From a virus: 64,000 bases of DNA. Every line of letters starts with the position of its first letter. Positions within the stretch are counted from its first letter, which is position 1. A program made the translations under genes and the position numbers. This document shows positions 1 through 64,000 of this stretch, piece after piece. The stretch is taken from the IMG/VR virus record IMGVR_UViG_3300012202_000039, positions 1 through 64,000 of that record; one strand, given 5' to 3'. The notes beneath the pieces were generated by a model. The model had not been told where the DNA came from and did no database searches. It was given only the letters and a program-made list of their open reading frames with translations.

Positions 1-1
1 A

Positions 2-247
2 GCTATAATTAAAGAAGGAATATCTCTACTAAAAGATGGGTATTTCACCGTAACCAATATCGGTTCGGAACAAAGTACACTAGAAATCTTTAATACTAAC
101 CAAGGTTTGTATTTTAGACGAGATTATTTCTTCGGTAATGAAGAAATATTCAAAGCCCTAGTTACAAATAAATATGGGGATAGTCAGATTGCGAAGATGT
201 ATCTATTAACTATAGAACTAGCTAAACTAAGGTTTAACCTAAACTAA
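2..247 (+). CDS. C-terminal part of a pentapeptide-repeat family protein (5' truncated by window edge)
   Basis: The frame is open from the window edge and ends at TAA 245-247, giving 81 residues. The visible part is nearly the same as the C-terminal 80 residues of the next gene. It carries the same KEGI.LLKDGYFTVTNIG start, a FNT..GLYF stretch and the ending LTIELAKLRFNLN. The pentapeptide part would lie upstream, outside the window, so the family call rests on this paralogy. The gene and its neighbour look like a tandem duplication. The function of the shared C-terminal domain is not recognised. Confidence 0.85.
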   Translation, partial: AIIKEGISLLKDGYFTVTNIGSEQSTLEIFNTNQGLYFRRDYFFGNEEIFKALVTNKYGDSQIAKMYLLTIELAKLRFNLN

Positions 248-282
248 ACACAGTCTGAACCCTAACTAACTGGAGACTTAAG

Positions 283-993
283 ATGAAAACTATAGAAATT
301 AAAGATATCAGAGGTAATCTACTATATAGTATAAAAATTCCCGATAATACTCCTGAAGATCAAGAAATTAAGGTAGCTTTGGAAAAATTAGTCTATCTAA
401 GAGTTAATCTAGACAGAGCTGACCTAGAAGGGATTGATCTAGCAGGAGCTAATCTAAAAGGAGTTGACTTACGAGAAGCTCATCTAAAAGGAGCTAATCT
501 ACTAGGAACTAATCTACGAAACGCTAGACTACTAGGAACTAATCTACAAGGAGCTAATCTACAAGGAGCTTGCCTAACAGGAGCTAGTCTTTATAGATCT
601 AACCTAGAAAGAGCTAATCTACGAGGAGTTGATCTAGAAGAAGCTTACTTACGGGAAGCTAACTTTTATAAAGCTGAACTAAAAGGAGCTAACCTAATAG
701 GAGTTGACTTATTATGTACTAACTTAGAAAGAGCTAACTTAGAAGAAGCTACAATCAAAGAAGGTATTACTTTACTGAAAGATGGGTATTTCACCGTAAC
801 TAATATCGGTTTGGAACAAGGTACACTAGAAGTTTTTAACACCAAAGTTGGTTTATATTTTAAACAAGATTGTTTTTTTGGTAACGAAGCGGAGTTTACA
901 GCCGCGATTACCGATAAACATGGAGATAATCAAATTGCTAAAATGTATCTATTAACTATAGAACTAGCCAAACTTAGGTTTAACCTAAACTAA
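283..993 (+). CDS. Pentapeptide-repeat protein
   Basis: This is a 236-residue protein. Residues 1-37 form a short N-terminal domain (EIKDIRGNLLYSI, then DNTPEDQEIKVALE) that is shared with the gene at 1871. Residues about 40-155 are uninterrupted pentapeptide repeats of the A(D/N)LXX type (for example GANLQ, GVDLR, RANLE), which fold as a right-handed quadrilateral beta helix. Residues about 156-236 are a C-terminal domain shared with the partial gene upstream. Some pentapeptide proteins (Qnr, MfpA) mimic DNA and bind gyrase, but nothing here shows that role. The ribosome binding site is TGGAGAC. The repeated motif lies before and after the gene. The fold is sure, the function unknown. Confidence 0.93.
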   Translation: MKTIEIKDIRGNLLYSIKIPDNTPEDQEIKVALEKLVYLRVNLDRADLEGIDLAGANLKGVDLREAHLKGANLLGTNLRNARLLGTNLQGANLQGACLTGASLYRSNLERANLRGVDLEEAYLREANFYKAELKGANLIGVDLLCTNLERANLEEATIKEGITLLKDGYFTVTNIGLEQGTLEVFNTKVGLYFKQDCFFGNEAEFTAAITDKHGDNQIAKMYLLTIELAKLRFNLN

Positions 994-1024
994 ACACAGT
1001 CTGAACTAATACTAGGAGATTAAA

Positions 1025-1348
1025 ATGCCTTTTATACCGATCACGACTGAACAGTATGAGAGAGCTATTTCAGAAGTTAAAAAAGTACGACGAGTACAGG
1101 CTAAAAGAGTGTGCATTTATGTTAATAATTTAGGTATTACAAACATAACTTTATATTTAGATAATAACATACATATATCATTTTCAAGTTCTGTTTTAAC
1201 AGAATGGAAAGAACTAACTAGTAAGCAACTGGAAACTATTCATTTATCGGCAACTGAAGATGCTTTGGCCGTCGATGATAGTGATGTACATATTTCCATT
1301 GCTGGGCTATTAAGGGATATATTTACTAGTGTAGTTACGATTACATAG
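1025..1348 (+). CDS. Small protein, weak DUF2442-like pattern
   Basis: This is a 107-residue soluble protein behind an AGGAGAT ribosome binding site. It has two beta-rich stretches (RVCIYVNNLG and ITLYLDNNIHISF) followed by W.ELT, a leucine-rich helix, and an ending DDSDVHISIAGLL. That ending resembles the closing strand of DUF2442-type proteins, where a short Asp-rich strand precedes LL. The similarity is judged by eye and is weak. It lies in the small-gene series separated by the GTYTGAACTAA motif. Confidence 0.85.
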   Translation: MPFIPITTEQYERAISEVKKVRRVQAKRVCIYVNNLGITNITLYLDNNIHISFSSSVLTEWKELTSKQLETIHLSATEDALAVDDSDVHISIAGLLRDIFTSVVTIT

Positions 1349-1377
1349 AACGTTTGAACTAAATGTAGGAGATTTCT

Positions 1378-1662
1378 ATGTTTTTTGTGAATGAGTTAAT
1401 TCAAACGAAGAATGGACACAAAGGTAAAGTTATTTATACAGATTTCATTGAAAATGAAGACGATAAACCACTAATAGTGGTGCTTATCTATGATTTAAGT
1501 ATAGAAGATACATATATGGGTAAAAATACCTTGCTTTTCTATTCTCAAGATGGAAATTTAATTAGTGATTTACCTGACGATGATGATCTAGACTTGATTG
1601 TACCTGAACAAGTTTTTCATAATTTTATAAAGGAAAAACTTAGTACTCAAATTTGCATATAA
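1378..1662 (+). CDS. Hypothetical small acidic protein
   Basis: This 94-residue protein has no recognised family. It is mostly beta-prone, with an opening FVNELIQTKNGHKGKVIY that resembles a small barrel protein, and an acidic patch LPDDDDLDLI near residues 65-75. The ribosome binding site is TAGGAGATTTCT. The intergenic motif precedes it at 1351-1363 and follows it at 1665-1676. Confidence 0.85.
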   Translation: MFFVNELIQTKNGHKGKVIYTDFIENEDDKPLIVVLIYDLSIEDTYMGKNTLLFYSQDGNLISDLPDDDDLDLIVPEQVFHNFIKEKLSTQICI

Positions 1663-1696
1663 ATGTTTGAACTAAAAGTAAAAACGGAGTAAAGTT

Positions 1697-1843
1697 ATGC
1701 CAATTAAGTTGTTCTTTTCGTGTAGAGAAGAAATGTACCAATTTTTCTTAATATTTATTTTACCAGATCAAACTATTAAGCACGTAGTATTAAACTACAA
1801 CATCAATGAAATTACGGTATTTAAAGATAATCGTATAGCATAA
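1697..1843 (+). CDS. Hypothetical 48-residue protein
   Basis: A short frame of 48 codons begins at ATG 1697 with a CGGAGTAAAG ribosome binding site and ends at TAA 1841-1843. It fills the only gap between two motif copies, which supports its being a gene. The product has a hydrophobic centre (QFFLIFILP) and a beta-rich end (VVLNYNINEITVF). No family is recognised. Confidence 0.7.
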   Translation: MPIKLFFSCREEMYQFFLIFILPDQTIKHVVLNYNINEITVFKDNRIA

Positions 1844-1870
1844 ACGTCTGAACTAACAAGAGTAACTAAA

Positions 1871-2425
1871 ATGTATATTGTAATTGAAGATGTATACGGT
1901 GATATTTTACATGAAGTTAATATTAACGATAACACGCCCTTAGATCAAAGAATTAAGGTAGCCGTCGAACAATTAGTTAAAGAAGATAAAAGTTTAGCTT
2001 ATGCCGATTTATCTTATTGCAATCTGCAAAGAGTTGATCTTAGAAGAGCAAATTTAAATCAGGCAAATTTAAAAGGAGCAGATCTAACTGATGCTAATCT
2101 AGATTATACTGAACTAGAAAACGCATATTTAGGTAAAGCCAATCTAACAGGTGTTTGTTTAATCGCAGCTCTTATGAAAAATACTTTATTAAATGCTGCC
2201 ATTATAGAGCAAGATATTATCTTAGTAGCTAAGGATAATTATTTTATCATAGACGACGTAGAGATATTCAATACTAATAAAGGTCCCTATTTTAGATACA
2301 CAGAATTTTTTGGAAATGCAGAAAAATTTGAAATGTTTATAAATAGAACTTTTGAATATAACAATATAGTTAAATATTATCTAAATATACTTAAGCTAGC
2401 TAAATACGCTTTTTCTGATAGATAA
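1871..2425 (+). CDS. Pentapeptide-repeat protein, diverged paralogue
   Basis: This 184-residue protein has the same three-part plan as the gene at 283: an N-terminal domain (VIEDVYGDILHEVNI, then DNTPLDQRIKVAVEQLV), a shorter pentapeptide run at residues about 44-100 (SYCNLQRVDLRRANLNQANL), and the C-terminal domain (NYFIIDDVEIFNT, PYFRYTEFFGN, LKLAKYAF). It is clearly a paralogue but much more diverged than the pair at the window edge, so the duplication is older. The repeat is about half the length. A typical ribosome binding site is weak here (AAGAGTAACTAAA). Confidence 0.92.
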   Translation: MYIVIEDVYGDILHEVNINDNTPLDQRIKVAVEQLVKEDKSLAYADLSYCNLQRVDLRRANLNQANLKGADLTDANLDYTELENAYLGKANLTGVCLIAALMKNTLLNAAIIEQDIILVAKDNYFIIDDVEIFNTNKGPYFRYTEFFGNAEKFEMFINRTFEYNNIVKYYLNILKLAKYAFSDR

Positions 2426-2452
2426 ATCTAGTCTGAACTAACGGAGGTTATC

Positions 2453-2776
2453 ATGACTAAAAGCCTAAATGAGGCCATTAAGTCACTATCACCAGAAATT
2501 CAAATGTTTATAAATAACAGACATAAAGAAATTCGTGAAAAATATTTAGCTATGCTAAAGACCAAGTTAGACAGACTCTTAAAATACTATGAGATAGATA
2601 CAGACAGATTTATTGAACAATATAGTTTAGATAGTGTAGTACCAGCGATTTGCATGAATGAAGATTGTAATAACATAGATAATATGGAACCTGATCAAGG
2701 CGAAGGCTATTGTGAAGAATGTCACACTAATACTGTGGTGAGCGGTCTAATTCTTATAGAAGAATTACATGAATAA
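2453..2776 (+). CDS. Small zinc-ribbon-like protein
   Basis: This is a 107-residue protein with a helical N-terminal half (residues 1-65, rich in Lys and Glu). A four-cysteine cluster follows at about residues 68-95: CMNEDC, a spacer, then YCEECH. This fits a structural zinc site. The ribosome binding site ACGGAGGT is strong. The function is not recognised. Confidence 0.87.
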   Translation: MTKSLNEAIKSLSPEIQMFINNRHKEIREKYLAMLKTKLDRLLKYYEIDTDRFIEQYSLDSVVPAICMNEDCNNIDNMEPDQGEGYCEECHTNTVVSGLILIEELHE

Positions 2777-2810
2777 TCGTTTGAACTAATACTAAAAGGA
2801 TAATAACTTA

Positions 2811-2996
2811 ATGAAGCAATCATCGTATAATGATTTGCGAGACTCACTAATACAGGATCTGATTGACGTAAGTGAAGAAGTAATAGGGTTACGTAAGATA
2901 ACTCCAGGATATTTTAAACCTATAGATAGATTAGAAATTATTTTAGATGCTTGTCAACGTAATAAAATCAGAGATATTTTGTTTAATAAAAATTAA
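2811..2996 (+). CDS. Hypothetical small helical protein, possibly frameshifted at its end
   Basis: A 61-residue, helix-rich product (SLIQDLIDVSEEVIGLRKI, LEIILDACQRN) ends at TAA 2994-2996, just after a run of five A at 2988-2992. The next frame continues as coding-like sequence to 3078. The annotated stop may therefore be the result of a one-base change or a slip at the A run. The ribosome binding site is AAAAGGATAA. Confidence 0.75.
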   Translation: MKQSSYNDLRDSLIQDLIDVSEEVIGLRKITPGYFKPIDRLEIILDACQRNKIRDILFNKN

Positions 2997-3078
2997 GGAT
3001 ATTTATAAAGAGTATAAAAATACAGAAGATTTTGATGAATTTCAAGAAGAACTACACCGTGCGATCACGCTAATCTAA
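2988..3078 (+). other. Frame-shifted continuation of the preceding gene
   Basis: After the A5 run the +1 frame reads IKDIYKEYKNTEDFDEFQEE and then LHRAITLI, ending at TAA 3076-3078. It is hydrophilic, helix-prone and looks like a natural C-terminus for the 2811 gene, giving a product of about 90 residues. A separate gene from ATG 2947 (43 codons) is possible but has no ribosome binding site. A sequencing or assembly indel, a real mutation and programmed slippage all remain possible. Confidence 0.45.
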
Positions 3079-3088
3079 GGCGCAGGAA

Positions 3089-3352
3089 ATGACGCAAGAG
3101 TTGAAGACCGTTTGTGTACAGATGACTCAGAAAAATTATGATCGTCTAGTTAGTCTACGTGACCTTACCGATGCTAGTGGTGACACTGAGGTAATTGCTA
3201 ATGCTCTTCGTCTCTACGAAGATATCGTAGAAAAATATAGGGAAGGAACTACTTTTTATGTTATGAAAGATGGTCTCAGTATGCCGGAGTTATCTTCTTC
3301 TCACGAAGACTACGAAATATATGAGATGTTCATCTGTAGTGAATTTAAATAG
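3089..3352 (+). CDS. Ribbon-helix-helix DNA-binding protein
   Basis: In this 87-residue protein, residues 5-50 show the ribbon-helix-helix plan. A short strand (KTVCVQMTQ) is followed by a helix (KNYDRLVSLRDLTD), a turn at about residue 30, and a second helix (DTEVIANALRLYEDIVEKY). The pattern matches plasmid and phage regulators of the Arc/MetJ/CopG class, which dimerise and insert the strand in the major groove. An acidic tail follows. It is the last gene before a strong terminator, so it closes the early small-gene unit. A regulatory role is inferred. Confidence 0.8.
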   Translation: MTQELKTVCVQMTQKNYDRLVSLRDLTDASGDTEVIANALRLYEDIVEKYREGTTFYVMKDGLSMPELSSSHEDYEIYEMFICSEFK

Positions 3353-3370
3353 GCAGTAAATATAAAAATA

Positions 3371-3402
3371 AAATGCGTAGGATTAAATCCTACGCATTTT
3401 TG
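3371..3402 (+). terminator. Rho-independent terminator
   Basis: A perfect 12-bp stem (AAATGCGTAGGA at 3371-3382, its complement at 3388-3399) with a 5-base loop runs into TTTTT. It lies between the RHH gene and the helicase and ends the first transcription unit. Confidence 0.92.
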
Positions 3403-3449
3403 TTGTTCAGGTAAATATGTAGATAAGTTATTAAATTTTAGGAGAAAAG

Positions 3450-4778
3450 ATGAAACTTCTAAGTCCTAAAATTGAATTGAAAATATTAAAAACATTATTA
3501 ATTAATAAAAATCCTCAAGTTTCCGCTTTATTACTTTCTACCCTATCTAAAGATGATTTCTATTATCCTCCCACTCAAGTAGCTTTTGAGCGTACTTTAC
3601 TCTTAACTAAGAAAAAATCTCGTCCACCAACTTGGGACGAGATTGTTCATGATCCTACAATCGACGAAGATAATCGCCTAGTTTTACAGAAGTTTAAAAC
3701 TAGAGGTTATTCTGATACAGATCGGGCTAAGATTGGTTTATCTATTTTAGAAAAATACAAGAAGTTTAGACAATTCGCCTATCTATCTAACGACATTATG
3801 AAAGAGTTAAAGAAACCTAAGATAGATTTTGAGAAATTAACCAAGAAAACAACAGATGAACTAACTAAAATTAAGACACATACCGATAAAGATAACTGCT
3901 TTTTTCATGTAGGTAAAGGTGGAAACTCTTTAAAACTAGTTAAACGCGTACTAAAAGGTAATAGTAATAAATACATACCTACTGGCTTTAAGACTTATGA
4001 TGATACTAACCATGGATTTGCTCGTGGCAGTGTAGCGTTAATTTGTGGAACTACCGGTGCGGGTAAGACTCTATTAGCACGACAGATACAAAGAAATATG
4101 TCCGATCGTGGATTGATTAAGACATGTTTCGTATCTCTAGAGATGGATGAAGAGGAGAATATACAGCGTGATTTAGCTAATATTTCTGATACATCATTAT
4201 TAGATATTATAGCCTCAAAAACTCGCTTAACTAAGACGCAAAAAGATAATATTGAAAAATTATTTGTACGACGGAATAGGTTACTTAAACAAAAACAAGT
4301 AACTGAGACTACATTTATTCCTCCAGAAGATTATACTATGGAGGAAATTCTATTTCTTCTTAAACCATATGGCTATGATGTAATTTTTATCGATTATATC
4401 GGATTATTAGGTGGGATGGATGGCGATCTTCAGTGGCAAAAACTAGGAGAAGCTGTACGTTTCGCTAAGATGTTTGCTAAACATACTAATACATTAATAA
4501 TTATTAATGCACAATTATCAGAAGAAATGGTTATTAGGTATTCTAAAGCGCTTAAAGAGCACGCCTCGAATATGTGGGCCTTCTCTTATTCAGAAAACAA
4601 TATAATTTTTATTGATCAACAGAAAGCAAGACAAGGTAAACGCTTTAGATTTCCTTTGTATTCTGATCATGATAAAATGGCTGTTAGAGATTTAAGGGAC
4701 GTGGAACTTCAAAATATAGAGCAACAACAAGATAGTAATCAAACTAATAAGAATAAACCATCCTACGCTAAGAAATAA
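3450..4778 (+). CDS. DnaB-like replicative helicase
   Basis: This 442-residue protein has a small helical N-terminal part (residues 1-150) and a RecA-type ATPase core. Walker A is GTTGAGKT at about residues 201-208. The SLEM motif of DnaB helicases (CFVSLEMDEEEN) follows, with Walker B at VIFIDYIGLL near residue 312. A QLSEE stretch and a final QQKARQGKRFRF segment fit the arginine-finger region. It is predicted to unwind duplex DNA at the fork as a hexameric ring. The strong AGGAGAAAAG ribosome binding site decides the start. It is the first gene after a terminator and the only clear replication gene in the window. Confidence 0.9.
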   Translation: MKLLSPKIELKILKTLLINKNPQVSALLLSTLSKDDFYYPPTQVAFERTLLLTKKKSRPPTWDEIVHDPTIDEDNRLVLQKFKTRGYSDTDRAKIGLSILEKYKKFRQFAYLSNDIMKELKKPKIDFEKLTKKTTDELTKIKTHTDKDNCFFHVGKGGNSLKLVKRVLKGNSNKYIPTGFKTYDDTNHGFARGSVALICGTTGAGKTLLARQIQRNMSDRGLIKTCFVSLEMDEEENIQRDLANISDTSLLDIIASKTRLTKTQKDNIEKLFVRRNRLLKQKQVTETTFIPPEDYTMEEILFLLKPYGYDVIFIDYIGLLGGMDGDLQWQKLGEAVRFAKMFAKHTNTLIIINAQLSEEMVIRYSKALKEHASNMWAFSYSENNIIFIDQQKARQGKRFRFPLYSDHDKMAVRDLRDVELQNIEQQQDSNQTNKNKPSYAKK

Positions 4779-4813
4779 GTAATTTATGTCATCTCCTTAA
4801 AAGGAATATTAAA

Positions 4814-5359
4814 ATGTTAGCTAGTCAAGAAGATCTGGTTACTGCTTTAGTTAATAAAGATCCTACTTTTCAAGTGTCAGATCATTTTACGGTTAAAGAA
4901 CTAGTTTATAGTGAAACTGCGGTTAATAAAGGGATTGATAATTATCCTAACGATATTAACGCTCCCATTCCTTTAAGTGAAATAGCTAGTAACCTTCTTA
5001 TTTTAATACAAGATATTTTGGAACCTATTCGTGTTAAACTGGCTATTCCATTTTCACCTAACTCTTGTTTTCGTTGCTATGATCTTAATCAAGCTTTAGG
5101 AAGTAAAGATACCTCACAACATTTATTAGGTCAAGCGGCTGATTTAGATATTCCAGGTATTTCTACGGTAGATTTCGGTTATTGGTGTCAGAAAGAAGGT
5201 AGTTTATCTAATGGATTCGGACAATTAATTTTAGAAGCTATTACTCCTGGTGTAGCCTCTTCTGGTTGGATTCATTTATCTATTAAGAATATTAAATATA
5301 ATAATCAGGTTTTAACGATAACTAATCGTGGTGTTACAAAGTTAGGATATAATCCTTAA
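4814..5359 (+). CDS. M15-family peptidase, probable endolysin
   Basis: This 181-residue protein has the zinc signature of the M15 (D-Ala-D-Ala carboxypeptidase/endolysin) family. SQHLLGQAADLDI holds zinc ligands His103 and Asp110, and GWIHLS holds His154. The N-terminal FTVKELVYSETA is the usual opening of the M15A/M15_3 group. Such enzymes cut peptide cross-links in peptidoglycan. No signal peptide or membrane segment is visible, so export would need a holin. No separate cell-wall-binding domain is seen. It could serve lysis or virion entry. Confidence 0.88.
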   Translation: MLASQEDLVTALVNKDPTFQVSDHFTVKELVYSETAVNKGIDNYPNDINAPIPLSEIASNLLILIQDILEPIRVKLAIPFSPNSCFRCYDLNQALGSKDTSQHLLGQAADLDIPGISTVDFGYWCQKEGSLSNGFGQLILEAITPGVASSGWIHLSIKNIKYNNQVLTITNRGVTKLGYNP

Positions 5360-5380
5360 AAATTAAGGTAATAAAATGTT

Positions 5381-5734
5381 ATGTACTTACATGATGCAGT
5401 TAATTTAAGATCTGTTATTAGTAATACAAGTCCTATTCGCATAGATATACCTAATATATTTATTCTATTAAAAATAGAGTATGTTTTCTTATATTATATG
5501 TCTTTGAAGATTAGGCGAGAATGTAATTATCAAATACATATTAAGACGATAAAAGATTTTTATATTAAAGTAGATTATTTTAATAAATCTTTTATTATTA
5601 TTACATTTCCACTTAACGATATACGTACAGATGATGTCATCTTAGCCTTATTAAATAAAGTTTATGAAATAACTAATAAACCTCTTTATATGTTAGATAG
5701 AAAAGGTAAGCGTATAGATATTAATACAAATTAA
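5381..5734 (+). CDS. Hypothetical protein
   Basis: This 117-residue, Ile/Tyr/Lys-rich protein alternates hydrophobic and basic stretches, with no membrane segment long enough to be convincing. It starts at the second of two close ATGs; the first (5376) stops after a few codons. The ribosome binding site is TTAAGGTAATA. No family is recognised. Confidence 0.8.
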   Translation: MYLHDAVNLRSVISNTSPIRIDIPNIFILLKIEYVFLYYMSLKIRRECNYQIHIKTIKDFYIKVDYFNKSFIIITFPLNDIRTDDVILALLNKVYEITNKPLYMLDRKGKRIDINTN

Positions 5735-5745
5735 GGAGTATTATT

Positions 5746-5913
5746 ATGCAGTTAAATAAGTTAGAAGAAAATAAACATGAATGGTATACTTATGATTTTA
5801 TGAAGTATGAATGCTGCCGCAAATGTGGTATAATTCGTCGCAGTGATGATAAAAATAATCCATGTAAAAATGAAATGGCTTTAAGGGATTCAGAAGGCAA
5901 TAAATATGTCTGA
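5746..5913 (+). CDS. Small zinc-knuckle-like protein
   Basis: ATG 5746 follows a good TAAGGAGTA ribosome binding site and the frame runs 55 codons to TGA 5911-5913. The product has Cys23, Cys24, Cys27 and Cys40 (YECCRKCG, then NNPC), which suggests a metal site. Its stop codon is the TGA of a GTCTGAACTAA copy, and its last eight bases overlap the next gene. Confidence 0.75.
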   Translation: MQLNKLEENKHEWYTYDFMKYECCRKCGIIRRSDDKNNPCKNEMALRDSEGNKYV

Positions 5914-6310
5914 ACTAATAGCTACTTATTTTCCTGGTGATGATTATTTATTTTGTAGCGAACAAGAAGAAGTAGAATATGATATTTTATATGTAGATGT
6001 ATGTTTATCTTTACAATTATCTAAAGACAAGCGTCTAGTCGGGTTACAAATTAATAATTATTCTTTCCTTATTAAAAGATTTATTAACATATATAATTCT
6101 TTAATGTTAAAGTCATATAGACAAGGTAAAGAAGTACGAATATCTACTTTATTAGAAATAAGCTTGACTGCTGGATTATTATCTTTTGTTATAGATGAAA
6201 CTAAGGATAAAGAAGATTTTCAAAGATTAAATCATTATTATGGATTAGCTAAGGCTTTTACTGATCATTATAAATTGAAGATGAAGATAAATAATAACGA
6301 TCAACTATGA
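5906..6310 (+). CDS. Hypothetical protein
   Basis: A 134-residue protein whose start overlaps the preceding stop (ATGTCTGA). The region is mostly helical (YNSLMLKSYRQGKEVRISTLLEI, split by short turns) with an acidic N-terminal section. No known domain is evident. The start region is itself a copy of the repeated intergenic motif, at 5908-5918. A terminator follows 9 bases after the stop. Confidence 0.8.
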   Translation: MSELIATYFPGDDYLFCSEQEEVEYDILYVDVCLSLQLSKDKRLVGLQINNYSFLIKRFINIYNSLMLKSYRQGKEVRISTLLEISLTAGLLSFVIDETKDKEDFQRLNHYYGLAKAFTDHYKLKMKINNNDQL

Positions 6311-6318
6311 CGTTAATC

Positions 6319-6349
6319 AGGTTGGATTACAGCTGTAATCCAACCTTTT
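6319..6349 (+). terminator. Rho-independent terminator
   Basis: A perfect 28-base palindrome at 6319-6346 (arms GGTTGGATTACA and complement, almost no loop) is followed by TTT. It closes the helicase/endolysin unit. Confidence 0.9.
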
Positions 6350-6375
6350 CTTCGTTTAGCTCCTAATTTAGTAAC

Positions 6376-6867
6376 ATGAGACAGCGTAAACCGCGCCAAT
6401 CTAAAGTAGCTATTAGATTTCTTGAAGATATCCAAAGAAAATTTGATTTACCGTATATTTATCACGCTAAAAATGGTGGTGAAGTAGAAATTAATTATTT
6501 TAAGGTAGATGGTTTTATAAAAGAATTTAATCTAATTTTAGAATTTCATGGTAGTTGCTGGCACGGTAATATATCCGTGTACAAAGATAAGGATCGTTGT
6601 AATCCACGTAATCGTAAAGTAACAGCTAGATATTTATATAATAAGACTTTAGCTAGAGAGAAAACTTTATGTGATTTAGGATTTAACGTCGCAGTAATAT
6701 GGGATTATCAATACAAAAATAAGAAATTATTTAATAAATGGTGTGATCAATTTAGACAATATATAAAATCCTCTAACAAATTTTATTTATCGTCGACTGA
6801 AGAATTACCTATATTACGAAAAAAGCCTAGTGCTGACTTAAATTTTAAGAGTATATTGGAGTTTTAA
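6376..6867 (+). CDS. Vsr-like (EDxHD-type) endonuclease, possible homing nuclease
   Basis: This 163-residue protein has the core of Vsr/MutH-related PD-(D/E)XK nucleases found in phage homing enzymes. KVDGF contains Asp45, LEFHG contains Glu56 and His58, and CWHGN contains His63. A Cys and basic-rich linker follows, then GFNVAVIWDYQ. Related proteins (for example the C-terminal domain of I-Bth0305I) cut DNA at specific sites and spread their own genes. There is no strong ribosome binding site, and it sits just after a terminator, both usual for inserted free-standing nucleases. Precise family assignment is by motif only. Confidence 0.75.
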   Translation: MRQRKPRQSKVAIRFLEDIQRKFDLPYIYHAKNGGEVEINYFKVDGFIKEFNLILEFHGSCWHGNISVYKDKDRCNPRNRKVTARYLYNKTLAREKTLCDLGFNVAVIWDYQYKNKKLFNKWCDQFRQYIKSSNKFYLSSTEELPILRKKPSADLNFKSILEF

Positions 6868-6909
6868 TCATGATATATAAATCATATAATCCTTTAAGGA
6901 AAAATAATA

Positions 6910-8082
6910 ATGGCCGACAATATTTGGTTACGCGATTATCTCGGTGTGAATACCCTCCTTAGAACTAAAGATACTGGTTCGGGACATTCACTATTAACCT
7001 GTTTAGGTGATGCTACAGGTAATTATTTTTCTTCTAATAGTCCATTACCAGTATCTATTACTGGTTCAGCCACTATAATGGCTACGGTTGATAATGTAGA
7101 GTTATCAGTTAACGACGCTGACGTTAACTCGGGTAATCCTCTACCAGTAAGTATAGTTGGTGCTAGTTCTAGTAGTGTTGGTTTATTATTAAATAATATG
7201 GCTTTAACTTCATCGAATGCCTTACCAGTTAGTATATCTGGATCGAGTACCGTTAATGGTAACGTAGGTTTATTAGTTAATAGTGCTAGTATTACTTCAT
7301 CTAATTCACTTCCAGTTAGCATTGTTGGATCTACAAATTTAGCAGTCACGGTAGATAACGTAGAATTAACGGTGAATGATGCAGATGTCACTTCGAGTAA
7401 TCCCTTACCAGTTAGTATAGTTGGAGCTAGTGCTTCTAGCGTTGGTTTATTAGTTAATAGTAGTGAATTAACTACCTCAAATTCACTTCCAGTCAGTATT
7501 GTGGGGTCTAGTGCCTATAATGTTGGATTACTACTTAATAGTGCTAGTTTAACTTCTTCAAATGCGTTACCGGTTAGCGTAGTTGGAGCCAGTTCTAGTA
7601 ACGTAGGATTATTAATTAATAATAGCAGCGTTACAACATCTAACTCCATACCTGTCAGTATAGTGGGATCTAGTGGTACCAATAACGTTAATGTAGTGAC
7701 ATTACCAGCTACGCCTGCGGGTACAAATTTAATTGGTAAAGTCTCTCTTCAAGAAAATAGTTCGGATATATCATCTAGTAACCCTCTAGATGTACAAGCT
7801 AATCCTAAGCGTGGTACAGCTACAGATCGTAGTGGTACTATTACTTTAGGTGGTACTGCGCAGTCTTTAATGTCTTCTAACGCTAACCGTAATTATCTTT
7901 ATGTGCAGAATAATTCTATTGGTGATATCTGGATTAATTTTACGACTACCGCAGTAGTAGGACAGCCTTCTATACGAATTATTTCTTTAAATGTATTTGA
8001 AATGAAAACTTTCGTATCTACTGAAGCTATGTCTATTATAGGTGCAACTTTAGGTCAAGCTTTTACGGCAAAGGAAGGTTAA
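6910..8082 (+). CDS. Repeat-rich virion protein (LPVSIVG repeats)
   Basis: In this 390-residue protein, residues about 42-260 consist of eight tandem units of about 27 residues, each with (S/A)LPVSIVGSS. The units alternate between a type ending NVGLLVNSASLTSSN and a type with VDNVELSVNDADV. A non-repeated C-terminal domain of about 110 residues follows (GTATDRSGTITLGG to AFTAKEG). Such small-residue beta repeats are typical of phage surface or fibre proteins. The next gene starts directly after its stop, so the two are probably translationally coupled. Its place in the virion is not known. The AAGGAAAAATAATA ribosome binding site is good. Confidence 0.85.
   Translation: MADNIWLRDYLGVNTLLRTKDTGSGHSLLTCLGDATGNYFSSNSPLPVSITGSATIMATVDNVELSVNDADVNSGNPLPVSIVGASSSSVGLLLNNMALTSSNALPVSISGSSTVNGNVGLLVNSASITSSNSLPVSIVGSTNLAVTVDNVELTVNDADVTSSNPLPVSIVGASASSVGLLVNSSELTTSNSLPVSIVGSSAYNVGLLLNSASLTSSNALPVSVVGASSSNVGLLINNSSVTTSNSIPVSIVGSSGTNNVNVVTLPATPAGTNLIGKVSLQENSSDISSSNPLDVQANPKRGTATDRSGTITLGGTAQSLMSSNANRNYLYVQNNSIGDIWINFTTTAVVGQPSIRIISLNVFEMKTFVSTEAMSIIGATLGQAFTAKEG
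7030..7680 (+). repeat. Eight tandem ~27-codon repeats in a virion gene
   Basis: At the protein level the units read (S/P/A)LPVSIVG followed by one of two linkers. The order is A-B-B-A-B-B-B then a final partial unit, where A contains VDNVEL.VNDADV and B contains VGLL.N. This suggests a higher-order duplication of an A-B-B block. DNA copies have diverged at third positions but remain clear. Confidence 0.85.
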
Positions 8083-8481
8083 ATGCCCTCGTATAAATAT
8101 GGTAATGAACGCTATAGTGAAGCAGTTCTGAGTGCACAGAATACTTTCTGTGCACCATTTTGTCCAGTTAAAGCGATGAACATGTCTATTCAGATTCCAG
8201 CCTCCGGAGGAGCTTGGTCAGGTACATTAACGCTACAAAAAAGTTACAATTATTTTAAATATTTAAATAATCCTGGTCAAGGTTTTGACGGCCCAACCGT
8301 AGCCGCAGCTAGCGCAACCTGGCAAGATACTACTATGAGTGTCGCTAGTGGTACTGTAGTAGAAAGTACGAATATTATTGAGTCAGAACAATATACTTAT
8401 TATAGATTAGGTTTTAAAACAGGTAATTATACTAGTGGTTCCGTGTACGTTAGATTAGGTAGTACAAATTTTTGGTATTAA
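8083..8481 (+). CDS. Probable virion protein, fibre or decoration type
   Basis: This 132-residue beta-rich protein starts at the base after the previous stop. It contains GGAWSGTLTLQKS near residue 45, a Thr/Ser-rich middle, and an ending YYRLGFKTGNYTSGSVYVRLG that is common in small phage structural proteins. It is probably co-assembled with the repeat protein upstream. Function inferred from context and composition. Confidence 0.8.
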   Translation: MPSYKYGNERYSEAVLSAQNTFCAPFCPVKAMNMSIQIPASGGAWSGTLTLQKSYNYFKYLNNPGQGFDGPTVAAASATWQDTTMSVASGTVVESTNIIESEQYTYYRLGFKTGNYTSGSVYVRLGSTNFWY

Positions 8482-8493
8482 AGTTGAGGTATT

Positions 8494-9123
8494 ATGACTT
8501 ATAAAGAACGGATGAAGCGTAATCGTGAACGACATTTAAAAAATAAGATAAAAGAATTAAAACATTGGGAAGATAAAGAGAAACTAGTAGCCAAATTTAA
8601 CGAAAGAGAAGTTTTACTTTCACGACAGCAGCAGATAAAAGAAGTAGATCGTAAAGCTAAACAGGATATCGAAGATTGGATTAAATCTAACAATATTAGT
8701 TTTTCTACTAAAGAATTTAGTAACCTATGGGATAATATTTCTAAAAAATACCATCGTCGTATGATAAAATTGATGATAACCTATTTAGCTTTAGGCGAAG
8801 CTGCTAATAATGCTAATAAAACATTTGAGCATAGTTTCAAGCTAGAAAATTCTGGCTTAGATATCGATGAATTATCCGGGTATCTACTGAAGCTTAGTCG
8901 AATAGATATAGTAAATTTATTAACGCAGGCGATGGATATAGCTCCACAACATAAACAAGATATTAAGCGCAGAGTAATAGCCAAAGAGTTCCCTACTAAA
9001 GATAACTTAACCCCTATAACTAAACCCACGCAAACTAATACTGCACCAACGCAAGATGTTAATAAAGCTATTCACGACGGTATACGTCAAGAAGTCGACC
9101 GTATAAATCGGAGTAATAAATGA
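8494..9123 (+). CDS. Hypothetical coiled-coil protein
   Basis: This 209-residue protein has a strongly charged, Lys/Glu/Arg-rich coiled-coil N-terminal third (residues 1-65), a helical middle, and a Pro/Thr-rich linker near residues 170-185. Its TGA stop overlaps the next start (ATGA). The ribosome binding site is TTGAGGTATT. The family is not recognised. A virion-assembly or chaperone role is possible but not shown. Confidence 0.82.
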   Translation: MTYKERMKRNRERHLKNKIKELKHWEDKEKLVAKFNEREVLLSRQQQIKEVDRKAKQDIEDWIKSNNISFSTKEFSNLWDNISKKYHRRMIKLMITYLALGEAANNANKTFEHSFKLENSGLDIDELSGYLLKLSRIDIVNLLTQAMDIAPQHKQDIKRRVIAKEFPTKDNLTPITKPTQTNTAPTQDVNKAIHDGIRQEVDRINRSNK

Positions 9124-9530
9124 TTCATGATAATATACAACGATATTATGAACTAAGTAAAGATAATGATTATTATTCACGTTATTATGTATTGTCTAAG
9201 TTAAGCCAGCAAGTATTATTAAAGAAATTTCCTCCTAAGTACAATAATGTATATTGTCACCATATAACTTGGCGTGGATTACGCGGTACTAATTCTCCAG
9301 AGATTAAATCGGCTAAAGTTATTGGTTACGTCAATAAAAATGATATAGAAGCTTTAATAGTTAGTTTAGATGGTAATATACATCGGGATGATGGTAGTTT
9401 ATATCATATTACTATAAGTTTAGATGAGGCTAAAGGTAGAAAACCAGTAGATAGTAATTCTATACTAAAAGATTACCATAAGATAGATAATCCAATTAAT
9501 ATCAAGTTATCTAAGCCACAGAAACTCTAG
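9120..9530 (+). CDS. Hypothetical protein
   Basis: This 136-residue soluble protein is coupled to the preceding gene by an ATGA overlap. It contains NNVYCHHITWRGL near residue 40 and VIGYVNKNDIEALIVSLDG, which suggests a mixed alpha/beta fold. No family is recognised. The His pair is noted only as a possible metal or catalytic site. Confidence 0.82.
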   Translation: MIHDNIQRYYELSKDNDYYSRYYVLSKLSQQVLLKKFPPKYNNVYCHHITWRGLRGTNSPEIKSAKVIGYVNKNDIEALIVSLDGNIHRDDGSLYHITISLDEAKGRKPVDSNSILKDYHKIDNPINIKLSKPQKL

Positions 9531-9539
9531 AGATTAATC

Positions 9540-9836
9540 ATGAATACCGAATCAACAATTAATAATATAATCTCTAAACTTACGGAAAGTCTTTCTCCTA
9601 CTAGTCTCATACTATTCTTAGGTTTAATACTTTTAAGTTTAGTAATACGTAATTTATGGAAAACTTTAGCCGATAACACCGATAAATACTCTAAACAAAT
9701 AGAATCTACTAATAGATTTTTTATTGATAATCTTAAAGAACAAACACAGGCTGTTAATAATTTATCTCATGCCATAGAGTTATTTCGTGTAGAAGTATCA
9801 TCACAGTTAAGATCTACTACTCGTTCAAAATCTTAA
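9540..9836 (+). CDS. Single-span membrane protein with coiled-coil tail
   Basis: A 98-residue protein with one hydrophobic segment at residues about 20-37 (TSLILFLGLILLSLVIRN). A predicted coiled coil follows at residues 45-90. This plan resembles small phage holin-like or spanin-like proteins and is next to other membrane proteins. It is a lysis candidate by inference only. Confidence 0.78.
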   Translation: MNTESTINNIISKLTESLSPTSLILFLGLILLSLVIRNLWKTLADNTDKYSKQIESTNRFFIDNLKEQTQAVNNLSHAIELFRVEVSSQLRSTTRSKS

Positions 9837-9850
9837 AGTCGGATGATATT

Positions 9851-10030
9851 ATGAATTTTATTTATAAACTATTTAGCCATAGAAATAAAATAGATGAAAA
9901 AGATAAAGAAGTACATAATGCTCTACAAGATTATACAATATCTATGGAACGACTTAATAAAGCAGCATCAGAACTGTACGATACCTTAAAAAATAATAAT
10001 CCGGATATTCATCATGGGAATACCACATAA
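9851..10030 (+). CDS. Hypothetical 59-residue protein
   Basis: ATG 9851 opens a 59-codon frame ending at TAA 10028-10030. It overlaps the next gene by 17 bases. The product is charged and helical (EKDKEVHNALQDYTISMERL) with an N-terminal FIYKLF. The ribosome binding site GGATGATATT is modest. Nothing recognised. Confidence 0.65.
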   Translation: MNFIYKLFSHRNKIDEKDKEVHNALQDYTISMERLNKAASELYDTLKNNNPDIHHGNTT

Positions 10031-10442
10031 TATAATTCTAGCTTTAATTAATAGTGTAAGTCCCACAGTTGTGTTAATAGGTTTTATAATTATAACTATA
10101 TACTTTAAATGGATATATAGTATGACTATAGAACGTATTACTAAGAATAAGTCATACCCAGTATTTTTACCTTTAATTCTAGGAATAATATTAGCTTGGC
10201 TAGGTAATGATATACGTACATCTACCGCAGTAGTAGACAGAAGTTTTGCTTTAAAAGTCATACAAGCTAATGATTATACTATTATTTCATACCTACTAGG
10301 TAGTTTTATAGTATACATTGGCGGTCTATTCCACATATTTGGTTTCTTAAAAGCTATAGAATTTAATAAGAAGTACATTCTTTATACATTACTATTACTT
10401 ATATATCCTATTATGTTTATTTTATATCTTTATGTTTTATAA
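10014..10442 (+). CDS. Multi-pass membrane protein, holin candidate
   Basis: A 142-residue, very hydrophobic protein with about four membrane segments: residues 15-35 (VVLIGFIIITIYF), 49-64 (VFLPLILGIILAWLG), 90-110 (YLLGSFIVYIGGLF) and 120-140 (YTLLLLIYPIMFILYLY). It sits between small helical genes in the same run as the single-span protein. Size and topology fit a holin or other inner-membrane phage protein, but no holin family is recognised. Confidence 0.78.
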   Translation: MGIPHNIILALINSVSPTVVLIGFIIITIYFKWIYSMTIERITKNKSYPVFLPLILGIILAWLGNDIRTSTAVVDRSFALKVIQANDYTIISYLLGSFIVYIGGLFHIFGFLKAIEFNKKYILYTLLLLIYPIMFILYLYVL

Positions 10443-10455
10443 AAGGAAAGTAATA

Positions 10456-10929
10456 ATGAAAACTTCCGTAGAAATGCATAAAGAAGCTGATAATTTATAT
10501 ACTCAGGCTAATAATATTCGTAATGAAGCTATTAAACTAGAAAAATTAGAAGCAGAGCAGAGACTTAAAAATAATACAACTATTCCAGTAGATCGTAGTG
10601 ATATACAACTATCTATAGATGGATCTGTACCACTTGATAAGTCGCATACTGAAATATTACCTAGTGGTATGCAGAAAGATTATGTAATTCTATCTGAAAA
10701 AGAGCGGACTAAAGGCTTCGTAAGACCTTTTAGAGATGCTTATAGGCACCTAAAGTGTAGTAAGATTACCACAATGAGTCGTGCTATTGCTGAAACTTAT
10801 GCTCGTGATCCTTATTTTTATAGCGGTACATTTTGTTCGAGTTGTAAGGCGCATTTTTCAGTAGGAGAAGATGGAGAATTTACTTGGTATGAAATGGACG
10901 GTAGTGAAGGACCCAAAGTTGGGAAATAA
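10456..10929 (+). CDS. Conserved-type phage protein with CxxC pair
   Basis: The start is taken at ATG 10456, behind AAGGAAAG; an earlier in-frame ATG (10432) lies inside the previous gene without a ribosome binding site. The 157-residue product has a coiled-coil opening (residues 5-45) and a C-terminal module with IAETYARDPYFY, CSSC and EFTWYEMDG. This C-terminal pattern recurs in many tailed-phage proteins of unknown function. A metal site with only two visible cysteines is uncertain. Confidence 0.85.
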   Translation: MKTSVEMHKEADNLYTQANNIRNEAIKLEKLEAEQRLKNNTTIPVDRSDIQLSIDGSVPLDKSHTEILPSGMQKDYVILSEKERTKGFVRPFRDAYRHLKCSKITTMSRAIAETYARDPYFYSGTFCSSCKAHFSVGEDGEFTWYEMDGSEGPKVGK

Positions 10930-10931
10930 AT

Positions 10932-11135
10932 ATGCAGAATATTTACAAATATTTTAATAGTAGTTCTTCTATACATGAAGAACTAAATAAAGCAGAACTA
11001 TTAATTAGGTCTATTTTGGAGATTATCACGGACGGACCTGATCAATCCGATATAAGTGATGCTCTGGAACGCTTACGTTTTATAAATAAAAATTTATCTG
11101 AATTATATGATAATTGGGATAATCTAGCGGGGTAA
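10932..11135 (+). CDS. Hypothetical 67-residue protein
   Basis: A small acidic, helical protein (LNKAELLIRSILEIITDG, ALERLRFINKNLSELYDNW) located two bases after the previous stop and two bases before the next gene. Its tight spacing supports its being a gene. No family is recognised. Confidence 0.78.
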   Translation: MQNIYKYFNSSSSIHEELNKAELLIRSILEIITDGPDQSDISDALERLRFINKNLSELYDNWDNLAG

Positions 11136-11137
11136 TT

Positions 11138-11485
11138 ATGTTTACCTATATTAAAAATATTTGGATTGCTTTCGTTAACCTTATTAAAACTATTATTATC
11201 TATAAATTTAATCTAAACATCCAAAATGTTTACCAAGATTTACGCGCGTTAGACCGTCTAGGTAACGCCGTCGGTGATGGTTTACCAACTATGACGATTT
11301 CACAGCGAGCATCCCTATCCCGAGAAGACTATAAAGCAGGCAAAAATAAACGAATATGGGGGTGTGTATGTTGCCGTATATTAGATTGGTTAGATCCCTA
11401 TCATATATGGCCCTTCGATCATTGTAAATTTGCAATTACTGGTGACAATGGTTCGCCTTTAGATCTGACTAAGGTAAAGAAATAA
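11138..11485 (+). CDS. Membrane-anchored conserved-type phage protein
   Basis: This 115-residue protein has an N-terminal hydrophobic segment (IKNIWIAFVNLIKTIIIY). A region follows with LDRLGNAVGDG, TISQRASLSREDY, then a Cys/Trp-rich part (WGCVCCRILDWLDP) and a final FDHCKFA. The order, with an ..N...GG..(E)TISxR module before a DHC motif, resembles a small protein family scattered through tailed-phage genomes near lysis or structural genes, whose role is not established. Confidence 0.8.
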   Translation: MFTYIKNIWIAFVNLIKTIIIYKFNLNIQNVYQDLRALDRLGNAVGDGLPTMTISQRASLSREDYKAGKNKRIWGCVCCRILDWLDPYHIWPFDHCKFAITGDNGSPLDLTKVKK

Positions 11486-11487
11486 TT

Positions 11488-11718
11488 ATGTTAAATCTTA
11501 TTAAACGAAGTTGATAATAACGGAGTATACGTACGCGTAAGATTTAGTCTTAAATCGTGTAAATTATTATATGATTGGATATTGTATCCATATACAAAAC
11601 GCCTATTTAGCAGAAGCATTACATTCTACGATTATATATTCTAATAAACCCTTTAGAAATAGTTTATGAAAAACTAGAGGCGATACGAACTGACTTTGAT
11701 GGGACTAAAGGATCTTAA
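11488..11718 (+). pseudogene. Decayed or frame-broken small gene
   Basis: No single frame covers this 231-base stretch, but three frames in turn look coding. From ATG 11488 the sequence reads MLNLIKRS then stops. Another frame gives NEVDNNGVYVRVRFSLKSC and continues to TAA 11642. A third (from about 11571) reads IHIQNAYLAEALHSTIIYS. A last piece ends IVYEKLEAIRTDFDGTKGS at TAA 11716-11718. The pieces fit one small protein of about 75 residues broken by two or three indels. A sequencing error cluster would look the same. Confidence 0.45.
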
Positions 11719-11737
11719 TATAACAAAGGAAACAATC

Positions 11738-12715
11738 ATGACGGAAATGGATATTGTTCAAGTAGCAGTTCACAGTCAACCCACGGGTGATAATGGTACG
11801 GGTATTCGTATCACGACGAAAGATGGTAGTTGGGTTATTACTGCCGCTCATATCTTCGCTCAGGCTAATGCCACTACTGATATTCAAGTAGTGCCAATGA
11901 ATCCTAACTTTCCTCAGAGTGATGGTGTAACCGCACCGCCTATTACACCTATTTTATGGCGATTAGATACTAATCAAGATTTAGCTCTAATTACGTTAAC
12001 TCAAAATTCTGTTACGTTAAGTCCAGCTTTACAAGTGGATTTTACCGGAGGCCAGGTAGAAACTGGAGGTTTCCCTGGTACTAGTGGCACTACACCTACT
12101 TATCAAACTGGTGGCGCTACTCCAGTTAATAATACACTACAGTTTGATGCTAATGGTATTGTTATAGTTCAAGGTGAAAGCGGTTCACCCATTGCCATTC
12201 CTAATGGCGGCCCAGTCGTAGGTATAGTAACGCATACTACTTTTGGTACATTACTAAGTGATGCAAATGTAGCCGAAATTCTTAGATGGATTCAACTTGA
12301 TAATGGCGGGCCAAAAAATCCCATTTATCATCTAGTTGGTCCACAAGGATTTAATTTCTATACCCAATATATGACTGAGGTTATGGCTTTAGTTAATAGC
12401 AATAGTGGTTGGCAATTAAAAGGTATTGCTTTTAGTTCTGGTGGTACTATTCCCGTATTTCGTCTAGTTAATACAATCAACGGTTTTCATTTTTGGACTG
12501 CAAGTGCTGCTGAACAAGCAGCGGTATTAAATACTCCAGGATGGCAGTCTGAAGGTATTGGTTGGAATGCCTCTTCTTCAGGTATCGCCGTAAACCGGTT
12601 GTCTAGTAAACTAAATGGCGATCATTCCTATGTAGCTGATCCAGTAGAATTAGCTAACTTACTAGCTACTGGAAACTATAATAATGAAGGTATCTCATTC
12701 TATTCTCCTTTATAA
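11738..12715 (+). CDS. Trypsin-like serine protease with DUF5648-like C-terminal repeats
   Basis: The start is ATG 11738 after AAAGGAAACAATC; upstream in-frame starts lack a ribosome binding site. Of the 325 residues, 1-190 form a chymotrypsin-fold protease: TAAHIF gives His38, NQDLALI gives Asp81 and GESGSP gives the nucleophile Ser148. Residues about 197-325 hold three copies of the DUF5648-type repeat, with NFYTQYMTEV, HFWTASAAEQ and HSYVADPVEL at the same point in each. No signal peptide is visible. This pairing is common in secreted bacterial proteins but unusual for a phage. It is followed directly by an ADP-ribosyltransferase. The target is unknown; host attack, superinfection control or virion processing are all possible. 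Confidence 0.87.
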   Translation: MTEMDIVQVAVHSQPTGDNGTGIRITTKDGSWVITAAHIFAQANATTDIQVVPMNPNFPQSDGVTAPPITPILWRLDTNQDLALITLTQNSVTLSPALQVDFTGGQVETGGFPGTSGTTPTYQTGGATPVNNTLQFDANGIVIVQGESGSPIAIPNGGPVVGIVTHTTFGTLLSDANVAEILRWIQLDNGGPKNPIYHLVGPQGFNFYTQYMTEVMALVNSNSGWQLKGIAFSSGGTIPVFRLVNTINGFHFWTASAAEQAAVLNTPGWQSEGIGWNASSSGIAVNRLSSKLNGDHSYVADPVELANLLATGNYNNEGISFYSPL

Positions 12716-12728
12716 TATAGGACGTGAG

Positions 12729-13448
12729 ATGTTAAAAATAACTAATGAAAGTAACGAAATCGTTGCAACTGTAAAGGGTGGGTTACTTTATAAAGTAACC
12801 CACCCTTGTGTCATTGCGACTAATGAATTTCATTTAGGTATAGTATTTTATACTTATACTAAAGGTAAGTATATTTACTTATTAAGATTAACTCATCATA
12901 CACCCTTACCATTGACTACCCTAGATTACCAAAAATTATTATCTAGTTCCGTAGCGATAAAAACTAAGAATTATAACGATTGGATGTTACTATTCTTAAC
13001 CTGGAATTATGTTAATAACATAAATAATTACCGGATCAAATTCTATAAATATATACTAACGTCTAATATATCTAAAGATTACCAACAAGTGCCTAATTAT
13101 CTCTATAGAGGTTTAATTTTACCTAAAAGTTCTTTAGCTAGGTTAGAAAATAAGCAATATTTTACATTAAAACCACGTAAAGTGTCATCTTGGTCAACTA
13201 ACATCGACGTAGCCTATACCTTTGCTGAACGACGTTTAGATAAAACTAGTGTGGGTTATGTGATTAAAAAGAAGATTCCTAGTAGTGAGATCCTATTAGA
13301 TATCGATACTCTACTATTAGATTATTTTACTACTGAGGAATATGAAAATTTAAGCGATTACGCTTTAGAGCAAGAATATTTAGTTAAGCAAGAGGATAAA
13401 TCCTTAACTCGTATAGATAGTTCAAACTTAGTTAAAATATACAAATAG
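12729..13448 (+). CDS. ADP-ribosyltransferase, R-S-E class
   Basis: ATG 12729 (behind TAGGACGTGAG) is chosen over an in-frame ATG at 12684 inside the protease gene. The 239-residue product has the three landmarks of arginine-type ADP-ribosyltransferases: YRGL with Arg127, SSWSTN with Ser154-Ser156, and LEQEYLV with the ExE pair Glu214 and Glu216. These would bind NAD and transfer ADP-ribose to a protein. Phages such as T4 use related enzymes (Alt, ModA, ModB) to reprogram host RNA polymerase and translation. A perfect 34-base palindrome occupies codons 16-27. A virion-delivered or early role is inferred, not shown. Confidence 0.83.
   Translation: MLKITNESNEIVATVKGGLLYKVTHPCVIATNEFHLGIVFYTYTKGKYIYLLRLTHHTPLPLTTLDYQKLLSSSVAIKTKNYNDWMLLFLTWNYVNNINNYRIKFYKYILTSNISKDYQQVPNYLYRGLILPKSSLARLENKQYFTLKPRKVSSWSTNIDVAYTFAERRLDKTSVGYVIKKKIPSSEILLDIDTLLLDYFTTEEYENLSDYALEQEYLVKQEDKSLTRIDSSNLVKIYK
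12774..12807 (+). repeat. Perfect 34-base palindrome inside the ADP-ribosyltransferase gene
   Basis: The arm AAGGGTGGGTTACTTTA at 12774-12790 is followed directly by its exact complement at 12791-12807. In RNA this would be a very stable hairpin starting 45 bases after the start codon. There is no T run after it, so it is not an ordinary terminator. It could attenuate or regulate the downstream toxin-like gene, or be an RNase III site. Confidence 0.9.
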
Positions 13449-13513
13449 GTAATAATTATGCAACTATTAAATATATAAAATTTAAACCGGGAGCCTATTA
13501 CTAAGGTATAATT

Positions 13514-15637
13514 ATGAAAACCAAGTCAATTTATAATAAGCCAGAAGTTGATTCCTTATTAAATTTTATGGACAAGGTAGAAGATAATTCTAATACTCCT
13601 AAAAATCAAATAACCTCGTATACTAACCGTGATATAAGAAAGACCATACAACGGGCTATTAATTCTCATGCTCCAATAGCTACAAATCTTAAGATAGATG
13701 ATAAAGATTTCAAACAAGCAGATAATTTCTATAATTTTACTACTATGAAGAAATATGCTCTGACCGACCCACCTTTCGCGATGCAGATGCATATGGTTAT
13801 TCAGGCTTTAGGTGAGTGGAACCCCCTTAAGTCTGACACTAAGTGGTTAAATACTAAATTACAGGCTGATACCCCTTTAGATGAATATCGCGATCACATA
13901 TGTTTATTAAAACAAGGTATATGTCCGAAGACTAAAGTAACCAAATCTGAATTAATTAAACAAAAGATACTTAACCCTTATAGCCAACTAATTGCGTGCT
14001 GGGGTCAGCGCAGCGGCAAGAGCTTAACTATCGCGCAAATTCTAGCATACATGGCTCATGGCCATCTAAAATTACAAAATCCTTCAGAAGTATTTGGCGT
14101 AGCTACGCATGCCTCCCTATTATCTTATTCTTTAGTATCTCTAACTTTTAAACAAGCATTAGAGAACCTTTATCATCCGTTTTATCAAATCGTAGGTGCA
14201 TCAGATTGGTTTCAGAATTATTTCCAAATGTTGGATGAGTACAGCCGTAAACAATCCGTTGAATTATATAAATTCAATGATACATTCTTGTCTTTTCGCT
14301 CACATAATATGATTGTAGCTGTATCTGGGCCAGACAAAAGAATATTACGCGGACGTGCCCGCCCCTTCTTTGCTATAGATGAGGCAGATTGGTTATTTTC
14401 ATCCAATAAGTCTGCTTCAGTAAAATATAACGTTGAGGAGATTTATGCGGCTTTACGGAATAGTATGATGGATATAGTAAGAGGGTGGAAAAATCTTCTA
14501 AATGATGGGTATAATTCTATAGTACCTCCGATGGCGTGTAATATATCTTCACCTTCGTCTAAGTTTGCTTTTATGATACCTATGATTGAGAAATCTAAAC
14601 ATTCTAGGAATATCTTTACTAGTCATCTATCTACACCAGAAGTTAATCCGAAGTTTACCTACGAAGACCTATATGAAGAAATTGTACCTCTACAAGGTGA
14701 AGAAGCATTTTTAAGAGATTTTATGGCGGTGCCGCCGTTATCATCATCTCCTTTTATTAGTGACATACAGAACTTTAAACTAGTAGTTAATCCCAACCGA
14801 GTTAATGGAGTTACGATTAACCAGAAGCAGATGATAGGTAAATCAGATAAATTATTCTCTGTTGGTGGATTCCAAATTGTTGCCGTAGATAATAAAGTAC
14901 CTAAGTTAATGTCGATAGACGCGGGTGAAGTTGACAATAGTTTCGCTTTTACAATCTCTCACAATGAAAAAGTAGATGGTAAATTTAAGCCTATATTTGA
15001 CGTAATGGGGGAAATTATCCCTTCTAAAGAAGCACCAATAAATTTTACGCTAGTAACTGAGCATATATTAATGCCGTTAATTAAGAAGTTTAATGTCAAA
15101 TTTTGCGTATGTGATAGATGGAATAGCATAAAGTTACTCTCTGATTTAGCCCAAGACTGTGATATAGATACCGAAGTATATAGCGTTAAGTATAGAGATT
15201 TCGTATCTTTCCGTGAAGGTATTTATAACGGTAAGTTAGAGCTACCTCGTCCAGAGTTAAAACCTAAGAAAATTTTAACATCTGGCGACGAGGGTTACCC
15301 GTACGGCTTTAAACAATACCCGATATCGCATTTTATCTTCCAATGTCTTACCGTACAAGATCAAGCGGGTAAAGCGGTAACTAAGGGTAAAAATGTTACT
15401 GATGATCTCTTCCGTGCCGCAGTTTTAGCCCATTCTTTTCTCGTTGATGTAGAATACCAAGAGTTATTCGAGGGCACCTCAGCTAATAAAGGTAGTCCCG
15501 GTTTAGCTATTATGGGTAGTTTATCAGGTTTCGGCAGTTATAATCCAGGACAATCTTCAAATATGGGGGTAGTGGGTACTTTATCAGGTACAGGACAATC
15601 TATGGGAACATCTTCCCGTGTTTTTGCACGTAAATAA
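13514..15637 (+). CDS. terL: Terminase large subunit
   Basis: This 707-residue protein has the two-domain packaging motor layout. In the ATPase, Walker A is GQRSGKS at residues 164-170, Walker B is FFAIDE at 285-290, and a coupling region follows. The RNase H-like nuclease has SIDAGEVDNSF near 465, CDRWN near 533 and a late acidic stretch (NVTDDLFRA). It cuts concatemers and pumps DNA into the prohead through the portal. A C-terminal Gly/Ser-rich tail (GSLSGFGSYNPG) is noted. It heads the packaging cluster, 4 kb before the portal. A small subunit is not recognised. Confidence 0.92.
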   Translation: MKTKSIYNKPEVDSLLNFMDKVEDNSNTPKNQITSYTNRDIRKTIQRAINSHAPIATNLKIDDKDFKQADNFYNFTTMKKYALTDPPFAMQMHMVIQALGEWNPLKSDTKWLNTKLQADTPLDEYRDHICLLKQGICPKTKVTKSELIKQKILNPYSQLIACWGQRSGKSLTIAQILAYMAHGHLKLQNPSEVFGVATHASLLSYSLVSLTFKQALENLYHPFYQIVGASDWFQNYFQMLDEYSRKQSVELYKFNDTFLSFRSHNMIVAVSGPDKRILRGRARPFFAIDEADWLFSSNKSASVKYNVEEIYAALRNSMMDIVRGWKNLLNDGYNSIVPPMACNISSPSSKFAFMIPMIEKSKHSRNIFTSHLSTPEVNPKFTYEDLYEEIVPLQGEEAFLRDFMAVPPLSSSPFISDIQNFKLVVNPNRVNGVTINQKQMIGKSDKLFSVGGFQIVAVDNKVPKLMSIDAGEVDNSFAFTISHNEKVDGKFKPIFDVMGEIIPSKEAPINFTLVTEHILMPLIKKFNVKFCVCDRWNSIKLLSDLAQDCDIDTEVYSVKYRDFVSFREGIYNGKLELPRPELKPKKILTSGDEGYPYGFKQYPISHFIFQCLTVQDQAGKAVTKGKNVTDDLFRAAVLAHSFLVDVEYQELFEGTSANKGSPGLAIMGSLSGFGSYNPGQSSNMGVVGTLSGTGQSMGTSSRVFARK

Positions 15638-15668
15638 CATCTAATTTAAATGTAAATAGGAGATATCA

Positions 15669-16061
15669 ATGCCCATTGGTCGTAAATCACATTTAGATGC
15701 ATTATTAGATACCAATTTTGAAACTAACGCTCATGATTCTCAGCGTTATATCAATGATTCTAACGCTTATTATGAATTTATTCCACAAGTGTACCAGAGT
15801 ATTGGTACCCCAGCACTAACTAAACTAATTAGTGCAATTAACGTCGATGTAATGACGCGCTCTTATCTTAAAGACGGGGTAGCTAATTACTTATATCTAG
15901 TTGATAAAGAAATTGCTAAGTTCAACAAAACTATTTCCCTCTACGTCAACGAGCATATGCAATTCAACCCGGAATGTAACCGTTCTAACCTGGTTACACA
16001 GATTAAATCAGCTTTAATGAATAGTTTCAATATTATTAAATCAGTGCTAAAGGGAAAATAA
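15669..16061 (+). CDS. Hypothetical protein of the packaging cluster
   Basis: This 130-residue, mainly helical protein lies 31 bases after the terminase stop with an AGGAGATATC ribosome binding site. It has no motif I recognise. Position between terminase and portal allows a packaging, neck or head-completion role, as an inference only. Confidence 0.82.
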   Translation: MPIGRKSHLDALLDTNFETNAHDSQRYINDSNAYYEFIPQVYQSIGTPALTKLISAINVDVMTRSYLKDGVANYLYLVDKEIAKFNKTISLYVNEHMQFNPECNRSNLVTQIKSALMNSFNIIKSVLKGK

Positions 16062-16062
16062 T

Positions 16063-16497
16063 ATGTTTCCATTAACAGGTGATCCAGTTAAAAATGCTAG
16101 TAAACCGTATGAACTCCAGCAGGATTTGCCGCTGAAGTTATCACGTTCTCTATTATCTTATGAGGATTGTGGATTAATTTCTGGGTTATTTTCTAGTATT
16201 ACGGAGAGTTTAAATAACCAAGTGTTCCATAACAAAGAGATTCCTACTAGGGTACAGAATCATTTAATTCGGCAATATATTCAGCTTATTGCCAATCTCT
16301 ATCAGATAGATAAGGATTTTATTACTAAGATTTGTACTATCATTACTTCAGAAGAGAAGGTTAGGGCTGATAAGATCACAGCCTTACCTCTATCTAAACA
16401 ACAAACTAAGTTACCTAATGGTGATACTGCGCTAGCGCAGGTGATGGATTGTCTCTATACAATTTTTAATCGTTATTTTAGAAATAAAGGTGTATAA
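16063..16497 (+). CDS. Hypothetical protein of the packaging cluster
   Basis: This 144-residue helical protein starts one base after the previous stop and overlaps the next start by one base. The middle (YEDCGLISGLFSSITESLNN) and the IRQYIQLIANLYQIDKDFI segment are amphipathic. No family is recognised. Coupled translation with the two flanking genes is likely. Confidence 0.82.
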   Translation: MFPLTGDPVKNASKPYELQQDLPLKLSRSLLSYEDCGLISGLFSSITESLNNQVFHNKEIPTRVQNHLIRQYIQLIANLYQIDKDFITKICTIITSEEKVRADKITALPLSKQQTKLPNGDTALAQVMDCLYTIFNRYFRNKGV

Positions 16498-16658
16498 TGT
16501 TCGACCCGCTCTTTGCTAAACCTCGTAAACAAGCAGTTAAAGCTTCTAACGAAGTTGTAGCTAACGACGTTATCAACTGCAATATCAAAGCTGATGATGG
16601 GCGTATTATTCCAGTACAAGTTAATACTAAAGAGCGTTTAGTATTTCCAACACGTTAA
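16497..16658 (+). CDS. Hypothetical 53-residue protein
   Basis: ATG 16497 shares its A with the previous TAA, and the frame runs 53 codons to TAA 16656-16658. The codon use matches its neighbours. The protein is basic at the start (FAKPRKQAVK) and beta-prone at the end (GRIIPVQVNTKERLVFP). It fills the gap fully, which supports it. Function unknown. Confidence 0.72.
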   Translation: MFDPLFAKPRKQAVKASNEVVANDVINCNIKADDGRIIPVQVNTKERLVFPTR

Positions 16659-16668
16659 GAGGTATCTT

Positions 16669-16986
16669 ATGTCTAAAGTTAAGTCTAAGTATTGTAATAT
16701 TCCTATTCACACTGATGAAATCTGGCAGAGAATATTAACTTCAAATTATATCGATAAAATGTTAGCTGAAATAATTACGCCTAAACTAATAGTAGCGGGT
16801 AAGGGCTGGAAAGAAGTTCAGAATCCCAAGGAATTTATATACAACGATATTAGTGGTAAAACTACATTTCGGGGTATAGAAGTTAATTACAATATTCTAT
16901 TTTTATCTGCTGTTGGGTTATCTGAGGATTATTCACTAGGAGCGGTTAAAAACGGAGAGAGTAGATATCTAGAATTCTCTTACTAA
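16669..16986 (+). CDS. Hypothetical protein next to portal
   Basis: This 105-residue protein has an AAGAGGTATCTT ribosome binding site. It is mixed alpha/beta, with IWQRILTSNYIDKMLAEII and a conserved-looking YLEFSY end. No family is recognised. Its place directly before the portal gene suggests a head-vertex or assembly role. Confidence 0.8.
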   Translation: MSKVKSKYCNIPIHTDEIWQRILTSNYIDKMLAEIITPKLIVAGKGWKEVQNPKEFIYNDISGKTTFRGIEVNYNILFLSAVGLSEDYSLGAVKNGESRYLEFSY

Positions 16987-17028
16987 TGAATATTTATTCA
17001 ATTAATTTCTGTATAAGGAATGCATATT

Positions 17029-20000
17029 TTGATTAAAGGATTTGGTCGAACTGGTGTAGTTTCTTCTAAAGTCGGCGGTAGGTCTTTTACAGAAACCGCG
17101 ACGGATGGAGGAAATCTTAGTGGATTTGGTATCGGAGGTAATTACGGTTTAGGTGCATCAGCTATTATTCCTAACACCGATCTAGAGTTACTAGACGGTC
17201 TAATCTCGTTTAGAAGTGACCAAATTGTTCGGAAAGTATACCGGGATATCTATTGGCACGACGTTATTGCTGGTGGTGCCGTCGATATTCAATCTACTAT
17301 CCCTTTCTCAGATTTTAGCCTATCTGGTATCAACGATCCTAAAGTTCTCGAAGTCTACATGCAAGCTATTGAAAATATGTCTATCTTGACGTTGTTACCT
17401 TCAGTTAGGATCGACCAACTCGTCTTAGGCACATTTATCGGGGTAACTAACTTCGATAGAGAGATTAATAATTATACTTCATTAACTCCGATTAACATAG
17501 ATATGACGCAAATAACCCCGGCTCCATTGTTTGATATGGATCCCATTATTGATTTGCGTTTTGCTAAGGATACTCAGCGGTACCTGAGGAATACTAAAGA
17601 TCATAGGTACCAGCGTATCCGGAATAAAATGCCCCAATGGATGATCGATGGTATTTCCAAAGGACGCGTATTATTAGATTCAGCTAACGTCATCTACTTA
17701 CCTCGGAAGACTTTATCCACAAATAATCTCGGTACTTCCTATTTCCGTAGGATTTTACCGATACATATTATGGAAAAAGCTATATTACGAGGAAGCATAC
17801 AACAGGCATATAGAAGGCAACGAGCTATCGGATGGGCGCGAGTCGGCGACGATGAATGGGAGCCTACAAACAACGAACTAAGTTCTATTTTGAGTATGCT
17901 ACAATGTTTGACGGGTGACACACTTATATCTATAGAAAATAAACTTACACGTTTAGATAAGATTTGTTCGCGTAAAGGTATGCAAAAAGATGAAGGTAAG
18001 AAAATAAATCTAAAGATAAAAGGCAAAGATGGTAAAATAGTTACTGCTAATAAGTGGTGGTATCGCGGTTACGATTATGTTAATAACATTAAGACTGAGC
18101 ACGGATACTCATTAAAAGCCACAGATACTCATCGTATACTGGTACTTAATGACAAATTAAAATTAATCTGGAAATATACTAAAGATTTAAAGATCGGTGA
18201 CAAACTTTGTTTAGATAGTAACATATCTAAAAGTGAAAATAATACCCAATTAAAGGTAGATATTAATCTACCTACATTAGTTACTCGCCCGCAAAGTGGC
18301 GGTATGACAGCTAAAGCTATAGATATTCCTAAAGAAATGTACCCAAAATTAGCTTATTTATTAGGATTATTAGTTAGTGAGGGGCATGTCCATAAGCATT
18401 ATGTAGCTATAACTAATAGTGCAGAAATTTTGCTCGAAGAAGCTATAGATTGTTTTAAAGAAATCTTCTATCTTAATCCTAGAATTGAGTGGATGGATAG
18501 AATAGGACAAGAAATAGTTATAAATGGTGTGCATACGGGTACTACTAGAAGTCTATCTGGTGTAGTACGTGCCCATAGCATATATGCCTCTCATATATTA
18601 CAGAAGCTAGGCGTTAGCTCCAGTGAAACTCTTAGATTAAATGGTGATAAATATCCAGCAAATTATAAAGAAATTCCTTGGTCTATTCTTCAAGCTGATG
18701 ATGAATCTAAATATGCCTTTATTGCAGCATATTTAGATGGTGATGGCGGTCTCGAAGTACATGATACCAATTCGGGTAAAAATATACTTCTTATTATACG
18801 TAGTTTTAGTAAGAAATTACTAAAACAAATGCAGATAATGTTATTAGATCTAGGTTATCATTCTCATATATCCTATGATCTTAATAGGTTAACTATAAAT
18901 CGAAATAATGCGGCTAAATTATATGCTAAAATATCAAAGTATCTCAAGCACCCAGATAGAATTATTAAAGATTGTTCTGGTCAGGCTAACGATATGGGTG
19001 AAGGTATTCCCGTAGCCCCTATTCGGAAGTTATTTCAATCTAGATTCATCCGCTCAGAATATAGAAAACACTTTTTCTTAAATGATGAAGGTAAAGAAAT
19101 CAGTATTAAACATTATGGAGTATTTTTAGCTAAAACTTTAAGTCATAATACTCTTCGTACTGAAGCATATAATAGAGATGAATATAAAAATATATTAGAT
19201 GCTTTAAAAATTATTAGTAAGAAATTTTATAATACAGTTGTAGATTTACTAGGCGTTGGATATAGGTATGAATCTATTACCTCTATTACTAAACTAGCTA
19301 AAAAGCAACATTTATATGATTTAACTATTGATAAAAAATCAGAGTCGGCTTTTGTCGCTAATGGTATAGTTGTTCACAATTCTGCTGATATGGACCCTAT
19401 CGGCGCTTTTCTCGTAACTAGAAATGGTATTGATTATCAAGATATACGAGAAGGTGGACAGTTTTGGTCCTTCAATGATGTCTTCGATACCTTTTCTAAC
19501 GCTAAAATGCGCGGGCTTGGAATTTCAGAGGGATTATTATCCCAAGAAAATACGTATTCAACACTCGAAGCATCCATAAGTATGTTCATGGATCAAATAA
19601 AAAGTGATCGAGAACAGACAACGAGAGAAATGTTCACTAACCGTATATTCGCAAATATCGCTATTACTAACGATTTTAAACGTAAAAATCCACGGATGGA
19701 AGTACCTAACGACGCTGAACAATACCCAACTTTAAGTTCTATGACGACTAAAGGTAGTCCTAGGGGAGTACACCGCACTGAAGATGGCCGTTACTTCGCT
19801 GTTTGTAGTTCAGCTAGTGCTAGATCGCAACTAAGTGAATATCAGATACCCAGTGTTCATTGGCACAAACAGCTCGAACCTAAAGGTGATCGGGATTACG
19901 TTGATTTACTATCTACTCTAGAAGAAAAAGGTGTACCTGTTCCTCTGCGGGTGTACGCCGCATCCGTGGGTGTAGATTTAGATGCTATTGTTCAAGGTAT

Positions 20001-20367
20001 GGATAACGACAAGAAACTCCGTAAAGAATTTGCTAAGTTTAAACAAGAAACTGGTGGTGGCGGTGATGAAGAAGAACAAGGTGGTGGACAAGGTCAGCAA
20101 TTCGCTTCGGATCTGAGTAAAAGTGTGGGTAGTAGCGTAGCTCGTGTTGGTTTAGGTAATAGAACAACGGATGATCCCCGCTACAAGATTAGAGGTTCTA
20201 ATAATAAGGGTACACCGCAGGAACTTTCACGTAAAGGTGAAAAACTAGCTAACGAACGTATGCACAAGTTAGTAGCTAATATCCTAGCCGAGCGGCAACG
20301 TCAGGAAATCGTCAAGGAAAATAGCAAATTTAACAAACTTAAGGGTTTAAGGAAACCAAATAAATAG
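17029..20367 (+). CDS. Portal protein interrupted by an intein
   Basis: The start is probably TTG 17029, correctly spaced from AAGGA at 17015-17019; the ATG at 17020 touches that site. Removing the intein leaves a portal protein of about 620 residues. The N-extein contains DIYWHDVIAGGAVDI and a long helical core. The C-extein starts SADMDPIGAF and ends in a Gly/Glu-rich then Lys-rich tail. The pattern fits T4 gp20-type portals, which form the dodecameric ring through which DNA passes. The insertion lies between Gln and Ser near extein residue 292 (counted from the TTG). Correct splicing is needed for a working portal. Confidence 0.87.
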   Translation: MIKGFGRTGVVSSKVGGRSFTETATDGGNLSGFGIGGNYGLGASAIIPNTDLELLDGLISFRSDQIVRKVYRDIYWHDVIAGGAVDIQSTIPFSDFSLSGINDPKVLEVYMQAIENMSILTLLPSVRIDQLVLGTFIGVTNFDREINNYTSLTPINIDMTQITPAPLFDMDPIIDLRFAKDTQRYLRNTKDHRYQRIRNKMPQWMIDGISKGRVLLDSANVIYLPRKTLSTNNLGTSYFRRILPIHIMEKAILRGSIQQAYRRQRAIGWARVGDDEWEPTNNELSSILSMLQCLTGDTLISIENKLTRLDKICSRKGMQKDEGKKINLKIKGKDGKIVTANKWWYRGYDYVNNIKTEHGYSLKATDTHRILVLNDKLKLIWKYTKDLKIGDKLCLDSNISKSENNTQLKVDINLPTLVTRPQSGGMTAKAIDIPKEMYPKLAYLLGLLVSEGHVHKHYVAITNSAEILLEEAIDCFKEIFYLNPRIEWMDRIGQEIVINGVHTGTTRSLSGVVRAHSIYASHILQKLGVSSSETLRLNGDKYPANYKEIPWSILQADDESKYAFIAAYLDGDGGLEVHDTNSGKNILLIIRSFSKKLLKQMQIMLLDLGYHSHISYDLNRLTINRNNAAKLYAKISKYLKHPDRIIKDCSGQANDMGEGIPVAPIRKLFQSRFIRSEYRKHFFLNDEGKEISIKHYGVFLAKTLSHNTLRTEAYNRDEYKNILDALKIISKKFYNTVVDLLGVGYRYESITSITKLAKKQHLYDLTIDKKSESAFVANGIVVHNSADMDPIGAFLVTRNGIDYQDIREGGQFWSFNDVFDTFSNAKMRGLGISEGLLSQENTYSTLEASISMFMDQIKSDREQTTREMFTNRIFANIAITNDFKRKNPRMEVPNDAEQYPTLSSMTTKGSPRGVHRTEDGRYFAVCSSASARSQLSEYQIPSVHWHKQLEPKGDRDYVDLLSTLEEKGVPVPLRVYAASVGVDLDAIVQGMDNDKKLRKEFAKFKQETGGGGDEEEQGGGQGQQFASDLSKSVGSSVARVGLGNRTTDDPRYKIRGSNNKGTPQELSRKGEKLANERMHKLVANILAERQRQEIVKENSKFNKLKGLRKPNK
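17905..19380 (+). mobile_element. Full-size intein with LAGLIDADG homing endonuclease
   Basis: The 492-residue insertion begins CLTGDTLIS (block A, Cys1) and has block B at TDTHRILV. The two LAGLIDADG motifs are YLLGLLVSEGHV and FIAAYLDGDGGL. It ends with block F (HLYDLTIDKK) and block G (NGIVVHN), followed by Ser as the +1 nucleophile. All residues needed for splicing (Cys1, TxxH, His-Asn end) are present and both endonuclease motifs keep the acidic residue, so it looks active. It sits in an essential gene at a conserved coding site, as inteins usually do. Confidence 0.93.
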
Positions 20368-20379
20368 AGGTTTACCTTT

Positions 20380-20850
20380 ATGAACCACATAGAAAGATAT
20401 TTTAAGACTAAGTCTAATCATAAATTTAGTAATATATTAGAATTAGATCCTTGGTCTTTTGACCAACTAAAATTTGGTTGGCGCTATATTTCAGAATTAA
20501 AAGATCAAGAAATAGCTATAATGAGTTACTTAAATAAATATTCATACAATAATACTTGGAAATCAAATACACCTAAATCTACATTTAATCCTATAATCTT
20601 ACCAAGCTTATTATGGTTTCATTTAGGGCAAGTGCAGCTATTTATGAGTAAAGATGCACTTACTGCTCTAAATATAGCTTACAAGTTAGAGTTAAATATA
20701 CAATTTAAAAAATATATTTTAGCCACTGTAGCTTTTGTAGAGAAAGATCATAATAAATTTGAACTAGCTATTAAAAATCTTACAGAGAATAAGCGTGTAA
20801 TTAATACATTAAAGAATAATTTTGATAAAGACTATAAAGATATTTATTAA
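20380..20850 (+). CDS. Hypothetical protein
   Basis: This 156-residue protein is rich in Lys, Asn, Trp and Tyr. Helical stretches include LWFHLGQVQLFMSKDALTAL and KKYILATVAFVEKDHNKF. The ribosome binding site is AGAGGTTTACC. It follows the portal by 12 bases. No family is recognised. Confidence 0.8.
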   Translation: MNHIERYFKTKSNHKFSNILELDPWSFDQLKFGWRYISELKDQEIAIMSYLNKYSYNNTWKSNTPKSTFNPIILPSLLWFHLGQVQLFMSKDALTALNIAYKLELNIQFKKYILATVAFVEKDHNKFELAIKNLTENKRVINTLKNNFDKDYKDIY

Positions 20851-20864
20851 TAGGAATAAATATA

Positions 20865-21689
20865 ATGCAACTAACTAAAGAGGTAATCTTAGCTAGGATA
20901 GACATTTCTTACCACGATAAAGCCGAAATAATTTACAATTCTATTAAATCCAGCATACTGAAGGGTGATTTAGTAAAAGTACAAAATGCGGAACTAAATA
21001 CTAAATGGGATACTAAAATCTTATACAGATTTAGCAATAAAGAATTTTACGAAAAATATAAGGATATCAAAAATATTCTATTCGCGGATAGTAATCACCC
21101 TAAATTTAAAGACGGCAGAGGTCTAGAGGGGTATAAAAATTACGTAGCACCATTAAAATTACTTTATACCTTTCATATTTATCGGTATGAAAAAGAAGTT
21201 AATATAATTTTAAGAATTAAAGCAAAAGAATTCAATAAAAACCAAATAACTAAGTTATTTGAACTAGATGCTTTAAAGGAAATAATGATACATGAGTTAA
21301 CTCACTATATACAACGTAATAAACTCGTGTATTTTGAATCACCTTTTAAGGAATATAAAAGAGATTATATAAAAACTAGGGAAGAACGTGAGGCTTTTCT
21401 TAATAGCTTAATCGTTATTCTAGATAAATATATATTCCAAAAAGATAAGTCTAGTCTAAGTAATATAAATGATTTTGAAGTAGCTGTTTTACATAAAATA
21501 CTAGATTTAGTAAAAAATAAAACTAAATCTTCTCTTAAAGGTTCTTATGTCGCTACCTATATTAATCTGTCCGAAAAAGATAAACAAACCTATATAGATG
21601 ATTTGTATAGGTATTTCAGGAAGAAATACAATATAACTAAGGAGGGACCGAGAACTAGCACTACTAAGTTATCTATAGGTAAGAAATAG
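20865..21689 (+). CDS. HELTH zincin-like metallopeptidase, copy 1
   Basis: This 274-residue protein has a zinc-protease motif HELTH (His143, Glu144, His147) followed about 27 residues later by REEREAF, whose Glu could be the third ligand as in gluzincins. The first 20 residues and the DNA encoding them are almost identical to the gene at 24074. The region around the motif (YFESPFK) and the ending YRYFRKKY are also shared. No signal peptide is seen. A basic, Ser/Thr-rich tail (residues 255-274) is extra compared with copy 2. The role, whether virion maturation, host attack or other, is unknown. Confidence 0.8.
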   Translation: MQLTKEVILARIDISYHDKAEIIYNSIKSSILKGDLVKVQNAELNTKWDTKILYRFSNKEFYEKYKDIKNILFADSNHPKFKDGRGLEGYKNYVAPLKLLYTFHIYRYEKEVNIILRIKAKEFNKNQITKLFELDALKEIMIHELTHYIQRNKLVYFESPFKEYKRDYIKTREEREAFLNSLIVILDKYIFQKDKSSLSNINDFEVAVLHKILDLVKNKTKSSLKGSYVATYINLSEKDKQTYIDDLYRYFRKKYNITKEGPRTSTTKLSIGKK

Positions 21690-21697
21690 AGGTAAAT

Positions 21698-21925
21698 AGG
21701 CAACTAACTTTTACCAAAGTATTAGCTACCGTAGATGTTTCTTACTTAGATTAAGCTATAAGTGTTTACAATCTAATAATAGATTTAATTAAAGCAAGTA
21801 AACTTATTAAATCGGAGTTATCTAAAGAAGACGTCTATATGTTAGGTAACGATATAGTAAAGACCTTGAAGAATATATACACTATATTATGTAAACGAAA
21901 TAATATTATTCCCATATTTAAATAA
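21698..21925 (+). pseudogene. Decayed third copy of the HELTH protein N-terminus
   Basis: The frame starting AGG CAA CTA ACT at 21698 lines up with the MQLTKEVILARIDIS opening of the two intact copies: QLTFTKVLATVDVSYLD, then a stop TAA at 21752-21754 where the others have Lys, then AISVYNLIIDLIKASKLIK. It ends at TAA 21923-21925. The original ATG has become AGG and the protease part is missing. This is a fossil of a local duplication. Confidence 0.75.
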
Positions 21926-21934
21926 GAGGTAACA

Positions 21935-23047
21935 ATGAATAACTTAGTCGTCGCATCTAGCCTAAAACGTCGACCATATATTGAAATTACAGCTGGTGAA
22001 GCCCCAGTTATAGAGGATACTATTAAAGCTAAACTAGGTAACAATACTTTTAAGAGCTTACAATCTGATATCAAAGCACGATTTAACGGTAAATCTCAGC
22101 AGGAAGTTGAGAGTAACTTACGTCGAGCTAACGTTATCGGCCGCAAATATGGTTACTCTCAAGTAGCTATGTTAGCTATATTAGCCGAGAAGTTAGGGCC
22201 TAAGGAATTAGGTAAAGTTAAGAAAGAAATAATCGCGGAATACAATAGTATCGAAGATAAAGCGGCTAGAGAAGAAAAGATTGCCTTCGATCTCAACCAA
22301 GTGCAGAAGAAAGGCAAAGTTACTCGGTTAAAATTAACCCCTAAGTACCGTAGGTTATATAGTAAGTTAACTACACAATATCCTAAACAAGTTAAAGAAT
22401 TTCAGCGGCTAACTCTGAGTAACTTCGATAGTCCAGAAGAATTACGGGATTACCTAACTAAAAATGGTGACGTTTTAATTAACGGAAATACACAGGAAAA
22501 TATAGCTTTCTATGAACCAGATAGCAGGTGGAAGAAGTTATTAACTTTCTTACTAACTGCTGTTGGCGGCGGTGCCCTTGGTTTTCTCTTAGGTGCATCT
22601 ATCGGGGAATTAGTTAAGATTATATTTTCTATATTAATTCCAGCAGTAATGAGTTTCTTGTGGGTTAATATCTGGTACTTAGGCTTAATCGCTATTGTTA
22701 TCGCCGCGGGCATTGCAGCGTATGTAACTCTAGTGTTATTAACACATTTTTTGACGACGTTTTGGTACGAGTCTAAGTACGTATTTAAGAGTATCGCCGC
22801 CGTTAGTGTAAGTATCGCCGCTTTCTTAGTTGCCGTAATTGGATTATATGAGTTATTCACTGTTGGTTTAATTATGTCTACTTTAATGCTTGTAGGCGGT
22901 TATGTATTATTAGCTGTAGTAACCGCAGGATTTGTTGGTGTTTTAAGTTATATCATATTAAGTATATATCGGCGGATATTCTCTTCTTCTATGGGAGTTT
23001 ATCTAGAGCCTATATCGCCATCTAATAATATCTTAGCAGTAATATAA
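21935..23047 (+). CDS. Membrane protein with a soluble N-terminal domain
   Basis: In this 370-residue protein, residues 1-185 are charged and mostly helical, and residues 190-355 hold about five hydrophobic segments (LLTFLLTAVGGGALGFLLG, YLGLIAIVIAAGIAAYVTL, SIAAVSVSIAAFLVAVIGLY, LIMSTLMLVGGYVLLAVV, FVGVLSYIILSIY). It lies between portal and prohead protease, where a phage membrane protein is not expected. It could be carried in the head and inserted into the host membrane on ejection, or act at the assembly site. Family not recognised. Confidence 0.82.
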   Translation: MNNLVVASSLKRRPYIEITAGEAPVIEDTIKAKLGNNTFKSLQSDIKARFNGKSQQEVESNLRRANVIGRKYGYSQVAMLAILAEKLGPKELGKVKKEIIAEYNSIEDKAAREEKIAFDLNQVQKKGKVTRLKLTPKYRRLYSKLTTQYPKQVKEFQRLTLSNFDSPEELRDYLTKNGDVLINGNTQENIAFYEPDSRWKKLLTFLLTAVGGGALGFLLGASIGELVKIIFSILIPAVMSFLWVNIWYLGLIAIVIAAGIAAYVTLVLLTHFLTTFWYESKYVFKSIAAVSVSIAAFLVAVIGLYELFTVGLIMSTLMLVGGYVLLAVVTAGFVGVLSYIILSIYRRIFSSSMGVYLEPISPSNNILAVI

Positions 23048-23060
23048 TTAGGAGTTACAA

Positions 23061-23192
23061 ATGTCAGATATTAACTTAATCGCAGCTATCGCTAAACTTA
23101 ATGATCAACGTAAATATTCAGCTAATAATACCCATAAAGATGAGCTTAAATTCTTAGTGCCAGATAATAAAATTAATAAGGATACCAAATAA
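23061..23192 (+). CDS. Hypothetical 43-residue protein
   Basis: ATG 23061 follows TTAGGAGTTACAA and the 43-codon frame ends at TAA 23190-23192, immediately before the next ATG. The strong ribosome binding site and exact abutment support a real gene. The product is charged with no recognised domain. Confidence 0.75.
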   Translation: MSDINLIAAIAKLNDQRKYSANNTHKDELKFLVPDNKINKDTK

Positions 23193-23957
23193 ATGAATAA
23201 CCGTCCTTTTCATATCTATTCTGATTGTCTCGGCTCACTAAAACATGTAGAAGCCTTTGATTTACTAGATGAAAAACGTTCGGATAAGCTGGAGTTATTT
23301 AAGATTCAAGCTGCCGCTACGGATATGACTAAAGATATTAAAGAAACTATTGTAACTGCACCTAAGATTCTCCCCTTCGCTGCGGAGAAATACAATATTT
23401 CACCTAATATTAAAGATTATATTCTCTGTTGCGTAGTAGTTTTACCTTCAGATCTACCCAATAAAAATGGTATTGCTTTTTCTCATGCTGAGCTTAGTTC
23501 GTTCGTTGTGGATGCTGGATCACTATGTTATGATACGTTTAGATATCGTCCGATTCACCTCGAACATGCCAATAAGGACCCTAGCATAGCTAAAGGCATA
23601 ATTTTAAGCTCTAGTTACAAAAGAATGACAGGATTTAAAGGTAATTTGTGGAAAGTTATCTGTCTCTGTGCGGTTGACCGTAATCGCGATAAAGTTTTAG
23701 CCGATCGTGTTCTTAATGAAAAAGATACCGGTTTTTCCTTAGGTAGTCTATGTGCCGATTACCGTTGTTCTATTACTGGTAACCTTTTTAGTTCAGGACA
23801 AGCTGAGAATTATACTAAGTTAGGTAAACCTTCTTTCCAAGTTGTGGGGAATAATTTAGCTTTCTTAAATGCCATAGATTCCTTAATGTTTGAAGTTAGT
23901 GTAGTAGCTTCTGAGGCTTATTCTTCTGCTCGAACACCATATAAGATGACCTTCTAG
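23193..23957 (+). CDS. Prohead protease
   Basis: This 254-residue protein has the pattern of the T4 gp21-type prohead proteases of large myoviruses (herpesvirus-assemblin-like fold). RPIHLEHANKDP gives a likely catalytic His125. GFSLGSLCADY, with Ser182 or Ser185, comes before the Cys-containing CSITGN region. The usual spacing of about 55-60 residues between His and Ser is kept. It would cleave scaffold, core and capsid proteins during head maturation. Starts directly after the preceding stop, behind AAGGATACC. Confidence 0.82.
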   Translation: MNNRPFHIYSDCLGSLKHVEAFDLLDEKRSDKLELFKIQAAATDMTKDIKETIVTAPKILPFAAEKYNISPNIKDYILCCVVVLPSDLPNKNGIAFSHAELSSFVVDAGSLCYDTFRYRPIHLEHANKDPSIAKGIILSSSYKRMTGFKGNLWKVICLCAVDRNRDKVLADRVLNEKDTGFSLGSLCADYRCSITGNLFSSGQAENYTKLGKPSFQVVGNNLAFLNAIDSLMFEVSVVASEAYSSARTPYKMTF

Positions 23958-24073
23958 TATAAAAGGAATAATAACTGTACTATAAATAGCTAAAGATAGA
24001 ATTTTTCAAGCAATAGTCCGCACTATAATTGGGTTATAAAAAGATATATAAATTTTGACATAAGGTTATTATA

Positions 24074-24823
24074 ATGCAACTAACTAAAGAGGTAATCTTA
24101 GCTAGGATAGATATTTCTTACCACGATAAGGCTGAAGCTATATATAAAATAATTAAACAAGAAGTGCTTAAGGGAAAGTTAATAAAACAAAGTAACACAG
24201 CTTTGAGTAAACATCTAGATTCTACAACTATTTATTTATTAAATTCTGAACGATTTAATGAACTATATAAGAATACGACTATATCTTTCTCTACCTATAA
24301 AACTAGTTCATATTTTAACGAAAATAAGCACGCCTCTGGTTTTACGGATCAGAAAGGTAGTATAAAGCTGTTATATACATTTAGAATTTATACTTCCAAA
24401 TTTAAAAATGATCTCCATTTCTTAGTTCCACGGTTGAATAAGCAAGAAATTATATCTTTCTTTACTTATGATTTGTATAAAGATATATTTATTCATGAGT
24501 TAACGCACTACCTTCAGATACATAAACGTTTATATTTTGAATCTCCCTTTAAGAATGCTGATAATGATTACTTTAAACAAAGAATAGAACGAGAAGCATA
24601 CTTGAATAGTTTTATTGGAGATTTAAAGAATATCATTATAAAAAATCCAGAAAAATATCTACAGTCATTAAACGATTTTAAAAATTTAATAAAATATGAA
24701 TTAAGAAATGGCGGTAATGCTAAAGATATATTAGATAACCTATCCAATACTACGAGAGAGCAATATTATATAGATGTATACGAATATTTCAGGAAGAAAT
24801 ATAAGCAAGGACTAAATACATGA
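24074..24823 (+). CDS. HELTH zincin-like metallopeptidase, copy 2
   Basis: This 249-residue paralogue of the gene at 20865 has HELTH at His141, Glu142, His145 and IEREAY about 27 residues downstream. The 5' 60 bases differ from copy 1 at only a few sites, much closer than the rest, which suggests recent duplication or gene conversion of the start region. It ends YEYFRKKY like copy 1. Its stop overlaps the next start (ATGA). A 116-base non-coding gap precedes it. Confidence 0.8.
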   Translation: MQLTKEVILARIDISYHDKAEAIYKIIKQEVLKGKLIKQSNTALSKHLDSTTIYLLNSERFNELYKNTTISFSTYKTSSYFNENKHASGFTDQKGSIKLLYTFRIYTSKFKNDLHFLVPRLNKQEIISFFTYDLYKDIFIHELTHYLQIHKRLYFESPFKNADNDYFKQRIEREAYLNSFIGDLKNIIIKNPEKYLQSLNDFKNLIKYELRNGGNAKDILDNLSNTTREQYYIDVYEYFRKKYKQGLNT

Positions 24824-24993
24824 ATAAATTTTATCTCTACTCGCAAAGAGATTCGGTTCTAGAAGATATAGAAGAACAAATGCATAAACTTAAAACTGAA
24901 CACCAGAGACAGACGGAAGATTATAAAACACAAATGGAAAGTTTACGTAAACGTAAAGAATCTCGTATGCAGGGTCTAGGTAAGAACAAATAG
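24820..24993 (+). CDS. Hypothetical 57-residue coiled-coil protein
   Basis: ATG 24820 overlaps the previous TGA and the 57-codon frame ends at TAG 24991-24993. The middle is a continuous charged helix (residues 12-45) and the end is basic (KRKESRMQGLGKNK). Likely translationally coupled to the HELTH gene and possibly its partner. No family recognised. Confidence 0.75.
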   Translation: MNKFYLYSQRDSVLEDIEEQMHKLKTEHQRQTEDYKTQMESLRKRKESRMQGLGKNK

Positions 24994-25063
24994 GCCCTGT
25001 AAATAGAACACAGAATACCACTAATGGTACTCTAGTTTTTAAATAAATTGAAGGTAAATAGTT

Positions 25064-25873
25064 ATGTCAGTTAATATTGTTCAAAATAAGTTTCTTGAAT
25101 ATATCGTCAGCGAATGTCACGATCGTGGTAATTTAATCGAGATGAATATTCATCTCGTAAATAATGTACGTTTAGTTGGACATATTATTGGTTACGATGA
25201 CGATTCCATCATTCTTAATGGTCGTGGTAAAACGCAGATTGTCTTCAAGAAGGCTATTTTGACTATTTGTCCTGGCGACAAGGGTGACGTAAACATGCTT
25301 AAGGCATGTTTACCTGATACGCTTAGTGAAGCTGCGCTTAATAGGTTAGTAGGTAATACTAGTACATATAGGCACTACACTTCTTCAAATTTAGATAAAA
25401 CTAGCCACCAACCTTATTACGGTGAGCCCCAGACAGATTTAAATCCAGTAAAAGAACCTATTGATATAATCAAACAAGTTGAAGGTAAGGTCGGCGAGGG
25501 TAGTTGTAGTGGGATCGGCGGTGAGGTTAATAACCAGCTAATTCCTAGTTATGATGCTATCCTGAACTACCATAAGAATAAAGGTAATTCTGTTTCAGAA
25601 GAAGATAAGGTCAGTGATAATGCCGAGGAATCTCGGGCTCCTACTGAGAGAGAAGAATTTAATAAGTATCTAAAAGAGAAGTATTCTAGTTCAGATGATA
25701 AGGGACGTAAAGAACTTTTAGAACAATTAAAGCTAAAAAATAACATTGGCGCATGTTTTAGTGATCCTGATGATGATATGTATTATCCTAGTAATATGAG
25801 TAATCTTCTTTCAGAAGAAGAGAAGATTACTCAAGAAATGCACGATAATGGTACTGACAGTGTTGCAGTTTAA
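25064..25873 (+). CDS. Hfq-like Sm-domain protein with long acidic C-terminal tail
   Basis: In this 269-residue protein, residues about 8-71 match bacterial Hfq strand by strand. KFLEYIVSECHDRG corresponds to the Hfq N-terminal helix, MNIHLVNNVRLVGHIIGYDDD to Sm1 (Hfq SIYLVNGIKLQGQIESFDQ), and TQIVFKKAILTICP to Sm2 (Hfq SQMVYKHAISTVVP). The Hfq Tyr-Lys-His uridine-binding triad becomes Phe61-Lys62-Lys63. Residues 73-269 are acidic and low in hydrophobics, probably disordered, far longer than the tail of bacterial Hfq. A ring-forming RNA-binding role is inferred. Two perfect hairpins lie in its own reading frame. It directly precedes the FtsZ-like gene, probably in one transcript. Confidence 0.8.
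   Translation: MSVNIVQNKFLEYIVSECHDRGNLIEMNIHLVNNVRLVGHIIGYDDDSIILNGRGKTQIVFKKAILTICPGDKGDVNMLKACLPDTLSEAALNRLVGNTSTYRHYTSSNLDKTSHQPYYGEPQTDLNPVKEPIDIIKQVEGKVGEGSCSGIGGEVNNQLIPSYDAILNYHKNKGNSVSEEDKVSDNAEESRAPTEREEFNKYLKEKYSSSDDKGRKELLEQLKLKNNIGACFSDPDDDMYYPSNMSNLLSEEEKITQEMHDNGTDSVAV
25289..25313 (+). repeat. Intragenic hairpin, 10-bp stem, 5-base loop
   Basis: GTAAACATGC at 25289-25298, loop TTAAG, and the exact complement at 25304-25313. It lies just after the Sm domain coding region of the Hfq-like gene. Confidence 0.85.
25798..25832 (+). repeat. Intragenic hairpin, 12-bp stem, 11-base loop
   Basis: GAGTAATCTTCT at 25798-25809 pairs exactly with 25821-25832, inside the acidic tail of the Hfq-like gene, 41 bases before its stop. 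It has no T run, so it is not a typical terminator. Confidence 0.85.
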
Positions 25874-25899
25874 TTAAGTTCAAAGAGGAAATAATTAAG

Positions 25900-27027
25900 A
25901 TGTCTACGATTGATTTCCCCGAGTTAGATATTGAAACCTATATCTCTGCTGACCCTATCGACGTAGTACCAGATAATAGCAAGGGTTCACAGAAGATTGC
26001 TATTCTAGGCTTAGGTCAAGCCGGCGGACGTATAGCAGAAGCTTTCCAAGACATTGGGTATAATAAAACTATTTATGTTAATACTACCGCACAAGATATT
26101 AATAATATTGTCTATAAATGTATTATTGGTATTACTGGTCGACCAGGCGGTGCTGGTAAGAATATGGCTATTGCTAGGGAAGCCTTTAATCAATGTGAAT
26201 CAACTATTACTAACTTGATGACTAAAGTGTACGGTAAAGTTGATCATATTCTAGTATGTGCTGCGTTAGGCGGAGGTACTGGCTGCGGTTCCGTGGTTTC
26301 TGCTTTAGAATTAGCTAAGAAGTATATGCGTTATATCGGACACGCCGATGCAGATAAGCGAGTTGGGGCGGTTATTACTATCCCAACTAATGGTGAACTT
26401 AACCCGCAAGTATTAAGTAATACTCTAGAAACCGCCGAAGAATTATCTAGGTTAGCAGATAATCAAGAAATCAGCCCTTTGATTATGGTGGATAACGAGA
26501 AGCTTAAGCTTCTCTATCAGACTAAAATTCCTATTGCGAAGTACCACACAACTATTAATAATCTTATTGTCCAGCTTATTGATAGTTTTAATACTATTTC
26601 TAACCAAGCTAGTGAATACATCACCTTCGACGCCACAGATTATGAAACCATCCTACAATGTGGCGGTCATATGATTTCCGGGGTAACTCGGGTAGATAAT
26701 TGGTTAGATAAAGATCTAGTAGTTAAAGCATTTCGAGATAATTTGATGGGTGCATTATTATCCTCTGATTTCGACCTAACTACGGCTACTCACGGCGGTG
26801 TAGTAGTAATGGTTGACGAGGAGTTGATTAATACTGATGTAAATCTTCAAGCTTTTATTGAAGCTGGATTTGATTCGATTAATCTCCTATGTCCTAAGGC
26901 CACTATTCATCGTGGTTTATACAAATGTAAGCCGACTAAGTTGAGTAAAGTTCGCGTATATACCACACTAGCTGGATTAAAGACACCTACTCGTAAATAT
27001 GATAAGTTATCTGCTTTATTGAACTAA
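25900..27027 (+). CDS. FtsZ/tubulin-like GTPase
   Basis: This 375-residue protein has the complete tubulin/FtsZ GTPase signature. Loop T1 is GLGQAGGR (residues 37-44), VNTTAQD is at 60-66, RPGGAGKN at 81-88, and the tubulin signature GGGTGCGS at 124-131. A DNEKLKLL stretch mirrors NDKLL of FtsZ. The T7 catalytic loop FDATDYETIL keeps both aspartates (Asp244 and Asp247, equal to Asp209 and Asp212 of E. coli FtsZ). It should polymerise and hydrolyse GTP. It looks closer to FtsZ than to PhuZ of phiKZ-type phages. No FtsZ C-terminal peptide is seen. Phage tubulins centre or move viral DNA and capsids; that role is inferred here. Confidence 0.88.
   Translation: MSTIDFPELDIETYISADPIDVVPDNSKGSQKIAILGLGQAGGRIAEAFQDIGYNKTIYVNTTAQDINNIVYKCIIGITGRPGGAGKNMAIAREAFNQCESTITNLMTKVYGKVDHILVCAALGGGTGCGSVVSALELAKKYMRYIGHADADKRVGAVITIPTNGELNPQVLSNTLETAEELSRLADNQEISPLIMVDNEKLKLLYQTKIPIAKYHTTINNLIVQLIDSFNTISNQASEYITFDATDYETILQCGGHMISGVTRVDNWLDKDLVVKAFRDNLMGALLSSDFDLTTATHGGVVVMVDEELINTDVNLQAFIEAGFDSINLLCPKATIHRGLYKCKPTKLSKVRVYTTLAGLKTPTRKYDKLSALLN
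26497..26514 (+). repeat. Perfect 18-base palindrome in the FtsZ-like gene
   Basis: GAGAAGCTTAAGCTTCTC is fully self-complementary, within the codons for the NDKLL-like segment. It is short and may be chance, but it joins a series of intragenic palindromes in this window. Confidence 0.8.
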
Positions 27028-27040
27028 AGGAGTAACACAA

Positions 27041-27253
27041 ATGAACGAACCTAAGAAAATTTTACATATTACAGTTGGTTCTGATGATTGGTATTCTACT
27101 AATGTAGAATTGGAGCAAGTTTATAATTTATTTAAAAATGGTATATTAAATGCGCATAATTGTGTTACACAAAGAGGTATTGAAGTTAAGGCTATAGATA
27201 ATATTGAAGATATAGATGAAATTGTCATCAGGCGTAAGATGAAATTACCTTAA
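27041..27253 (+). CDS. Hypothetical 70-residue protein
   Basis: A small beta-alpha protein (KILHITVGSDDWYST, EVKAIDNIEDIDEIVIR) preceded by AAAGGAGTAACAC. It is the last gene of the Hfq/FtsZ unit, before a strong terminator. No family is recognised. Confidence 0.82.
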   Translation: MNEPKKILHITVGSDDWYSTNVELEQVYNLFKNGILNAHNCVTQRGIEVKAIDNIEDIDEIVIRRKMKLP

Positions 27254-27285
27254 ATAATACACCAAAACTAGCCAATTCTATATGG

Positions 27286-27320
27286 AATAGCCCTAAGGTA
27301 TCACCTTAGGGCTATTTTTT
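27286..27320 (+). terminator. Rho-independent terminator
   Basis: A 14-bp perfect stem (AATAGCCCTAAGGT at 27286-27299, complement 27303-27316), with a 3-base loop, runs into TTTT. It ends the long unit that includes terminase, portal, Hfq-like and FtsZ-like genes. Confidence 0.93.
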
Positions 27321-27341
27321 CGTTTAAAGTTATCTAATTTA

Positions 27342-27366
27342 TTAGATACTATTCAATAGTATCTAA
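27342..27366 (+). promoter_or_regulatory. Inverted repeat between terminator and next gene
   Basis: TTAGATACTAT at 27342-27352 and its exact complement 27356-27366 flank a 3-base loop, 22 bases after the terminator and 22 bases before the next ATG. It could be an operator or a 5' leader hairpin for the downstream unit. No clear -10/-35 pair is seen. Confidence 0.5.
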
Positions 27367-27388
27367 TTCTCTCCTAAAGGAATATAAA

Positions 27389-28309
27389 ATGTACCTAGGC
27401 CACGTAGTCAAAGCTGAAGCTATCCCTCAGTGGTTTTCTGATATGAATAAAGAAGGTCAACAAGGCTACTTAAAAGATCACCCTAACTCCAAGATTGCTC
27501 ATACAGTTAAGAATAATCCGAAAGCTTTGAAATCTGGTAGTAGGGGTGGAACTAATAAACCAGCTCCACACGATCCTAAGAAGACTCTAGATATTATCAA
27601 AAAGAATCCTAGGGTTCAGAAGGCGCTTAAACCAAATTCTCCAGAACGACAGGAATTAGCTGGTAATTTAAAGAAATATAAAAAATTAATGGATAAGACC
27701 TATAAAGGATTAGATTTAGAAACTAGAGATGCACTTAGGGCTACTTCTGCTAAACTAAAAGCTGGTAAGAAATTAGATGAAAAAGATATGCAAGGTATAG
27801 TAAATTTAACAAATGAATATACTAAGAAAAATAAATACGGATTAGGTAAGGCGGCAGCCAATGCAGTTGGTGCGGGTATTGGTGTTGCTGCTATGAACGT
27901 GGGCGGAGCGTTAACATTATATACTGGTGGTTTGGCAGGAACATTAGGAATTGGGGCAGCAGGTACAGCTGCCGCTATTGCCGCTCCTCTTGGTATTGGG
28001 CTGTTAGCAGTTGGCGCAGGTATATATGGGTATAATGCATTTAAGGGTATTAGAGGAAATTTTAGAAATTTACGAGGCAAAACTAAAATTAACGACAGAG
28101 AAACCCAAGAATTACTTAAACACAAGAATGAATTCAGTACTATTACAGCTTACTTCTACACTAAAGCAGAAGACAATACTCCCGATGATCCTATTCAAAC
28201 TATTCTAGATCACATGTCTAAGGCGGTGCAGACTACTAATCTCTCCCCAGAGATGTGGGCACAGATGTTAACTCCTATTAAAAGTGAAGCTAAAGAAAAA
28301 GAGGAATAG
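27389..28309 (+). CDS. Probable internal virion protein, paralogue 1
   Basis: This 306-residue protein opens with QWFSDMNKEGQQGYLKDHPN, a WxxxMxxxxQxxYLxxHPxSK motif seen at the start of many large-phage virion proteins. A charged helical region follows (RVQKALKPNSPERQEL, shared with the gene at 29178). Next is a Gly/Ala-rich hydrophobic stretch at residues about 155-220 (GLAGTLGIGAAGTAAAIAAP). The C-terminal module has ITAYFYTKAEDNTPDD and LSPEMWAQML, also found in both paralogues. The hydrophobic core suggests membrane contact, perhaps after ejection. Exact role unknown. Confidence 0.82.
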   Translation: MYLGHVVKAEAIPQWFSDMNKEGQQGYLKDHPNSKIAHTVKNNPKALKSGSRGGTNKPAPHDPKKTLDIIKKNPRVQKALKPNSPERQELAGNLKKYKKLMDKTYKGLDLETRDALRATSAKLKAGKKLDEKDMQGIVNLTNEYTKKNKYGLGKAAANAVGAGIGVAAMNVGGALTLYTGGLAGTLGIGAAGTAAAIAAPLGIGLLAVGAGIYGYNAFKGIRGNFRNLRGKTKINDRETQELLKHKNEFSTITAYFYTKAEDNTPDDPIQTILDHMSKAVQTTNLSPEMWAQMLTPIKSEAKEKEE

Positions 28310-28311
28310 AG

Positions 28312-29160
28312 ATGTATTTTCCCTCTGAAAAAGAATATTTTAAAATAATGTCTAGTGTTGGCAAGCTAGACATTAATATAGATTTAAATGAAATATTATC
28401 TTCAGTAATACCTCTACATAATATCAGGTCTTATTACGAAGGTGCTAAAGCTTTACCTAAGTTCGACAAATCTAGTCTCAATAAGATATCACAGTCTGGA
28501 ACTAAGTCTATAAATAAAGCTAAAACTACATTAAAATCTAACGGCGTTAATATAACTTTACTTCAAAGCTTATGCTATAAGTATGGTAAAACCTATCGTG
28601 CCGGCTTTGATCCACAGAAATTCGCTCAACATATCAAAGAAATTCACACTAAAGTATCAGTTAAAGAGTTACCTAAAACTATACTATTATTACTAGTCAT
28701 GCTTATAGCCTCGTTATTATTTCAAATGATATTATTCTCAATTATAGTAACCGGTTTATCCGCTGTCGGTATATCTATAGCTGGAGGCTTTATATTTACA
28801 ATAGTTAACATCATTTACTTAGTTCTAGGGGCGCCTATATTTGAAGAAACTGCCAAAAAATACGCAAATGAACATGGATTTGGAAATACTTATGTAACAT
28901 TATTTACTTACGCCGAATTTGCTAAATACGTAATTACTTTTGCACATGCCGGCGTTGCCGTCCTAACTATTGTAGCTTATAGAATATTAGCAGCAGTTCT
29001 TCATTTTTATACACATTATTTACAAAAAGAAAATGTAGATTTTACGGGTAAGAAAAGTGATATTAAGAATGCAGGTTACAAAACAGGACTAGCAGTTCAC
29101 GGTCTTTGGAATTTTTGTTTAGGCGGCTTACCCATGGTACTACAACTTATTCTTAAATAA
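28312..29160 (+). CDS. PrsW/CPBP-like intramembrane metalloprotease
   Basis: In this 282-residue protein, residues 1-118 are soluble. Residues about 122-280 hold five or so membrane segments containing the three site motifs of the PrsW/CPBP superfamily: PIFEETAKK with Glu178-Glu179 and Lys182 (EExxK), TFAHAGV with His212, and AVHGLWNF with His263 (compare HALWN of PrsW). LHFYTHY at His231/His235 is an additional His pair. These enzymes cut within membranes. It starts two bases after one paralogue and 17 before another, so it is part of the same operon and may process them. Assignment is by motif only. Confidence 0.68.
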   Translation: MYFPSEKEYFKIMSSVGKLDINIDLNEILSSVIPLHNIRSYYEGAKALPKFDKSSLNKISQSGTKSINKAKTTLKSNGVNITLLQSLCYKYGKTYRAGFDPQKFAQHIKEIHTKVSVKELPKTILLLLVMLIASLLFQMILFSIIVTGLSAVGISIAGGFIFTIVNIIYLVLGAPIFEETAKKYANEHGFGNTYVTLFTYAEFAKYVITFAHAGVAVLTIVAYRILAAVLHFYTHYLQKENVDFTGKKSDIKNAGYKTGLAVHGLWNFCLGGLPMVLQLILK

Positions 29161-29177
29161 TATAGGAAGCTAGAGAA

Positions 29178-29894
29178 ATGCCAGATAAAAAAGCTTTACA
29201 AAAAATTATCGATGATCCCCGAACTAAAAAGGCTATGCAATCTAACTCTCCTGAAAGACAAGCTTTAGCTAAGACAATTCTCAAATATAGAAAACCCGTA
29301 CAGAAAGTTTATAAATCTCTCCTACCAGGAGAGAAATTACTTATGGATGCTATAGCTAATAAGTTACGTAAGAATGAGAAACTAGATAAGAATGATATTA
29401 AGGATTTATCTAGTTTCACTCAAAGATATACACAGGAGATCGATCCCGCTTCCTATAAAAACATGTATAAGTATGAACGAAATAGTAGTTTACAAGGAGG
29501 ATTATTAGCATTCGCTTTAATACCTTGGGCTGCTAAAGGTTTAGCAACTCAATTTAGTGGTCCTCTTGTTGGTCTCGCGGCAGGTGTTGTTTCTTTCCCA
29601 CCGGCCGTAATTTTTGGTACAGCAGCTTTAGCTGGTTTATCTTTAGGTATGGAAATATATAGTGCATATAAAGGTATTAAGAATTGGATTATGCGTATAA
29701 GAGGTACGGATAAAATTGATACAGATCAACTAAAAAGTGTATTAAAACATCAACCTTTAAGTCATGTACATGCTTACTATATATCAGCGGATAACGATAA
29801 TTCTGAAGCAACCGTCGATACAATTCTAAAAGCCACGGCTAAAGCAATTTTAACTGTTAAAATTAATCCAGAGGATCTTATGAAAGCTGCGTAA
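29178..29894 (+). CDS. Probable internal virion protein, paralogue 2
   Basis: This 238-residue protein lacks the N-terminal HPNSK motif of its two relatives but keeps their middle (DDPRTKKAMQSNSPERQALA, compare NPRVQKALKPNSPERQELA at 27389). It also keeps a hydrophobic segment at residues about 110-165 and the C-terminal module VHAYYISADNDNSEATVDTI. The ribosome binding site is TAGGAAGCTAGAG. It may form a complex with the flanking paralogues. Function unknown. Confidence 0.8.
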   Translation: MPDKKALQKIIDDPRTKKAMQSNSPERQALAKTILKYRKPVQKVYKSLLPGEKLLMDAIANKLRKNEKLDKNDIKDLSSFTQRYTQEIDPASYKNMYKYERNSSLQGGLLAFALIPWAAKGLATQFSGPLVGLAAGVVSFPPAVIFGTAALAGLSLGMEIYSAYKGIKNWIMRIRGTDKIDTDQLKSVLKHQPLSHVHAYYISADNDNSEATVDTILKATAKAILTVKINPEDLMKAA

Positions 29895-29895
29895 T

Positions 29896-30720
29896 ATGTT
29901 AATATTTGCTACTGAAGATAAAAATTCTTGGTTCTACGATATGAATAAAGATCAACAGGATTTGTATATCACTAGGCATCCTAACTCCAAATTCGCTAAA
30001 CAAGCGTCACCAGAACAAGGTGACGCTGATGCTTTTTCTACACATATTTTAGACGATAAAAAAGTACAGAAGGCTACACAGCCTCACTCCAAACAGCGTA
30101 AACAAGCCGCTAATAGTGTTACTAACCAAGGGAAATTAATCGAGGATTATTATAGTAAACTGCCTAAGACTGATAAGCTTAAGTTAGATAGTTTCACTAA
30201 AAAATTAAGTAATAAAGAAAAGATATCTAAAGTAGATTTTAAACCAGTTAAAACATTCTTTAATAAATATCAAAAGTGGGTTAAAGGTTTAGATAGCGAA
30301 AAAATTGGTAAACTAGCTATTAAGGGTGCGGCCGTTTTTGCTATTGGCTCTTTCGTGGCAGCTAATATACCTCTAGCTGCTTTAGCTGGAGTGGTATTTT
30401 TATCTAGTAAGTTTAAAGGACCGGAACCTAAATTTTTGGGTCCAGTTAGGCAGCCTAAAAAAGAAGCAGAAACTGAAGAATCTGCACCTAAGTATACTAA
30501 ATCCAAGCCTAATATAATCGATACTGAATACGAAGAAGTTCCTAACGATGAGTATCTTGATCATAAACAACCTAAGCAATTGCAACATATCACTAGCTAC
30601 TTTAATATAGCAGCAGTAGATAATACTCCACAAATTCTAGTTAAGCATTTAGCTGATGCACTTCAGTCACATAACTTTACCAAAGAACAGTGGCAATATT
30701 TATTACGGCACCAATCATGA
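29896..30720 (+). CDS. Probable internal virion protein, paralogue 3
   Basis: In this 274-residue protein the N-terminus restores the shared motif (SWFYDMNKDQQDLYITRHPN). The middle (DDKKVQKATQPHSKQRKQA) matches the other two. A hydrophobic segment lies at about residues 140-172, then an acidic Lys/Glu linker. The C-terminal module ITSYFNIAAVDNTPQIL aligns with ITAYFYTKAEDNTPDD. It starts one base after the previous stop and overlaps the next start. Confidence 0.82.
   Translation: MLIFATEDKNSWFYDMNKDQQDLYITRHPNSKFAKQASPEQGDADAFSTHILDDKKVQKATQPHSKQRKQAANSVTNQGKLIEDYYSKLPKTDKLKLDSFTKKLSNKEKISKVDFKPVKTFFNKYQKWVKGLDSEKIGKLAIKGAAVFAIGSFVAANIPLAALAGVVFLSSKFKGPEPKFLGPVRQPKKEAETEESAPKYTKSKPNIIDTEYEEVPNDEYLDHKQPKQLQHITSYFNIAAVDNTPQILVKHLADALQSHNFTKEQWQYLLRHQS
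30003..30027 (+). repeat. Intragenic hairpin, 9-bp stem, 7-base loop
   Basis: AGCGTCACC at 30003-30011 pairs exactly with 30019-30027 inside paralogue 3. It is GC-rich for this DNA, so stable; no terminator features. Confidence 0.8.
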
Positions 30721-32342
30721 TTAATCTCGCTGCTTTCTACGAAGAACAAGCTAACGCTATTACTATCGATGAAAAGCTGATAGAAGAATTAATTCAATAC
30801 ATCTCAGATGTAGCTGATATATTAGAATTTGGTCCGTTAAAAGTAGAAGAATACAAGTTACTTCATGTTAGAAATTTTACTAATCAAATATTAAAAAATC
30901 ACCCTGTTCGTAATAAATATACCTACCTTTACCGTTTTCACTACGGTAAAGCTTTTGTACATATTAACCCCACTACTAATATCAAAGCAGTTAAATTTAT
31001 AGTAACTGCAACCGAACAACAGATAGAAAAGCCCAAACCACATAAAATTATTGCCTATACTAGTATAATTGATAATCTACCTCTAAGATGGGATCCTAAA
31101 ACTAAGAAGAATATTAAAACTCAGTTAAAAACTATCTACACCGAAGAAGAACTTCGGGTGATAATAAACCGATTTAAACAAAAGAACCCCGGTTCAGATG
31201 ATATGGATATCGCTAAATATTTGATGTTATTATTAAAACATCCGCCTAAGGGTCATGAATCTATCTTAGATGGTTTATCACTTAATGATGCTGAAAAACA
31301 AGTCATTGTTCAGAGTTTATCTCCTCACGAAATTAACGAAGTAATCGCAATTTGGCGAGAAAGTTTTCAAGGTAAAAATCATCCGATTCAATTCTTATTT
31401 AAAAATGCTATATTACGTAACAAACGTCGTGTACCCGTATCTAAACAAATATTAGATAATAAAACTAAACTTATTAATTCTTTAGCTATTGATAAAGAAG
31501 ATAAATATACTTTAGATAATAAGTTCTCTTATGTAGAAATTATCGATATAGTGGAAGCTTACAAAAAACGTACTGGTAATGAACAACCTACTATCTTAAA
31601 TCTTAGTGATCTTTTTCAAATAGTATTAGATGATTACGTAGCTATGAATATTCGCTTTATTCTAACTAAAGTGGGTACGGCGGATTGGCCGAAAATCCAT
31701 GAAGAACTTGATCACCAATCTTATTTAAATCCAGGTAAAGATATTAATTTTACCGATGATGAGCGTCTACCGCCCCATCTACTCAAAGAAGAACCAGATT
31801 TTTATAAAGAAGAAAAAACTCTTATTGAAACCCCAAGAGATCTTTATAAAGGTTTTATTAATTTTATTACATCGGGTAGACTATATATTAATGCCCGAGC
31901 CTACGAGACCTGGTATTTATCCGAAGGCATAGCAAATTACTTCGCTTTCGAGGTATACAAAGCCCACCCGTTTAAGAATGAATTTCAGCAGCCGTTTACA
32001 TTATTACCTTCTATCTTAACCTACGATAATCTAAAAGCTCCTATTTTAATATCTCCCTGGTATATAGCCGCTATATTAGAGACCTTCCCTGAAGCAGCTA
32101 TTAAGCGAGTAACGTCTAACACTAAATATCTCTTAGATATCAAGCGTGTCTCGCATCGTTTACAACGAGTTTTCGGAGAAAAGGGGGCTTATGCTGTAAT
32201 TTTACATCATGAAGGTACTAATAAACATGTTCATCCTATTTCTGCGGTAGAAGCTAAACCGCAGTCCGCTAATATTACTATTCCAACTGGTGTACCTTCA
32301 CGTCAAGTAATAGAATATTTAGATAATTATATGAGAGTATAA
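30717..32342 (+). CDS. Hypothetical large protein of the internal-protein operon
   Basis: The start is set at ATG 30717, which overlaps the previous TGA (ATGA); an in-frame GTG at 30690 is inside the previous gene. The 541-residue, Lys-rich protein has no recognised domain. It includes TYLYRFHYGKAFVHINP near residue 80, a helical middle and ARAYETWYLSEGIANYFAFEVYK (read in two parts) near residue 400. The latter's ETWYLSEGIANYFAFE could be an alpha-helical core. By position it is a virion or assembly protein. Confidence 0.8.
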   Translation: MINLAAFYEEQANAITIDEKLIEELIQYISDVADILEFGPLKVEEYKLLHVRNFTNQILKNHPVRNKYTYLYRFHYGKAFVHINPTTNIKAVKFIVTATEQQIEKPKPHKIIAYTSIIDNLPLRWDPKTKKNIKTQLKTIYTEEELRVIINRFKQKNPGSDDMDIAKYLMLLLKHPPKGHESILDGLSLNDAEKQVIVQSLSPHEINEVIAIWRESFQGKNHPIQFLFKNAILRNKRRVPVSKQILDNKTKLINSLAIDKEDKYTLDNKFSYVEIIDIVEAYKKRTGNEQPTILNLSDLFQIVLDDYVAMNIRFILTKVGTADWPKIHEELDHQSYLNPGKDINFTDDERLPPHLLKEEPDFYKEEKTLIETPRDLYKGFINFITSGRLYINARAYETWYLSEGIANYFAFEVYKAHPFKNEFQQPFTLLPSILTYDNLKAPILISPWYIAAILETFPEAAIKRVTSNTKYLLDIKRVSHRLQRVFGEKGAYAVILHHEGTNKHVHPISAVEAKPQSANITIPTGVPSRQVIEYLDNYMRV

Positions 32343-32343
32343 A

Positions 32344-32640
32344 ATGAAAACTATAAACGAACTTATATTATCTTATACTATTCCTATCGATCAATACTGC
32401 GACGAAATCGATAAATATTGTGAAACTGCTAATATTAAAATTGTAAAACCGTGCACCTTTAACGACTCAGTTTATTCTATTATTATAGCTAATATTTTAC
32501 ATTATGATAAATTTCGTGAACTTCTGACTAATATAGAGTTACTCTGTCGTTCACATGGTCGTTATGATATGTATATTATCTCTAGTTCTTTAGGTTTAAA
32601 AATCACAATTAAAGTCTATGATCAATATTTAAAGGCTTAA
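32344..32640 (+). CDS. Hypothetical small protein
   Basis: A 98-residue protein one base after the previous stop. It looks helical at the start (TINELILSYTIPIDQY) and has a beta-prone end (DMYIISSSLGLKITIKVYD), with four Cys spread through it. No family is recognised. Confidence 0.8.
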   Translation: MKTINELILSYTIPIDQYCDEIDKYCETANIKIVKPCTFNDSVYSIIIANILHYDKFRELLTNIELLCRSHGRYDMYIISSSLGLKITIKVYDQYLKA

Positions 32641-32643
32641 ATT

Positions 32644-33468
32644 ATGCCAGCACAGGGACCACATGTATCTACTACTCGCTTCCTAAATAAAAAAGCTACA
32701 CATAGTGATGATAATAAATCTGAAGAAAACATTCGTCATCTAATTAAAATATATCGAGATATTAAAACTATTACTGGTAATTGCCAACTTAAGGATGATA
32801 AGATTCTCATCTTTGAAGAGAATTTTAGCCAATTTGTTATGAAGTTAAAAGAAGATGGATGGAAGTTATCTAACCTTACTTTTAGTACGCACACTAAAAC
32901 TATATATATGAAGAAGGATGATATCGAGATAGGATTAGATAACCGAATTAATCAAAATCAAACTAGTCCGATAAAGTTATATATCTATAATACTATAGAT
33001 GAAGATTTAGATAATAAGCCCACGGGTATGTTACCGATGGATATGATAATGAATTCTCCAGCATATAAAAAAATGCACGAGGAAGAATCCGCTTTCGGTG
33101 ATAAACTTAAGAAAGGATTTAATCTAACCAATATAATTAAATCTTTATTAAAGTATTTAGTATCTAAGCAGGAAAGAGATAGTGCTAAAAAACTCTTAAA
33201 ATTATCCAAAGAAATTGAAGATTCTATCGATGAACACGAGGAACGTATACGTAGCGAAATGAAGTATTTAGCTCAAACTATTAACCCTCTTATTAACGAC
33301 ATTAAGAAACTCAAGGTTAGTATAGATGAATTAGATGAATCCGGGGGTAAACAGAAATTAAAGCAAAACTTAGATAACTATTTAAATCATTTAGTAGATT
33401 ACGTCCGTAATCCTCTGATTAGCTGTGCAGAAATAACTAAGTCTATCTCTGAAAGACTAGAGTCATGA
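32644..33468 (+). CDS. Hypothetical coiled-coil protein
   Basis: In this 274-residue protein, residues 1-115 are mixed and residues about 150-270 are long charged helices (AKKLLKLSKEIEDSIDEHEE, LNDIKKLKVSIDELDE-like), suggesting a coiled coil. It contains PTGMLPMDMIMNSPAY near residue 122. Its stop overlaps the next start (ATGA). A structural or assembly role is likely from context only. Confidence 0.8.
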   Translation: MPAQGPHVSTTRFLNKKATHSDDNKSEENIRHLIKIYRDIKTITGNCQLKDDKILIFEENFSQFVMKLKEDGWKLSNLTFSTHTKTIYMKKDDIEIGLDNRINQNQTSPIKLYIYNTIDEDLDNKPTGMLPMDMIMNSPAYKKMHEEESAFGDKLKKGFNLTNIIKSLLKYLVSKQERDSAKKLLKLSKEIEDSIDEHEERIRSEMKYLAQTINPLINDIKKLKVSIDELDESGGKQKLKQNLDNYLNHLVDYVRNPLISCAEITKSISERLES

Positions 33469-34463
33469 ATATCCCACGTATTGTAGGTAGATTATGTAAC
33501 TACGTAGACAATAAATTTTTCCCTCACCATATATACTCTTCTACTAAAATCACTTTAAAGCCTCTACCGGTTATGTGGTTTGAGAATGAGAAAGGTGATA
33601 AAATTTCTTTTATGTATGAAGGTAAGCCTCCTACAGAAGAAATGCCAGATATAAAAGACTACCCTTATGCGCATATGCGCATGAATGCTATTATTAGAGA
33701 TGATATTTTTAAACGAGATAAAACTGGAGATGATGGTGATAATATTATTGGTAGTAGGCAGCGAGGGTTTAATGGAGATTTAGCCCTTAGTCTGGCTAAT
33801 AATTCTAACTTAAAATTATCTGAAGCTATTGCGTTTTGTGCTACATGCTGCGAAAGATGTATGAATTTATTAGCGAATAAATTAGGTTTATCTTGGGGAT
33901 ATACGCCAGATAGTGAAGATGCTAAGAAAGTTAATACTTCTTGTGAGGTTTGCCCGCAAGTAGCAGAGTTATTTCCTAAAGATAGTATCAAGTATAGCAT
34001 AGAAAAAGCTTCTACTTTAGATATAGATACTCAGCTAGACTTTAAAAGATATTATCATACTGCAAATATAGATTGGTCATATTATGCAGAAGATGAAATA
34101 GCTAGAATAGTAGCTAAATTCTTACCTTATGATATTAAGTTAACTTCCAATTTAAAAGATAGTATACATACTTTTATAAATAAGTGTCAGAAAGAGAATT
34201 GGTTCGAAGTACAAGCTAAAGAATCTTATCGGTATCTTATTAACTCAGCTATACTTAATCTTATCTCTAGTTTAAAATCTAATTCTAAACAGCCCAAGAT
34301 ATTATTGATTAAGGCTAAGATATATCCTCTGTATAGTAATGAAGCCAATCTATTTATTCCTAAAGAAATGCCCTTATCTCGCTACCAACACGATATATTA
34401 GCTACTATTCTTAATAAAAATGTAAAAGAAATAACTCCAAAAATGCTAAAATATATCAATTAA
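33465..34463 (+). CDS. Cysteine-rich zinc-binding-type protein
   Basis: This 332-residue protein has a cysteine cluster at residues about 124-165: FCATCCERC and then SCEVCPQ, giving two or more CxxC pairs spaced about 30 residues apart, which fits a zinc site. The remaining sequence is helical. It is the last gene before a terminator, closing the unit that starts at 27389. Family not recognised. Confidence 0.8.
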   Translation: MNIPRIVGRLCNYVDNKFFPHHIYSSTKITLKPLPVMWFENEKGDKISFMYEGKPPTEEMPDIKDYPYAHMRMNAIIRDDIFKRDKTGDDGDNIIGSRQRGFNGDLALSLANNSNLKLSEAIAFCATCCERCMNLLANKLGLSWGYTPDSEDAKKVNTSCEVCPQVAELFPKDSIKYSIEKASTLDIDTQLDFKRYYHTANIDWSYYAEDEIARIVAKFLPYDIKLTSNLKDSIHTFINKCQKENWFEVQAKESYRYLINSAILNLISSLKSNSKQPKILLIKAKIYPLYSNEANLFIPKEMPLSRYQHDILATILNKNVKEITPKMLKYIN

Positions 34464-34481
34464 TATATCATGGCAAACATT

Positions 34482-34527
34482 AAATATAAATAGCCGGGAA
34501 TATATTCGCGGCTATTTATATTTTTAG
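34482..34527 (+). terminator. Rho-independent terminator
   Basis: A perfect 15-bp stem (AAATATAAATAGCCG at 34482-34496, complement 34509-34523) has a 12-base loop that can itself pair, and is followed by TT. It separates the internal-protein unit from the head genes. The 34528-34631 stretch after it is non-coding leader. Confidence 0.88.
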
Positions 34528-34631
34528 AGCTATTTTGGCATTTTTACTACATTAATAATTTATCGCATATGTTTGATTGAAGGTTGATCAAATATGTGTT
34601 TACTTTAGCCATTTAATGAAGGATTATTTTT

Positions 34632-36656
34632 ATGCAAAACGCTCGTCTGGCTAAGATCCTTAGTACTGCCAAACTCCCGCTGATCGTAGCCCACAAGAAG
34701 GGTGAGATCCGAGCGACTAATCTACGTCGCTTTCGCGATACGGAGGCTAAGGTACGCCTGGTGACGAATGATATGAAGGCCCCGATGTCTATTCTTTCGG
34801 GTTCTCCATTAAAGCAAGATCTTAGGGCTACTGTAGTTATTAGCGCTTCTGATATTGCTAAGCTCGTACCTTTTGCTTATTCAAAGAAGACTAATATTGT
34901 ATATCGCACTACTCCTGAAATAGCACGAGCATTCTCTAGAATTGAAAATGCTCGTGTGCATTGCGCAGTTTCTTCTGCGGTTATGTCAGTTAATATTAAT
35001 AAGACTGTATTAGCCGCAGCTATGGAGACTGATGTTAGTTTAAAACATAATACGAAATTCCCAGGTGAGATGGGCGAAGATGATAATCCCGTTACCACTA
35101 TGGACACATCTGAACTTGACTCAGATGATTTAGATGCGCTTAATGGCGACGCCATGGATGATAATAGGGTTCCATTAGATGAAGATGAGCGTGTTGAAGA
35201 TGATTACGAAGCTCCAGATGGTGGTTATCGTCAGGTAGAGAAAGACGATATGGATAATCACGGGCTACCCAAGGTGGCTGCTTCAGTTAAGAAAAATAGA
35301 ATTGCCGCTAAAAAGCGTCGTGTAAAGGCCGCAGAAATGAAGGGTTTGGACGATAATACTACTCCTTCGCGCGGCGGCGGTTACGATTATGAAGGTGGCG
35401 ATGATAATGAAACAAAGATGAGTGATGATGACGATATGGACATGGATGATGACATGTCCGATGATGACGATATGGACATGGATGACGACATGTCTGATGA
35501 AAAAGATATGGATGATGATAATGGTGACGAAGATGCGTCAGAAGCTGACAGTGAATCCGGGGTTGATGATCAAGAATCCCGAGATATGTTAGCTGATGGC
35601 GATACAACAATGAATGACGGCGATATGCGCGCCCGTGATGGCGATAATGATGAAACTATGATGAGCGATGACGACGACATGAATATGTCGGAAAATGAAG
35701 ATGATGAAAAAGATATGGATGATGATGGTGAAGAAGATGTTTCCGAAGATGATAGTGAATTAATGAATGATGATGGCGCACCGAATAATGTACAGTCGCC
35801 AAATAATATGCGTCGAGCCCCTGATGGTAATACAGAAATGGCATCTGTGTACCGGGCTAATCTATTAGAAGAATTATCTGCTTTGAAGAATAAGCGTGTT
35901 GATATTGTCGAAGCTGGTGGTGATAAATCAGTATATTATCTTTTCTATAATCATAATCCTGTTGCAGTTATGAATCCAATTCATGCATCAGATATGGTTA
36001 AGCAATTAGCTGCTTTTCCAGTTAAATTTAAGCATGCTTTCTTTGCAGCTACTCGGGATAAGGGTATTACTGCAAGTGTAGCTAAAGATTTTGGTTTAAA
36101 ACCGCTGGTTATTAAACTTACCGCCGCTACTCTTATCAATAAAGCTATTGCTAAGAAAGTAAAGGAAATTAAGGCTAATTACCACCGTCGTGGTAATAAT
36201 ATTCGTAAGCGTTTACAGCACAGCATTAATATTGCTGCTGTTGGTATTAATAAGAATTTCTGGAAGGCTACAACTAACCCTCTGCGGGAAAATCTTTGCC
36301 AGGAATTAGCCGCTAATAATGTTCGTAATCCTGAACGTATTATCGATAAGGTTTTCGAACATCATGGCGAAGAGTATCTTCGTACTATTATGACACGAGC
36401 TTCTATTATCGCTAAAAAGCCGCCTTCTTTCCGTGAAGAACTCGCTCATACAGTTGAAGATGCAAATTATCAGCCAATTAAGCGTAGCGAAGGTGATGTG
36501 CTTGTTGAACGTTTAGTTCATGGTAATCAGATAGTTAGTGATGATGAAGATTTCAGCGTAGAATCTTCAGATAATAGTGATTATGATTATCGTAATCCTA
36601 ATGTCGATGAGGTTACTGCCCTGCGTAATCAGCTAAAGCTTGGTGGTCGGCGTTAA
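34632..36656 (+). CDS. Probable prohead core or scaffold protein with Asp/Met repeats
   Basis: In this 674-residue protein, residues 1-150 are a folded, basic N-terminal part. Residues about 155-390 are extremely acidic, with repeats of MSDDDDMDMDDD and related Asp-Met-Glu units. Residues about 400-674 are folded again, including VYYLFYNHNPVAVMNPIH and a helical NREE-like region. Position just before the decoration and capsid genes, acidic composition and good expression signals suit a scaffold or core protein cleaved by the prohead protease. No named family is recognised. Codon use is more G/C-ending than in neighbours, typical of an abundant product. Confidence 0.78.
   Translation: MQNARLAKILSTAKLPLIVAHKKGEIRATNLRRFRDTEAKVRLVTNDMKAPMSILSGSPLKQDLRATVVISASDIAKLVPFAYSKKTNIVYRTTPEIARAFSRIENARVHCAVSSAVMSVNINKTVLAAAMETDVSLKHNTKFPGEMGEDDNPVTTMDTSELDSDDLDALNGDAMDDNRVPLDEDERVEDDYEAPDGGYRQVEKDDMDNHGLPKVAASVKKNRIAAKKRRVKAAEMKGLDDNTTPSRGGGYDYEGGDDNETKMSDDDDMDMDDDMSDDDDMDMDDDMSDEKDMDDDNGDEDASEADSESGVDDQESRDMLADGDTTMNDGDMRARDGDNDETMMSDDDDMNMSENEDDEKDMDDDGEEDVSEDDSELMNDDGAPNNVQSPNNMRRAPDGNTEMASVYRANLLEELSALKNKRVDIVEAGGDKSVYYLFYNHNPVAVMNPIHASDMVKQLAAFPVKFKHAFFAATRDKGITASVAKDFGLKPLVIKLTAATLINKAIAKKVKEIKANYHRRGNNIRKRLQHSINIAAVGINKNFWKATTNPLRENLCQELAANNVRNPERIIDKVFEHHGEEYLRTIMTRASIIAKKPPSFREELAHTVEDANYQPIKRSEGDVLVERLVHGNQIVSDDEDFSVESSDNSDYDYRNPNVDEVTALRNQLKLGGRR
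35418..35489 (+). repeat. Tandem 36-bp repeat coding MSDDDDMDMDDD
   Basis: Two nearly identical 36-base units (35418-35453 and 35454-35489) are followed by a degenerate third beginning at 35490. They encode the densest acidic part of the probable scaffold. Looser copies of the same pattern recur at about 35650-35730. Confidence 0.88.
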
Positions 36657-36685
36657 ATTTTTAACTCAATATAGGAAAATATATT

Positions 36686-37417
36686 ATGATCAACCAGAAT
36701 CGTACGAAGCCAACCAAATCTATCGATTTCTTAATCAGTGGTAGTGTGACCACTATTATTGAAGGCGCCGTTCTGATCACCCAGACGGAAGCTGATGGGT
36801 TTAACCATGTTCTACCCTCGGCAGGTTCTAGCGGCGAGATTTTCGCTGGTATCGCTTATAGCCAGATGATGACTCCGACTACTTTCCCTCGGGTTAATCT
36901 GGTTACTGTTCCGCTGACTTCACCTTATACGGTTACGCTGGATCGTACTCCGGTTACCTATAATCTGGATATCAGCGTTAAGCGTAATAGCAATAATACA
37001 CTTCTGACCATTGATAACGGTGGTACTACGCCAGCTACTGGTCACGTTGCGTTAGCAGTTGCGGGTAATGTGCTTACCTTTAACGCGGCTGATGCCGGTT
37101 TAGCCATGACCGTGGTTTTCCGCTTTAATCTCAGTGTGGCAGAAGCTGAATTTATTGCAGGTGATGGTGTTATAGGTGCTCGCACTCCTGTGCAATTAGC
37201 TGGTTCAGTTGGTGTTATTCAGGGCGGTTTAGTTTATACCGATCAATTTGATCCTACCGTAGATTGGACAGCCCCTGCTATCGCTAATCTAGCTACTGGT
37301 GCTGGTGGTCGTTTAACTCGTGGTGGGTCAGGCTTTTCATTAACCAATGCGGGCATTTATGTAATTAAAGTGCCACAAATTGATGATCCTTACCTCGGTA
37401 TCGCCCTTAGCGCCTAA
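36686..37417 (+). CDS. Probable head decoration protein
   Basis: This 243-residue beta-rich protein, high in Gly, Ala, Thr and Val, lies directly before the capsid gene. Segments such as EGAVLITQTEADGFNHVLP, GEIFAGIAYSQ and GIYVIKVPQIDDPYLGIALS resemble capsid-stabilising proteins. The C-to-G/C codon bias suggests high expression. Ribosome binding site ATAGGAAAATAT. Function inferred from position and composition. Confidence 0.75.
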   Translation: MINQNRTKPTKSIDFLISGSVTTIIEGAVLITQTEADGFNHVLPSAGSSGEIFAGIAYSQMMTPTTFPRVNLVTVPLTSPYTVTLDRTPVTYNLDISVKRNSNNTLLTIDNGGTTPATGHVALAVAGNVLTFNAADAGLAMTVVFRFNLSVAEAEFIAGDGVIGARTPVQLAGSVGVIQGGLVYTDQFDPTVDWTAPAIANLATGAGGRLTRGGSGFSLTNAGIYVIKVPQIDDPYLGIALSA

Positions 37418-37455
37418 TTATATTTTTATAAAATTATTCCAAAGGAATATAGGTT

Positions 37456-38553
37456 ATGAAAGCAACTGTTGCTCGTCGCCCTGCTGTCCCAGCTTTACAT
37501 GCACGTTTTAATGGTAGTAATGAACGTATCGTCGGTCGAGACAATCATATTAATGCGGGTTCTAATAAGGAACTTCTAACCCGCATTAAAGATCTGGCGG
37601 AAATGGTCACCGCTGGTTCTATTGATATGTCGCCCTATAATAAGAATAATCAAGTTACTGCGGCTGACGTTCAAACTCGTAATCAAAAATTATCAGCAGC
37701 ATTTTATACCCAGAATAATTCCCGTCCGTGGGCAAATATGGGTGCCGCAGTTAGTGCCGATCTTTCGGAAGCCGCTGACCGTGAAGGCTTTATGCGTCGT
37801 CTCTTACTTAAGGTTGACGTAGCCAACGGAACTATTCCACGTATCCGCGTTAAGCAGAAGAATATTATCGCCTTAATCGCTTCTTCGGGGTTAGATAATC
37901 GGCCGGTATACTTACGTGATAAGTATATTACGCCTCCAGAATTTTATATTAAGCATAATATTCGCGTGGAAGAACGTGAAATTGTGCAGGGGTCTGGGGA
38001 TATTCTTGAAGATAAGTTCTTCGAGACCCAGGAAGGTATTATGGTGCAGGAAGATCGTAAGTTTATCTCTCTGCTAAATGATACTATTGGTATCGCTAAT
38101 AGTAATCAGCTTTTAGCGGGTGGTTTATCTCCTGCTACCTTATCACAGATGCGCACACAGATTCTACAGTGGAATCTGCCAGCATCTACTCTGTTAATTG
38201 CATCTGATGTGCTTAATGATATCGTTGGTCAGGGCGCAAATACTTTTGGCGGCTATTTTGATCCGGTGTCACAGTTTGAAATCGTTCAGACTGGTATGAT
38301 TGGTACCTTAATGGGTATGCAGGTTATCACGGATTCGTACCGTGCCCCAACTCTTAAGGTTCTTAATGCCGGTGATATCTGGGTACTTTCTAATCCAGAA
38401 ATGCTCGGTGCCTTTACGGATCGTGGTCCCGTGCAGTCACAGGAAGTTAATTCATACATGGAAGGTTCGCCCGCTCGTGGTTGGAACTTCTTTGAATTAC
38501 TGAGTATGACTATAACTAACCAACGGTCAGCCGTCCACGGAAGTCGAGTTTAA
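37456..38553 (+). CDS. Major capsid protein, HK97-fold type
   Basis: This 365-residue protein fits the large-myovirus capsid proteins. It has a helical N-terminal arm, then an E-loop/P-domain region (RIRVKQKNIIALIASSG, YIKHNIRVEEREI). EDKFFETQEGIMVQEDRKFI is followed by the A-domain pattern TLLIASDVLNDIVG, GTLMGMQVITDS and NAGDIWVLSNPEMLGAFTDR. Strong codon bias towards G/C-ending codons and a CAAAGGAATATAGG ribosome binding site mark it as highly expressed. It follows the probable scaffold and decoration genes. Confidence 0.87.
   Translation: MKATVARRPAVPALHARFNGSNERIVGRDNHINAGSNKELLTRIKDLAEMVTAGSIDMSPYNKNNQVTAADVQTRNQKLSAAFYTQNNSRPWANMGAAVSADLSEAADREGFMRRLLLKVDVANGTIPRIRVKQKNIIALIASSGLDNRPVYLRDKYITPPEFYIKHNIRVEEREIVQGSGDILEDKFFETQEGIMVQEDRKFISLLNDTIGIANSNQLLAGGLSPATLSQMRTQILQWNLPASTLLIASDVLNDIVGQGANTFGGYFDPVSQFEIVQTGMIGTLMGMQVITDSYRAPTLKVLNAGDIWVLSNPEMLGAFTDRGPVQSQEVNSYMEGSPARGWNFFELLSMTITNQRSAVHGSRV
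37550..37589 (+). repeat. Intragenic hairpin in the capsid gene, 12-bp stem, 16-base loop
   Basis: TTAATGCGGGTT at 37550-37561 pairs exactly with 37578-37589. It sits about 95 bases into the capsid reading frame. No T run follows. Confidence 0.85.
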
Positions 38554-38630
38554 ATTAGACCAAAATGCTGTTTAATACATGGCATTAGTTATAAAAGGGT
38601 CAAATTACTAATTTAAGCGACATTATATTA

Positions 38631-38683
38631 TATAACTCAAGATCTCTATTAAAACTGTAAATGAACAGAGATCTTGAGTTATA
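38631..38683 (+). repeat. Long inverted repeat between capsid gene and nuclease gene
   Basis: TATAACTCAAGATCTCT at 38631-38647 is exactly complementary to 38667-38683 with a 19-base loop. Outside it, 38613-38624 (TTAAGCGACAT) and 38686-38696 extend the pairing with bulges, giving a structure over 80 bases long. It ends four bases before the nuclease ribosome binding site at 38701. It may stop capsid transcripts or control nuclease translation, as leader hairpins do for some phage homing genes. No T run follows. Confidence 0.85.
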
Positions 38684-38712
38684 AATGTCGGCTTAAGTTA
38701 GGAGAGTTTAAA

Positions 38713-40026
38713 TTGGAACGTTCAGAACAATATTATGATAGTTTAAAGAACGAACATATTAGAAAATTTAACGAAACACATGGTAAGGGTGAATATAAAT
38801 TCTTATCTAAGATTTATCGTAAACAATTAGACACATATAAATATAAGCATAAATGTGGGCTAATTTTTGAATCTACGGCTATGAGCCTACAACATGGCAG
38901 ATCTAAGTGTGTTTGCCAACATAAAATAAATATTCCGAATACACCTGAAGGGTTTAAAATTAGATCTGCTGCTTCAAATAAAGGCCAAGCTGGACGTTAT
39001 AAAACCTATCGTAAGAAAATGCAAGTAATATTAAACGAAAAGTACGGTGAAAATGAATATAAACTTTTAACTAAGAAATATGAGGGTGGAACTAAAACTT
39101 ATACCTTTAAGCATTCTTGTGGATTAAAATTTAAATCTACTGCTGCTTGTTTATCTAGAGGTTTATCTAAGTGTCCTTGTTTACACATTGTAAGAAGTAA
39201 AGGACTTACTCTAGAAGAACATAATATAGATTTACAAGCTAAAAAAGGTAACGATTATACTTGTACTAAATATTTTAGTATGCATGATCCAAATAATGAA
39301 TATATACACAATATATGTGATAATGCTTTTAAATCCCGTGCAGCAGCTGTTCTAGGTGATTTAAAAGGTTGTATCCATTGCTCGGGTAAAGACGGTAGTT
39401 TAATTAATAGAGTGACTAAACGTCAATTTATGAAAGAATTAAATAGTGTTGAAAATGGAAGAGATTACCGAATTATCGGAGATTTTGAGGGTAAGTCTAA
39501 AATAACAGAGTTTAAACATAATTGTGGTAATAAATTTAAAGCTAAGCCTTATGATGTATTAATGAATCGTATTAGATGTTATACATGTTATCCTATATTA
39601 AGTAATAAAGAAGTAGAAGTAAATAATAAAATTTTTACTTTACGTGGATATGAACCTTTCGCTTTAGAACGATTATTAAAGCTTTACAGTTATAAAGATA
39701 TTCTTGATTCTAAGTCAAAAGAGTTTCCTCATTTTAAATACACAATAAATAGGATACGCCGAAATTATATTCCAGATCTTTATGTTAAATCTAATAATCT
39801 AGTAATTGAGGTTAAGAGTTTATCAACTATGGGTTTAGAAAATTCATATTTTAATGATAAAGATGGTATCGATTTATTTGATAGAAATAGCGCCAAAGCA
39901 AAAGCAGTACTAAGAAAGGGTTACAAATTTAGGATGTACTTATTCGATAGTAAAGGTGTACGGATAACACTACCAAAATACTGGTATACGTTATCTAAAA
40001 CAGATGTGTTAGATTATATTTCTTAA
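38713..40026 (+). CDS. Free-standing homing-type nuclease: four zinc modules plus PD-(D/E)XK core
   Basis: The likely start is TTG 38713, seven bases after GGAGAG; an upstream in-frame TTG (38674) lies inside the inverted repeat. The 437-residue product has four repeated modules of about 45-70 residues, each ending with paired cysteines. Examples are KHKCGLIF, then KCVC; KHSCGLKF, then KCPC; a diverged third with CIHC; and KHNCGNKF, then CYTC. A C-terminal nuclease motif follows: YIPDLYV, then VIEVKS, at about residues 352-372 (Pro-Asp, Glu-x-Lys). It sits between head genes and lacks virion-type codon bias, as expected for an inserted homing gene. Confidence 0.82.
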   Translation: MERSEQYYDSLKNEHIRKFNETHGKGEYKFLSKIYRKQLDTYKYKHKCGLIFESTAMSLQHGRSKCVCQHKINIPNTPEGFKIRSAASNKGQAGRYKTYRKKMQVILNEKYGENEYKLLTKKYEGGTKTYTFKHSCGLKFKSTAACLSRGLSKCPCLHIVRSKGLTLEEHNIDLQAKKGNDYTCTKYFSMHDPNNEYIHNICDNAFKSRAAAVLGDLKGCIHCSGKDGSLINRVTKRQFMKELNSVENGRDYRIIGDFEGKSKITEFKHNCGNKFKAKPYDVLMNRIRCYTCYPILSNKEVEVNNKIFTLRGYEPFALERLLKLYSYKDILDSKSKEFPHFKYTINRIRRNYIPDLYVKSNNLVIEVKSLSTMGLENSYFNDKDGIDLFDRNSAKAKAVLRKGYKFRMYLFDSKGVRITLPKYWYTLSKTDVLDYIS

Positions 40027-40074
40027 TAGTAATTTAATCAAAGGGAAGCCTTCTATGCTGAAGGGAAAAGTATT

Positions 40075-40908
40075 ATGAAATCGCTTAACGCTAAGAATTT
40101 AGAAATACTGCAAAGGTGCAGTAAGCAAATCGCTAGTATGCTTAAAGAAAATCATATTGTTATCTCTAGTAACGAAGTATTAGATGATATTCTGAATATG
40201 GTTCTCAGTAAGGCTAATGGTGGTAAATCTACAGTTACGGCAGCTACAGCACCAACTACGTTACCACAACATAATCCTGCTGCTGATATTCTTTGTTTAG
40301 CCTTTGCACATTTTCAAGAGGGTGAATTAGAGACTTCACTTAAATATGTATCCGCAGCTTTTGAAGCCGAAGGTATCGAAGAACTCGTGCAAGCTATGGA
40401 ATCGATGAATAATGAAGTTGAAGAGGCATCATTTAATAAGGATGCTGATAGTTTAGCTCAACTAAATCCATTTAATGGTAATATGAGTCTAGTTGATTTA
40501 GATATTGACGATATGGTTGATGAAGCTGACCTCGATTATCAAAGCACTAATGTTCCGGTAGATCATTCCCAGACGGATGAAATAAATACAGATTACCTTG
40601 ATGACGAAGACGAAGACGAAGACGAAGACGACGATGATCCTAGTGTAACTATCGAAGTTAAATCTAGTGATCTTGGCGTCGTTACTAGTCAGGATGATGA
40701 TAACGAGTTACAAGATGAGAATGAAGACGAAGAACCGCGTGATGATAATATGGACTTCGATGACGAAGAAGATAATTTAAATAGTGATGATGATTTCGAA
40801 GATGAGGATGAAGTTAAAGCCAATATTATTCTAGCAAATAATATGTCTCTATATGGTGATACTATTAGTCGAAATAAAGCCAGTAGACTATTAAATAAAC
40901 GTGGTTAA
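40075..40908 (+). CDS. Acidic-tailed protein, head or assembly role likely
   Basis: In this 277-residue protein, residues 1-150 are helical (KQIASMLKENHIVISSNEVL, AFAHFQEGELETSLKYVSAA). Residues about 165-255 are strongly acidic (LDDEDEDEDEDDDDPS and later DEDEEPRDDNMDFDDEEDN). A short C-terminal piece follows (ILANNMSLYGDTISRNK). A shared helical-acidic plan with the 34632 gene suggests a second core or assembly protein. The ribosome binding site is AAGGGAAAAG. A terminator follows. Confidence 0.8.
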   Translation: MKSLNAKNLEILQRCSKQIASMLKENHIVISSNEVLDDILNMVLSKANGGKSTVTAATAPTTLPQHNPAADILCLAFAHFQEGELETSLKYVSAAFEAEGIEELVQAMESMNNEVEEASFNKDADSLAQLNPFNGNMSLVDLDIDDMVDEADLDYQSTNVPVDHSQTDEINTDYLDDEDEDEDEDDDDPSVTIEVKSSDLGVVTSQDDDNELQDENEDEEPRDDNMDFDDEEDNLNSDDDFEDEDEVKANIILANNMSLYGDTISRNKASRLLNKRG

Positions 40909-40936
40909 TTATTTCTTGGTCTTACTACTAGTTGGT

Positions 40937-40976
40937 AAAAGGGAGACTACTGATTTGCTCAGTAGTCTCCCTTTTT
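40937..40976 (+). terminator. Rho-independent terminator
   Basis: AAAAGGGAGACTACTGA at 40937-40953, a 5-base loop and the exact complement at 40959-40975 run straight into the T tract. It ends the head unit. Confidence 0.93.
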
Positions 40977-41000
40977 CTTAATAAAAATTGGGTTATTAAT

Positions 41001-41654
41001 ATGCAGGTAGAATCAAAAATATTTGAAGCTTCTTTAGAATATTTTATGAATATGTTGAAAGTTACCTTTAGTAAACCTAACTCCGAAAGGATAGAAGTAG
41101 TTAATACTCAGGGTCCTCAACAGATGCGTGAAATTGCACGTAGACTAGGCGGACAAGTTAAGTTTCCTTATATGGCTACTATGTTGGAATCTATACAAAA
41201 AGATCGTGAGAGTTACCCTGGTCGTAATATGAAACGTTTAACAGTTAATGGAGCGAAGAATTTAGATAATGGTACGGTATTAAAGTACCAACTTAAGCCA
41301 ATAGAAGCTAATATTACTACTAAATTTATCTGTCAAGATTATGCAGACGGTATAGATTTTTGTAAAAAACTTATATATTTAGATGAAACTTTTAACTTTG
41401 TATTAATGCAGGGTAATACTCGGATAAATATTCACGTTTTAACTGATGATGCCATACAATTCCCTGAAATACAACTAGATGATATTGATAGTATATTTCA
41501 GTTCGAAACTGTTATAAAAATAAAAACTTACATAGGTACTGTTGAACAATTTAAGTTAGTTAAAAATGTAACTGTTAATACCAATATTCCTTATAACGAT
41601 TATAGTGATTTTATAGTAGTTAGTAGTGAAAACTTTGCTCAAAATTCTTCATAG
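41001..41654 (+). CDS. Hypothetical connector-region protein
   Basis: The start is ATG 41001; an in-frame ATG at 40932 would place the terminator stem inside the gene. The 217-residue mixed alpha/beta protein has an N-terminal MREIARRLGGQVKFPYMATM segment and a beta-rich C-terminal half (FETVIKIKTYIGTVEQFKLV). By position between capsid and sheath it may be a neck or tail-completion protein. No family recognised. Confidence 0.8.
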   Translation: MQVESKIFEASLEYFMNMLKVTFSKPNSERIEVVNTQGPQQMREIARRLGGQVKFPYMATMLESIQKDRESYPGRNMKRLTVNGAKNLDNGTVLKYQLKPIEANITTKFICQDYADGIDFCKKLIYLDETFNFVLMQGNTRINIHVLTDDAIQFPEIQLDDIDSIFQFETVIKIKTYIGTVEQFKLVKNVTVNTNIPYNDYSDFIVVSSENFAQNSS

Positions 41655-41663
41655 GAAAATCAG

Positions 41664-42038
41664 ATGGCTTTAGTTCCTGATACATTAACTTTCGATCACA
41701 TATTATATAAATCAGCTGCTAATGTTCGTGAAATACTTACTTCTTCTCGGGTATTCCTTTCCATATTTAATTGGACTAAAACTACGGTAGATATAGCAAA
41801 TAATACTTCATTTGCTATATCTACCGGTATAACGTTATTTATCGATATAAATTGTCGTAATCCAATGAAGTTAACTCTAGTATCTAATATACCTGGAACT
41901 AACACACCTCAGACCTATATAGTGCTGATTAATAACCGTTTCTTCTTTACTGGTGCTCTAACCTCTTTAACTCTCACTAATCCCAATCCTACATCGCCTA
42001 ATTTAGATCCAATACAGTGTAAAATTATATATGCCTAA
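41664..42038 (+). CDS. Hypothetical beta-rich protein carrying a perfect internal hairpin
   Basis: This 124-residue Thr/Asn/Ile-rich protein was likely built from beta strands (GITLFIDINCRNPMKLTLVS, TYIVLINNRFFFTG). It lies before the sheath in the connector region. Codons for TVDIANNTSFAISTG form a 17-bp perfect hairpin. The family is not recognised. Confidence 0.8.
   Translation: MALVPDTLTFDHILYKSAANVREILTSSRVFLSIFNWTKTTVDIANNTSFAISTGITLFIDINCRNPMKLTLVSNIPGTNTPQTYIVLINNRFFFTGALTSLTLTNPNPTSPNLDPIQCKIIYA
41785..41826 (+). repeat. Intragenic hairpin, 17-bp perfect stem, 8-base loop
   Basis: CGGTAGATATAGCAAAT at 41785-41801 is exactly complementary to 41810-41826. It is wholly inside a reading frame, so a selected RNA structure or a template-switch event is more likely than chance. 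There is no T run. Confidence 0.9.
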
Positions 42039-42048
42039 GGAAATTGAT

Positions 42049-42333
42049 ATGATCGTACAAAATAAAACAGCTTTATCTATTGGTTTAGACTCGCATGATC
42101 GTGATCATGTACAGATTCCTCCACATTCTACTAAACAAGTTGATGATAAATTCTATTGGCAGTTTCCACCACATAAATTGAAGTTAATTAAACCCCCAGT
42201 CGGTGTAGAAGTTATTCTAGATGTAGATACTCCTACACCTATTAATGATAGTATTTCTGTTGAAGTTATTAATCCTCCTATTTTAGTTCAAGAAATTTCA
42301 TCTAATTTCGTCACTACAAAATCTAACTTATAA
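42049..42333 (+). CDS. Hypothetical small protein before the sheath
   Basis: The start ATG 42049 has AAGGAAATTGAT in front; an in-frame ATG at 42031 overlaps the previous gene. The 94-residue product has an opening of beta strands (IVQNKTALSIGLDSHDRDHV) and a Pro-rich body (FYWQFPPHKLKLIKPP). It resembles small phage head-tail joining or decoration proteins only in general. Function unknown. Confidence 0.8.
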   Translation: MIVQNKTALSIGLDSHDRDHVQIPPHSTKQVDDKFYWQFPPHKLKLIKPPVGVEVILDVDTPTPINDSISVEVINPPILVQEISSNFVTTKSNL

Positions 42334-42366
42334 CATATAGATATTTTAATATAAAAGGATATTATA

Positions 42367-44979
42367 ATGCCACAATTTTATCTTTCTCCTGGCGTCTACA
42401 ATACTGAAATAAATTTATCCCAGAGAGTGCAGGCAGCAGCATCTTCTACGGGTGCCGCAGTATTTGAATCGCATAAAGGTGCTTTAGGCCAACAGTTCTA
42501 TACTAATCGTGATGATTTTTTACGTGATTACGGTAACCCAGATCCTACTGTCAGTTTCGGTCACGATTGTGTATTAGATTTCTTTACCCAATCTAATTCT
42601 ATGTGGGTTGATCGAGTAATTAATGGATCTACTTGGGCAGGATCCTTTGTACATAATAATACAGGTGATAGTACAGCAACCTCCACTTATTATGATAAGT
42701 TTGATATTGGTAATAATAATCAATTTGATGGTGGCACTGAACAAGATATCACCGTCTTAACTTTTAGTGGAGCTATAATAACTGCTAATAGCATTACAGG
42801 TACTGTTACTGATGGTATTGTGACTTCTCCAGTTACGATTGGCCCTACGGTTTTTGCTACGAGTAATAATGCCACTTTAACCGCTTTTGCTACGGCTATT
42901 CAAAATGCTATTAATTCAATTAATGGTACTTACGCTGCTTTAGGTGGCGTAGCTGAAGTTATAGACACAGGAACAGCTAATAATCGTAGTATTAGGGTTA
43001 TTGCACCACAAGGAGTTATTTTAACTTTTACTGGTCTTGTGATTACTTTAGGTGCTAGCCAAGCTACTATTTCTGATCAAACCGGGGTTAAATTATTTGA
43101 CGTTTTCGCGATCGGTCCTGGTACTTATGCTAATGGCGCAGTTGGGTTTAAAACTAGTGGTATAAATCAAGGTATCCCCTCACGATATAATATATCATTT
43201 AGCGCCGCTTTAATTACGAGTAACGTATTTAGTGGAACAGTTAATGGCTTTAATATTGGATTTAATCAGGTACTGACATTAACTTTCAGTACAACTTTAG
43301 TAACTGGTAACGTATTTAATGCTACAGTTAACGGTGTAGCTTTAACTCCGATTAATTTTACGACGGATAGCGCTACGACTATGGCAGCTATTGCCACAGC
43401 AATTCAAGCGGCTACAGTTACATTAAATCCAGGATCTACCGCTACAGTTAGCGGTAATGTAATTACTGTGACTTGTGGTCGTCCCTTATATAACGTCAAT
43501 ACTATTACTGGTTCTGTTGTTACTGGTGGTGCTGGACAGGCTACTGTTACCTTAGCTACCGCATCTCCTGTGCAAACTAACGTAATATTTTCTGCTAATA
43601 ATAACCAAATGTTAAGTGATATTGCTACAGCTATTCAATATGCAATGGACATTAATATTAGTACAGGAGGTAGTACTGCTATAGTTAGTATACCAGGTTC
43701 ATTGACTATGAACCGACAGATTAACGTAGTTACTCCTAAAGCTACTTTTGATCTGACTTTTGCTAATCTATTAGTTACTAGTGGCTCTAGTCAAGCTAGT
43801 GTGGTCGTTAGTCAGACATTAGTTCGTACTCCACCTAACGGCACTTTTCAATTTCAAGTATTTGCTAACGGTAATGTTGTCACTCCTGTTGAATCATACG
43901 TTGTATCTATGGCAAATCAGCAGGATGGTTTTGGTAATCAACAGAATATTGCTCAGGTAATTAATCTAAGTGCTAGGGCTTCTAAATATGTACGAATTTG
44001 GCAGCCAAGTACTTCTTTAAGTTTACCTATAGTTACGGATACAGGTGGATCTATTATTTTTCTTGCAAATGGTGGTGATGGTTCAGCCGCTACTTCGTCA
44101 AATATCAATGCAGGTTGGAATACCTTTATTAACCGTGATCAAAATGAAATTCGTATTCTATTAAATTGTGGTTACACTAACGTCGCTGTTCAGCAGAATA
44201 TTGATGCTTTAGCTAATAGTCGATTTGACTGTTTTGGTATTCTTGACACACCCTCAAACTTACAGGCGACGACTAGTGCAACTAACTATCGTCTTAATAC
44301 ACTAAACATCAATTCATCTTATTCTGGTATGTATAGTCCAGATTCTCAAATTGTAGATGAATTTACGGACCAAATTAGATTTATTCCTAATTCTGGTAAC
44401 GTAGGTGCTACTTTCGTCTTTACGGATACATCTCGGGCAACGTGGTTTTCTCCCGCTGGTTTAAATCGTGGTCAAATTCGTAACATTCAAGCGTTACGGG
44501 TTGATTATGAACAAGGTGATCGTGATCAACTGAGTCCTAATCAAGTTAATGCTATTATTAAGAAACGTGGTAAAGGTTTCTTTGTTTTTGATGATCAAAC
44601 TCTATCTGCGGTAAAGAGTGCATTATCTAACATTAACGTTCGCCGTCTATTAATCTTTATCGAAGTTGCTATTACCGATGCATTAGACTTCGATCTTTTT
44701 GAACCAGATGACGATTTTCTTGGATTTACTATTGTACAAATGTTGAATGATTTTCTCTTACCTATTCAACGAGGTAGAGGATTATTTGACTTTCTAGTAG
44801 TATCTGACGATACGAATAATTCAGCTTCAGATATAGATGCTGGACAGCGTAACGTTGATATTTATCTGAAGCCTACGTTAGCCGCACGAGTTATTAAAGT
44901 ACGTACAGGTATAACAAAGACAGGGGCTAACTTCAGTGAATTAGTTGCTGCGGGTGGATTAGCAGCTGTCGCTGGATAA
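42367..44979 (+). CDS. Tail sheath protein with large inserted beta-repeat domains
   Basis: In this 870-residue protein the ends match contractile sheath proteins. The N-terminal FYLSPGVYNTEINLSQRVQA and TGAAVFESHKGALG is standard for sheaths. The C-terminal 200 residues contain RGKGFFVFDDQTLS, RRLLIFIEVAI and VDIYLKPTLAARVIKVRTGI. Residues about 130-490 are an insertion of several related units with TFSGAIITANSITGTV, TFSTTLVTGNVFNATVNG and AIATAIQAA patterns. Sheaths are usually 400-700 residues, so this one is long. The insertions probably decorate the tail surface. Strong terminator after the gene. Confidence 0.9.
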   Translation: MPQFYLSPGVYNTEINLSQRVQAAASSTGAAVFESHKGALGQQFYTNRDDFLRDYGNPDPTVSFGHDCVLDFFTQSNSMWVDRVINGSTWAGSFVHNNTGDSTATSTYYDKFDIGNNNQFDGGTEQDITVLTFSGAIITANSITGTVTDGIVTSPVTIGPTVFATSNNATLTAFATAIQNAINSINGTYAALGGVAEVIDTGTANNRSIRVIAPQGVILTFTGLVITLGASQATISDQTGVKLFDVFAIGPGTYANGAVGFKTSGINQGIPSRYNISFSAALITSNVFSGTVNGFNIGFNQVLTLTFSTTLVTGNVFNATVNGVALTPINFTTDSATTMAAIATAIQAATVTLNPGSTATVSGNVITVTCGRPLYNVNTITGSVVTGGAGQATVTLATASPVQTNVIFSANNNQMLSDIATAIQYAMDINISTGGSTAIVSIPGSLTMNRQINVVTPKATFDLTFANLLVTSGSSQASVVVSQTLVRTPPNGTFQFQVFANGNVVTPVESYVVSMANQQDGFGNQQNIAQVINLSARASKYVRIWQPSTSLSLPIVTDTGGSIIFLANGGDGSAATSSNINAGWNTFINRDQNEIRILLNCGYTNVAVQQNIDALANSRFDCFGILDTPSNLQATTSATNYRLNTLNINSSYSGMYSPDSQIVDEFTDQIRFIPNSGNVGATFVFTDTSRATWFSPAGLNRGQIRNIQALRVDYEQGDRDQLSPNQVNAIIKKRGKGFFVFDDQTLSAVKSALSNINVRRLLIFIEVAITDALDFDLFEPDDDFLGFTIVQMLNDFLLPIQRGRGLFDFLVVSDDTNNSASDIDAGQRNVDIYLKPTLAARVIKVRTGITKTGANFSELVAAGGLAAVAG

Positions 44980-45006
44980 AACTCATTAAAGCACAAATGT
45001 TAATCT

Positions 45007-45044
45007 AAAACAGCTACTAGGATTAATCCTAGTAGCTGTTTTTG
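45007..45044 (+). terminator. Rho-independent terminator
   Basis: A perfect 32-base palindrome at 45009-45040 (CAGCTACTAGGATT and complement) with AAAA before and TTTTT after. It separates the sheath from the tube genes. Confidence 0.93.
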
Positions 45045-45100
45045 TTTTAAACAAATATAACTAATTTAAGGTATTAAATCTATATACAAAGGTAAGAAAT

Positions 45101-45634
45101 ATGCCACGTATTTCACTGTCTGATGTGCAATCTTTACATGATCCTATCAGTTCTGAAGCTTATGTACTACAATTAGGCACAATTCCTAATTCTATCGGTA
45201 ATGATCGAGAATTAGCAATTAAATGCTTAAATGCTAATATGCCGGGATTTTCTAATGAAGCTTTTGAAGTAAATTTACACTCGCATGTGCGTAACGTACG
45301 TGGTCGTAAGATGTACCCACGAACACTGGCCGTGACATATATTGAAGATTCTACATTACATACAACTAACTTATTACGTTCATGGAGTGAATTTATTGTA
45401 GGCTCGCAATCTGGTACTTCTGCGGGCGATATTGCTCAGTATTCAGTTACCGCCAATCTTCAGGTATTTAACCACCAGGGTACGATAATTCAGGATATCA
45501 ATTTCTTTCATTTCTTTATTCAGGAAGTTCCTGATGTGCAGCTTACGGGTGAATCTTCGACTTTAATGCAAATTCCAGTTACATTTAAATATGATCATTT
45601 CTTAACTAATATTGGACCAGTTACCACAAGGTAA
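45101..45634 (+). CDS. Tail tube protein, paralogue 1
   Basis: This 177-residue protein opens PRISLSDVQSLHDPISSEAY and continues with LAIKCLNANMPGFSNEAFEVNL (quoted in part), HVRNVRGRKMYPRT, the YIEDSTLHTTNLLRSW segment, and QLTGESSTLMQIPVTFKYDHF in part. This is the layout of T4 gp19-type tube proteins, which stack in hexamers inside the sheath. Its compact size and position directly after the sheath make it the best candidate for the main tube subunit. The AAAGGTAAGAAAT ribosome binding site is good. Confidence 0.82.
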   Translation: MPRISLSDVQSLHDPISSEAYVLQLGTIPNSIGNDRELAIKCLNANMPGFSNEAFEVNLHSHVRNVRGRKMYPRTLAVTYIEDSTLHTTNLLRSWSEFIVGSQSGTSAGDIAQYSVTANLQVFNHQGTIIQDINFFHFFIQEVPDVQLTGESSTLMQIPVTFKYDHFLTNIGPVTTR

Positions 45635-45638
45635 TTAT

Positions 45639-46532
45639 ATGAAAAGGGTATCACTTAACGACGTTCAATCTATACCTGATTTTGCACAAAAAGATAATTT
45701 TAATTTCGTATTAGGTAATACTCCTGGTGGAAGTACAGATAGAAAATTACACATAAAGTGTAATTCTATTACATTTCCACCATTAGAGAATGAACCTATT
45801 ATAGTAAATCTTTGGGGGCATAAAGTAAAACATCGTGGTAAATTTGTGCCTCCACAAGATATCACGGTTACTTATTATGAAGATAATAAATATAGAACTT
45901 TAAAAGCTTTACGTTCTTGGCATAACGCTGTTGTTAATCCGGTTACTGGATCAACAGCTTATGGCAAAGTTGGCTATACTACTATAAGTGAATTAAGTTT
46001 ATATGATCAAAAAGGTCATATAGGTTATGGGATAGGTTTCGTAAATATGTTTCCACAGAGGATAGAAGGTTTTGAATTAAGTGGTGACTCTTCTGGTCCT
46101 ATATTAATATCAGTGAATTTTGGTTACGATTATATGGTTGAAGTTGGAAGTTTTGGTGGTATAGGTGGATTATTAACGGGTAGTAGTGCCCTAGGTGGTG
46201 TAGTTAATACAGTTATATCTAATTTAGGTTTAAGTGCTAATGTTCTAGGTATTGATGTAGGTTTAAATCCTAATGGATTAACATTAAATGGTGGTGGTAT
46301 TGGTTTAACTGCCGGGTTAGATGGCGTAGGTATAGATACCGGTGGAGTAATTAGTAAAGCCTTTGATATTTTTGCAGGTAATGGAATATTTGGAGGTAAT
46401 AATATAGGACAATCTAATGGTGCTGGTGGTATTCCTGGTGCTGGTACATTAGGAGATGATTCAGCAACTAATCCACAAGTATCGAATAATGCTCCGCAAA
46501 GTGTAATTACTTCTAATCTTGGATTAGGCTAA
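45639..46532 (+). CDS. Tail tube-like protein, paralogue 2, with Gly-rich extension
   Basis: The start is ATG 45639 behind CAAGGTAATT; the in-frame TTG 45612 is inside the previous gene. The first 175 of 297 residues repeat the tube pattern (RVSLNDVQSIPDFAQKDNF, YYEDNKYRTLKALRSWHNA, FELSGDSSGPILISVNF). The last 120 are Gly, Asn and Leu rich (SALGGVVNTVISNLGLSANV). It is probably a tube-end or baseplate-proximal variant. Function inferred by paralogy. Confidence 0.8.
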   Translation: MKRVSLNDVQSIPDFAQKDNFNFVLGNTPGGSTDRKLHIKCNSITFPPLENEPIIVNLWGHKVKHRGKFVPPQDITVTYYEDNKYRTLKALRSWHNAVVNPVTGSTAYGKVGYTTISELSLYDQKGHIGYGIGFVNMFPQRIEGFELSGDSSGPILISVNFGYDYMVEVGSFGGIGGLLTGSSALGGVVNTVISNLGLSANVLGIDVGLNPNGLTLNGGGIGLTAGLDGVGIDTGGVISKAFDIFAGNGIFGGNNIGQSNGAGGIPGAGTLGDDSATNPQVSNNAPQSVITSNLGLG

Positions 46533-47029
46533 TGATACCCTCCCTATCACGTAATCGCGCCCAGCAATTAGCACCACCTGCGATTGATTGGCGTTGGGTA
46601 GTTAATTTACCTAGTATACCCGGGGCTCCTAATTCAAAAAATATAGTTGTTGAAGCAATAGAATTTCCTCATTTTAGTATATCTGCTATTCCTAGGTTTA
46701 ATGGAGCTTCTAATCGTCATTATCCTGGTATATCAGAAATATCCGCATTCGCTATGACATTTTATGAAGATAATATGTTTAGTGCAACTAAATATTTATA
46801 TGCTTGGAAAAGCTTAGTAGTTGATACTAATGGAATTTATGGTGTTCCAGCTGATTATAAAAAAGATCTTCGCTTAAGAATGTATGATATTCAAGACCAT
46901 ATAATGTTTAATGGTACATTACAAGAATGCTGGCCAACTAATATTTCTTCTTATAGTCTTAATTATAATGATTCTAATCGTTTAACTATATCAGCACAAT
47001 TTGCTACAGATGGTTCTACGGTAGTTTAA
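46532..47029 (+). CDS. Tail tube-like protein, paralogue 3
   Basis: This 165-residue protein starts on the last base of the previous stop. IDWRWVVNLPSIPG begins the fold, followed by FYEDNMFSATKYLYAWKSLV, which aligns with the ED-x-(x)-LRSW segment of the other two, and LTISAQFATDG. It is the most diverged member. Three tube-like genes in a row suggest specialised tube, initiator or terminator rings. Confidence 0.78.
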   Translation: MIPSLSRNRAQQLAPPAIDWRWVVNLPSIPGAPNSKNIVVEAIEFPHFSISAIPRFNGASNRHYPGISEISAFAMTFYEDNMFSATKYLYAWKSLVVDTNGIYGVPADYKKDLRLRMYDIQDHIMFNGTLQECWPTNISSYSLNYNDSNRLTISAQFATDGSTVV

Positions 47030-47128
47030 TTCTGGTTCTTATCTTTGGTCTATAGCTCGTGGGTTCGAGCTTGTCATCTAGTAGTTAGCGTACATGGTTA
47101 ACCCAATTTTTATTTTTAAGGAAATGTC

Positions 47129-48316
47129 ATGAATATTACTCCGGTTAAGCCTGGTTCTATTAATGCAGCTTTAGAAAAGCACACAGTATGGGAAGATGGT
47201 AACGATGGTACCATCATCTCTAATACGCAACCGCGAACTCCTTCCGCGGTGCGTATACCTGGACAACATAATAAGCAAAATATGGTCCAGCCCCCGCTAA
47301 ATCCCCCTGTATCATCTAATATAACTAATCCACAATTACCAAAAGGTTCTACTATTGGAGTAGAACCTTTAGTCGTTACTGAAGAACAGCATAAACCTAA
47401 AGTAGATCATAGAGTAGAAGTAGATAATCTCGAAGATATTAAGTATGTCAAAGCACAATCTAAGAATCCTAATAATATTCGTGAGTCTTTGCCTTCACAT
47501 TGTTTACCTTATGATTTTGATGATATTGAAATAAGACAATTTAAAGCTAGAGATTTATCCAAAATATATCGTTCAGCAATAGATGAGAATTTTTCATTAA
47601 TCGTTGACGCTATTGGTGCTACAGTTAATATAGATATTCGTCAATTAACTATGGGGGATTTTACATTTTTAATGTATTGGCATCGGATTAATAGTTATCC
47701 GAAATCGCCTTACATCATCGAGTGGACTAGTCGGTATGGTAATGCAAACAAATATACAGTTAATGGCACTAACTTAATTATTAATGAAATGAAGCTAACT
47801 CAATTAGAATTTGATACTTATTCTGGAATGGGTTTATGCTTACCTACAGTTAAAGATCTAGAAGTTCTACAAACTATTAGATTAACTCCTGATCAACAAT
47901 ATATTTATAACTTAGCCCAATTTATTAAAGGTGATTCTATTAAGGAAAAAATAGAAATCTTAGATTCTTTTGAAGATTTAAGTATTCAGGAGTATATTAA
48001 GGAATTTCGTGAAAAAACTGAACATGGCGTCATTGAAACTGTTAAAGTTATTGATAATAATTTTGATTTAAATATTAGTATTGCTAATATACAAAAACAG
48101 CAAGATAATCAATTAATAATGTTTAAGAGTAGATTTAAACAAAATATGCAGGAGTCTGAATTAATACGACTATTTCAGTTAAATATGACTCCACAGCAAA
48201 AAGACCTATTCGAAGAATTAGAGATTATGCGCTATCATTTAGAGCAAGGAAAGACGTATTTACCGCGGGAGGAGGAGCTAACACTCACAGTGAATGCCCT
48301 CAGCTTCTTTCCCTAG
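47129..48316 (+). CDS. Tail assembly chaperone candidate
   Basis: In this 395-residue protein, residues 1-110 are Pro/Asn-rich and likely disordered. Residues about 130-235 have DDIEIRQFKARDLSKIYRSA in part, LTMGDFTFLMYWHRINSYPKSP in part, and an EWTS segment. This resembles the tail/baseplate assembly proteins found between tube and tape measure in large myoviruses. Residues 240-395 are helical. Its TAG stop follows CCC, next to a +1 frame of 69 codons. Together they take the place of the lambda G/GT pair. The role is inferred from position. Confidence 0.72.
   Translation: MNITPVKPGSINAALEKHTVWEDGNDGTIISNTQPRTPSAVRIPGQHNKQNMVQPPLNPPVSSNITNPQLPKGSTIGVEPLVVTEEQHKPKVDHRVEVDNLEDIKYVKAQSKNPNNIRESLPSHCLPYDFDDIEIRQFKARDLSKIYRSAIDENFSLIVDAIGATVNIDIRQLTMGDFTFLMYWHRINSYPKSPYIIEWTSRYGNANKYTVNGTNLIINEMKLTQLEFDTYSGMGLCLPTVKDLEVLQTIRLTPDQQYIYNLAQFIKGDSIKEKIEILDSFEDLSIQEYIKEFREKTEHGVIETVKVIDNNFDLNISIANIQKQQDNQLIMFKSRFKQNMQESELIRLFQLNMTPQQKDLFEELEIMRYHLEQGKTYLPREEELTLTVNALSFFP
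47342..47370 (+). repeat. Intragenic hairpin, 12-bp stem, 5-base loop
   Basis: AAAGGTTCTACT at 47342-47353 pairs exactly with 47359-47370 in the disordered N-terminal coding region of the chaperone candidate. No terminator tract. Confidence 0.85.
48267..48316 (+). promoter_or_regulatory. Possible +1 frameshift element: GGAGGAGGAG tract and CCC-TAG shifty stop
   Basis: The zero frame ends TTC TTT CCC TAG at 48305-48316. Moving one base forward at CCC (CCC to CCT) opens the frame that runs to 48503. CCC followed by T and a stop is a known +1 slip context in phage structural genes (Listeria phage PSA). An anti-Shine-Dalgarno-like GGGAGGAGGAG lies at 48267-48277, 33 bases before the slip. That is too far for a direct prfB-type effect, so it may instead serve ATG 48294. 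Confidence 0.4.
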
Positions 48317-48503
48317 TATATCTCATAAAGATCTTCTAGATCGCTGGTATTCTTTAGAAAATCAAGAAGGTCCAGGGTTAAAAATAAATCTTGATGAAAT
48401 AGTAGCTGCGGATTTTCTTTATCTATACTCATTATATGAAAAAGATAAACGAGATGCTGTTTTACGTAATTACGTAAATAAATCACAGAAAAGCATAAAA
48501 TAA
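48294..48503 (+). CDS. Small gene or frameshift extension before the tape measure
   Basis: ATG 48294 overlaps the previous gene by 23 bases in the +1 frame, and a TGA lies directly upstream of it. The 69-residue helical product (ISHKDLLDRWYSLENQ, EIVAADFLYLYSLYEKDKRD) has a helix-rich, chaperone-like look. It could be a free protein, with ribosome binding site GGAGGAG 16 bases upstream (long), or the T part of a G/GT-type fusion made by +1 frameshifting. Confidence 0.72.
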   Translation: MPSASFPSISHKDLLDRWYSLENQEGPGLKINLDEIVAADFLYLYSLYEKDKRDAVLRNYVNKSQKSIK

Positions 48504-48514
48504 AGGTGTTACAA

Positions 48515-51500
48515 ATGGTTCAGCCCATTCATGCTTCTCTAGCTAAAGACATCCTTGGTAGTGGCGGCTCCAATGTGCCGGGGCGCGATCTCCGTATGGA
48601 GATCGATAATAAAAAGCACGCTATTAGGGGCATGAATGCAGCTAATCAAAATAGTCTTGCTTTAGTGGCATCTAACTCTAAAATAATTGCAGCTATTAAT
48701 AATGGCGGTAAGACTGCTTCGTTATTAGCATCTGGATTAAAGTTCGAACAAGGACAGTTAGCCCAATTAAAGTTGATATCATCACAGGGGGAGCGGGAAT
48801 ATAAGAAGATTTCTCCCGCTCTCCAAAAACAATTTGATATGGAAACTAAGTTTGATCAGATAACCCGATTTAAAGTACTAGAAAAGCCATATTACGTCAA
48901 TAACTTATTGCAGTTTAAACAGTGGAAATTAGATGTTAAAAATGCCGTATTAGAGAAACAATATCGGCATATGGTCGATAAAAAACAATTGGATATACTA
49001 GGTATTATAGCCGAGAAAATCGGTTTAGTTAAACACGGGAAATCTAGTAATCCTTTAGATATTGTATTAGGTGCTTTTGCTGGTGCAGCTAAGATAGCCT
49101 ACAGAGGATTAGCTATTGGCGTCGGTGCTTTAATTAAAAATATTATGTCAGGTGAAAGTATTAAATCCGGCATAGGTGGATTAGGTACAGCTTTAGGTGC
49201 TGTCGGTGGATTTTTACTAAAGGGTGGACCCTTAGGTATCTTAATAAAAGGTATAGCTATTTTAGGTACATCATTTGCTGCGTCTAAATTTGGCTCGTTA
49301 CTAACTGAAGAAAATTTTCAATTAGTAGCAGATAAAGCAGTTAGTGGAGCTAATAAAATATATGATATAGTATCTGATTTCGCAACAAGTATAGATGTTA
49401 AAGGTTTATTAGATAGTGGTAGTAAACGTATATCAGAAATATATGATAGTGCTAAAATAACTATTAACGAACAAATAGACGCTTATCAGAGAGTTGGATT
49501 TCAACAGTATATAACTAATATTTGGGACAATAATAAATACCTGTTAGACTATGCTGGCAAGAAGATAAGTGATCTATATGATGGAGCTAATAAATTTATA
49601 GATGGGCAAGTTAATACCTATACAGCAGCAGGTAGTTTTCAAGGTTATATTACTAATATATTTGATTCCACCGTATTAGCTTTGAGTGGTGCCTTATCTA
49701 GTATTAGTAATTATTTAGGTGGTACCGAATTTGCTAATAAAATAAAAGAAAATATGACGGCAGAGAATATTAAAACACTAACTACTATAGCCTACGACTC
49801 CTCTATAAATATGCTTAAATCGGGATTAATGACAGTATCTAACTTTGTATCCGGCCCTTCTGCTACTCCCGATCAAGATAAATCTAAATCAATAGGAAGT
49901 TTAGTTTTAAGTACAGCTTTAGACTTATCCTGGACAGCAATTAAATTTGCTTTTAGTACTATCGGTTCAGGTTTATTATCTATAGGACAATATGCAGCAG
50001 ATAAGTTAAGTGGTGTACCTATTGTAATAGGTGCATTGGCACCTATATTAGAGCCTATTTCACAAGTATTTAAATATATAGGTGGTAGTTTAACGATATT
50101 AAAAGATAATATTTACATCTATGCTAATAGTTTTAGAACTTTTGAACAAAGTTTTAGAACTATGCAAGAAATAGTAAATCCGGTTACAGGTACAATTGAA
50201 TTAGTAGCAAAAAATATAGAAACTACAGGATTTTTTGCATCTAAAACTATGAGTTTATTTCAGGTTATAGGGGATGCAGTTAGACCTTTTGAAGGTGCTT
50301 TTAAACTCATAGGTAGTGCTGGAGAATTATTAGGTAAAATAGCTTGGCCGCTTCAAGTGGTTTTTAGTATATTTGATTTTTTCAGTGGATTTAATAATGC
50401 TGCGGATAATTTACATATAGATAAAGACAAAATTACTACTATGCAAAAGATTGGTGGCGGTATTGGCGGTATTATTAGTGGTTTATTAGACTTTCCAATT
50501 AAAGCAATAAATTGGTTGGGTCAAGGTCTGTTTGGCGATAGTTTTGAAATAACTAGTGGCCAGGATATCGGTAATGCAGTTGGAGGTTGGCTAGCAAAAC
50601 TATTCACACCTAATCAGAAATTCCCCAATATAATGGGGACTTTAGTAGAAGGTTTATATTTTTTACCAATAACTGCTGTTAATTGGCTAGGTAAAAAGCT
50701 ATTCGGTGATAGTTTCTCTATAGGAAGTCCAGAAGAATTGGGTGCAGCTGTAGCTAAATCCGTAGAAAATGCATTTAGTTTTGTATCCGATACGATCAGT
50801 TTATTTGAAAAAATGGCTAATGAGATAGGTAATTTCTTTGTAAAATTATACCATAAAGCTACCGATTGGATTCCGACATTTAAAGTATTTAGTGAATTAC
50901 CTCCTGAACAAAATAAAGCTATAATGGAAGGTGCCTCTCAATTAGGCATAGGTTCTAATTTTATTCCCCCTCAAGCTAAAGGTGGAGCTTTTTCAGGTAA
51001 CGTTATTCCTTTCGCTGATGGTGGTATTGTAAGCGGACCTACTAACTTCGGTATTGGTGGAACTAATGCTACAGGATTAGTGGGGGAAGCTGGTCCTGAA
51101 GCTATTATGCCCTTACAGCGTGATATTAAAGGACGTATGGGCGTATCAGTAGCAGATTTTTATAAATTCAAAGATAAAGCTATCATTATCGGTAATGCGG
51201 CTATAGATGCCGGACAATCTACTATACAAGGGATACAAAATAATACTAATCCCTTGATGAATAAAATGACTAATACTGCTTCTAGTATAGGTTCTTCAGT
51301 ATCTAATACTTGGCATGATGCTTCTGGAAGAGTCTCAGATTTTATTCAGAAAATTCTTCCTGGTGCTCAAGAAGCTTCTAAACAAACGGGTATTCCTGTA
51401 GAAGCTATTATAGGTCAGGCTGGATTAGAGACAGGTTGGGGTAAATCCGCACCGGGTAATAATCTTTTTGGTATTAAAGCAGATAGTAGTTGGACGGGTA

Positions 51501-52255
51501 AAACTCAGACCTTGCCAACAAGGGAAGTGATAAATGGTCAATCCCAGATGGTTGATCAGGTATTTAGAGCCTATGATGATATAAGTGATAGTATTAAAGA
51601 TCACGTCAAATTTTTACAAGATAATAGTAGGTATACAAAAGCTGGCGTATTTGATGCTAAAACACCGGAAGCTTACGGTGTAGCTTTACAAAAAGCTGGA
51701 TATGCTACAGATCCTAATTATGGTTCTGCCGTTGCTGGTGCTGCTAATACAGTTAGAAATAGTCTTGGCACTGCGGGGACTTACGTAGCCAATACGGCAT
51801 CTAATGTAGCTTCTAGTGTAGGTTCAGGATTTAATAAGGTTAAAGAATCTGTCGAAGGTTCCGATCATAAAGCTATTATTGGTAATGCTTTAGGTGCTTT
51901 AGGTGTACCTCAGTCAGGTATAGATAGAATTATTGCTACCGCAGAAAATCAGACTAAAGGTATTTTTACTGCGGCACCATTATCTGCCGCATTCGAGCAT
52001 GGGCACGCTAATGGAATATTAGGTCAGGAATCTCCTTCCTCTTATATGCAGATACCAGCACCTGATAGAACTCAGTATATACCACCTAACCGTATTCCAT
52101 CTGATGATACTCCTAATGAGCACATAATAAAGCCAAATGATAAACAAAGTTATAATTTTCCTCCGGTTAGCACTACGCCGACGATAGATTCCATTCCTAT
52201 TATTATTGATAACATGGGATTAATCTTAATTAATTCTCGCCTACTAGATGCTTAA
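48515..52255 (+). CDS. Tape measure protein with C-terminal glucosaminidase-type domain
   Basis: The start ATG 48515 sits behind TAAAGGTG; an in-frame GTG is inside that site. The product has 1246 residues. Residues 1-190 are a helical head region, and hydrophobic stretches near 220-260 (GLGTALGAVGGFLLKGG) are typical of tape measures. About 835-870 holds GLVGEAGPEAIMPL, a tape-measure signature of lambda-like and other phages. Residues about 940-1085 form a FlgJ-type muramidase/glucosaminidase: IPVEAIIGQAGLETGWG with the catalytic Glu near 971, then NNLFGIKA. It sets tail length and probably helps cut the cell wall during entry. Confidence 0.9.
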   Translation: MVQPIHASLAKDILGSGGSNVPGRDLRMEIDNKKHAIRGMNAANQNSLALVASNSKIIAAINNGGKTASLLASGLKFEQGQLAQLKLISSQGEREYKKISPALQKQFDMETKFDQITRFKVLEKPYYVNNLLQFKQWKLDVKNAVLEKQYRHMVDKKQLDILGIIAEKIGLVKHGKSSNPLDIVLGAFAGAAKIAYRGLAIGVGALIKNIMSGESIKSGIGGLGTALGAVGGFLLKGGPLGILIKGIAILGTSFAASKFGSLLTEENFQLVADKAVSGANKIYDIVSDFATSIDVKGLLDSGSKRISEIYDSAKITINEQIDAYQRVGFQQYITNIWDNNKYLLDYAGKKISDLYDGANKFIDGQVNTYTAAGSFQGYITNIFDSTVLALSGALSSISNYLGGTEFANKIKENMTAENIKTLTTIAYDSSINMLKSGLMTVSNFVSGPSATPDQDKSKSIGSLVLSTALDLSWTAIKFAFSTIGSGLLSIGQYAADKLSGVPIVIGALAPILEPISQVFKYIGGSLTILKDNIYIYANSFRTFEQSFRTMQEIVNPVTGTIELVAKNIETTGFFASKTMSLFQVIGDAVRPFEGAFKLIGSAGELLGKIAWPLQVVFSIFDFFSGFNNAADNLHIDKDKITTMQKIGGGIGGIISGLLDFPIKAINWLGQGLFGDSFEITSGQDIGNAVGGWLAKLFTPNQKFPNIMGTLVEGLYFLPITAVNWLGKKLFGDSFSIGSPEELGAAVAKSVENAFSFVSDTISLFEKMANEIGNFFVKLYHKATDWIPTFKVFSELPPEQNKAIMEGASQLGIGSNFIPPQAKGGAFSGNVIPFADGGIVSGPTNFGIGGTNATGLVGEAGPEAIMPLQRDIKGRMGVSVADFYKFKDKAIIIGNAAIDAGQSTIQGIQNNTNPLMNKMTNTASSIGSSVSNTWHDASGRVSDFIQKILPGAQEASKQTGIPVEAIIGQAGLETGWGKSAPGNNLFGIKADSSWTGKTQTLPTREVINGQSQMVDQVFRAYDDISDSIKDHVKFLQDNSRYTKAGVFDAKTPEAYGVALQKAGYATDPNYGSAVAGAANTVRNSLGTAGTYVANTASNVASSVGSGFNKVKESVEGSDHKAIIGNALGALGVPQSGIDRIIATAENQTKGIFTAAPLSAAFEHGHANGILGQESPSSYMQIPAPDRTQYIPPNRIPSDDTPNEHIIKPNDKQSYNFPPVSTTPTIDSIPIIIDNMGLILINSRLLDA
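48586..48605 (+). repeat. Intragenic hairpin, 8-bp stem, tetraloop
   Basis: CGATCTCC, loop GTAT and GGAGATCG at 48586-48605, about 70 bases into the tape measure gene. A second GC-rich 8-bp pairing (GAGCGGGA with TCCCGCTC) occurs at about 48791-48821. Confidence 0.75.
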
Positions 52256-52267
52256 AGGATTTTAATA

Positions 52268-52948
52268 ATGGCTTTAAGTAAGAATCCTAATTATCTATTA
52301 GCTATAACTCAACAAGATACAGGAATTAGTATTAGGGCAAATTTACCTGAAAATTTCGTGATTTCTACAGGATCACAATGGGAATCACGCATGGCTAACT
52401 TATCTAGTGTTAAAAATTTAATAGAAAATAACGCACCCGGAGCAACTAAATTGTTAGCTAGCGGAGCATTATTTGCAACCAATTTTGATCCTATTATTCA
52501 ATCTTTAACTTTTCAAAGTTGGCAAAGTAGTGCACCTATAGAATTTAATATGAGTATACAATTTGATGCTCAAACTGACCCTAAAGAAGATATTATTAAA
52601 CCAATGGCCATGCTACAAGCTATGTCCTTACCCTATATAACTGGCGATGGTAGTGCAGGGATATTATTACCTCCTGGACCTTCTCCAGCTTTTCCTAATC
52701 GTGCAAGAATTAGTGTAAGATTAGGAAGAATGATGTATATTCATAGTGTTGTATTAAAATCTGTTACTAACTCTGTTGATACAAGATTCGATAAAAATGG
52801 TCAACCCATTTCAGGCCAATCGGAAATAACTTTCGCCACAATTAATACTCCATCGTCGCAAGATGTAACTACATTTTATAGTGCTATAGCTGGAGAAAAT
52901 ACTGCCTATGGTACTCGTAGTGGTCTAATACCTGGAGTAGCTCGATGA
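52268..52948 (+). CDS. Baseplate-proximal tail protein
   Basis: This 226-residue protein contains QSLTFQSWQSSAPIEFNMSI and FDAQTDPKEDIIKPMAMLQ, typical of myovirus proteins that join tube and baseplate, and a final ITFATINTPSSQDV. By position between the tape measure and the gp53-like protein it may be a tube initiator (gp48/gp54-like). Its stop overlaps the next start. The family is inferred. Confidence 0.75.
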   Translation: MALSKNPNYLLAITQQDTGISIRANLPENFVISTGSQWESRMANLSSVKNLIENNAPGATKLLASGALFATNFDPIIQSLTFQSWQSSAPIEFNMSIQFDAQTDPKEDIIKPMAMLQAMSLPYITGDGSAGILLPPGPSPAFPNRARISVRLGRMMYIHSVVLKSVTNSVDTRFDKNGQPISGQSEITFATINTPSSQDVTTFYSAIAGENTAYGTRSGLIPGVAR

Positions 52949-53319
52949 GTACTTCAACTGTACCAAATTTATATACTTTTTATAATCCGCAATATGCTTT
53001 ATCTAACATATTAGGCGTAGTTACAATTAAAGGTATAGATTATCTTGATATGTTAGATCCACGTATAATCAAATTTATTAATAGTGTTAAGAATTTCCAA
53101 ATTACTGTATATGATTCATCCGTACCTTTAACCACTTTAGCTTATCAAATATATGGTACAACAACTTTATATTGGACTATATTAGTTTTTAATGGATATT
53201 TTCATGAATTAGAAATTCCAGTCGGTGCAGTATTAAAACTTCCAAATCTTAATGATTTCAAAGATATATTTATTCCACAAGTAGCTGCCCAACGTCGTGG
53301 GCAAACTATAACGGTATAA
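52945..53319 (+). CDS. Baseplate wedge protein, gp53-like
   Basis: This 124-residue protein is coupled by ATGA to the previous gene. The stretch KGIDYLDMLDPR and then LAYQIYGTTTLYWTILVFN, with later PVGAVLKLPN, has the LysM-like order seen in T4 gp53 wedge proteins: Y...YG....YW.I...N, then a G..L.IP-type close. It would help form the baseplate rim. Confidence 0.8.
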   Translation: MSTSTVPNLYTFYNPQYALSNILGVVTIKGIDYLDMLDPRIIKFINSVKNFQITVYDSSVPLTTLAYQIYGTTTLYWTILVFNGYFHELEIPVGAVLKLPNLNDFKDIFIPQVAAQRRGQTITV

Positions 53320-53321
53320 AA

Positions 53322-54512
53322 ATGACTAATAAAATAAATATAGGTGACCAGTATTATCTCATCATTAGTATAGATAATCAACCTTTTTATATATCTCCTT
53401 CTAGTTTTAGTTTATACATCACACAAAGTGTATTAACCAAATTACCTGTATTAAAATTGAATTTACGTAATGATCCTACAGGAAGATTAACACATTATTT
53501 TCAAGTTAGTGATGGTATATCTATTACTACAGAAATTGGTAGAGAAAGTGATCAAACTCGTAAAATAAAGAATTCTTGGCGTATGTTTGGACCACCAAAA
53601 TTTTCACCAGCAGCTGGTGGTATGAATGTCGAAATAATAGCAATATTAGATAGTATGGATTTTTTAAATAAGCAAGTACCACAATCTTATTCTAACATGC
53701 CAACTTCTGCAATAATAGATGCTATCGCTAATAGTTTAGGTTTTAAGACTAGTAATTATCGTGGAGAAAATACCATAGATCGCTCAATTGATACGCAAAC
53801 TTGGCGACCTACAACAAGAAAATATGCTGAGTTTGTTGATCATATAACTAGGCATGCTTATAATTCTAATTCTTCTGTATTTGTCACTTGTGTGGATGAA
53901 GAAAAAACTCTTTATTTTAAAGAACTTACTTCATTAATAGGAGTTAAGCCTAAAGGTATTTTTACACATAATGTAAGAGCACAATCCTCAACTAATCAAG
54001 TTATATATCCGATATTAGATTATAAAATTAAGTCTAATGCCGGACCATTGAATAGTCATATAGGTTTTGCTTTTAAAACTTTACAAGAAAGCTTAGGCGG
54101 TCTAACCACATCTTTAGTTAATACACAGATTACTCTACCTTCCAATTTTATTGAATTAAATAAAAATATTAAAGATTTAATTGGAGAAGGTAATTCTCTC
54201 TTTGAGTACCGTCCTTTAGATTGTGGAAATGTTCATTCTAATACTGAAAAAGCTTATTATCAAAATAAAAGAATAAAAGCTTTATATTCATCAGGTTTTG
54301 ACGTTTTAACTGAAACATTAACTAATGAAGATATATTATCGCCAGTTAGTTTTGATATAACGGATCCAGTTACCCGAGAATCTAATGCTATGTATCGTGG
54401 TATTTATTTAGTGTCAGCTAAAACTCGTTGTATAGTTGGTTCACGCTATTATGAAAAATTTAGTCTAGTAGCTGCCGGCCGTGCAGTTGATGATTTTGAT
54501 AGGGTAATTTAA
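53322..54512 (+). CDS. Baseplate hub protein, gp27/gpD-like
   Basis: This 396-residue protein has the two-barrel hub plan of T4 gp27 and P2 gpD. DGISITTEIGRESDQTRKI is an N-terminal barrel strand set. RSIDTQTWRPTTRKYAEFVD leads a LysM/TIM-like helical region, and KTRCIVGSRYYEKFSLVAAGR closes the C-terminal barrel. It would form the hub that carries the spike encoded next. Confidence 0.78.
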   Translation: MTNKINIGDQYYLIISIDNQPFYISPSSFSLYITQSVLTKLPVLKLNLRNDPTGRLTHYFQVSDGISITTEIGRESDQTRKIKNSWRMFGPPKFSPAAGGMNVEIIAILDSMDFLNKQVPQSYSNMPTSAIIDAIANSLGFKTSNYRGENTIDRSIDTQTWRPTTRKYAEFVDHITRHAYNSNSSVFVTCVDEEKTLYFKELTSLIGVKPKGIFTHNVRAQSSTNQVIYPILDYKIKSNAGPLNSHIGFAFKTLQESLGGLTTSLVNTQITLPSNFIELNKNIKDLIGEGNSLFEYRPLDCGNVHSNTEKAYYQNKRIKALYSSGFDVLTETLTNEDILSPVSFDITDPVTRESNAMYRGIYLVSAKTRCIVGSRYYEKFSLVAAGRAVDDFDRVI

Positions 54513-54514
54513 TA

Positions 54515-55204
54515 ATGTTTGATCCAACATCACAATTAAAGAAACCTTCTTTTTTAGATCATGTTTTTAAAGCTAAAGTGGTTAATAATAATGATCCTTT
54601 GAAAAATCAACGTGTAACTATTCGTATAAATGGATTACACGATACTGTACAAGATGTAGATTTACCTTGGGCAATTAAACGTGGTAATTCTTCTATAACA
54701 GGTAATACAGGTCATACTGGTGAAGTTAGCGTGCCCGATATAGGTTCAGATTTACACGTAATTATGCAAGATGAAAGTGATAATTATCCTATTTACGTAG
54801 GTTACGGTTTCTTCGGTAACTCCATTCCGATAGAATTACTAAATTTAGATTATCCTAATACCGTAGGATTTATAGATAAGAATAATAATTTATTTTTTAT
54901 TAATAAACATACCAACGAAGTTAAATATAATCATAAATCAGGAACAATACTTAATATATTACCTAGTGGAGAAATACATATAATATCCTCATCCGGTGGT
55001 AATATTAATATTAGTTCTAATGGTACTACACAAATACTATCTTCAGGTATAACTAATATATCAGCTATGGATAGATTACAAATATTATCATCTAGTAGAA
55101 TAGACATTAGTGCACCTGCAATAACATTCTGGTCACCCAATGTTAGTACGATATCTACATTAATACTTCCAATTGGGCCTCTATCTCCTACTGTTAGGAG
55201 TTAA
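54515..55204 (+). CDS. Tail spike / puncturing protein, gp5/gpV-like
   Basis: In this 229-residue protein, residues 12-105 form an OB-fold (VFKAKVVNNNDPLKNQRVTI, LPWAIKRG, VGYGFFGNS). Residues about 120-210 are a triple-beta-helix repeat rich in ISSSG and INISSNG patterns (INISSNGTTQILSSGITN). It ends without a clear metal-binding tip. No lysozyme domain is inserted, unlike T4 gp5; the muralytic activity is in the tape measure and the M15 protein. Confidence 0.83.
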   Translation: MFDPTSQLKKPSFLDHVFKAKVVNNNDPLKNQRVTIRINGLHDTVQDVDLPWAIKRGNSSITGNTGHTGEVSVPDIGSDLHVIMQDESDNYPIYVGYGFFGNSIPIELLNLDYPNTVGFIDKNNNLFFINKHTNEVKYNHKSGTILNILPSGEIHIISSSGGNINISSNGTTQILSSGITNISAMDRLQILSSSRIDISAPAITFWSPNVSTISTLILPIGPLSPTVRS

Positions 55205-55207
55205 TCA

Positions 55208-55651
55208 ATGACTATACCTCCACAAGTAACTATACTGCCAACTAATATACATAGTCGCATAGTAATTTATAATGATATAAATTTAAATTTTACGATAGAT
55301 AATGATCCTTTTATTGTAAATAATGTCTTAGCTATTAATAAGAAAATAATTAATTTATTACAAACAACGATAGGCAGTCGACCATGGGAACCAACTTTTG
55401 GCTCTAGAGTACCAGATCTACTTTTTGATCCAGTTGATGATATTACAGCTTGGGAATTAGAAACAGCTATATTTGATGCTATACAAACTTGGTTGGGCAC
55501 TGAAATTCAATTAGATTTAACTAATACTTTAATAATACCAGATAAAGATAATGGAGAATTTCTAGCTAGAATAGCTTATATTATAAAAAAGAATAATGTA
55601 GTTACTTCTATCGAAGTGAATTTATCGCCAAATAACAATATGAGTATATAA
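55208..55651 (+). CDS. Baseplate wedge protein, gp25-like
   Basis: This 147-residue protein has the gp25/lysozyme-like wedge signature. KKIINLLQTTIGSRPWEPTFGS leads into LLFDPVDDITAWELETAI in part, then a strand pair. In T4 and P2 (gpW) this protein starts the wedge and contacts the baseplate J-like protein, which is the next gene here. Family call is strong. Confidence 0.87.
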   Translation: MTIPPQVTILPTNIHSRIVIYNDINLNFTIDNDPFIVNNVLAINKKIINLLQTTIGSRPWEPTFGSRVPDLLFDPVDDITAWELETAIFDAIQTWLGTEIQLDLTNTLIIPDKDNGEFLARIAYIIKKNNVVTSIEVNLSPNNNMSI

Positions 55652-55655
55652 AGCA

Positions 55656-57083
55656 ATGACAGTCCCTATTCCTCCACCGATAGTTCTTTCACAAATTACT
55701 CCCGACTTCGAAGATATCGCCTCTCAATTAATTTCCGATTTATCTACACCTACTTCAACTTGGGCAGATAAATTAACTGTTGATCCAGCACAATCTTTAA
55801 TTCAGATAGTTGCTGGAGTTGGTGCCGCTTCACAATTATCTATAATTCGTGCTCTTCAAGAGAGTATGGGAGATACGGCACAACTACCTTCTAGCCGATA
55901 TATAATTGCACGAATGTTTTCTATTCATATTCAGCGTAAAATAAGTGCTAATACTGTTGTCACTTTGACTAACAAAGATATAACACAATTTGTATTTATA
56001 CCCGCATATTCACAATTTAATGTGGATAATGATTTCTATTTTAATCGTACAGCAATAACCTTTAATGTAGGTGTAGCTACACAAATAGTTACCTTATATC
56101 AAGGTACAATTACTACACAAGATTTTATTAGCGATGGTACTCCATTTCAATCTTTTATTTTTGGTTTACAAGATTTTTCTACATCTGATATTGATTTATT
56201 TTGTATAGTTAATGGTACAATGACTTTTAATTCTATTACTAACGGCATATGGAATTACGGTCCTAACGATCAAATTTTTTATGAAAATAGTTATCCTAGT
56301 GGTGAAGTAGAGGTTAGATTCGGTAATAATATTTACGGTAAAATTCCTCCTATTAATTCAACTTTAGTTTTTACATATGCTTTAGTATCGGGCGTACAAG
56401 GTAATGTTAGTACTACCGGTAGAATAGTAAGTATTATTACCCAACCATTAATCTCTGGGGTTACTACTACTCCATGCGTAGGTGGATTAGAGCAAAAAGA
56501 TTCTAGTTTTTATAGTATAGTTGGTCCGACTATATTTGCGGCTAATCAGCGGGCAGTTACTCGTACTGATTACGTAGCGCAAGCCTTACAATACCCAGGT
56601 GTTATTGATGCTATATTTCGTGGTCAAGCAGATATAGCTCCTAACGATATTAGGTTCATGAATATAGTATATGCTACAATATTAACTAATCCGTTATTCA
56701 CTGATATACAGTTTCAAGCTTTTATTACTTATTTAAAAAATTTAGCCACCTATCAAGTGTTTATAGAAAGAGCTGATCCATCGCCCGTACCCGTTACAGT
56801 GTCTGCTACTATTTCTTGTAAATTGCAATCTAATCTCGCATCAATAATGACTACAGTATTAAGTAATCTAAATGCATTTTTTACTTTAAAGGTCGGTAGT
56901 TTAGGCTTTTCTATATATCGTAGTGATCTACATGATATTATATTAAATTCAGATCCTAATATTGTTTTCGTAGTAATAAATTCCCCAAATAATGATATTT
57001 TAGTTAATCAGTTACAATACGTTACCTTATCAGGTACACCAATATTAACTATGAATTATACTACTAGGTCAGTGAGTCCGTAA
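55656..57083 (+). CDS. Baseplate J-like protein, gp6-like
   Basis: This 475-residue protein has the order of P2 gpJ and T4 gp6. The N-terminal LIQIVAGVGAASQLSIIRALQE is followed by PSSRYIIARMFSIHIQRKIS, GEVEVRFGNNIYGKIPP, a VSGVQGNVS hinge, then AVTRTDYVAQALQYPGVIDA and the late beta region. These proteins form the core ring of the wedge. Its stop overlaps the start of the next gene by one base. Confidence 0.87.
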   Translation: MTVPIPPPIVLSQITPDFEDIASQLISDLSTPTSTWADKLTVDPAQSLIQIVAGVGAASQLSIIRALQESMGDTAQLPSSRYIIARMFSIHIQRKISANTVVTLTNKDITQFVFIPAYSQFNVDNDFYFNRTAITFNVGVATQIVTLYQGTITTQDFISDGTPFQSFIFGLQDFSTSDIDLFCIVNGTMTFNSITNGIWNYGPNDQIFYENSYPSGEVEVRFGNNIYGKIPPINSTLVFTYALVSGVQGNVSTTGRIVSIITQPLISGVTTTPCVGGLEQKDSSFYSIVGPTIFAANQRAVTRTDYVAQALQYPGVIDAIFRGQADIAPNDIRFMNIVYATILTNPLFTDIQFQAFITYLKNLATYQVFIERADPSPVPVTVSATISCKLQSNLASIMTTVLSNLNAFFTLKVGSLGFSIYRSDLHDIILNSDPNIVFVVINSPNNDILVNQLQYVTLSGTPILTMNYTTRSVSP

Positions 57084-58384
57084 TGACCATTCCCCCAATT
57101 ATAGATTATAGCAATTTTTTAACTGAACCTTTTGCTAAAAATCAATTATGGGTAGATTTAATTAATTCTGTGTCCAACGTCATGGAATATAATATTAATG
57201 CCCCACGACGTTTATTAGAAAATATTAGACATACGTCTTCAGAGAGATTATATCTTCAAAAAAATGTTAAGATGTTAGGTTTTGAAGATAAATCTTCTAT
57301 TTTACTAGATGATGATTATCGTCGTTTATTACAATTTATTTCTTTATATCATGAACAAAATGGTAACGTTAGTTTTACAAATTTCTATGGATATATTAAG
57401 GGTTCATTTTTTAATATATTTCAATTATGGACAAAAGATTACATAACGTTTGTCGAAGATTTTCAGATAAATATGGCTACTCAGCCAATAACTCGTGGCG
57501 GTAATTTTTATCCAACCTCTCATGTTAACTTATATTTTGATGCTGAAACTTTTCCTATTCAAGATCCTAAAGATTTAACTCCTTTCTTCTATAGAATTGC
57601 CCCTATTCACTTAGTACTCAAAGATATTATAGCTACTATATTTGGTAATACTAGCCTTACTTTAGATACTGGTAATGCAGGATTAGTTGAGATTCAGGAT
57701 GTAGGAGTATTCGTTGACTTATTCGTACAAAAATACTCTACTACGGCCATAGCCAATCAAATAGTATTTAATACTGGGGTGAATAATATATCACCTATGG
57801 TATTTTCTATTAATGGAATTAATTTCTTTAACGCTATTTCTATAAGCTCTCCAGGATCTAATACTTTAATATATAATTCAACATTAGGCAATTATAATAT
57901 TCAAGCTGGAGATGTTGTAAATGTTCTCTATAATATAAATGATAGTAGTTACATACAAAAATTAAATATAACAGCTACATTAAATCAAACAGTATTTAAT
58001 GTAGGTATTGTCGGATTAACTTTTATATCTATATTTATTAATGGAATTAATTTCCCTTTAGAATGTTTTATTTATCCTAATGGATCTACTTTAGTCACAT
58101 ATAATCCTATGTTAACTAGTTATACTATACAAGCTGGAGATATAGTTTTATTTTTATATTCTCCTGCTAATACTAATCCTTTAAGAGAATTATTATTTAC
58201 GGCAACAGCTAATCAAATAAATTTTGTTACTACTGTATCTAATGTTGTACCTTTAGCTTTTTATGTTAAAGGTACTGATAAAATCAATGCTTGTACTACT
58301 AGTGGTAATACTGTTATATATAATCCTAGTACCGGTATGTACACAATACAAGCTGGTGATATCATAGTTATACGAGTACAATAA
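57083..58384 (+). CDS. Baseplate/tail-protein I-like protein with three C-terminal beta repeats
   Basis: In this 433-residue protein, residues 1-200 match the gpI-like wedge position (LTEPFAKNQLWVDLINSVS, then RLLENIRHTSSERLY, LRLLQFISLYHEQNG-like and PIQDPKDLTPFFYRI). The C-terminal 215 residues are three copies of a roughly 70-residue module with (A)NQ..F, INGINF, VIYNP and YTIQAGDI patterns. A fourth copy ends the gene at 63421. Such modules may be docking sites for fibres. Confidence 0.82.
   Translation: MTIPPIIDYSNFLTEPFAKNQLWVDLINSVSNVMEYNINAPRRLLENIRHTSSERLYLQKNVKMLGFEDKSSILLDDDYRRLLQFISLYHEQNGNVSFTNFYGYIKGSFFNIFQLWTKDYITFVEDFQINMATQPITRGGNFYPTSHVNLYFDAETFPIQDPKDLTPFFYRIAPIHLVLKDIIATIFGNTSLTLDTGNAGLVEIQDVGVFVDLFVQKYSTTAIANQIVFNTGVNNISPMVFSINGINFFNAISISSPGSNTLIYNSTLGNYNIQAGDVVNVLYNINDSSYIQKLNITATLNQTVFNVGIVGLTFISIFINGINFPLECFIYPNGSTLVTYNPMLTSYTIQAGDIVLFLYSPANTNPLRELLFTATANQINFVTTVSNVVPLAFYVKGTDKINACTTSGNTVIYNPSTGMYTIQAGDIIVIRVQ
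57735..58384 (+). repeat. Three tandem copies of a ~70-residue beta module
   Basis: Copies begin near ANQIVFNTG, LNQTVFNVG and ANQINFVTT and each ends near (N/T)IQAGD(V/I). DNA identity is low, protein pattern is clear. A fourth copy at about 63720-63918 is in another gene, ending TIQSGD. Confidence 0.8.
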
Positions 58385-58393
58385 GGTGTTATT

Positions 58394-59176
58394 ATGCAAG
58401 AACAACTATTAAATACTGGGCGTAATGCCTTAGTTAATGCCTTAATAACAAATACTCCGATTAATATTACTAAACTACATATCAGTGCTATACCTAATAT
58501 AACTTTAGATCCTGCTGCTACAGACGTAGTTGGCGGTATAGTTTATTCTAGTTCTTCCGGTAATATATTTGCTGATGTAATTAATAGTAATGAGTTACGT
58601 ATTCTAGTCAAGTTGGATCAGACAATAGGTAGTTTTTTAATAGGCAATGTTGTACTTTTCTTAGATGATGGTACACCATTTATGTCGGGATCGATAACAA
58701 CCGCGGTGCAAAAATTAGTACAAAATCTACCTAGTGAAGTCGGTAATATTGTAACGCTAAATATGACATTAACTTATACTAACGTAACTACCGCGGTTAA
58801 TGTTACTATTTTGAATCCTCTATATGCTACTCTGCCATTTATCACGGACACGAATGCTTTACCAATAGCTGGATTTGCAGCTTACGATGTATATAATGTA
58901 CAAAATGATGTACGTAGTGGTAGGCCAGTAATAGTATTTCGTCGCGCTAGTGATAATACTTGGTGGAGTTCACCTATAGTCGATCCTTATGATTCAGCTG
59001 ATTTTGGTTTAGTAGTATTAGATGGTGGTGTTTTACAAGATAATATGTTAACTGCGCCAACGCGTATAGTTGGGGGAGCTTTGTATAGTCCTCCTTTAAT
59101 AACAAGAAATATAGATTTTGGGCAATATACTGGGCCAGCGCCGACTACCAATCGTGATTTTGGTACTTACACATAG
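58394..59176 (+). CDS. Tail fibre-associated or collar-type protein
   Basis: This 260-residue protein begins with LLNTGRNALVNALITNTPIN, a common N-terminal in phage fibre/adaptor proteins that anchor to the baseplate. Later it has IGNVVLFLDDGTPFMSG and a C-terminal repeat-like RNIDFGQYTGPAPTTNRDFG. It follows the baseplate proteins and precedes the collar-domain gene. Exact role not settled. Confidence 0.78.
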   Translation: MQEQLLNTGRNALVNALITNTPINITKLHISAIPNITLDPAATDVVGGIVYSSSSGNIFADVINSNELRILVKLDQTIGSFLIGNVVLFLDDGTPFMSGSITTAVQKLVQNLPSEVGNIVTLNMTLTYTNVTTAVNVTILNPLYATLPFITDTNALPIAGFAAYDVYNVQNDVRSGRPVIVFRRASDNTWWSSPIVDPYDSADFGLVVLDGGVLQDNMLTAPTRIVGGALYSPPLITRNIDFGQYTGPAPTTNRDFGTYT

Positions 59177-59184
59177 GTAATTTT

Positions 59185-59586
59185 ATGAGGAATGAAATAC
59201 TTAAATTTGTTAGAAAAATAGGTAATTGGAATACTTCTATAGGAAGATATCCGGATGTAGCTGAACCCTTCTATGATGCGTCAAATAGTAGTGCTGGAGT
59301 CGGTGATGGAACATCTAATCCACCTATATTTTTAACTAACAAAAACCAAGCTATTGGCACATTGATAATAATGGCAACTCCGATAGCTCCAGATAATAAT
59401 TTCTTAATATGTAATGGACAAGCTATATCAAGAACTACTTATTCGGTACTATTTTCAATAATAAATGTAGCCTGGGGTGCTGGAAATGGTTCAACTACCT
59501 TTAATTTACCACCAGCTAATGCTATAGGTACTTTAATATCACCCGCTACATTATATATACGAGTTTTACAGACGGTATTAACTTAA
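59185..59586 (+). CDS. Tail collar domain protein
   Basis: This 133-residue protein has the phage tail collar (microcystin-dependent-protein-like) pattern. GTLIIMATPIAPDNNFLICN and GQAISRTTYSVLFSII are followed by WGAGNGSTTFNLP, here ending with a short INAIG-like tail. Such domains sit at fibre attachment points. It is small, so probably an adaptor or part of a modular fibre. Confidence 0.83.
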   Translation: MRNEILKFVRKIGNWNTSIGRYPDVAEPFYDASNSSAGVGDGTSNPPIFLTNKNQAIGTLIIMATPIAPDNNFLICNGQAISRTTYSVLFSIINVAWGAGNGSTTFNLPPANAIGTLISPATLYIRVLQTVLT

Positions 59587-59599
59587 AGGAATAGTTTAT

Positions 59600-60439
59600 A
59601 TGACGGATAAATTGCAATTTAGACGAGGGGTAGCTTCTGCTAGACCAGCAATAGATATAGGTGAACCCGCGTGGGATACTGATACTAAAATTCTTAACGT
59701 AGGTGATGGTACGGGATCACCACCACAAGTACTGATGAATAATGCTAATCAAATATTAGCTAATAAAGTAATACAACATATACTACCTACAGCAGTTGGT
59801 GGACTAAATACCTTTGTTATAACTATAACTAATACTTTTTTGACTGCTTATAGTTTAGGTGATGAATTCCAATTTATAGCTAATAATCCTAATACCTCAA
59901 CAACTGTTACATTAAATGTAAATTCTATAGGTGCTTTACCTATTACGACAAATAATGGTGTTGGATTACTAATCGGAGAAATTCAGACAGGAATAATTGT
60001 TCGTGTTATATATGATGGGACGCTATTTCGTTTAATAGGTTCGGGGTCTACCGTACCTGGTAATGAAACTGGTACTAATCAGAATAGTTTTTCTATAGGT
60101 GACGGTTTAGCCTCAGATAAAAAGTTAATAGCAGGAAATGATGATACCAATAAACCTTATATAGTATTTTCTGAAAGTAATAATACATGGCAATGGTCCA
60201 ATGACGGCACTACGGTAACATCATTTGGTACCGCATCTACGTTAGGAAATACGACGAATTTAGGTGATGGTACTAACGGTAATAAGGTATTACAAGCTAA
60301 TACCGCAGCTTCACCCAAACCAGCAATTAGATGGAATCAAACTACTACTGTTTGGGAATTCTCTAACGATGGCACTAACTTTCTTGCTTTAGGTGCTGGT
60401 GGTAGTGATTTATTTAATTTTGCTAATAATATTACCTAA
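59600..60439 (+). CDS. Tail fibre protein
   Basis: In this 279-residue protein the first 45 residues (KLQFRRGVASARPAIDIGEP, then TKILNVGDGTG) match the N-terminal fibre anchoring module found in many phage fibres. The C-terminal 110 residues contain two copies of a GDG-K-(I/L)..N...KP.IR(F)....W(E/Q)(F/W)SNDGT module. It is followed by more adhesin-like genes. Confidence 0.8.
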   Translation: MTDKLQFRRGVASARPAIDIGEPAWDTDTKILNVGDGTGSPPQVLMNNANQILANKVIQHILPTAVGGLNTFVITITNTFLTAYSLGDEFQFIANNPNTSTTVTLNVNSIGALPITTNNGVGLLIGEIQTGIIVRVIYDGTLFRLIGSGSTVPGNETGTNQNSFSIGDGLASDKKLIAGNDDTNKPYIVFSESNNTWQWSNDGTTVTSFGTASTLGNTTNLGDGTNGNKVLQANTAASPKPAIRWNQTTTVWEFSNDGTNFLALGAGGSDLFNFANNIT

Positions 60440-60454
60440 AGGAATAATTATAAA

Positions 60455-60841
60455 ATGGCTAATCAATCTTTATATGTAGCTACACCTTTAACTTGGCTTG
60501 CTCAAATATCAGCAGCTAATGCAAACTTAGATGGTACTGGTACTTTAGTTACGGTTATGACTGCAACTACGGCATTAGGATCACGCATAGATCGTGGTTT
60601 CGTTCAATCTATAGTTACAACATCTGCCGGTATGGTTCGTTTATTTATGAATAATACCACTAATATGCGTTTATTTTATGAACTTCCTGTAGGTGCACAA
60701 ACACCAAGTTCAACTTTTCCAGCTTGGGCAGATAATTTTAGTTTTGATGGTGGTTTATTTGTGCCCAATGGTTGGTCAATTATGGCAGGCACACAAATAG
60801 CTAATACATTTAATGTGTTTTTAAGTGGAGGTAATTTCTAA
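60455..60841 (+). CDS. Tail fibre-associated protein
   Basis: This 128-residue beta-rich protein, with TWLAQISAANANLDGTGTLV, ELPVGAQTPSSTFPAW and GGLFVPNGWSIMAGTQ, resembles small fibre-tip or receptor-contact proteins common in phage tail clusters. Its stop overlaps the next start by one base. Role inferred. Confidence 0.75.
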   Translation: MANQSLYVATPLTWLAQISAANANLDGTGTLVTVMTATTALGSRIDRGFVQSIVTTSAGMVRLFMNNTTNMRLFYELPVGAQTPSSTFPAWADNFSFDGGLFVPNGWSIMAGTQIANTFNVFLSGGNF

Positions 60842-61959
60842 TGCCTGATACTGGCGCTTTTGTAGTACCTAAATCAACTAAGTTAGGTCCGCGTGGATCT
60901 AATTTTAATAACACATCTATATGGACTAATCTACGTATGTATTTTGTACCAGGTGTTTATACTTGGTATCCACCGGATGGTGTAAGTTATGCTCGTGGTG
61001 CTGTTTTAGGTGGCGGTGGCAGTCCAGCTGCTAGTTTTTCTTCTGCTGGCGGAGGAGGAGGTTATGCTCATGATATATTCAAAACTACAAAAGGAACTCC
61101 AATTACTGTTACAGTAGGTGCCTCAGGTTCTACTTCTTCAGTAGGTCCTTATGTTTCTGCTACTGGTGGAGCAACACCCACTACTTCTACAGGTGGTGTA
61201 GGAGGTACAGGATCATTTACTTCACCTTATGGATTTGCTGCTAGTGGCGGTACCGGTGGTAATGGCCAATCAGGAACTAAAGCTGGTGGTGGGGGTGGTG
61301 CTAGTGGATCACCTTATGGAATTGGTGGCGGCGGCGGTACTACTAATTCTAGTTCGGGTCCAGGTGGTGGTGGTGGTGGCTGGGGAGGTAGCGGTGGTAG
61401 TACTAATACGACTGTTGGTGGATCTGGTGGCGCTGGCGGTGGTGGGGGTGGTGGTTCTTTAGGAATACCAGGATTTCTTATTGTTGGCGGTGGTGGTAAT
61501 GCCGGATATGCAGGTGGACAAGGATTAGTTCCAGGAGGATTAGGAGGAGCATCTTTAGCGGCAGCAGCTACTTCTGGTACAGCTGGTAATGGTATATCTG
61601 GTGGTAGTTTAGCCTTACCTAATGCTCCAAATGCATCACCTTTTTATATTTTAGGTAGTGGTGGTGGTGGTGGTGGTAGTGCTGGTGCTTCTGGATCTAC
61701 AGCGGGCATAGGTGGTGCTGGTGGAAATGGTAGTGGTGGTGGGGGTGGTGGCGGCGGAGTTAACATTACTTCTTCTACAGATTTTACAGGTGGGCAAGCT
61801 GGCGGTCATGGTGGATTTGGTGGTGGTGGTGGTGGTGGCGGAGGTTCTTCTTCCGGCAGTGGATCTGTAAGCAATTATGGTGGTAATGGTGGACTTGGCG
61901 GTGGTGGTGGTGGTAATATTTCTGTAGGTGGCGGCGGCTATGCAGAAATTGCATTTTAA
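60841..61959 (+). CDS. Glycine-rich tail adhesin
   Basis: This 372-residue protein opens with a normal N-terminal about 65 residues long (LRMYFVPGVYTWYPPDGVSY). The rest is about half Gly, arranged as GGGGG-rich motifs separated by Ser/Ala linkers. Phage adhesins such as S16/T2 gp38 use packed polyglycine type II helices with variable loops to bind the host receptor, and this sequence has that look. The DNA is highly repetitive (GGTGGTGG). It is the best candidate for the receptor-binding protein. Confidence 0.8.
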   Translation: MPDTGAFVVPKSTKLGPRGSNFNNTSIWTNLRMYFVPGVYTWYPPDGVSYARGAVLGGGGSPAASFSSAGGGGGYAHDIFKTTKGTPITVTVGASGSTSSVGPYVSATGGATPTTSTGGVGGTGSFTSPYGFAASGGTGGNGQSGTKAGGGGGASGSPYGIGGGGGTTNSSSGPGGGGGGWGGSGGSTNTTVGGSGGAGGGGGGGSLGIPGFLIVGGGGNAGYAGGQGLVPGGLGGASLAAAATSGTAGNGISGGSLALPNAPNASPFYILGSGGGGGGSAGASGSTAGIGGAGGNGSGGGGGGGGVNITSSTDFTGGQAGGHGGFGGGGGGGGGSSSGSGSVSNYGGNGGLGGGGGGNISVGGGGYAEIAF

Positions 61960-61974
61960 TATAGGAGTAATATA

Positions 61975-62445
61975 ATGACAACGTGGGCTAGAATTATAAA
62001 TAATGATTTGATTGCAGAAGTAACAGAAATAGATCCTAAAGATAGATTTCATTCGGATATAATATGGTCTATTGTACCAGAAGGAACTAAACAAAATGCT
62101 ACATTAATTAATGGTGTTTGGACTAACCCTGTTCCACCTCCTGTCGTGGTACCTTCGCCACCCCCACCACCAGGAATTGGTACTACGACGCCATCTCCAG
62201 CTATAGTTTTTACTTTATTGACTTTACAAGAAAATATAGATTTACGTGCTAGTACTGATCTAGGTGTACTAGCTTGGTTACGCATAGTAGATGATTTACG
62301 TCTAACTGAAGTTAATCTAACAACTCCACCTGTTATTCAAGCTGTCAACTATTTAACTACAATAGCAGTACCTAATACAGTTCCATCTAGGACTATATTA
62401 ACTGCTGATCGTCCAGCACATATATTAGCAGGATTTTATCCTTAA
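61975..62445 (+). CDS. Probable fibre-tip chaperone or cap protein
   Basis: This 156-residue protein has WARIINNDLIAEVTEIDPKD at the start, a pattern seen in proteins encoded next to phage adhesins (DUF4376 or fibre-assembly type). A Pro-rich linker is at residues about 48-68 (VPPPVVVPSPPPPPG in part). A C-terminal helical/beta part follows. Its position right after the adhesin suggests assembly help. Terminator follows 12 bases downstream. Confidence 0.75.
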   Translation: MTTWARIINNDLIAEVTEIDPKDRFHSDIIWSIVPEGTKQNATLINGVWTNPVPPPVVVPSPPPPPGIGTTTPSPAIVFTLLTLQENIDLRASTDLGVLAWLRIVDDLRLTEVNLTTPPVIQAVNYLTTIAVPNTVPSRTILTADRPAHILAGFYP

Positions 62446-62457
62446 TTAATGTAAAAT

Positions 62458-62491
62458 AAATAAGCGGGGAAATCGATTTCCCCGCTTATTT
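62458..62491 (+). terminator. Hairpin terminator
   Basis: A perfect 34-base palindrome (AAATAAGCGGGGAAAT and complement around CG) with TT at its end. The T tract is short, but the position after the fibre cluster fits a terminator. Confidence 0.85.
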
Positions 62492-62529
62492 CCTGTAAAT
62501 TATATTTAGTTAGTATTCGGAGTAATATT

Positions 62530-62802
62530 ATGTCAGAAGATACTTTAGTTCATGCGTCTAATTTTTATTTTACTTATGATAAGTTTAATTTTCTTATACA
62601 ATTTACCCAGATATTAAATGAAGTTATTAACGACGAATCTGGTAGATCATTACAATTCACACAAAAAATTATCCCAGAGCAATATGTTATGTCACCACAA
62701 GCTTTCAAAGAAATGATGCATATGGGAGCTAAACTTATACGAGAATATGAAGAAAAAAATGGAAAAATGGAATTTATTAAAGGTCCTGATGATAAAGAAT
62801 AA
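62530..62802 (+). CDS. Hypothetical 90-residue protein
   Basis: A helical, charged protein (FYFTYDKFNFLIQFTQILNE, QAFKEMMHMGAKLIREYEE) with a CGGAGTAATATT ribosome binding site. It is the first gene after the terminator. No family is recognised. Confidence 0.82.
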   Translation: MSEDTLVHASNFYFTYDKFNFLIQFTQILNEVINDESGRSLQFTQKIIPEQYVMSPQAFKEMMHMGAKLIREYEEKNGKMEFIKGPDDKE

Positions 62803-62818
62803 TATAAGGAATTAAAGA

Positions 62819-63040
62819 ATGCCTTCGCCACCTACTCCACCTTCACCTCCACCGTCTATAACGGTCAGTGATCAGGTGATTCTTACTGAGGCCATGATTC
62901 AATATGCAATATATTACTATCTGGCATCAATAGGCATCACTATTAGTGCTTCAACCGCAGTTTATACAGTCACTGATCCAAACTGGAATGATCCTATTAA
63001 CGTAACTAAACCCGTAGTAACTATAGTTTGGACTCCATAA
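62819..63040 (+). CDS. Small fibre-region protein
   Basis: A 73-residue protein with a Pro/Ser-rich start (PSPPTPPSPPPS), then a small folded part (QVILTEAMIQYAIYYYLASI). It is similar in style to small phage tail/fibre proteins. Ribosome binding site ATAAGGAATTAAAG. Function unknown. Confidence 0.75.
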   Translation: MPSPPTPPSPPPSITVSDQVILTEAMIQYAIYYYLASIGITISASTAVYTVTDPNWNDPINVTKPVVTIVWTP

Positions 63041-63052
63041 ATGAGGTAAATA

Positions 63053-63424
63053 ATGGCAAATCCAGGTACTTATGATATTATTGCTCGTCAATCAAGTGAT
63101 CTTAATATAATTTTCTTATGGAAAGATAATAATGGAAATCCTATTAATCTAACGGGTTATCTTGGGGCATTTATGCAAGTTAGACAATCTTTTGGTAGTC
63201 CTCAAGTATTTTTTGATTATAATACTAATAATAGTAAATTAACTCTAGGCGGTATGACTGGTACTATTACTTTATTTGATTCTGGCATTAACACTCTAGG
63301 GTATGCGGCTAATTTTAAAGGTGTATACGATTTAATTTTAGTTGGCCCAACAGACACGAGAATTACTATTCTTAGTGGTAATTTTACGGTGCAGCAGGGT
63401 GTAACTCTGGTGCCACTGCCATGA
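63053..63424 (+). CDS. Fibre-associated protein, BppU-like N-terminal pattern
   Basis: This 123-residue protein has DLNIIFLWKDNNGNPINLTG, then AFMQVRQSFGSP and ITILSGNFTVQQGVTL. This resembles the N-terminal domain of BppU-type upper baseplate and fibre-linked proteins, which read DxxxxxWKDxxGxPIDLTG. Its stop overlaps the next start (ATGA). It may link a fibre. Confidence 0.75.
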   Translation: MANPGTYDIIARQSSDLNIIFLWKDNNGNPINLTGYLGAFMQVRQSFGSPQVFFDYNTNNSKLTLGGMTGTITLFDSGINTLGYAANFKGVYDLILVGPTDTRITILSGNFTVQQGVTLVPLP

Positions 63425-63921
63425 CCGTAGTAGTTAACAACGTTCCCTATAGTATAACAATAACACAAAATAATATTTCTCAGACAGTTAGCGTTAATCC
63501 CACAGTTACAACAGTTTCTATATTAGAGAATTTCTCTTTAGCTACTAACTTGTTATTAGCGGGTGATGTAACTGGTGGTGCCGGTACATTTATATTAAAC
63601 ACTACACTAGCAGCAGTTAATTCTGCACCAGGTAGTTATACCAATCCAAACATAACTGTTGATAGTAAAGGTCGTATTACTAATATTTCTGCCGGCAGAA
63701 ACATATTAATAAATACTCAATATTTTTCACCAACTAATAGTCAAATAACTTTCGTAACAACCGGATTCAATATAGTTTTATTAGCAGTATATATTAACGG
63801 AATTAATTATACAGGTGCTTGTACGGTATCACCCATAGGGTCGGGGACTATAGTATATAACCCTACCGTGGGAGTATATACTATACAATCTGGAGATACA
63901 GTTTTAATTCAATGGCAATAA
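63421..63921 (+). CDS. Fibre-associated protein with the shared C-terminal beta module
   Basis: This 166-residue protein is coupled to the previous gene. Residues 1-100 include AGDVTGGAGTFILNTTLAAV and PNITVDSKGRITNISAGR, typical of phage fibre beta modules. Residues about 100-166 are the same module that occurs three times at the end of the 57083 gene (YINGINYTG, IVYNPTVGVYTIQSGD). This suggests that both proteins take part in the same fibre attachment. Confidence 0.8.
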   Translation: MTVVVNNVPYSITITQNNISQTVSVNPTVTTVSILENFSLATNLLLAGDVTGGAGTFILNTTLAAVNSAPGSYTNPNITVDSKGRITNISAGRNILINTQYFSPTNSQITFVTTGFNIVLLAVYINGINYTGACTVSPIGSGTIVYNPTVGVYTIQSGDTVLIQWQ

Positions 63922-63934
63922 TTGGAGTATAGTT

Positions 63935-64000
63935 ATGGAATTTAATTTTTATGAAATAAAAAATATAATTAATTGTATTAATGAATTAAAAGATCAAGAT
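63935..64000 (+). CDS. Start of a gene cut by the window edge
   Basis: ATG 63935, behind TTGGAGTATAG, opens a frame that is still open at the window end (22 codons, FYEIKNIINCINELKDQD at its end). Too short to identify. Confidence 0.65.
   Translation, partial: MEFNFYEIKNIINCINELKDQD

Follow-up and report, generated by a model that had tools for sequence, protein, structure and literature searches.

A virus contig encodes a diverged Hfq-type Sm domain with a long acidic tail among virion genes

It was as a host factor of phage Q-beta that Hfq first came to be described (PMC6635623). Hfq itself, the Hfq-like proteins of archaeal mobile elements (PMC3543421) and a protein of the mycobacteriophage Adephagia likened to Hfq at the level of structure (PMC11373665) make up what was already known, as far as the cited parts of these sources go. 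In E. coli Hfq, the cited part of one study assigns Gln8, Phe42, Lys56 and His57 to the proximal face, and R16-R19 together with an aromatic residue at position 39 to the rim (PMC5379935). The acidic tip of the E. coli Hfq tail is described as competing with RNA at the basic rim (PMC5606850, PMC6561178) and, in the cited passages of one of these reports, as not displacing RNA from the distal face (PMC5606850).

The DNA analyzed here, which we call the window, is the stretch of 64,000 nucleotides at positions 1 to 64,000 of an IMG/VR virus contig (IMGVR_UViG_3300012202_000039; 79,973 bases, classed linear). A preliminary description had placed a gene for an Hfq-like protein at 25064..25873 (+), and the list of open reading frames has a frame for 269 amino acids at these positions, to which Pfam assigns an Hfq domain. 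A Shine-Dalgarno-like GAAGG (25050..25054, +) lies nine bases 5′ of its ATG, and its codon usage is no outlier (rank 12 of 38, counted from the least typical).

The first 71 residues (25064..25276, +) are predicted to form an N-terminal helix and a five-strand Sm (Hfq) domain. The Pfam family PF17209 (Hfq) covers residues 21-72 (E 3.1e-11; 43.1 bits, cut-off 27), with a score of 46.1 bits in a second profile search over a set of 55 records, and Hfq accounts for 34 of the 36 matches listed by phmmer against PDB sequences at E up to 1, headed by Aquifex Hfq (E 1.9e-5), the remaining two being alginate lyases at E 0.12. A single-chain AlphaFold2 model based on a 35-row alignment places a helix at residues 3-20 and five strands within 26-70, with block-mean pLDDT of 87-97 over residues 11-70. 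With this model, all 50 PDB chains listed by Foldseek were Hfq (best E 4.3e-6), and a second structure aligner returned Hfq chains at Z about 10 (best Z 10.6, rmsd 1.7 over 71 residues). The Hfq-like Sm domain proposed in the preliminary description, which had suggested precisely such a structure prediction and profile search against Hfq/Sm folds, is thus borne out by profile, sequence and predicted-structure searches alike, and we regard the assignment of the N-terminal 71 residues to the Hfq family as near certain. The protein is nevertheless diverged: its identity to 34 aligned Hfqs is 28-44%, and it scores below the NCBIfam equivalog cut-offs for Hfq (TIGR02383, 37.2 vs 61.7; NF001602, 36.1 vs 95), so that a function identical to that of Hfq cannot be assumed. 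The Hfq of another virus contig, L066, is likewise below these cut-offs.

RNA-contact positions were read from an alignment (A5) of the window protein, seven virus-contig rows and 27 of 80 kept bacterial loci, and substituted residues are named by E. coli Hfq numbering as read from A5. The motif by which the bacterial rows had been picked requires K56 and T61 and restricts position 57 to H/K/Q and position 60 to S/L/T, so the agreement of these rows at the motif positions is partly by construction. Further residue roles of E. coli Hfq, including those on the distal face, we take to hold for the corresponding columns. In the proximal pocket of the phage protein, Q8 and K56 are kept, and Q41 and F42 are replaced by Asp and H57 by Lys; the bacterial rows have His at 57 in 27 of 27 and Phe or Tyr at 42 in 26 of 27. 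As the preliminary description had noticed, Phe-Lys-Lys (F61-K62-K63) stands where Hfq has Tyr-Lys-His, and the [YF]-K-H triad and F42 that mark the proximal uridine pocket are accordingly represented by F-K-K and Asp. On the rim, R17, a Lys in 25 of the 27 bacterial rows, is Gly here, and R19, a position variable in the bacterial rows, is Leu; R16 may persist as R21, where A5 is gapped. The distal face keeps N28, L32, G34 and T61 and shows conservative changes at I30 (Val) and K31 (Arg). Also on this face, Y25 is His (as in 2 of 27 bacterial rows), G29, a Gly in all 27, is Asn, and Q33 is Val. S60, Ser in 27 of 27 bacterial rows, is Leu. Window residues 21-70 carry a net charge of +2, which is also the median for the same columns in the 27 bacterial rows (range 0 to +5), so that, taken as a whole, the core is no more acidic than usual. 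Among the virus-contig rows of A5, L066 and L072 also lack the aromatic residue at 42 (Arg and Asn, respectively) and an Arg at R16, and the other five have Phe or Tyr at 42, one of them (L075) without Arg at 16.

Because the distal-face residues are mostly kept, while the proximal aromatic and histidine and part of the rim are lost, we favor distal-face binding of mRNA over annealing. Our leading reading, to which we give a probability of about 0.42 on the strength of sequence comparison and modeling, is that a ring of the phage Hfq would use its distal face to bind A-rich mRNA, the tail serving as a tether or regulator, and would not anneal sRNAs to mRNAs. As expected from the family, the domain would most likely form a six-membered ring, and its distal face would most likely bind A-rich stretches of phage and host mRNA, which would thereby be protected or silenced during virion assembly; annealing of sRNAs to these mRNAs would be no part of its use. 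The G29N and Q33V changes may weaken binding at the A site.

The remainder of the protein (residues 76-269; 25289..25870, +) is an acidic, mostly disordered tail by charge calculation and AlphaFold2. Its acidity (pI 4.69, net charge -14) and its length of 194 residues agree with the acidic tail of some 195 residues noted beforehand; the low complexity attributed to it does not hold, its entropy being 4.03 bits against a mean of 3.93 for comparison windows of the same length. These were 175 windows of 194 amino acids from the long-enough genes among 45 others, of which 4% were equally acidic. Pfam placed no family on the tail above its cut-off. Nearly all of residues 98-189 have pLDDT below 50 in the AlphaFold2 model, which draws several short helices in the tail, among them 195-207 and 212-226 (together residues 195-226; 25646..25741, +), with block-mean pLDDT of 71-77 for residues 191-220 and 58 for 221-230; these two predicted helices are a possible partner-binding element. 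The size range of 70-110 residues that had been given for bacterial Hfq has known exceptions, since Moraxella catarrhalis Hfq reaches up to 210 amino acids in the cited part of one report (PMC5663733), and the 269 amino acids of the phage protein go beyond those exceptions as well. With part of the conserved basic rim missing from the phage protein, its tail would be less likely to displace rim-bound RNA as that of E. coli Hfq does, and a role as regulator or tether would be more likely than autoinhibition at the rim.

Upstream of the hfq-like gene, on the same strand, a PHROG search identified terminase, portal and head maturation protease genes, and downstream, again on the same strand, a tail sheath gene and a gene for a phage endolysin-family protein (phrog_3513). 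Since virion genes flank the hfq-like gene, host contamination of the window was rejected. The protease (23193..23957, +; phrog_18299, E 1.6e-52) is the nearest 5′ gene found to be common to related phages. Of 172 matching phage records, 40 were listed, and in these the window terminase is 29-34% identical to the terminases of large phages, among them NCTB, PaBG and the Erwinia SNUABM phages, so that by sequence its relatives are jumbo phages; in viral_contigs, the best relatives by E-value are 37% identical and partial matches reach 39%. Other genes of the contig include an open reading frame at 24074-24823 with a HELTH motif (HExxH, zinc-peptidase-like by eye) and no Pfam match, and a predicted trypsin-like protease fused to DUF5648 (11696-12715), two genes 5′ of the terminase. 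Further along the record, at 77549-78223 (L156:17549-18223), is a gene for a protein with an NYN domain, an RNase-like fold; the adjoining gene encodes an ATPase that matches the family of the DNA polymerase III delta subunit.

The tubulin gene that begins 26 bases 3′ of the hfq-like gene (25900..27027, +) encodes a TubZ/FtsZ-like protein of 375 amino acids (PF00091, 41.2 bits, cut-off 33), whose predicted fold (pTM 0.88) has Bacillus cereus TubZ 4ei7 as its best PDB match (E 8.7e-24). It is followed by an open reading frame for 70 amino acids (27041..27253, +), searched against Pfam and without an assigned role, and a strong terminator-like hairpin of 16 pairs with a T tail (27284..27318, +) closes the run of hfq-like gene, tubulin and short frame. 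This arrangement, with the hfq-like gene lying between the prohead protease and the tail genes and immediately 5′ of the TubZ-like gene, raises the alternative that an Sm ring without RNA binding joins partners in late assembly, such as a TubZ-like filament or head proteins. The changes at several RNA-contact positions and the two predicted helices near the tail end would also suit such a scaffold. We nonetheless judge it unlikely, although it is the best placed of the alternatives, because the distal-face residues are mostly kept, the tail and the neighboring tubulin share no meaningful sequence similarity, and the pairing of the two genes is not conserved: of 80 viral loci that carry this tubulin family, the best 80 of 128 and many of them fragments, none had PF17209 above its cut-off.

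Those loci (L159-L238) are the best 80 kept from 128 confirmed viral_contigs loci of the tubulin family, and they are 40-44% identical in the best segment. A profile built from A5 likewise found no match in the 1,922 open reading frames of the tubulin loci. In L159, L162 and L190, inspection by eye places the tubulin beside genes resembling those for terminase, portal or protease, and the L190 copy had no match among the phage records at E 0.001. Conservation of the tubulin together with this terminase type was not seen: of 37 records, PF00091 occurs in 2, namely phage G and the window itself. For a TubR-like gene 5′ of the phage G tubulin, the matches were weak only. Used as single queries against viral_contigs, the tubulin and the terminase found no relatives, whereas alignment-based queries did.

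Relatives of the phage Hfq are few. For the 269-residue protein, a search of 50,697 phage records gave no relative at E up to 1, PHROG gave no family at a threshold of E 0.001, and viral_contigs gave one matching stretch but no confirmed relative; records very close to that of the window may be absent from the collections searched, so near relatives may exist. B. subtilis Hfq as query matched 10 of the 50,697 phage records, and E. coli Hfq matched six of the same ten: two titled Salmonella enterica, two of Acinetobacter phage MD-2021a (48.7 kb, hfq annotated), MT835489, one Staphylococcus record (1.6 kb) and four short Listeria records with partial matches. Three scans of viral_contigs with Hfq alignments gave 2, 10 and 2 confirmed loci from 36, 33 and 50 stretches, on 11 different contigs altogether; in the ten-locus scan, seven loci lie by eye outside the standard host hfq locus and two (L070, L073) are host loci, L069 being left out. 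These counts are lower bounds, since the scans depend on matching motifs and fragmentary records are numerous. MT835489, the one of the ten phage records whose gene context was inspected, and the contigs L003 (the same as L070) and L073 were set aside as host contamination because their neighbors look bacterial by eye, with hfq beside a miaA-like gene. The virus-contig Hfqs recovered are L066/G043, L004/L075, L067, L068, L071, L072, L074 and G136. PF17209 was over its cut-off in 3 of 55 records, the window, G001, which an alignment scan had already hit, and G043 (PaBG being in the set twice), and in neither of two mycobacteriophage genomes, Phabba and Tonenili; a match in PaBG (18.1 bits) runs on the strand opposite to the annotated genes and was taken as chance.

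Several of the virus-contig genes have settings of their own. L066:7998-8210 (G043), on a phage contig of 191 kb whose terminase is related, encodes an Hfq of 70 amino acids in which F42 is Arg and H57 is Gln. In G136 (215,275 bases; L239:5944-6909), adjacent genes for 146 and 144 amino acids each carry two tandem Hfq domains, two of the four being over the PF17209 cut-off; by eye, the pair lies about 3 kb 3′ of an SmpB-like gene. G136 has no match to the window terminase or to phrog_2, a family that also missed the terminase-bearing G043. On the low-GC virus contigs L068 (6702-8225) and L071 (6288-8264), a small hfq gene lies by eye 3′ of an integrase-like open reading frame, directly after it in L068 and with one short frame between in L071, placed as if carried at a prophage end.

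The recurrence of Hfqs on virus contigs, several with the canonical Y-K-H motif, and the conserved Hfq core of the phage protein would also fit a decoy that mixes with host Hfq or displaces it and so blocks sRNA regulation in the host. The preliminary description had proposed, relatedly, that the phage ring competes for sRNAs with the Hfq of the host; Asp in place of F42 and of Q41, Lys in place of H57 and the partly altered rim weaken that idea. Management of phage mRNA, the other role suggested there, may still hold by way of the distal face. Against the decoy, moreover, the gene has virion genes around it, for which late expression would be expected, and not early takeover genes, and the identity to aligned Hfqs is low, as given above. 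We therefore consider this alternative distinctly improbable. We give still less weight to the possibility that the gene is a moron or a decaying gene captured from a bacterium, without important function. Such a passenger would account for the position of the gene within the 10.7 kb that separate protease and ATPase genes in the window, when their homologues in L014 are neighbors only 69 bases apart, and for the long branch of the phage Hfq in the Hfq tree; the intact frame of 269 codons, the Shine-Dalgarno-like site and the phage-like codon usage argue against it. In the same tree, which has few columns and long branches, phage rows clustered no more than shuffled labels, giving no support to a single origin of phage Hfqs.

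The preliminary description had also pointed to two perfect hairpins in the gene as possible targets of its own product. A scan of the window for perfect stems of at least 10 bp with loops up to 30 confirms that the hairpins are real and finds three: an inverted repeat (25138..25157, +), a 10-bp hairpin (25289..25313, +) and a 13-bp hairpin (25797..25833, +). This is the highest number in any of the 77 genes, against a mean of 0.13 and a maximum of 2 in 500 synonymous shuffles, and the RNA of the gene folds better than 20 of 20 dinucleotide shuffles (z -2.5). Across the whole window (1-64000), however, there are 31 perfect stems vs 3, 3 and 4 in three shuffles, and the 77 genes contain 22 (mean 5.6, maximum 10 in 20 synonymous shuffles). 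Relative to the other genes (3 in 810 bases against 19 in 59,730), the excess has a P of about 0.002, which becomes about 0.18 once 77 genes are allowed for, so that the three hairpins are unremarkable given the window-wide rate. Many other genes of the phage contain hairpins of this kind, and the idea that those in the hfq-like gene are special targets of its own product therefore finds no support. L038, a terminase relative, is as dense in hairpins as the window, and the density is high as well in phage G and in L156, a stretch that shares 4 kb with the window.

That the Hfq ring ties A-rich late phage mRNA to the TubZ-like filament, with its acidic tails docking on tubulin, strikes us as very improbable; if true, such a tether would be a virus-made system for positioning mRNA inside a bacterium. 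Under the reading that we prefer, distal-face binding of A-rich mRNA by a gene that is probably expressed late, a diverged Hfq borne by a phage would mean that some phages bring an RNA-managing ring of their own. The protein would also be a natural variant that may separate distal-face functions from those of the proximal face and rim, and it opens the question of whether post-transcriptional control in large phages relies on Sm proteins that they encode themselves.

With the Hfqs of E. coli, Bacillus, Aquifex and Caulobacter, the phage protein has in common the helix and five-strand Sm domain, the Sm1 and Sm2 motifs, the Q8 and K56 positions and most distal-face residues; it differs from them in Asp at F42, Lys at H57 and a changed rim, and adds six residues at the end of the helix and the 194-residue acidic tail. 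The other virus-contig Hfqs have the same domain, but are 61-92 amino acids long without a long tail or carry tandem domains, and G043 and G136, the two of these records searched, gave no tubulin match, unlike the window. Mycobacteriophages Phabba and Tonenili have proteins named Hfq-like, that of Phabba being the first viral-library match of the window model (E 1.9e-4), and in the cited part of the report on Adephagia, the Hfq-like call for gp39 rests on predicted-structure matches (PMC11373665). In the open-licence PMC literature, exclusive of preprints, we found no report of a phage Hfq recognized at the level of sequence, long-tailed or otherwise, and the combination of such an Hfq with a long acidic tail appears to be new to that extent. 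The long Hfqs of the Moraxellaceae (168-174 amino acids in Acinetobacter) share the core and a long C-terminal extension, which in Acinetobacter is described as glycine-rich and repetitive, whereas the phage tail is acidic, not of low complexity, and longer (PMC5663733). The Hfq-like proteins of archaeal plasmids, like the phage protein, place an Hfq-like domain together with an extra part on a mobile element, and Pyrobaculum spherical virus, another archaeal element, also encodes an Hfq-like protein; in the cited account of the plasmid proteins, the extra part is mostly an N-terminal zinc finger, whereas in the phage protein it is an acidic C-terminal tail (PMC3543421).

Follow-up and report, generated by a model that had tools for sequence, protein, structure and literature searches.

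A tubulin-like GTPase family of uncultured large phages, frequently encoded near packaging and head genes

Most of what is known of phage cytoskeletons comes from jumbo phages that form a nucleus and encode PhuZ, and from plasmid-like prophages, which encode TubZ. TubZ is a type III partition GTPase of plasmids and phages, e.g., the RepX/TubZ of Bacillus plasmids. Tubulins scattered outside the Chimalliviridae have been noted in a survey of large phages (PMC11835377), and tubulin/FtsZ appears among the viral protein clusters of a hot-spring study (PMC8597652); the passages concerned in these two papers do not include the family described here.

The window analysed is a stretch of 64,000 nucleotides (positions 1 to 64,000) of a linear virus record of 79,973 bp, the IMG/VR record IMGVR_UViG_3300012202_000039. 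Its terminase and protease are approximately 30–40% identical to those of large myophages (PaBG, Lu11, NCTB and the PpuM phages), and its head and tail genes begin at about 13.5 kb of the window and extend to 45 kb or beyond (Table 1). Upstream of the tubulin gene lie the portal gene, at a distance of 5.5 kb, the prohead protease gene, at 1.9 kb, and an Hfq/Sm-like gene, from which a gap of 26 bases (25874–25899) separates it. The original prediction had correctly noted the closeness to the protease and portal genes and the 26-base gap. The Hfq-domain gene is probably co-transcribed with the tubulin gene. It is not a conserved partner, though: an Hfq gene is found in one of 14 tubulin-bearing records and is missing from the other 13, and an Hfq–tubulin module is rejected. 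The Hfq/Sm-like protein itself bears an extension of ~190 amino acids. Two further observations concern the same region. The intein of the portal gene (Pfam Intein_splicing, 6.6e-16) includes an endonuclease domain of the LAGLIDADG type, and two paralogues with a metallopeptidase-like HExxH motif (HELTHY) and near-identical N termini lie on either side of the protease gene (20865–21689 and 24074–24823).

Table 1. Features of the window around the tubulin gene (positions are those of the window).
Feature	Coordinates	Strand	Basis or remark
Terminase	13514–15637		
Portal protein (phrog_16240), intein-interrupted	17020–20367	+	PHROG match
Head maturation protease (phrog_18299)	23193–23957	+	PHROG match
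Lineage-specific insertion, about 10.7 kb, between the protease gene and the gene at 34632; holds the tubulin gene	23958–34631	+	Missing from L255 and other relatives
269-aa protein, Hfq/Sm-like domain at the N terminus	25064–25873	+	Domain search
375-aa GTPase of the tubulin/FtsZ superfamily (head-cluster tubulin family)	25900–27027	+	ORF, Pfam, TIGR00065, TubZ match, AlphaFold, tree
T4 glycine loop GGGTGCGS codons, residues 124–131	26269–26292	+	ORF translation, alignment
T7 catalytic Asp244-x-x-Asp247 codons	26629–26640	+	All 50 family members have D244 and D or E at 247
Family signature H337-R-G339-L-Y341 codons	26908–26922	+	H-x-G-x-Y motif, family comparison
70-aa ORF of unknown function, 3′ of the tubulin gene	27041–27253	+	
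Strong intrinsic-terminator-like hairpin, 16 pairs, T-rich tail	27284–27318	+	Ends the Hfq–tubulin–70-aa run
Major head protein (phrog_2522)	37456–38553	+	PHROG match
Tail sheath	42367–44979		

The tubulin ORF is intact, with an ATG start and a Shine–Dalgarno-like AGAGG upstream. In the translation and the alignment, the T1 loop (GLGQAGGR, residues 37–44), the T4 loop and the Asp-x-x-Asp of T7 (within FDATDY) are all present as first proposed. The T6 stretch is DNEKL (residues 198–202). Its proposed equivalence to the NDKL of FtsZ does not hold, as T6 here carries the “DN” common to TubZ, CetZ and archaeal FtsZ2, whereas FtsZ has “PN”. The protein matches the Pfam Tubulin family (PF00091) with E=2.8e-10 and 41.2 bits against a cut-off of 33, and the FtsZ equivalog model TIGR00065 of NCBIfam with 1.7e-11 and 44 bits, which does not reach the cut-off of 295.2. 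TubZ is matched in the PDB at 5e-14 from the single sequence and at 1.3e-31 from the family profile. Structure prediction, one of the checks proposed at the outset, gave an AlphaFold2 model (35 family members as input) with a pLDDT of 91.1 and a pTM of 0.89. In Foldseek searches with this model, TubZ was the top match (TM 0.78), with CetZ at 0.71 and FtsZ at about 0.65; the top-scoring predicted viral protein was A0A6J5RW92 in BFVD (TM 0.84), with PhuZ at about 0.53. Because of these scores, the tubulin identity is far above chance. Judged by sequence and model, the protein is a true tubulin-fold GTPase with its GTP-binding and catalytic loops intact. The “FtsZ-like GTPase” of the original prediction stands as a tubulin-superfamily GTPase, but not as one specifically like FtsZ, since TubZ is closest in both fold and sequence.

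Single-protein scans of viral contigs and genome contigs returned no relatives of the window tubulin, and an alignment of nine sequences was too divergent as a search query. The family was opened by a small alignment that led to 32 loci. The next round led to 239 IMG/VR contigs, the best 80 of which were kept; relatives of the window tubulin are present on at least 239 IMG/VR contigs. In genome contigs, the family search recovered archaeal FtsZ-like proteins and long bacterial tubulins only. A tblastn search of 50,697 public phage records with three members found gp138 of phage G alone, a distant TubZ-like protein of 23–26% identity; by contrast, phiKZ PhuZ as query found 179 records. The closest known relatives by tblastn are TubZ-like plasmid proteins. 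The gp137 and gp138 genes of phage G (L002:11692–13119) resemble a TubR–TubZ pair, with weak winged-helix-type matches for gp137. The family has probably been overlooked so far because its members scarcely occur in public collections of phage genomes. Searches of open-access papers found no description of the clade, its signature, its abundance or its packaging-gene setting; a survey of chimallin/phuZ phage diversity may overlap. The protein, being a tubulin, is of a known kind, with the clade, signature, abundance in uncultured phages and packaging setting apparently undescribed.

A tree had also been proposed as a check. When 64 sequences were analysed with IQ-TREE, the 34 viral representatives all fell into one clan (support 99.1/99) outside FtsZ, CetZ, TubZ and PhuZ. 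Contamination by host FtsZ is ruled out, as the contig belongs to a virus record and the tree leaves FtsZ outside the viral clan. PhuZ identity is likewise ruled out, as the PhuZ clan (100/100) leaves the window tubulin outside. Near the C terminus, an H-x-G-x-Y motif is shared by 50 of 50 family members, the window protein included, and is found in none of 30 other tubulins. Among 50 representatives, N61, G84, G125, G126, G128, G130, D198, N199 and D244 are invariant, and position 247 is D or E. The family is under purifying selection where measured: dN was about 0.04–0.21 and dS 1.2–3.9 in the five of eight pairs where dS was estimable. Thirteen large virus records encode exactly one tubulin apiece. 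As a separate observation, two bacterial MAGs (L155 and L156, one of them Myxococcota) encode a second chromosomal tubulin of ~670–740 amino acids besides FtsZ, in which a GxY stretch aligns with the viral signature.

The genomic setting was compared across 51 loci, a set dereplicated at 90% identity. A portal, terminase, protease or capsid gene lies within about 10 kb in 37 of them, and 33 of these 37 have a portal or portal-like gene. Three arrangements recur. In the first, the order is terminase, portal-like fam2, tubulin, protease-like fam9 and capsid-like fam18. In the second (L011, L055), the tubulin gene is followed, in this order, by a T4-type portal, protease, scaffold and capsid, with PHROG E-values down to 5e-95. 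In the third, a portal-like fam3 gene lies 2–4 kb upstream of the tubulin gene. The names of fam2, fam3, fam9 and fam18 were given by position and, for the first three, also by weak PHROG matches (E 0.011–0.43 for the better ones of fam2 and fam3). When the neighbour families were aligned to portal references with hhalign, neither fam2 nor fam3 was supported, PDB profile searches with fam2, fam3 and fam18 gave nothing useful, and fam2 is named portal-like only, since its AlphaFold model failed (pLDDT 48). Among 14 records of at least 100 kb, a portal-like gene is located within 5 kb in eight, with 0.9 expected; with lineages collapsed, this becomes three of nine (P=0.017, roughly estimated). 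Four large records have the portal gene 17–66 kb away from the tubulin gene, and some tubulin loci adjoin replication, recombination or tail genes. Linkage to packaging and head genes is frequent but not universal. Genes starting MPFKSxAQRxWMxxxxPxMAxRW were also seen to recur near the tubulin gene at L022, L017, L060 and L065.

There is an even chance, in our estimate, that the protein forms a GTP-driven filament by which capsids or packaging complexes are positioned in the late phase of infection. From its fold and intact loops, it is predicted to bind and hydrolyze GTP and to form filaments. The tubulin would be made late, alongside the head proteins, and would form head-to-tail polymers with GTP, in which each subunit's T7 loop sets off hydrolysis in the adjoining subunit. 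Growing or moving filaments could then bring proheads, portals or DNA ready for packaging into position within the cell, an effect that may be likened to the capsid transport of PhuZ. Placement of capsids or DNA, as originally suggested, is still the best reading; the interference with host division suggested alongside it has gained no pointer.

The filament might instead segregate an extrachromosomal phage genome in a pseudolysogenic or carrier state, as in phage-plasmids. TubZ is the closest solved fold and sequence, and TubZ-like plasmid proteins are closest by tblastn, which speaks for such a partition role. However, the gene sits among structural genes with an Hfq-domain protein upstream, and no iteron-like clustered repeats were found in 22–30 kb. 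No winged-helix partner was recognized alongside: the neighbours (Hfq-domain, coiled-coil-like and 70-aa ORFs) gave no HTH match, in a weak Pfam test in which most plasmid TubZ neighbours likewise gave none. Partition is unlikely, since neither a TubR-like gene (by that weak test) nor iterons were found. On these same grounds the protein is probably not a classical TubZ; in the tree it does not group inside the TubZ sequences.

Alternatively, the head cluster could be plastic at this point and the tubulin gene accessory cargo there, with a role not tied to heads. The protease gene, the homologue of the 34632 gene and the capsid gene are closely consecutive in the relative L255, hence the insertion of about 10.7 kb in the window phage, which holds the tubulin gene, the Hfq-domain gene and further accessory genes. 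A protease profile recovered 57 relatives of the window head cluster, none with a recognizable tubulin within stretches of at most about 20 kb. It follows from the insertion that the tubulin entered the head cluster separately in the window lineage, through an insertion of its own into a cluster of PaBG-like type, and the window arrangement differs from those of the other loci. Separate arrival may reflect either a functional association or a hotspot effect, and the placement of this copy inside an insertion means that the latter may apply here. Yet the linkage is repeated in other lineages with differing gene orders and near-coupled starts, and cargo of this kind is a distinctly unlikely explanation. 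The insertion also encodes three related-looking proteins (27389–28309, 29178–29894 and 29896–30720), two of which share “WFxDMNKxxQxxYxxxHPNSKxA”.

It is also quite unlikely that the GTPase aids nucleation of portal or prohead assembly without long filaments. At 11 loci the tubulin start lies 10 bp or less from the end of the portal-like fam2 gene, as such a role would have it, but the fam2 portal call is weak and the portal is distant in several lineages. As a decoy, the protein would co-assemble with host FtsZ or poison it, so that the cell enlarges. The tubulin fold with FtsZ-family similarity speaks for this role, but the role is very unlikely: the protein is full-length rather than a short inhibitor, has conserved catalytic residues, belongs to a family under purifying selection, gains 44 bits on the FtsZ model and is closer to TubZ than to FtsZ.

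Returning to the favoured filament that places capsids or packaging complexes, a wider proposal may be put forward tentatively. The family would be a third class of phage tubulin, common among uncultured large phages for which no nucleus shell is known and working with the portal and packaging machinery, as a filament or GTPase coupled to prohead assembly or placement and gained more than once into head clusters. A chimallin shell probe found no match in 14 tubulin-bearing records, the same probe being blank in two of four PhuZ-bearing records. The family suggests that phages beyond those already known may use a cytoskeleton during particle building. A separate tubulin family, widespread in other large phages and in many of these linked to packaging genes, would make active intracellular organization in virion assembly more general than thought, and it offers single genes that are open to direct tests.

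Compared with the known systems, FtsZ shares the tubulin-superfamily fold and the GTP loops with the window protein but differs in its separate clan, its T6 motif and the low score on its model (44 bits against 295.2). PhuZ is likewise a phage-encoded tubulin of large phages, and capsid transport is possibly common to both. The original prediction stated that PhuZ-type tubulins usually lack FtsZ-like T7 details, yet the PhuZ of phiKZ and of RAY both keep the Asp-x-x-Asp. PhuZ differs in its own clan (100/100), its altered T4 loop and its fold (TM about 0.53), and phiKZ PhuZ is undetected by the family HMM at E<=10. TubZ is the top match in fold (TM 0.78) and in sequence, and both have DN at T6 and FDxx(D/E) at T7. 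However, the viral family is a separate clan (99.1/99) with its H-x-G-x-Y signature, TubZ itself being non-monophyletic in the tree, and the window protein has a structural-gene setting and no long C-terminal tail. Finally, A0A6J5RW92, “FtsZ Cell division GTPase” of an uncultured Caudovirales phage, is 28% identical to the window tubulin (TM 0.84) and, by its predicted fold, is probably a family member already deposited under an automatic name.
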